From the NCBI GenBank assembly GCA_019677205.1, contig JAAMXY010002392.1:881-29830 (forward strand): DNA of 28,950 bases, written 5' to 3'. The notes beneath the pieces are model-generated. The model saw only the letters and a program-made list of their open reading frames with translations. It was not told the DNA's origin and searched no databases. Origin of the DNA: Pinguiococcus pyrenoidosus. Taxonomy: Eukaryota; Sar; Pinguiophyceae; Pinguiochrysidales; Pinguiochrysidaceae. Positions 1-28,950 of the stretch are shown in pieces; positions within the stretch are counted from its first letter, which is position 1; each line of letters starts with the position of its first letter. The position numbers and the translations under genes were made by a program.

Positions 1-1
1 A

Positions 2-43
2 GGAGTGTTTAAGCTGCTGAACGACCGTTTGAACTCGCAGTAA
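2..43 (+). CDS. possible 3' end of an upstream gene (partial)
   Basis: One forward frame is open from the window edge and ends in TAA at 41-43, giving a C-terminus that reads GVFKLLNDRLNSQ. The other two forward frames stop within 20 bases. The residue mix is protein-like and a + strand gene here would continue the strand alternation of the window. Thirteen codons are far too few to identify a family, and a chance open frame is quite possible. Confidence 0.25.
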   Translation, partial: GVFKLLNDRLNSQ

Positions 44-867
44 CAACAGCACGAGACACTTCCCGCCTCGTGAGGCGTCTCGCGCCTCCTTCGCATGCTG
101 TGTCTACCGCTCTGCGTCGCCCGAAGCAAAGACAAGCTGGAGAGGTCTCTTCGACGCAGGTGCGCGTGAGCTACAGGACACACAACACGGAGTGGAGAGT
201 TAGAGCGGCGAGCGCTTGGATGAGCGAACAGCTTCCTCACCGAAGCGCCGCGACCTCGGTGCGCGACCCACGCGCTGTAGATTCTCAACAGCTCTCATGG
301 TGTGAGAGCTCCAAAAAATGGGGGAAGACGGAAAGCTTCGCAGCAAAATACTCTCACTCGGAAGCTAGTCCGAAAGATCCGGACGGAAACAAGCGCCTTT
401 CACGACTCAGAAGCCGACAGAAGCGCACAATGCGACGTCCAGGAGAGGCCTATGCAACAGCACTGTAATGAGAAAGGGAATGACGCGATCTTTTTAAGGC
501 CTAGCGGCGCTGTTTCGTTTGAGAGGGCACAGATTAGGTTTTTGGCGGGAAATTCAGACAGTTTCAAGTTTTTATTTTTCAAATAAATATGGCAGTGATA
601 GTATGATTTTTATTTGTTTTTTTTCGTTTTTCGTCCAACGGATGCCTTTTCTGCTGTTTCCTGTGACAGATGAATTTTGTGAATGAAAGGCTCTTTCGCT
701 CACTCCGCAGGGATGCTGATCCATTGTGGATGGAAGATAAGAAAGGAAAGCGCGCCGAGTCTCCCTTCGGGTGGGCAAAAGAGATTCGTGTCCGTGTCGA
801 GCAGATGCGTAGGTCTCCGCGCATGCAAAACGTAAGCAATGAGTTTCTGGTTCTCTCCATTGTGGCA
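44..867. other. 824-bp stretch without a recognisable gene
   Basis: This is presumably the 3' flank of the THH1-like gene, whose stop is at 868-870. Short frames occur on both strands, but none has recognisable domains or a convincing start. Visible items are an E2F-like palindromic element at 539-554, an AT-rich run near 566-630, and AATAAA hexamers on the minus strand at 614-609 and 576-571 that could serve the THH1-like transcript. A small unrecognised gene or a promoter pointing elsewhere is possible. Confidence 0.5.
539..554. promoter_or_regulatory. E2F/DP-like element
   Basis: TTTTTGGCGGGAAATT contains TTTGGCGGGAAA (541-552), close to the consensus E2F/DP site TTTSSCGS with matching A/T flanks on both sides. 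It lies just upstream of an AT-rich run. No gene start could be attached to it, so the assignment rests on motif similarity alone. Confidence 0.35.
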
Positions 868-2089
868 TCATCTCTCTCTCGCATCGTCCTCCATGTCCTC
901 CAAGCCAAAGCCGAAGCCGACTTCCTCATTTGCGCCCAGCAGCGGCTCGTCCAGGGAGGGGCTCTCACCCGGATCCCTGTCTGTGGGTGCTCCCGACAAG
1001 CCTCCGGCCTAGAGAAGGACCCAAGAAGCAGAGAAGGACCCAAGAGGCAAAGAAGGAGAGGCAGAGAGAAGCAAAGAAGGAGAGGCAGAGAGAAACGAAG
1101 AAGAAGAAGCATGCGGTTAGATCGGAACGCTGCGCAGGTCGAGGGTAGCTGCTGCATACCCCCACGAAGCGGGACTGTACCGTGGCGACTGAGCTGGCGG
1201 TGCCTCTCGGGTCCGTGTAGTTCGAGCTCAGGATCAGCAGTACGTCGAGGATCTCGGAGTCCAAGGCAAGCACGAAGGGGATGATCTCGCTGCACATGAA
1301 GAGGCAGATGAGCACGATGCTGTAGGAGGTGCTGTTCGAGCGGACGGTGTCATCCTCCCAGACGGCGAACACGGCGAAGACGCCCCAGAGGAACCGGCCG
1401 GCCGTCCAAATCTGCTGCACGAAGCCCACTTTCTTCAGCCGTGCGGCGGCCGCCTCGGAGCGGAACGGAAAGGCGGAGAACTTGAACGTGAGGTAGAAGA
1501 ACAGGCTGGCCACCAGGACGGGCAGAACGAAGCTGATGACCGCCAGCGTGATGAAGATGAGCTGGAAGAGCACCGCCTGGTTCACTTTGGGCAGGAACAG
1601 CAGGGAGTACAGCGTCAGCTGAATGCCGTAGAGCGCCGTGTTGATCCCCAGGTAGCACACCACCCAGCGGCGGCGGAACGTCACGGGATCCAGCCAATGG
1701 CGCCTGGCGTACAGGAAGGTCTCCGCGTGCACGATGACCAGCAGCAGGTAGGCCGTGATGATGGTGTAGTCCGGCAGGTCGAACATGACCAACACGGCCT
1801 TCTCGTAGAAATCCTCGTCCTCGTCCACTTCTCCGTCGTCATCTTCGTCGTCCGAGTCGCCGTACTTGATGCTCTGCACGCTGAGACACGTGAGGCCCAC
1901 AAAGCTCAGGACGCGCAGCACGCTGGTCAAGAACAGCGTGACGACGAAGAGCTTCGGCGTGTCCAGCGTCGGCCCCACCACCTTGTGCAGCTTGCGCAGG
2001 CGAGAGAACGTGTACGCGGACATGGCCGCGTACATCACAGACAGCACCACGAAGGTCACTGTCTGATCGCCGCGCAAAATGCTCGGCAT
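868..2089 (-). CDS. THH1/TOM1/TOM3-like seven-transmembrane protein
   Basis: This is a polytopic membrane protein of the THH1/TOM1/TOM3 family (DUF1084 type; GPR137-related), whose members sit in endomembranes such as vacuole, lysosome or Golgi. The model has two exons, 2089-1160 and 1008-868, joined in phase 0 across a 151-nt intron (donor GTATGC, acceptor CTCTAG), giving 356 aa. About seven hydrophobic helices span residues 10-300. An acidic loop (SDDEDDDGEVDEDED) lies near residues 79-93, and family-like segments DLPDYTIITAYLLLVIVHAE and YLGINTALYG follow. Exon 2 supplies a hydrophilic, acidic tail containing SPSLDEPLLGANEE, a plausible cytosolic sorting tail. Without splicing the frame runs on to 965 and encodes an odd repetitive hydrophobic end. 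The start ATG at 2089 is in frame with the first helix. The gene is divergent from Cdc48, 537 bp away. Confidence 0.75.
1012..1094. repeat. two short tandem duplications inside the THH1-like intron
   Basis: A 19-nt unit is duplicated with one mismatch (1012-1030, 1031-1049), and a 24-nt unit is duplicated perfectly (1047-1070, 1071-1094). On the gene's sense strand these are C/T-rich and form the long pyrimidine tract before the 3' splice site at 1009-1010. They look like replication-slippage expansions of the tract. Confidence 0.85.
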
Positions 2090-5269
<3,180 letters not shown>

Positions 5270-5434
5270 TTTTTGGTCGCAGGCAAGCAGCAAAGATGCC
5301 GTTCGTTCCACGCGCTTTGTTCCCTCTCTTGGTGTCGTGTGCCACGGCCGGCCGGCCACCAGACTTCCCGACCGGCCAGCTTGTTCCATCTCAACTCATT
5401 CTAGCGGGTTTCAAAATTTGCGTCCCAGCTCTTG

Positions 5435-6208
5435 CTATTGCAGCGGCACCTTCGCATAGGATTTGCGGCTGGACAGCCACGACAGCCAGGACTTGTGTAC
5501 AAAGGACGCGAAGGCGGTGAGGAGCACGCGGAACTGCTGGGGCACGTAGGCGAAGTTGAGGAGGCAGACCGGGAACCAGAACGCCACCGATCCAGTGGTG
5601 GCCTTGGGCCACTCGGCCTTCAGCTGCTCCCAGATTTGCTCCGGCGTCATGCCCTTGACCGTGCCCGTGATCAGATAGAAGCTCGGGATGCCGAGCAAGG
5701 GTGTGTGGACCGCCACATCAAGAACCGCCTTCCTCACTGCTCTTCCAGGGCCCAAATACTGCAAGGTTCCAAGTCAAGTCACAAGCTCGTCAGTAGCGAT
5801 TCCGCGACCCAACACCCCCCCAAAAAAGATATGTATCACTCCAGGAACCCGAATCCATCCCCCGCTCTTTCCGCGCACCTTGTCAAACAGCAGATACATG
5901 GCCTTCAGTGGGCCTCCGTAGTACACCAGGCCGAACATGACCAGGCCTCCGCAGCGGCGGTAGTCAAAGCCGTGGTCGACAGCATCACTGGTGAGCACGC
6001 ACTGCGCAAAGCAGTCGGAGCAGAGGAACACCACACTGGACGTGAGGCCCGCGGTGGTGAAGGGGTATCGCTCGGACAGGCGGGCGTAGCGCTTCTTCAG
6101 CAACATGGGCAAGGCCTGTGGACTCCGGCGCTTGCGCCGACTCATCAGGCGCACCCCAGCTTCCACAGGGCTGCGCCGCAGCGCGGGAGACACCGCCCGG
6201 CGAAACAT
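5435..6208 (-). CDS. Mpv17/PMP22-family organellar membrane protein
   Basis: This is a small four-helix membrane protein of the Mpv17/PMP22/Sym1 family, members of which reside in the inner mitochondrial, peroxisomal or plastid membrane and affect membrane permeability and mtDNA maintenance. Two exons, 6208-5879 and 5758-5435, join in phase 0 across a 120-nt intron (GTGCGC...TTGCAG), giving 217 aa. The junction restores a family motif, LLFDK followed by YLGPGRAVRKAVLD. The C-terminal signature is clear: FWFPVCLLNFAYVP, then Q-x-R and HKSWLSWLSSR. Residues 1-45 are rich in Arg and Ser with hardly any acidic residues (MFRRAVSPALRRSP), fitting a mitochondrial presequence, though plastid targeting cannot be excluded. 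The stop lies 165 bp from the convergent Cdc48 stop. Which family subgroup it belongs to is not resolvable by eye. Confidence 0.85.
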
Positions 6209-6962
6209 GGGCGCTTAAGCCCTCTCGTCGCCGCGGCTGCTTCTCTTGTTCGACCGCTTGACCGGCGAGCTTCTGTAGAAGACGGTTTCCATCTTTTTCA
6301 ATATATACTTTGTCTTGATCTTACAGAATATATTTTTAGTATACTAAATGAGATTGACATAGAACGGTAGTTTTGGTTCGAGGAGATGCAGTTTTCAATT
6401 TGCCAATGGGCCTTCGTAGATTCTAGAACAAGTAGCAACGGGCTTGAAAACCGACTGACGTGGGGGCGGTTCAGGACGGTGATTGGTGACCTTAGCGAAA
6501 CCTCAACCAATCCAAGCAGGAATATGCATCTTCCACTCTCGCTAAACCTTATTCGATTGCTCTTTGGCCCAAATAAGACAGACTCAACCGTTGCCCCTGG
6601 TCAGAGGAAAAGTTTTGAACTTGAGAACTTGAGAACCTCCTCATCGCTTCATTTCATCGAAAAAAAAGAGAAAAGAGAGTCTGGATGACAGACGGAGAAA
6701 ATCCACTGACCCAAACAAGTTGTTCCCGTCTCGAGACTTGTGGGAGAATGCAGATCCGAGATCCGAGATCCGAGATTCCAACAAGGGGAGAAATGCTTTA
6801 CCCCCTTGATTTCGATTCCAACCGCCCAGCGTTCCGGAGGCTCCGGAATCCGCATAGACTAGCCCCACATGCCCCAGAGTCGAAGCTGGAGCCCCCAATG
6901 CTTCTATCCTAGAGGGCTCCCATCCGTCCTTCCCTCTCCTCCTACATCTCACATCTCCCCAC
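6209..6962. promoter_or_regulatory. divergent promoter region between the Mpv17-like gene and dynein
   Basis: This is the largest divergent spacer of the window (754 bp). It contains an AT-rich block at about 6295-6365. Three CCAAT boxes fall within 110 bp: CCAAT at 6403-6407, the inverted form ATTGG at 6482-6486, and CCAAT at 6507-6511. A 7-nt tandem repeat sits at 6752-6779, and a pyrimidine-rich leader (about 6920-6960) runs up to the dynein ATG. CCAAT boxes often mark divergent promoters. No convincing RFX X-box, the usual ciliary element in animals, was seen. Confidence 0.5.
6752..6779. repeat. 7-nt tandem repeat (AGATCCG x3 plus one degenerate copy)
   Basis: AGATCCG is repeated perfectly three times (6752-6772) and followed by AGATTCC. 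It lies about 190 bp before the dynein start, in the presumed promoter or leader. It may be a simple slippage product or a clustered binding site. Confidence 0.8.
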
Positions 6963-9900
6963 ATGGATCCCCCGCCTGGCGCTTGGAAGTTCCCCCCGTC
7001 TGCGGCGCAGAACTCCCGCTGCGACGCCGGGACCATGGACGAGCTGCGCGCCTTCCTGGCCGCGCGAGTGGACGCTCCCGACTTCCAGAGCGCAGATCTG
7101 ACCGCTCCGGAGCTGTCGGAGGCGCTGGCGGCGTTCTGCAGCGGCGCCAGCCGCGTGCTATTCGCCTATGTTAAAGTGCCACCACCACTGACGCCGCGTG
7201 CGCACGCGTACGAAGATGACGGGCCTCCAAAACCTGCGGCGTTCGTCACCAGCGACGCCAGCGTGCTGGCGGCCGACGCACCGACGCACTTGTGGTTCTT
7301 CGTGCGCACCGCTGCCGAAGGGACTGCGGCGCTCTCCGACGTGTCCTATGGCTCTCTCCGCGCCGCCACGCTGGACTCGCTCCTACGCCGCATGCAGAGC
7401 GTGTTTGGCCCGCTGCTGCTGCGCGGCTCCTTTGGCCTGGACAGCGCGCGCAAGGACTTCGCGCAGCACTTCCACAAGTTCATGGCGGCGCTCACGGAGG
7501 CCAGTAACCGCGCGGCGGGCAAGACGGTGCTGTATCTGCCGCCTGATGCGGTGGACGCCGCCGACCCTGCGGCGGTCAAGGACGTGGTGCAGCAGCTGGA
7601 GAGCATCGTGATCCAGTGGACCCGCCAGATCAAGCAGGTGGTGAACAACCACGACAACCTGCTCAACGCCGAGAACGCCGGCCCCATCGACGAGATCAGC
7701 TACTGGCGCCGGCGCACGGTGGACCTCAGTGGGATCAGCGCGCAGCTCCAGCGTCCCGATGTGCAGCAGGTGCTGACGCTGCTGGAGCAGGCCAACTCGT
7801 CCTACCTCGTGGCCTTCCACACCCTGGCCAAGCGGGTTCACGAAGGCCACGCCGAGGCGGAAGACAACCTGACCTTCTTGGAAGCCATCTTGACGCCGTG
7901 TCGGGAGCTGGCGCAAGCGCAGCCTGCGCAGATCCCGGGGATTCTGCCGCAGCTGCTGAACTCGGTGCGCTTGATCTGGCAGCACTCGCGCTGCTACAAC
8001 ACCGTGGAGCGCCTGACGTCGCTGCTGCGCAAGATCAGCAACGAGATCATCGCGCGCTGTCGCAAGCAGATCACTCTCAGGGACATCTTCGACGGAGACG
8101 TCGAGGCCAGCATGCGGCCGCTGGAGCAGGGGATCGCCTGCGGCGTGTTTTGGAAGCGCCTGTTCCGCCTCACCGTGGCCGCCATCGACAGCACGCAGGC
8201 GCCACCGGCGCAGCGATGGCACTTCGACGAAGCGTCCGTCTTCGCACAGGTGGAAGCCTTCGTGCAGCGCTGCCGAGAGCTGCTGGAGGTCTGCGCCGGT
8301 CAGATGCAGTTCGCGCGCAAGGGCGGCGCGAGCGGGGGACAGGCGGGACCGCTGCCGCACTTCGGCGGTACGAGGGGCCACGAGCTGCGCAAGACGCTGC
8401 TGGACATCGAGCGCAGCTTCGAGGCGCAGATCCAGCGCCTGCGGCGCCTGGACTATGACATCTTGGACGTGAAGACGTCGCGCTGGCATGACGACATCGA
8501 GCTGTTCAAGAGCGCCGTGAAGGACCTGGACGTGCGCTACTGCAACGTCATCAGCACGAGCTTCGACGGCGTGGCCCGCATCCGCGACGCCGTGCTGCTG
8601 CTGCAGATCTTCTTCGGCCTGAGCAAGCGAGACGCCATCGTGCGCTGCGTGGAGAAGAAGGCCGCGGAGGTCTACGCGCTCTTCCGCACGCAGGTGGAGC
8701 ACCGCCGCTTCGAGTTCGACAGCCGCAAGAGGGCGCCGCCGCTGCGGCCATCGGAGCCGCAGTTCGCAGGCTCCGCCCTGTGGGCCAGCAGCCTCGGAGC
8801 GCTGGAGGAGGACAGCTGGCAGGCCATCCAGAGCTCGTCGCTACCTTTCCGAGGTCGCGAGTATGACGATGCGGAAGCCGCGTACCATGCGTTCATCGCG
8901 GCGTTGAACGACTTCAAAGAGGCGCGCTACAAAGCCTGGGTCGACCAGGTGTCCGACTGGGACCAGCACAGTGTGAAGGAGAAGCTGGACGCGCACCTCA
9001 TGCGTCGCGCGACCCCGGAAGACGAGCGGCACTTTGGCGCTGGCAAGTTGAAGGCCGGCTTCTTGCTCTGCAACTTTGACGAGGAGCTGCTGGCGCTGTT
9101 TGCGGAGGTGCAGTATTGGGAGAAGTTCCACGGCGAGTTCAGTATTCCCTATGCCGCGCACGACGTATGTAACCAGAAGGAGAAGCTGCGGATCACGCGC
9201 GAGAACGTCATGCTGGTGGTGCAGGCCTACAACGACATCCTGGCCGCGCTCAGCAAGGAGGAGCGCCGCCTCTTCGCCGACCAAGTGCGCAAGCTGGACC
9301 GCCGCATCAACCAGGGCGTCAACAAGTTGAGCTGGGCTTCGCGCGGCGTCGTGGAGCACTACGTGCGAGACTGCTTGGTGCAGTGCGAGAAGACGCACGC
9401 CATGGTCAAGGGCTTCCAAGCCGCGCTGACCGCTGTCGCAGCGCAGTGCGGCGTCATCGCCAACACGCTGCTCATCAACCTAGAGAAGAACGTGCTGGAC
9501 AGCATCGAAACCTTCGGCGCCAAGCAAGAGGCGCACGTGGAATCGGCGCGAGGTGCGCTGGTCAGGGCGGTCGACAACATCCGAGAGACCCTGCTCGAGG
9601 TCTTCGAGGACTTCAAGGACGGCAGCAGCGAGGTGCGTCGCGAGTGGCGCAACCTCATCTTTGACAAGGACCGTCGTCTGGAGACCTCGCTGCGCCTGGC
9701 GGTCAAGCGCAGCTTGCAAGAGCTGTCGCGCGCCATCAACGGTGACGCCAAGACTGAGCCACAGGCCATCTTTAAGGTGCAGGTGGCGCTGGAAGGCACC
9801 GCTGTGGACTACCAACCCACCATGGTCCACGTGACCCACGTGGTGGGCGTGGTGGCCAAAGAGCTCATCGGCGCCGTGAAGCCGGTACCGAGGCTGCGCG

Positions 9901-12900
9901 AGGCCCTTCTGGTTGACGCCGCTTCTGCTGCGCCGCCCGCGACGGCGGATGGGTTCTATCACATCATCTCCAACGAGGACGACACCCTGCGCATCGTCGT
10001 CGCCATCATGAACGGCATGACGTCGGCGGCGACGGAGCTCCAGAAGTACTTGAGCTACTGGGACAAGTACAAGCCGCTTTGGGACGTCGATAAGGATGCG
10101 TACATGCGGCGCTACGCCAAGACCCCGCGGCCGCTCAGCGTGGTCAAGCAGGACATCGAGCAGCGGCGCGAGCAGCAGAACGAGATCGCCGCGGAGGAGA
10201 GCAGCCACGTGATCGACTTCATCCACATCGACTGCACCGGGCTCAAGCGCCGCTTGGGAGAGCACTGCACCGAGTGGCAGACGCGCTTCTCGCAGCTGCT
10301 GAACCAGAAGGCCAGGGCGGACCTCCAGAGCGTCCACGACATGTTCGAGCGTAACACGCAGAAGCTGCTCAAGCTGCCCACGGGTCTTGACGATCTCAGC
10401 GACAAGGTGCACACGCTGGACAACCTCAAGGCCACGCGCGAAGACATCGAGGAGAGCTTTGGTCCCATCCGCGACAAGTACGACGCGCTGGATGGCTTCG
10501 GCGTCCAACTCACTCCCGAGGAGACGGAGATGCGGCAGCAGCTGCAGAGCCGCTGGGAGAGCTTCCAGGAGACCATGGAGAGGGCGGAGAAGGCGCTGCA
10601 GAAGAGCCGCGTGAACATGAAGAGGGACCTGGAGAGCAGCATTGCCGACGTCACCGAGAAGGCCAAGAAGCTGGCCCAGGACGCCGCCGCCGGCCTGCCG
10701 TTCTCGGGCCGGCTCTCCTGCTCAGAGGCGATGCACGTTGTGGACAAGTACCAAGAGCACTGCGACGCGATGCGCCGCCAGGAACAGGCGCTCAAGCCGG
10801 GCCTCGACTTGTTCGGCCTGCCCAGTCCCGACACGGCTGGCGTCGCCAAGCTGGAGAGAGACTTGGGCTTGTTGCGCCAGGTGTGGGGAGTGACGCAGGA
10901 GTGGGATGACGCCTGGCAGGGCTGGAAGACCGGCGTCTTTTCGCGCCTGGACGTGGAGCAGATGGAAACGGACGCCGCGGTGTTCAACAAGCGCGTGCAG
11001 AAGCTGGGCAGAGACGTGAAGAAGTGGAACGTGTGGGACGCCATCCGCTCGATGATCGACCGGTTCCGAGCCACGCTGCCGCTCATCCAGGACTTGAAGA
11101 ACCCGGCGCTGCGCGAGAGGCACTGGGTGGCGCTGCGGCAGGAGATCGAGACCGACTTTGATCCCACCAGCGACGACTTCACCATGGACAAGGTGTTCGA
11201 GTTGGAGCTGTACAACTACGCTGAGAGCATCGGCGAGTTGAGCGCCAACGCCAACAAGGAGCTTAACATCGAGAGCAAGTTGGCGCAGATCTCGGCGCGC
11301 TGGGAGGGTATCACCATCGACATCGCGCCGTACAAGGATGTGTACTTCAAGGTCCGTAGCACCGAGGACTTGTTCCAGACGCTGGAGGACGACTCGGTGG
11401 AAGTGTCCGGAATGAAGGCATCCAAGTTCTACACATCCTTCGCGACGCAGGTCGACGCCTGGGAGGAGACGCTGAACCTCGTGGCCGAGGTGGTGGAGAT
11501 GATCCTCGCCGTCCAGCGCAAGTGGATGTATCTGGAGAGCATCTTCATGGCGTCGGAGGACATCTGCAAGCAGCTGCCCGAAGAGTCCAACCTGTTCAAC
11601 GACGTGAACAGCGGCTTCTGCAGCTGCATGGCCCTCATCCAGGACGATCCGCGCGCCAAGGACGCCTGCCGTCGCGAAGGTGCGCTGAGCGACTTCTCGC
11701 AGATGGACCAGAAGCTGGATCGCATTCAGAAGAGCTTGGACCAGTACTTGGAGACGAAGCGCATGATCTTTCCACGCTTCTACTTCGTGTCCGACGACGA
11801 CCTGCTGGAGGTGCTGGGCCAGTCCAAGGACCCCACGCAGGTGCAGAAGCACATCAAGAAGTGCTTCGAGGGCATCAAGAGCCTCGAGATCCTGGCGCCC
11901 TTCGCGCAGCTCAACAAGACCTACGAGGCCGCTGCCATGATCGCCCCCGACGGCGAGCGAGCCGCCTTCGTCAGCAACGTCGTTCTGGACGGCGCAGTGG
12001 AGATGTGGCTGCTCGAGGTGGAGAAGGCCATGCAGCTGGGCTTGCAGAAGCTGCTCCATGCCAGCACGCAAAGCTACCGCGGCAAGAAGGAGAGGTGGAT
12101 CAAGGAGTACCAAGGCCAATTGCTCATCACCACGGGCGCCATCCAGTGGACGGCGGATTGCCACAAGGCGCTCACGGCCATGAGCAACGGCACGAAGAAC
12201 GCCATGCGGCAAGTGAAGAGGAAGCAAGTGAGCTACCTCAACAAGCTCACCGACATGGTCCGCGGCCAGTTGACGAAGATTGAGCGCAAGAAGCTCGTGG
12301 CGCTGATCACCATGGAGATCCACAATCGAGACGTGATCGAGCGCGTTATCAAGGCCGGCTGCTCCAGCACGCAGGATTTCGAGTGGCTCTCGCAGCTGCG
12401 CTTCCTCTACGAGAAGGACAAGGGCCAGTTCGGCCTGTGCCACGTGCGCCAGACCAATTCCGTCCTGGAGTACTCCTACGAGTATCAGGGGAACAACGGG
12501 CGTCTGGTCGTGACGCCCCTCACGGACCGCTGCGTGCTCACTCTCATCACGGCGATGTACCTGCACCGCGGTGGGAATCCGCTGGGGCCGGCCGGGACCG
12601 GCAAGACGGAGACCGTGAAGGATCTCGGGAAGAACCTAGCCAAGTACGTCGTGGTGATCAACTGCAGCGACGGAATGGACTACAAGAGCGTTGGGCGCAT
12701 CTTCTCCGGCCTCGTGCAGTCCGGCAGCTGGGGCTGCTTCGATGAATTCAATCGCATCAAGATCGAGGTGATCTCCGTGGTCGCCATGCAGGTGCTTTCC
12801 ATCATGAACGCGCTGACCGCCAAGCTGGAGTCCTTCGACTTCATGGGCCAAGTCATCAGGTGCCACAGCGGCTGCGGCATCTTCATCACCATGAACCCGG

Positions 12901-15900
12901 GCTACGCCGGACGGACGGAGCTGCCGGACAACCTCAAGGCCCTCATGCGGCCCGTGGCGATGATGGTCCCCGACCTTGCGATGATTGCGGAGGTCATCCT
13001 AGCGGCGGAGGGATTCCGCGACGCGCGGAACCTTGCGAAGAAGACCATCACGCTGTACAACCTGATGATTCAGCAGCTGTCCAAGCAGGACCACTACGAC
13101 TACGGCCTCCGGAACTTGAAGGCGGTCTTGACCATGGCTGGGTCTCTCAAGCGCGCGGACCCCGACATGAACGAGGAGGCGATCTTGATGAGGGCGCTCC
13201 GGGACATGAACTTGCCCAAGTTCATCAAGGACGACGAACGGCTCTTTCGGCTCCTGCTCGGCGATCTTTTCCCGTCGCTGGAGCTCACCATGTCCGTCTA
13301 CGAGACGCTGCAGCGCGCTGTGGAGGCTGAGCTGGAGCGCGAGGGCCTGCAGAGGCACCCGTTCATCATCGGGAAGATCATCCAGCTGTACGACTCCAAG
13401 GCCACCCGGCACTGCAACATGCTGGTGGGGAAGACCTACGCCGGCAAGAGCGTGGCGTGGAAGGCGCTGAAAGCCGCCAAGACCACGCTGAGCAAGACCG
13501 AGAGCGACAGCGACGGGCAATACGTACCGGTCTTCAGCTACGTGATCAACTCCAAGAGCGTCACTCTCAACGAGCTCTATGGCGCGTACGACCTGGCCAC
13601 CTTCGAGTGGGCCGACGGCATTCTGAGCACCATCTTCAAGAGCTGCAGCATGAACGAGAAGGCGCTGGAGAGCTGGATCATGTTCGACGGCCCCGTGGAC
13701 GCCATGTGGATCGAGAGCATGAACAGCGTCATGGACGACAATCGCATCTTGACCCTCATCAACGGCGACCGCATCCCGCTCACCAACTCCATGTCGCTGC
13801 TGTTCGAGGTCGAGGATCTGTCTGTGGCGTCTCCAGCGACGGTGTCCCGCGCCGGCATGATCTACATGGACGTGGACGAGCTCGGGTGGCAGCCGCTGGT
13901 GGCCTCGTGGCTAGCCGAAACGTTTGGCAGCTATGCCGAAGCCGCTGAGCTGCGAACCTTCCACAATGGCTTGTTCAGCAAGTACGTCGAGCCCGTGCTG
14001 GCGGAGAAGACGCGGAGGTGCTCGAGCCCCATTCCCGTCCCCGACGTGTGCGCGATCCGCACGCTCACGCGCTTGTACGACAGCTTCTGCACCGCCGAGA
14101 ACGGCGTCGACTTCTCCAAGGGTCTGCAGCCGGTGCAAAGCATGGCGGAGAAGTGGTTCGTCTTCTCCCTAATCTGGTCCGTCATGGCGGCTCTGGACGA
14201 GACCAGCCGTGGCATCATGGACGCCTTCCTTCGGGACATCGAGGCGCAGTTCCCGCCCACGGGCTCCGTTTATGACTATGTGGTGAACGCCGCCAAGGGT
14301 GACTGGGAGCACTGGGACGTGCGCGTCCCGAGCTTTCGCCCTCGGCCCCACATGGCGTTCCACGAGATGCTAGTGCCGACGGTGGATACCACGCGGCACT
14401 CGTTCATCGTGTCGACGCTCATGATGCGCAAGTTCGCAGTGCTGCTGGTCGGCGCGCCCGGCACAGGCAAGACGGTGCTGGCAGAGCAGCTGCTGGCGTC
14501 GCTGCCCGAGAGCCACAGCAGCCTCACCATGAACTTCTCCTCGTCCACCGACAGCGGCGCGACGCAGGGAGTGATCGAGGGCGCCATGGAGAAGCGCTCC
14601 AAAGACAAGCTGGGACCGGTGGGCGGCACGCAGATGATCCTGTTCATCGACGACTTTAACCTGCCCAAGAAGACCAGCGCCGAGTCGCCCTTCCAGCCGC
14701 CGTTGGAGCTGCTGCGACTGTGGATGGACTATGGCGGCTGGTACGACCGCGTCAAGTGCTCGTGGCGCTTCTTGCTCGACTCGCAGCTGCTGGTGGCCAT
14801 GGCGCCGCCCAGCGGCGGCCGAGAGGTTATCAGTGCGCGCACGCAAAGCCGTTTCGACGTGCTCAACCTGGTGTTCCCCGCGGACGCACAGGTGCACCGC
14901 ATCTTCGAGAGCATCTTGGCGCCGTGCCTGGCCCAGTTCGAGAGCGACATCAAGCATCTGGCGGCGAAGCTGCCCGTGGCCACGCTCAAGCTGTATCGCG
15001 AGGTGGTGAAGACGTTCTTGCCCACGCCCAGCAAGGCGCAATACCTGTTCAATATCCGCGACGTGGCCAGGATCATCCAAGGCGTGCGCCAGGTGGCGGC
15101 GCAGCTCTACGACAGCGTTGACGACGTGCTGCGTCTCTGGGTGCATGAGAGCATGCGCGCCATCTCCGACCGCTTTTTGCTTGACGACGCGCAGGACGAG
15201 GCCAACTTCGTGGAGATGCTGGGGTCGCTCTTGAAGTCCCAGTTCGACGCGTCCTGGGCGGCGCTGATGGACGACTGCGACGACCCGAGCCAGGGGCCCA
15301 TCTTTGGCAGCTTCCTGCGCGACGACGCAGCCTACGCGGAGTGCCGGGACTTCGGCACCTTGAAGGCGCTCTTGGAGGAGAAGTTGGACGAGTACAACTT
15401 GGAGCCCAAGTTGCTGCCCATGGAGCTGGTGCTGTTCAAGGACGCCATTCGCCACGTCTGCCGCATCCATCGCGTGCTGATGCTACCCCGTGCCAACCTC
15501 ATGCTCATTGGCGTGGGCGGCAGCGGGCGCCAGTCGCTCACGAGGTTGGCGTCCTTTGTTGCGGAGTACGACACCTTCAGCATCGAGATCAGCAAGCAGT
15601 ACCGCAGCGTCGAGTTCCGCGACGACCTCAAGCGTCTGCTGCTCCAAGCCGGCGGCAACGCCAGGCCCACCACGTTTCTGTTCAACGACCAGCAGATCAA
15701 GGAGCCTAGTTTCTTGGAAGACGTGGCCAACGTGCTGAGCGCCGGCATGGTGCCCAACCTCTTCGCCAAGGACGAGCTACCTGGTGTCTACGACGCCGTG
15801 CGGAAGGACGCGAAGAAGGCCGGCGTGGACGAGACACCAGCGGCGCTGTGGAAGTTCTTCCTCGGCCGCGTGCGCGACAACTTGCATGTGGTACTATGCA

Positions 15901-18900
15901 TGAGTCCCGTGGGCGCGGCCCTCCGCACGCGCATAATGATGTACCCATCGTTGGTGAACTGCACCACGATCGACTGGTTCCAGACGTGGCCAGCGGAGGC
16001 ATTGCAGGAAGTGGCGATCAAGTTCCTCACAGAGGATCTACTGAGCGACGCCGACACCAAGCTGCGCGTGGCGCGCGTTTTCTCGCAGATCCACCTGGAC
16101 GCCATCCGCCTGTCGCGTCGCATGCTGAGCGAGCTCAAGCGCCACAACTACGTCACGCCCACGCACTACCTGGAGCTGGTCAGGGGCTACGGCACACTGC
16201 TCCGCGAGAAGCGTCGCGAGCTGTGCGTGGCAAAGGAGAAGCTGGCCAGCGGCCTGGCCAAGCTGGAGGACGGGCGCGCGCAGGTGGAGACCATGTCGGA
16301 GCAGCTGGCCAAGAAGCAGCAGGTGGTGGCGCAGGCGCAGAAGAAGGCCGAGGAGTTGCTGCTAGAGATTGTTGCCGAGCGCCGCGTGGCCGACGAGCAA
16401 CGCAACTCGGTGGAAGCCGAGGGCGCCAAGATCGCCAAGGACGAGCAGGCCTGCCTGGCCATCGCCGCCGACGCGGAAGCCGACTTGAACGTGGCGCTGC
16501 CGGCCCTGCAGAAGGCCATGGGCGAGGTGGACAAGCTGGAGAAGGGCGACATCTCCGAGGTCAAAGCCTACAGCAAGCCGCACGTGTTGGTGGAGAAAGT
16601 GCTGGCGGCGGTGATGATCCTGTTCGGCAAGTCGATCGACTGGGCGACGGCCAAGAAGACGATCAGCGAGGCCAACTTCTTGCAGCGCGTCAAGGGATAC
16701 GACAAGGACAACGTGCCCGACGCCAAGATCAACAAGATCAAGAAGTACGTGAGCATGGATGACTTCCAGCCCACAGAGGTGGCCAAAGTGTCCCGCGCCG
16801 CCGCCGCGCTGTGCACCTGGGTCCACGCCATCTTCGTTTACGCCAATGTCGCCAAAGACGTGGCGCCCAAACGCGCACGCCTGAAGGACGCGCAGCGCAC
16901 GCTGGCGCAGAAGCAGGCAGCACTGCGCGACGCTCAGGCACAGCTTCAGGAAGTGCAGCAAAAGCTGGACTCCTTGGAGCTGCGGCACCGCGCCAGCGTG
17001 GACCAGAAGAACCAGCTGCGCGACGAGGCGGAGAGCTTGGAAGACAAGCTGGCGCGCGCGGAGAAGCTGATCAGCGGCCTCGGCGGCGAGTTCGAGCGCT
17101 GGCAAGTATCCATCCAAACCTTCGATACGCGAATCAGCGCTTTGCCCGGCGACGTTCTGGTGGCCTGCGGCGTCCTCACGTACACCGGGCCCTTCGACAC
17201 CGTGTACCGCGACGCCATCGTTCCAGGCTGGCTCCGAAGCTTGCAAGAGCAGGCGCTGCCGTGCAGCCAGCACTTTCGCTTCAGCAGCTTCCTGGCCAGA
17301 GCGACGGACGTGCGGACCTGGAACTTGCAGGGCCTGCCCAGCGATGACTTCTCCACCGAGAACGGCGTCATCGTGACCCGCGGAGCGCGCTGGCCCCTCA
17401 TGATCGACCCGCAGGCGCAGGCCAACAAGTGGGTGCGGCGCATGGAGGGCTCCGAGCTCCGAGTCATCGACCTCAAGATGAAAGACTTCCTACGCGAAGT
17501 GGAGAGCGCCATCACCTACGGCCAGCCCGTGCTGCTGCAAGACGTGCTGGAGGAGCTGGATCCCGCGCTGGAGCCCGTGTTGGCCAAGGCCGTCATCCGC
17601 GTGGGCAACCGAGAAGTTCTGCGCCTGGGAGATAAGGAACTGGACTATTCGGCGGACTTCCGCCTGTACATCACCACCAAGCTGGGGAACCCGCACTACA
17701 CGCCGGAGGTGAGCACCAAGGCCAACATCGTGAACTTCTCCGTGAAGCAGCAGGGTCTGGAGGCGCAGCTGCTGGCCAACGTGGTGCTGGAGGAGCAGCC
17801 CGAGCTGGAGAGCCAAAAGTCCGAGCTCACCGTGCGCGTGGCCGATGGCAAGAAGAAGCTGGAAGAGCTGGAGGACGACATTCTCAGGCTCCTGAGCGAG
17901 TCCACCGGTTCCCTTCTGGATGATGTGGAGCTCATCAAGACGCTCCAGGTGTCCAAGACCACCTCCGAGGAGGTGACCAAGCAGCTGCAGGTGGCCGAGG
18001 ATACCGAGCGCTTCATCGATGTCGCGAGGGAAGGGTATCGCGCGGCCGCGATTCGCGCCAGCTTGACGTACTTTGTGCTCCACGACCTGTCGCGCGTGGA
18101 TCCCATGTACCAGTTCAGCCTGGACGCGTACGTGGAGCTGTTCAACCAGTCCATCCGCGCGTCCCGCGCCAGCAGCAGCGACAACGTAGCGGAGCGCTGC
18201 AACAACATCAACGCGTTTCACACGCTGGCCATCTACCGCTACGTGTGTCGCGGCTTGTTCGAACGCCACAAGATCCTGTTCAGCCTGCAGCTGTGCTTCA
18301 AGATCCTGCAGAACGACGCCAAGCTGCCCCGGGACGAATTCGACTTCTTCTGCTTCGGCGGCGGCCTGGTGGACCGCGACGCGCAGCGCGCCAACCCGTG
18401 CGCCGACTGGCTGGACGAGGCCGCCTGGGACGGCGTGACCGAGCTGGACAAGCTGGGCGCCATGACCGGCCTGGCGTCGTCCTTCGAGCAGATCCCACGC
18501 GACTGGAAGGCGTGGTTCTTGAGCGCCGCGCCCGAGGAGACGCGCCTGCCGGCGGACTGGGAGAACAAGTGCAGCAATTTGCAGAAGATGTGCATCCTTC
18601 GCGCGCTGCGTGTGGACCGCTGCCTCTTCGCCGCCGCCAATTTTGTCAAGGCCAACATGGGGCCCAACTTCGTGGACCCGCCGGCCTTCGACTTGGGGGC
18701 CATCTACACTACATCCACACGCTACTCGCCGCTGGTGTTCGTGCTGTCGCCCGGCGTGGACCCCACGGCCAACGTGTTCACGCTGGCCAAGCAGCTGGAC
18801 GTGCAGGTGGACAACTGTGCGCTGGGCCAAGGCCAGGCACCCACCGCCGTGCGACTGCTCAGCAAAGGCCGCAAGATGGGCAACTGGGTGTTCCTGGCCA

Positions 18901-20569
18901 ACTGTCATCTCATGCTCAGCTGGATGCCCACGCTCGAGAAGATCATCGAGGCGTATGTGGCGGCGCAGGACGCACACGAGAAGTACCGTCTCTGGTTGTC
19001 GTCCACGCCGCATCCGCACTTCCCGATCAGTATCTTGCAGAGGGGTATCAAGATGACGACGGAGCCGCCGCGCGGCCTGCGCGCCAACCTGCTCAAGCTG
19101 TACAACGTGGTGACGGACGAGCAGTTCGCGCGCTGCGGGCAGCAGGCCAAGTACAAGAAGCTGCTGTTCGCGCTGTGCTGGTTCCACGCCATCCTGCTGG
19201 AGCGCCGCAAGTTCAAGAGCCTGGGCTTCAACATTCCGTACGACTTTAACGAGTCCGACTTCGCCATCTGCCACGACCTCATCATCGTCTTCCTGGACGA
19301 ATACCCCGACGCCACGCCGTTCGACGCCATGCGCTATCTCATCGCGGAGGCCAACTACGGCGGCCGCGTGACCGACAGCTGGGACCGCCGTCTGGTCAAC
19401 GTGTACATCAACCAGTTCATCTGCGAAGACGCCATCGGCGTCCCGAAGTACGCGCTGAGTGAGCGGCCCGAGTACTTCATTCCGCCCGACGCCGACATCG
19501 ACGGCTACAAGGCCTACGTTTCCGAGCTGGAGCAGACCGACCACCCCGGCGCCTTCGGCCAGCATCCCAATGCCGACATTGCGTCGCAGAAGGAAGATTC
19601 CCTGAACTTGCTCTTCACCATCATCAGCCTCCAGCCCAAGACGGTGACGGCCGGCGAGGAGAGTCCGATGGAGAAAGTGGCGAAGCAAGCCACGGTGCTC
19701 CAGGACGCGGTGCCGGACACCTTCGACGAGCGGAAGCTTCGCGCCGACTTGGCGGCTAGGACCGATCCGGACCCCTTGAAGACCGTGCTTCTTCAGGAGG
19801 TCGATCGCTACAACCGCTTGCTGCACTCGATCCTGTCGTCCTTGTCCGATCTCCGGCTGGCGGCGCAAGGCCTGGTGGTGATGACCGCGGCGCTCGAGGA
19901 GGTCATGAACGCGTTCTTGGAGCTCAAGGTGCCGGCGCTTTGGTCGAAGTGCTACCCTTCGCTCAAGCCGCTGGGCCCGTGGATGAGGGACCTGAACACG
20001 CGCTGCAGTCAGCTGCACACCTGGGCGGGGAAGGGCGTGCCAGCCACCATGTGGCTCCCGGGCCTCACCTACCCGACGAGCTACCTCACCGCGCTTCTGC
20101 AGACGTCGGCTCGGAAGAATGGGATCGCCATCGATACCCTCAGCTGGGAATTCCCCATCGTCCCGCAGGAGGCCAGCAGCATCTCACAGCCGCCAAAGGA
20201 CGGCGCGTACGTCACGGGCTTGTTCCTGGAGGGAGCTAGGTGGGAGATGGACCCCGGCTGCCTGAGCGAGCCGAGTCCCATGGAGCTGCACTCGGCGATG
20301 CCTGTGATCCACTTCAAGCCCGCGGAAATGAGAAAGAAAGCGGCCAAAGGGTTCTACAGCTGCCCGTTGTATTTGTATCAGGTGAGGGAAGGGCGCGAAG
20401 CAAGACGGAGACTTGGGAAGGAGGCTCACAAGCGAGGTTTTCGCAGGTGCGCACGGGGACACGAGAGCGACCGTCGTACGTCTGTACCATCGACTTGCGC
20501 AGCGGCGATCACCCGTCAGACTTTTGGGTGAAGCGCGGCACCGCGTTGCTGCTTTCGCTCAATGTGTAG
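6963..20569 (+). CDS. DNAH2: axonemal inner-arm dynein heavy chain, DNAH2 / I1(f) 1-beta type
   Basis: This is the motor subunit of a two-headed inner dynein arm (I1/f, beta chain), which controls ciliary waveform. Exon 1 (6963-20381) holds 4473 uninterrupted codons. A 65-nt intron (GTGAGG...TCGCAG) leads to exon 2 (20447-20569), giving 4513 aa. Landmarks are the N-terminal tail and linker (to about residue 1800), AAA1 P-loop GPAGTGKT (1875-1882) with Walker B CFDEFN (1925-1930), AAA2 GKTYAGKS (2156-2163), AAA3 GAPGTGKT (2497-2504) and AAA4 GVGGSGR (2850-2856). The antiparallel stalk with the microtubule-binding tip lies at about 3080-3385, followed by AAA5, AAA6 and the C-terminal domain. 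The DNAH2 subtype is judged from C-terminal segments such as RRKFKSLGFNIPY, FGQHPNADIASQ, MRKKAAKGFYSCPLY and IDLRSG, then the terminal FWVKRGTALLLSL, which exists only after splicing. An alternative start (7035, better Kozak context) would remove 24 residues. Confidence 0.93.
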
Positions 20570-20735
20570 AGACGCGAGGCGTGCGTGGATACGGAGATGG
20601 ACACGAAGACGGGCACGAATCTCGATATGAACATGGGATGCGAGAGTTGGCACACAGCGGCAGAAGGCGTTCAAGCCGAATATGATAACAAGGACAGGCT
20701 TGTGTGCGCGACAGCTTCGGGACCGCTGATTCTCT

Positions 20736-21899
20736 CTACAGGCCATTCTCCTGCTTGAACACCTCGTAGGCTTCGTTGAGGTGACTGCAGATCAGTCCGG
20801 CGATCACCTGATGCTCCAGGCTGAGGTTGTACCGTGTGATTTTGTCGGCGTGGACTACCGTCATGGCCTTCAGATATGCCACGCGAACCTGCCGCACACG
20901 CCAGAGAAAGGCTCTCAGTGGGCTGCAAGTCACTTCAGCAGGAGCTCAACCTCGAGCATCACGCATCTGGCGTACCTTCTTCGGCTCCAGGAGGTCGCCG
21001 ATGCTGTAGCCCTTCCATTTGGCGCCAGGGTAAAGCACTTGATCGAGCGTGGACAGCAGATTCATCAGCGGCTTCGGCTTTCCATTCTGCGTCGCCCAGT
21101 TGCGGATTCTCGGCCGGTGCCTCATGCGCAGCTCCTCCTCCTCCGCATCGTCCCCGCCCGCCGCCCCCCTCTTCGCTTCCGCCTGCGCCTCCACCGGGGT
21201 CTTCTGGCCCATCATGAAGTCCAGGTCACTCGCGAAGCCCGGCGCCGCCGCCGGCGCCGCGGCCGGCGACGCCGGGCCCGGCGCGACGATGTCATCGTCA
21301 TCGTCGATGTCGTCCTGCACCACTCCCGGCCTCGGTGGCGTCGGCGTCGCAGACGCAGCGGCCGGCGCGCTCTTCTGGTCAGGGGCAAACGCCATGAAGT
21401 CCGGCGACTGGGGCGAGGCCGCTGGCGGCGCCGGCGGCGGCGCTCTCCTCGGCGGCGCCGTGGGGCCGTTGGGCGCCGGCGCTTGCTTGGCTTGTTGACG
21501 CTGCTGCTGCTGCAGCTGCTGGCGCTGGCGCTGGCGCTGCTTCTGGGTGACATCTGCCAAGGCTGCGCGGTAGCGCAGCACGGCGCTCTTGTCCACCGCC
21601 TTCTTCTTCAAGCTGGTGGGCTGCGGCTCTCCGGCGTTCATGGTGCTCAAGCGCAGCACTTGTGCGCACACGCGGCCGCGGTACTTGGGAAGGACCTCCT
21701 TGGGGTCCACCACGTCCTTCCAGACATAGCCGCTCCTCTGGTCGTCGACTTGGAAGCGGAAGTGGAGACCCTCTTGCGCTGTAGGAAAGTGGAGTAAGAA
21801 GTCGCCTAAGGTGCTCACGGGCTTCTCGAACGCGTTGGGCTCCTCCAGCGACTCGCCGCGGCTGCCGTGGTAGTAGTACAGGCACATGGTACTCGCCAT
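20736..21899 (-). CDS. DIX-domain protein with C-terminal auxilin-type J-domain (HAD instead of HPD)
   Basis: The 358-aa product has two exons, 21899-20976 and 20888-20736, joined in phase 0 across an 87-nt intron (GTACGC...CGGCAG). Residues about 4-84 resemble a DIX domain, the head-to-tail polymerising module of Dishevelled, Axin and SOSEKI proteins: CLYYYHG, STLGDF, FRFQVDD, then LPKYRGRV. A Gln/Arg-rich run (about 105-130) and a long Pro/Ala/Asp linker with DFM-containing pieces follow. Residues about 271-358 match the auxilin/GAK J-domain: LMNLLSTLDQVLYPGAKWKG, a DLLEPKKVR helix made by the splice, YLKAMTVV, and a last helix ending LNEAYEVFKQENGL. Auxilins recruit Hsc70 to strip clathrin from vesicles. 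The Hsp70-activating HPD motif reads HAD (321-323), with Ala for Pro, so activity may be changed. The ATG at 21899 has a strong context (AAAATGG). The stop is 166 bp from the convergent dynein stop. Confidence 0.8.
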
Positions 21900-22444
21900 T
21901 TTGCGCCACAAGAAAGCGCGGATTCAAAGAAGTTGGAAGCACCAAAAACGGCGGCGTTGGCGAAACTCTCTCGCGAGCTGGGGAAGCGCACCGCGTATGG
22001 AGCTGTGTTAGAGCGGAGGTGGCAGATTCTCGGAACGGATGGTGCGTTGTAAGGCGATAGCAAGGAAAGCTATCTTCTTCGAGACGCGTCATTGGATGTG
22101 TGGATGACTGACACCCCAGAAAAAGGCCTTATTATCATTCTTACTAGCATGAAAACAATATCTTATATCTTATTTCTCTTTCCAATGTCCCAGATCAGAA
22201 ATCAATTTTGATAAACGGTGATATTCAGAGTATGAAATCTGATTATTATAACCAAAATTACAAAAATAACTATCGAAAATACTAAAAGTAAACATCTCTA
22301 GGTAACGTTACCCAAGCATTTTCCGATATCTGTCCTATCGGCTTCCCGCCATTTTTTCATCTTCACTTCCGTGCAAAGAGCGCAATCGGGATCCCAAAGC
22401 AACGCAACATTCATGGCCAGATCTCCACTTCTTTCCCCACGTGG
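21900..22444. promoter_or_regulatory. divergent promoter region between the DIX-J gene and TilS
   Basis: This 545-bp region has a strongly AT-rich core (about 22110-22320) between GC-rich flanks. E2F-like matches lie at both edges: TTTTGCGCCA at 21899-21908 overlapping the DIX-J start, TTGGCGAAA at 21957-21965, and TTCCCGCCATTTTTT at 22343-22357 on the TilS side. CCAAT elements are at 22091-22095 (inverted) and 22182-22186. No gene was recognised inside. Confidence 0.5.
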
Positions 22445-23713
22445 ATGAGGCTGCAGCTCAGGACCGCCATTTGGTTGCTAACCTGCGCCGCTCGCGCGGC
22501 CCTGCCGCCCCGGAGCCTACTGCGCGCGACGCCGCGCGCCTCCAGATGGCACAGCAGTACAAAAGCGGCGCTGTTGCCGCGCTTCGAAGCGGGGCTGCAG
22601 AGATGTGGCGTGCCACTTGACGGGAGCGGTACCGTGGTGCTGTCTGTCAGCGGCGGAGTGGACAGCATGGCGCTTTTTCACCTGCTGCGGCGCTCCGAGG
22701 GGATCGAGCTGGTCGTGGTGCACTTCAACCACGGCTTTCGCGCGGCTTCAGCCGAGGAGGAGTCCTTCGTGCAGCGCATCTGCGAGGGCGAAGCGGTGCC
22801 ATGCCATGTGGTCCGCGCAGACGCGGTCGACGGCAACGCGCTGCAGCTGGACCAGCACGCCGCCGGCCAGCGAGGAGTGCAGGCGGGAAGCCGCCGGTGG
22901 CGGCGGCAGCATCTCTTCCGCATTTCCAAGGAAGTGCAGGAGCAGGCGCCGGATCGTCAGGTCTTTGTTGCCGCTGCGCACCACCAGGACGATCAGATGG
23001 AGACTCTGCTGCTGAAGATCCTGCGAGGCGTGCATCTCACCAACGTGCACGGCATGCGATACCGGACGCCTTTGACGGCTAGCGACGCCGCCAACCAAGG
23101 CGATGCACGCAGCGCGGACAGCTTCCCTCTCGTACGGCCGCTTCTCGGGGTGAGGAAGCAGGAGCTGGTTGAGTTCATGGAGGAGGCCGGCTTCGAGTGG
23201 CGCGAGGATGAGTCGAATCATGACACGGACAGCGGCTACCTGCGAAACCGAATACGGAACGAGCTCCTGCCGCTGCTCCGCGACATCTCGCCGGGTGGCG
23301 ACCAGGGTCTGCAGAAGAGACTGCAGAACATGTGCGCCCAGTCCGATGAGCTCAAGGAGGCTAGAGACATCTTCCTGAGCAGCAAGCACGACCTGATCGA
23401 GGACGCCGTGTCCGGCCGCGGCGTCGACGTGCGCGAGCTGCTAGACCTTCCCAGGTTCGCATCCACCGCCGTCCTCCAGTACCTCCTTGGCGCAGCAAGG
23501 CCCGGCCGCTTTGGAGAGGGGGCCGTGTCCGGTGCCGGAGAGCCACCCAAGAGCTACGATCCGCCCAGCGTGGTCGGCTACGAGAAGGCCATCGAACTGC
23601 TGGATGAAGTCCAGGTCCATCAGCTGCGGAATGCGCACAGGTGGGCCATAGATGTGGGTAAGGGCCTGCGCATTCGAGTTGCCAAGGGCCGAGTGTACGC
23701 GGATCACGGGTGA
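22445..23713 (+). CDS. tilS: tRNA(Ile)-lysidine synthase-like protein, nuclear, organelle-targeted
   Basis: TilS converts the wobble C of tRNA-Ile(CAU) to lysidine with ATP and lysine, so that the tRNA reads AUA and is charged with Ile instead of Met. In eukaryotes it acts only in plastids or mitochondria. The intronless 422-aa product has the N-type PP-loop SGGVDS (69-74), HFNHGFR (93-99), AHHQDDQMET (178-187), RPLLGVRKQEL, DESNHDTDSGYLRNRIRNEL and a degenerate C-terminal part, slightly shorter than typical bacterial forms. Residues 1-60 are an added leader: a hydrophobic segment (TAIWLLTCAARA, 8-19) and then a basic, Ser/Arg-rich stretch. This could be a signal plus transit peptide for a complex plastid, but a mitochondrial presequence is also possible. 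The stop is 23 bp from the convergent PEX14 stop. Confidence 0.85.
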   Translation: MRLQLRTAIWLLTCAARAALPPRSLLRATPRASRWHSSTKAALLPRFEAGLQRCGVPLDGSGTVVLSVSGGVDSMALFHLLRRSEGIELVVVHFNHGFRAASAEEESFVQRICEGEAVPCHVVRADAVDGNALQLDQHAAGQRGVQAGSRRWRRQHLFRISKEVQEQAPDRQVFVAAAHHQDDQMETLLLKILRGVHLTNVHGMRYRTPLTASDAANQGDARSADSFPLVRPLLGVRKQELVEFMEEAGFEWREDESNHDTDSGYLRNRIRNELLPLLRDISPGGDQGLQKRLQNMCAQSDELKEARDIFLSSKHDLIEDAVSGRGVDVRELLDLPRFASTAVLQYLLGAARPGRFGEGAVSGAGEPPKSYDPPSVVGYEKAIELLDEVQVHQLRNAHRWAIDVGKGLRIRVAKGRVYADHG

Positions 23714-23736
23714 GAGCAAGCCAACGAAGAAGCTGG

Positions 23737-24876
23737 CTATTCCGTCGTGGCTACGGGCTTCGCCGCAGAGCCCTCGGCCGAGCTCTCCTCCGGAGCCTCT
23801 TGCATTTTGGCTTCGCGCGCGAATTCTTTCAAAGAGTCTGCAGCGTGCGCGAGGAGCTCATCTATGCCATCCTTGTCCTCCAGCTGGTCCTGCGCCCACG
23901 TCCACTCGAACGAGCTGCCCCGGTCTTCAAAGCCGCAAGCGAGCATCAGAGGAATCGAGCCCTTGAGGGGCACGAGATACTTCTCAAACGACTCCGTGGT
24001 CTTTGGGAATCGGCGGTAGCGCGGAATGCCGAGCGTGAGATTCTTGATGAGCTTCCCCAGGAAGGGTGCGGTCTTCACCAGCTGGCTCGGCGCATTGCTC
24101 TGTTTGACGGCCTCCAACGCCTTGTCGATCTCCTTCCTCCGAGACGAAGGCTCTCCCCCACGCCCCTCTACCACCTCTAGGCTTTCCCCTTCCTCGGACT
24201 GCGAGCTGCCAAGCTTCTCTAACGAGCTCTTGATCGCTTTGATCTCCCTCCGAAGCTCCTGCGCCGCGCTGACGGTGTGAAGCGCCTCCACTTGAGCCAC
24301 AAGCCTCGACACGATGCTATTGTTGTTGCGCAGGAGCTCGTCCTGGCGGGACACTTCTCTCGTCAACCGCGCCACCGCAACGCACAGCTTGTCCACGTCG
24401 CTGTCCTCCCCGGTGAGCTCAAGCTCCGCTTCAAGAGCCCCGTCCCCGCCGCTGGCGCCGCTCTCAAGCGCCTCGAGGCGCCGCTGAAGCCGGATTTCTC
24501 GCAACTCCTCCGCGCGCAGGCTCTCTTCCTCCTTTGCGGCCCGGTAGTTGGCCACCGCGGCGTGGATGGCGAAAGCAGCCAAGGCGAACCCCCCAAACAC
24601 CGAAGACGGCAGCAGAAGGCGCTGCCACAGCGGAGGCTGCGGCGGGAACAACAGCGGTGGGGGAGGCGGTCGGCCACCAAAGCCTTCAGAGAAGCTGTCG
24701 GGGGCGCTTGAGACCACTTGAGCGCCGCCGACCCGCCGAAGCGCCTCGTCAATCTCCGATTTCTGTAGTCCTTTGGACTCCAAAAACTGCAGCTTCTGCT
24801 TCAGAGGCGAATTCTGCACGTTCGGGTGGCGCAGAAACTTCTCCCCGGCTGCGACGCGCGCCTCGTCGAGCGACAT
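23737..24876 (-). CDS. PEX14: peroxin-14 with a C-terminal PUB-like domain
   Basis: PEX14 is the membrane docking and pore partner for the peroxisomal import receptor PEX5. The 379-aa intronless product begins with a textbook Pex14 N-domain (residues 4-50: FLRHPNV, SPLKQKLQFLESKGL, then EIDEALRRVG), followed by a Pro-rich stretch (69-82). One membrane segment lies at about 91-110, and coiled coil follows to about 222. Unlike usual PEX14, residues about 249-355 resemble a PUB domain, the fold of PNGase, UBXD1 and HOIP that binds the C-terminal tail of Cdc48/p97: LGKLIKNLTLGIPRYRRF, SFEKYLVPLKGS and LMLACGF align with the nilknP-kyR / N-aF / Ga-eLL-GF pattern. Direct recruitment of cytosolic Cdc48 to the peroxisome is an inference. 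The start at 24876 opens with MSLDEAR in good context. The frame is open further upstream to 25065, but that part covers promoter-like sequence. Confidence 0.85.
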   Translation of the reverse strand: MSLDEARVAAGEKFLRHPNVQNSPLKQKLQFLESKGLQKSEIDEALRRVGGAQVVSSAPDSFSEGFGGRPPPPPLLFPPQPPLWQRLLLPSSVFGGFALAAFAIHAAVANYRAAKEEESLRAEELREIRLQRRLEALESGASGGDGALEAELELTGEDSDVDKLCVAVARLTREVSRQDELLRNNNSIVSRLVAQVEALHTVSAAQELRREIKAIKSSLEKLGSSQSEEGESLEVVEGRGGEPSSRRKEIDKALEAVKQSNAPSQLVKTAPFLGKLIKNLTLGIPRYRRFPKTTESFEKYLVPLKGSIPLMLACGFEDRGSSFEWTWAQDQLEDKDGIDELLAHAADSLKEFAREAKMQEAPEESSAEGSAAKPVATTE

Positions 24877-25149
24877 GGCGCGAACGTCGAGGCCGCAGAT
24901 CTCAACGGTCGATTTGAAAAAAGCGCGCCAAAACAAGGTTGGAAAAGGGCGCCAATCGCGGGACAGATGCCCAAAAGAGAAAAAGGACAGATACCGACTT
25001 TGAATTTGTGCATCTGTCTCAGAATCCGTTAGAAGACTGAGAGAAACGCCACAATTTGGCGCCATTTTTCCGAATTTACGCTCGAAAGTGCCTTCTTCTG
25101 CACTCTGTGAGACATAGAAAGAGCAGGTGACAAGAAAATCGGGATTTCA
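24877..25149. promoter_or_regulatory. divergent promoter region between PEX14 and FAM177 with three E2F-like motifs
   Basis: The spacer is 273 bp. GCGCGCCAAAAC (24923-24934; reverse complement contains TTTGGCGC), GGGCGCCAAT (24947-24956, which also contains a CCAAT box) and TTTGGCGCCA (25055-25064) all resemble the E2F consensus with A/T flanks. With two genes diverging from so short a spacer, sharing of these elements is likely. Binding is not shown. Confidence 0.5.
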
Positions 25150-25687
25150 ATGGCGGCTGTGGACAGTACAGCCGAGACTCCGACGGCAGAAGCGCAGACC
25201 TCTGGCTTTTGGGGCTCTTGGTACGGCACAAGCTTGTCCTGGGTCGGTGGTAAGGCCTTGTCCACCGTGGAGTTCATTGGGGAAGTGGTGGCGGATGTGC
25301 TGGGGCTGAACCAGAGTGAATATCAGTGGGTCATCGACTCCATCCAAGATGATAAGGTAAAATGCGGCGTCTTTGAACGGCTTTTGATGGCGATTCTCTC
25401 TCGTTTTGGGGATATTCTACATTTCCCGCGTCTTCGTGTCTCCTATGCCGATAAGTCTTTGATACTCAGCTCTTGACAGCGCCTCTTTCAGTATGAAAAG
25501 GCCCTTTTTCCTCCTTTTTTCACGGATTTTGAAGAGTTTGTGTGATGATTGTGCCTCTCTTCTCTCTTTGTAGGAAAGGCAAGAGGTGCAGCGGCAGATT
25601 GCGGAGCGGCGACAGGAGCAAGATCGACAGGCGGAGCTTGCGATGCGGCAGGAGCAGGAGGACAGCAGCGTAGACAATGCCGTGTAG
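25150..25687 (+). CDS. FAM177: FAM177-family protein
   Basis: This small protein resembles animal FAM177A1, which associates with Golgi and ER membranes. Exon 1 (25150-25356) and exon 2 (25574-25687) join in phase 0 across a 217-nt intron with donor GTAAAA and acceptor TTTGTAG, giving 106 aa. Residues about 18-66 carry the family signature: FWGSWYGTSLSWVGGKAL, then FIGEVVADVLGLNQSEYQWV. Exon 2 encodes a highly charged Glu/Gln/Arg helix (ERQEVQRQIAERRQEQ), as in the C-terminus of the family. Without splicing the protein would end at 25476 with an unrelated tail. The start is the first ATG after the divergent promoter. The stop is 69 bp from that of the convergent RCC1 gene. Molecular function is poorly known. 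Confidence 0.8.
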
Positions 25688-25756
25688 AGAGCGGATGACA
25701 TACAACGACGAGGAACGCCTTTTAGACCTGTCTTGCATATCTCTTGTTCTCTTGTG

Positions 25757-26157
25757 CTACTCGTCGTCTTCGCCCTGCAGCGTCGCCTTCAGATTCGTAA
25801 AGTACTCGCGCTGCCACTCGTCAAACATGTGCCAGTCGATTCGGACGCCAGTCGACGCAACGCTTCTGCCAGTGCCCGAGGAAGAGGAGCCGGAGAACGC
25901 CTCGACCTCGGCAGAGGGTGATGCTGAGAAAGCTATTTTTGCCGTAACGAGACGCGTTGAGAAGAGGGTAAGAACGCGCCTGGGAACAGCCAGGAAACGA
26001 AGGGCCGTGGAGGAGGGCATCACCTTCGCTGGGGTCCTCCAGAGGCTCGAAGCTCTTGTCCGGGTCAAACTTGAGAATGGCGGTCTCGACCAGTTCATCA
26101 TCGACTTGGACACGGAGGTCGTGTTCATTGCTTAGTGCTTGTGCACATCTTGAGCAG

Positions 26158-26188
<31 letters not shown>

Positions 26189-28605
26189 CATCTCTGCCAC
26201 TCTGCGCCTCTGCAGCGGTTTGATACAGAAAGAGACGTACCCGAGCAGCAATGGTCTCATCTGGCTGTAGATCTCGATGCACTCGTCCGTGGCATCCGCC
26301 AGGCGGTCAAAGACATCGCGAACGGGTGTCCAGCAGCCTGTGTGGGCAAGCAAACGGACGATTGAGCTTATGGATCACATTTCCGAGCAGCATTGTGCGC
26401 ACGCACATCTGCAGAATCCGGAAGCGGCACAGTCACAGATATCCGACGAGCTCTGCTGATGGAAGCGCGGTTCCGCGAATCTCGTCGCATGGCATCTTCT
26501 TATGCAGGCCATGCACACGAGCCGCAGCTTGAGGGAAGGGACGTCGTACACCGTGCGCCATGCGCCTCTGTAGAGCGCATCGTCCTCATCTGCAGGCTTG
26601 GTGTTGTAGCAGTAGCTAAGGATCGATACCAGCATCATCGTCAAGCTTGCGCATCCGTTGAGGGAAACCAAAGACGAGCCCTCACCGAAGTTTGGGATCG
26701 ACTCTGGGAGGCGGACAGTCTTGATCCTCTGCACCGGGCTGGCCGGGCAGTACGAGGTTCGGCGTGTCGAGGTAGTCGGCGTTGAGGCCTATGCCAAATG
26801 GGTGAGATTCCCGTGCTTGGTGCGGGGCATCACCAGATCTGCACCTTTGGCTGTCATGTCCTTCTTCAAGATGTCGTAGACCAGCATGCCCTCCTGCACC
26901 AAAGTGTCGAAGTAGGCTTTGTAGCTCGGCTCGTCGCGCACTGCGGGGGGAAACGAGGTTGATTCAAGACCGGAAAGAAAGCGCTGTCCTGGTGGTCGCG
27001 GCACTCAACCTTTTCGAGCAGTCCCGGTCGTGATGACGATGCTGTGGCGTTTTCCCGCAGCAATGCTGCAGCATCGGGCCCGGGCCATTGGCGCCAAAGG
27101 CGCCGGCTACGGAATGGTCCGGGCAATAGCGTGAAAGGGCGCCGGAATCGCTGGAGCTGTCCGTCGGGCCTACCTTGAGCCGAACGTGCTTGTCGCCGAG
27201 GCCGAGTTCTCCGTAGTGGTTGAAGCCCCACACCCACACACCTTCCTGAGACCCGTCCTTCGCCGCGGACATGTGGCGTCGAGGCTCTTGGCTGTTTTCC
27301 CCTTGGGACGCCTCTGCACTCTCTTCATCCGCAGCGTCAGCCCCAGTGTAGATCAACGCCATGCTGTGATTGTGGCCTGCTACAATCTGCACGAGTCGGT
27401 GAGTACCAGCACCGCGTTCTTCCGCTGACGACAAAGGAAGGACAAGGCCTTACCTTGTCCACGCCGCGGATGGATGGAATGACCATGGGCTGTCCGCAGT
27501 CCCAGTTCTTGCCGTAGCCGACGGCGCCGTAGGTCCCGCGGCCCCAACCAACGAGCTGCTGCGACTTGGTCAGCATTGCAAGGGTGTGGAAGCCTCCGGC
27601 GGCAACCTCCTGAATCTCCAGGCGGAGGCTCTTGCAGACGCGCCGCAGCGAGATCACCTCCTGTGGTCGATGCCGCGCTGCAAAGTGGGCGCCATTGCCC
27701 AGCCGCTCGTCGGCAGCGTTGCCCCATGTGAAGACTGTCTGAAATGGCCGCTGGCCGCCCGGCTCGCGCACTCTCACCACCGCAGCGCAGTGCTCTGCGC
27801 CGGCGCTGACGCCCAAAACCTCCTCGTTGCGGGCGAAGGGGATCTCTCCCGGAAGGGTTTGCCATCTGCCGCCTTCGCCATGGGCGCAGTGCTGCGCTAC
27901 CATCAGCTTTTCTCCGCGACCAAGCTGGCCGTGGTTGTCTCGCCCCCAGGAAAACACTCTCCGAGTGGCTGCGACATACGCCACGACGTGCCAATCGCCT
28001 GCGCTGATGGAGGTGACGTGCTGTCTGGCCAGCGGCGTCATGCGCTTGCGGCGTCTTCTGGATCGTCCGCTGCTCTGCTCATCGCCCTTCAGCTCCACCT
28101 TGCTCACGCAGACCGGGAAGTACCGCGACGCGCTGTCTCCGAGGCCCAAGACACCGTAGCGGCCACTGCCCCAGGCGAACACGTCTCCCACGGCGCTGCG
28201 AGCAAAGGAAGAGGCCTCCGAGGCTGCCACTTCCACGACATACACCCAGCGGTCCAACAGCTCCCCTTGCACGGGCTGCGGATGCGGCGTGGGCCTCAAG
28301 TCTGCGGGGCCTACGCCGAGCTGCCCATCTTCATTGCAGCCGCAAGCCAACACGTTGCCGTTTGCAAGTGCGAAGAGACTGTGTCTACCGCCGGCGGCGG
28401 CTGTGCGCACGCTCATGGCGTCGGAGCGGCCAAGGCTGAAGCAAGGATGGGGTAGACTCTGCGGTACCGAGGCGACTCCAGCGTCGACACCACCTTCTTC
28501 TTCTTGGCCTTCTGTTGGATCTGCAGGCGCTGCGAGGCCTAGGCGGCCATCGGCGCTCCAGCCGAAGGTAAAGACGTTCGCAAGGCGGTCCGAGGCGTCC
28601 GTCAT
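25757..28605 (-). CDS. seven-bladed RCC1 protein with C-terminal Cys/His-rich UBR-like tail (nine exons)
   Basis: Exons are 28605-27454, 27386-27174, 27106-27010, 26940-26845, 26788-26686, 26615-26407, 26337-26241, 26130-26024 and 25923-25757. Intron lengths are 67, 67, 69, 56, 70, 69, 110 and 100 nt. All phases agree and give 746 aa. Residues about 10-487 form an RCC1 beta-propeller with seven blade motifs (FGWSADGRLG at 14, CGCNEDGQLG at 88, WGSGRYGVLG at 145, and others to WGFNHYGELG at 434). Splicing restores the last blade (HVRLKPAP, IAAGKRHSIVITTG). A basic cluster RSRRRRKRM (181-189) could be a nuclear signal. The tail is not a family I can name. It has a Cys/His-rich patch (CMACIRRCH 588-596, CDC 614-616, CRC 622-624) resembling part of a UBR-type zinc box, then acidic and Ser-rich stretches. 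RCC1 propellers bind Ran, chromatin or ubiquitin-system partners. Donor choice for introns 4 and 6 is least certain. Confidence 0.75.
26161..26188. repeat. (AG)14 microsatellite in intron 7 of the RCC1 gene
   Basis: Fourteen perfect AG dinucleotides lie on the + strand. On the gene's sense strand they read (CT)14, about 20 bases before the 3' splice site at 26132-26131, so the repeat forms the polypyrimidine tract. Length variation is likely and could affect splicing. Confidence 0.9.
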
Positions 28606-28950
28606 CGTTGTTCTGAGAACGGCAGGCAACGTGGACAGTACCGGTCTCCCTTGCGAGACCTCCTCAGGTTGTCTTGTTCCTGCACAAGTCGTACAGGATG
28701 ACAGCTCACACAGAGAAGTGCGGCGGAGAAGATCGAGAAGATTTTTTCTTTCACCGGAGAGCGCTGCAGAGAGGGCCAGAGTCCGGCGTCGAAAAGCATC
28801 TGGGGCCGGGATCACCTTCCTCCCTTTCCCTTAACACGGCTGTGTACAGAACACATGTGGCATATATCATACTGTATGTATTCATGTACAGTATCCCTAG
28901 CCTAATAGTGACCAGCCTGATAGTGTCCCAAGCCGAATAGTGACCGAAGC
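28606..28950. other. 5' flank of the RCC1 gene to the window edge
   Basis: The first 210 bases are open in frame with the RCC1 protein but contain no ATG, so they are probably 5' leader. The remainder becomes AT-richer (about 28835-28900), consistent with a promoter core like those of the other genes. A short repeat begins at 28899. No gene was recognised. Confidence 0.45.
28899..28945. repeat. tandem repeat of about 15-17 nt running off the window end
   Basis: Three near-identical copies of AGCCTAATAGTGACC occur at 28899-28913, 28914-28928 and 28931-28945, with one to three differences. The last bases (GAAGC) may begin a fourth copy outside the window, so the true array length is unknown. 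Confidence 0.75.

What the first reader, a model, noticed from the sequence alone, without database searches (positions are those of the whole stretch)
20736..21899. DIX polymerisation domain fused to an auxilin-type J-domain
The N-terminal 80 residues carry DIX hallmarks (STLGDF, FRFQVDD, LPKYRGRV) and the spliced C-terminus is a clear auxilin/GAK J-domain. DIX domains self-assemble head to tail in Wnt and plant polarity proteins; auxilin J-domains recruit Hsc70 to clathrin. I know of no described protein combining them. A polymerising uncoating co-chaperone, or a polarity scaffold that recruits Hsp70, would be a new system in protists.
Basis: partly seen in the sequence, partly recalled or inferred. 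Interest (0 to 1): 0.85.

Follow-up and report, generated by a model that had tools for sequence, protein, structure and literature searches.

The report
Algal DIX–auxilin fusion, altered HPD motif
This algal gene joins a self-assembling DIX domain to a clathrin-uncoating type J-domain; that pairing was published in 2025 as the DARTAGNAN family, but here the three-residue switch that J-domains use on Hsp70 is altered, and altered differently in a near relative.

The parts
20976..21899 (-). exon 1 of the DIX + auxilin-J gene (308 codons, ATG at 21899)
   Evidence: open frame, relative P0123 aligned from residue 1
20889..20975 (-). intron, 87 nt, GT...AG, phase 0, contains an in-frame stop
   Evidence: P0123 is continuous across the junction
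20736..20888 (-). exon 2 (50 codons and stop): second half of the J-domain
21645..21899 (-). DIX domain, residues 1-85, with W60-K61-D62 at the place of SOK4 W83-Y84-D85
   Evidence: Pfam, PDB profile, structure; SOK4 residue numbers from passages of PMC7042713; the correspondence is by motif
21117..21644 (-). low-complexity Q/P/A linker, residues 86-261
   Evidence: sequence; the matching part of P0123 is mostly pLDDT < 50
21387..21401 (-). linker motif DFMAF (residues 167-171), counterpart of LMDFG in many relatives
   Evidence: [LF][MLV][DAE]F in 111 of 123 linkers against a mean of 1.0 (max 3) in 200 shuffles
20976..21116 (-). auxilin-type J-domain, first part (residues 262-308)
   Evidence: JAC1 E 3.4e-11
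20739..20888 (-). auxilin-type J-domain, second part (residues 309-358)
20844..20852 (-). CAC GCC GAC = H321-A322-D323, in place of the HPD motif

Best explanation
The gene is a DARTAGNAN-type protein (DIX, disordered linker, auxilin-type J) of a photosynthetic, probably ochrophyte, alga. Likely mechanism: the DIX domain links copies of the protein head to tail, and to the other DIX proteins of the cell, making a high-avidity patch; the linker (with its conserved L/F-M-D/A-F motif) and J-domain dock on clathrin coats or adaptors; in members with HPD the J-domain then switches Hsp70 on to remodel the coat. In the lineage of this gene the HPD trigger is degenerate (HAD here, HPQ in its closest found relative), so the J-domain most likely stimulates Hsp70 weakly or not at all and serves mainly as a docking or regulatory J-like module. 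Shown here: fusion, domain identities, HPD change, no second auxilin-type J found. Inferred: polymerisation, clathrin docking, loss of stimulation.
For: DIX and J are both significant by sequence, and the DIX by fold; one model of P0123 matches both auxilin J-domains and DIX structures. P0123 has the same architecture in one ORF. The published DARTAGNAN architecture is DIX + disordered region + DnaJ, and it co-purifies with ATHOS. The genome also has an ATHOS-like DIX gene, a DIX match upstream of an ELMO domain on one strand, and a clathrin-link match in a 1636-aa open frame. For fly auxilin, clathrin-binding motif plus J-domain suffice when over-expressed (PMC2391152, abstract and passages). 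HPD: 121 of 123 aligned proteins keep HPD, P0123 has HPQ, the window HAD. Window/P0123 identity is 3/13 in HPD+loop against 30/43 before helix II and 14/25 after the loop; four comparison pairs have 7-8/11 in HPD+loop. In simulations P34A misorients the H and D of HPD, and D35A and H33A block activation (PMC13012618, passages).
Against: The window keeps H and D, including the D that contacts the Hsp70 arginine; in some systems even HPD to AAA does not fully abolish stimulation (passage). Pro to Ala is one base (GCC for CCC), so a sequencing error is possible for the window, though P0123 differs independently. Only two sequences of this sub-lineage were found and the segment counts are small. 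No tree was built with the published DARTAGNAN set. The 'only auxilin-type J' claim is soft: the JAC1 query sees even this gene only at E 0.004, the search is exon by exon, and the assembly may be incomplete. The head-side motif N-A/C-F of the DIX is in only 62 of 123 proteins, partly because several relatives start inside the domain. PORTHOS, the proposed kinase partner, was not seen.
Confidence: 0.58

Rival explanations
1. Ordinary active DARTAGNAN co-chaperone: HAD still presents His and Asp to Hsp70 well enough, DIX avidity compensates, and the protein uncoats clathrin with Hsp70 as auxilin does.
For: H and D retained in the window; helix II keeps K308 and K315; no other auxilin-type J was found in an assembly that has a clathrin-link match; HPD/AAA is not fully dead in some systems.
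Against: P34A is predicted to misorient H and D; P0123 replaces the Asp with Gln; the HPD loop is the least conserved J segment between the two.
Confidence: 0.35
2. Polarity or flagellar-base scaffold of the ATHOS network in which the J-domain has no coat role.
For: ATHOS sits near the flagellar insertion in P. palmivora zoospores and co-purifies with DARTAGNAN; the neighbouring gene here is an axonemal dynein heavy chain.
Against: The J-domain is specifically auxilin-type; relatives named include Cylindrotheca and Fistulifera, pennate diatoms that (recalled) have no flagella; gene neighbourhood means little in eukaryotes.
Confidence: 0.2
3. Gene-model artefact: two neighbouring genes joined, or the intron call wrong.
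For: No RNA data; exon 1 alone stays open past the junction for 9 codons.
Against: P0123 carries both ends in one protein and aligns across the junction without a gap; most relatives held have the J-domain and a DIX-like motif in one protein (116 of 122).
Confidence: 0.02

Closest known systems
DARTAGNAN (Musketeer proteins), Kostareli et al. 2025, PMC12077222
   Same: N-terminal DIX, disordered linker, C-terminal DnaJ domain; ATHOS-like and ARAMIS-like genes in the same genome
   Different: HAD in place of HPD here; the paper's main text has no mention of HPD, auxilin or diatoms; its supplements, which may cover these, were not available to me
Auxilin / GAK / plant JAC1
   Same: auxilin-type J-domain
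   Different: no kinase or PTEN-like domain listed by Pfam at E<=1; DIX at the N-terminus; HPD altered
Dishevelled / Axin / Dixin / SOSEKI
   Same: DIX sequence and fold
   Different: no PDZ, DEP, RGS or other domain of those proteins listed by Pfam at E<=1
Pam16 / Magmas (type IV, J-like)
   Same: a J fold without HPD; Magmas cannot stimulate mtHsp70 and regulates true J-proteins (PMC8605242, passages)
   Different: unrelated, mitochondrial; used only as an analogy

Membership tests
DARTAGNAN | N-terminal DIX or DIX-like domain | tested here: met
DARTAGNAN | intrinsically disordered linker | tested here: met
   low-complexity Q/P/A sequence; most of the P0123 linker has pLDDT < 50
DARTAGNAN | C-terminal DnaJ (J) domain | tested here: met
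   auxilin/JAC1 by sequence and, for P0123, by fold; Pfam PF00226 itself does not list the window protein
DARTAGNAN | falls in the published DARTAGNAN sub-clade of the DIX tree | not tested
   the paper's table and HMM are in supplements not available here
DARTAGNAN | binds ATHOS | not testable with these tools
   only an ATHOS-like gene is seen in the genome
DIX domain | DIX sequence and ubiquitin-like b-b-a-b-b-b fold | tested here: met
DIX domain | head-to-tail polymerisation | not testable with these tools
   only the tail W-x-D motif is seen (W60, D62); SOK4 numbering
canonical J-domain protein | HPD motif | tested here: not met
   HAD at 20852-20844
auxilin/GAK | auxilin-type J-domain | tested here: met
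auxilin/GAK | PTEN-like and/or NAK kinase domain (animal forms) | tested here: not met
   one search lists only DIX and one match below its cut-off (E_Pc_C, residues 123-194 in the low-complexity linker)
auxilin/GAK | clathrin-binding motifs | tested here: inconclusive
   conserved linker motif resembles a clathrin box only loosely (recalled consensus)

The most novel reading that the evidence does not exclude
In one lineage of algae the only auxilin-type protein is a DIX-assembled J-like scaffold that has lost the Hsp70 trigger, so clathrin coats there are remodelled either without J-stimulation or with DIX avidity replacing HPD: a co-chaperone turned into a structural coat or polarity adaptor.
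Probability: 0.3. Interest if true: 0.62.

Novelty: new variant of a known kind. Interest (0 to 1): 0.42.

Why it matters
It places the DARTAGNAN architecture in a photosynthetic alga, refines the 'DnaJ' label to auxilin-type J, which is what the published GAK hypothesis needs, and offers a natural test of it: relatives with HPD against a lineage with HAD or HPQ. Relatives in pennate diatoms, which (recalled) lack flagella, also suggest that the family is not only a motility protein.

Tried and rejected
Rejected: gene-model artefact (P0123 carries both domains in one frame); a chance DIX match; 'no described protein combines them'.

Led nowhere or against: the whole-protein search was flooded by the low-complexity linker (7993 candidates scored, 3 hits). 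P0123 scans of viral and prokaryote contigs gave no relative. The DIX domains of the relatives are mostly below Pfam's reach: 2 of 32 members scanned hit PF00778 at E<=0.1 (the window and, by inference, P0123), while 25 of 32 hit DnaJ; with my own three-sequence DIX profile 25 of 123 proteins pass E<1e-3 in that small set, two of them P0123 (a row of the profile) and P0001 (the window itself). A W/Y-x-D motif is in 116 of 122; the six without it look truncated or mispredicted at the N-terminus by eye; several others start inside the DIX. No PORTHOS-like DIX-kinase was seen: PF00778 at E<=10 gives three places in the genome, and kinases were not searched. Small-subunit ribosomal RNA for taxonomy was not obtained (tool busy). 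No paper on HPD loss in DIX-J proteins appeared in the listings; that is not proof of absence.

Limits: of 351 J-domain hits only the best 120 were listed, so '121 HPD' is not a census. The genome search is exon by exon and the assembly may be incomplete. VIA-align and Foldseek rows list only top matches.

Full report
Gene and observation. The gene lies on the minus strand: exon 1 21899-20976, intron 20975-20889 (87 nt, GT...AG, in-frame stop if retained), exon 2 20888-20736 including the stop, 358 aa. It ends tail to tail with a 4557-residue open frame for an axonemal dynein heavy chain (6858-20531).

J-domain. phmmer against the PDB gives six hits at E<=1, all auxilin or JAC1 J-domains (3.4e-11 to 9.1e-9). 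Pfam's general DnaJ model does not list the window protein. Where solved auxilins read HPD the window reads H321-A322-D323.

Relatives. The first protein search, flooded by the linker, returned P0001 (the window's own unspliced frame), P0002 and P0003. A search with the P0002 J region found 351 proteins at E<=1e-6, 120 listed; the fully readable organism names are diatoms (Cylindrotheca closterium, C. fusiformis, Fistulifera solaris). A DIX-like W/Y-x-D motif is in the N-terminus of 116 of 122 proteins held then, though Pfam's DIX model reaches only 2 of 32 members scanned. A search with the window's J region found P0123, 327 aa, 57% identical over the J region, carrying a Pfam DIX domain and the J-domain in one frame; the spliced window protein and P0123 share 172 of 324 gap-free aligned residues. 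The AlphaFold2 model of P0123 (30-row alignment, mean pLDDT 60.8; ten-residue means 80-93 from residue 251 on, 66-69 in 221-250, 42-79 over the DIX) matches auxilin J-domains and DIX structures in the same Foldseek list, ten hits at E<=0.001.

HPD. In an alignment of 123 proteins (P0002-P0123 and the spliced window protein) 121 have HPD, P0123 HPQ, the window HAD (recount). Window/P0123 identity is 30/43 before helix II, 9/16 in helix II, 3/13 in the HPD loop and 14/25 after it; four comparison pairs (P0002/P0003, P0003/P0043, P0002/P0112, P0003/P0112) give 7/11, 7/11, 8/11 and 8/11 in the HPD loop. So the loop drifts while the rest stays constrained; numbers are small and the HPD set is related by descent. 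PMC13012618 (passages) reports by simulation that P34A extends helix II and misorients H33 and D35, and that D35A and H33A block the activating transition, but also cites systems where HPD/AAA is not fully dead. PMC8605242 (passages) describes Magmas, a J-like protein without HPD that cannot stimulate mtHsp70 and instead regulates J-proteins. I take weakened or lost stimulation as somewhat more likely than not.

Genome. The assembly (23.7 Mb, 768 contigs) has 29 light-harvesting matches, exon by exon; one protein's best PDB match is VCPI-6 of 8zo9 (recalled as a Nannochloropsis photosystem), pointing to an ochrophyte, not proven. DIX occurs in three places at E<=10: this gene; C115, a DIX split by an intron followed by a low-complexity tail (ATHOS-like, gene model not resolved); and C111, a DIX below the cut-off (E 0.004) upstream of an ELMO domain on the same strand, the layout of ARAMIS, not proven to be one gene. 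A clathrin-link match lies in a 1636-aa open frame. PF00226 finds 38 matches for ordinary J-domains. A P0002 J query finds only this gene (E 5e-15); a JAC1 query finds this gene at E 0.004 and an ordinary DnaJ at 0.067, so that second query is a weak control.

Linker. A motif [LF][MLV][DAE]F lies in 111 of 123 linkers against about one in shuffled linkers: DFMAF here, DLMAF in P0123, L[ML]DFG in 102 of 123. It loosely resembles a clathrin box (recalled). The mBio paper mentions linear motifs in Musketeer linkers, so I claim no novelty for it. [quoted passage not shown]

Prior art. PMC12077222 (main text read; [quoted passage not shown] The main text has no mention of HPD, auxilin or diatoms; the supplements were not seen. 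PMC7042713 (passages) shows that SAR DIX domains polymerise in vitro. Hence the architecture is known; the auxilin-type assignment and the HPD change in one sub-lineage are what this adds.

Verdict. Observation confirmed, interpretation partly supported, novelty modest: a DARTAGNAN member with a degenerate HPD motif.

Noticed in passing
6858-20531 (+): Single open frame of 4557 aa for an axonemal dynein heavy chain (Pfam matches from DHC_N1 to Dynein_C, and the DYH2-5-8 coiled-coil model): a flagellate stage is likely, and no intron is needed over 13.7 kb.
   Followed up: partly
2333-5269 (+): CDC48-type AAA ATPase with a hydrophobic, signal-peptide-like N-terminus; such targeted CDC48 copies recall the SELMA import system of red complex plastids (recalled, not tested).
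   Followed up: partly
22292-23713 (+): PP-loop ATPase (PF01171; TilS-like, recalled) open frame next to the DIX-J gene.
   Followed up: partly
23737-25146 (-), 27337-28830 (-), 965-2200 (-): Pex14 N-terminal domain protein; RCC1-repeat protein; THH1/TOM1/TOM3-domain membrane protein.
   Followed up: partly
G000 C111:71038-72450 (L013): DIX-like match (E 0.004) upstream of an ELMO domain on the same strand: probable ARAMIS-type gene, not shown to be one transcript.
   Followed up: partly
G000 C115:20319-20450 (L001, L003): Second DIX gene, split by an intron, with a low-complexity tail holding DPF-like peptides by eye: ATHOS-like.
   Followed up: partly
relatives P0002-P0122: DIX-like + auxilin-J proteins occur in diatoms, including pennates that (recalled) lack flagella, which weakens a purely motility-linked role for the family.
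   Followed up: partly
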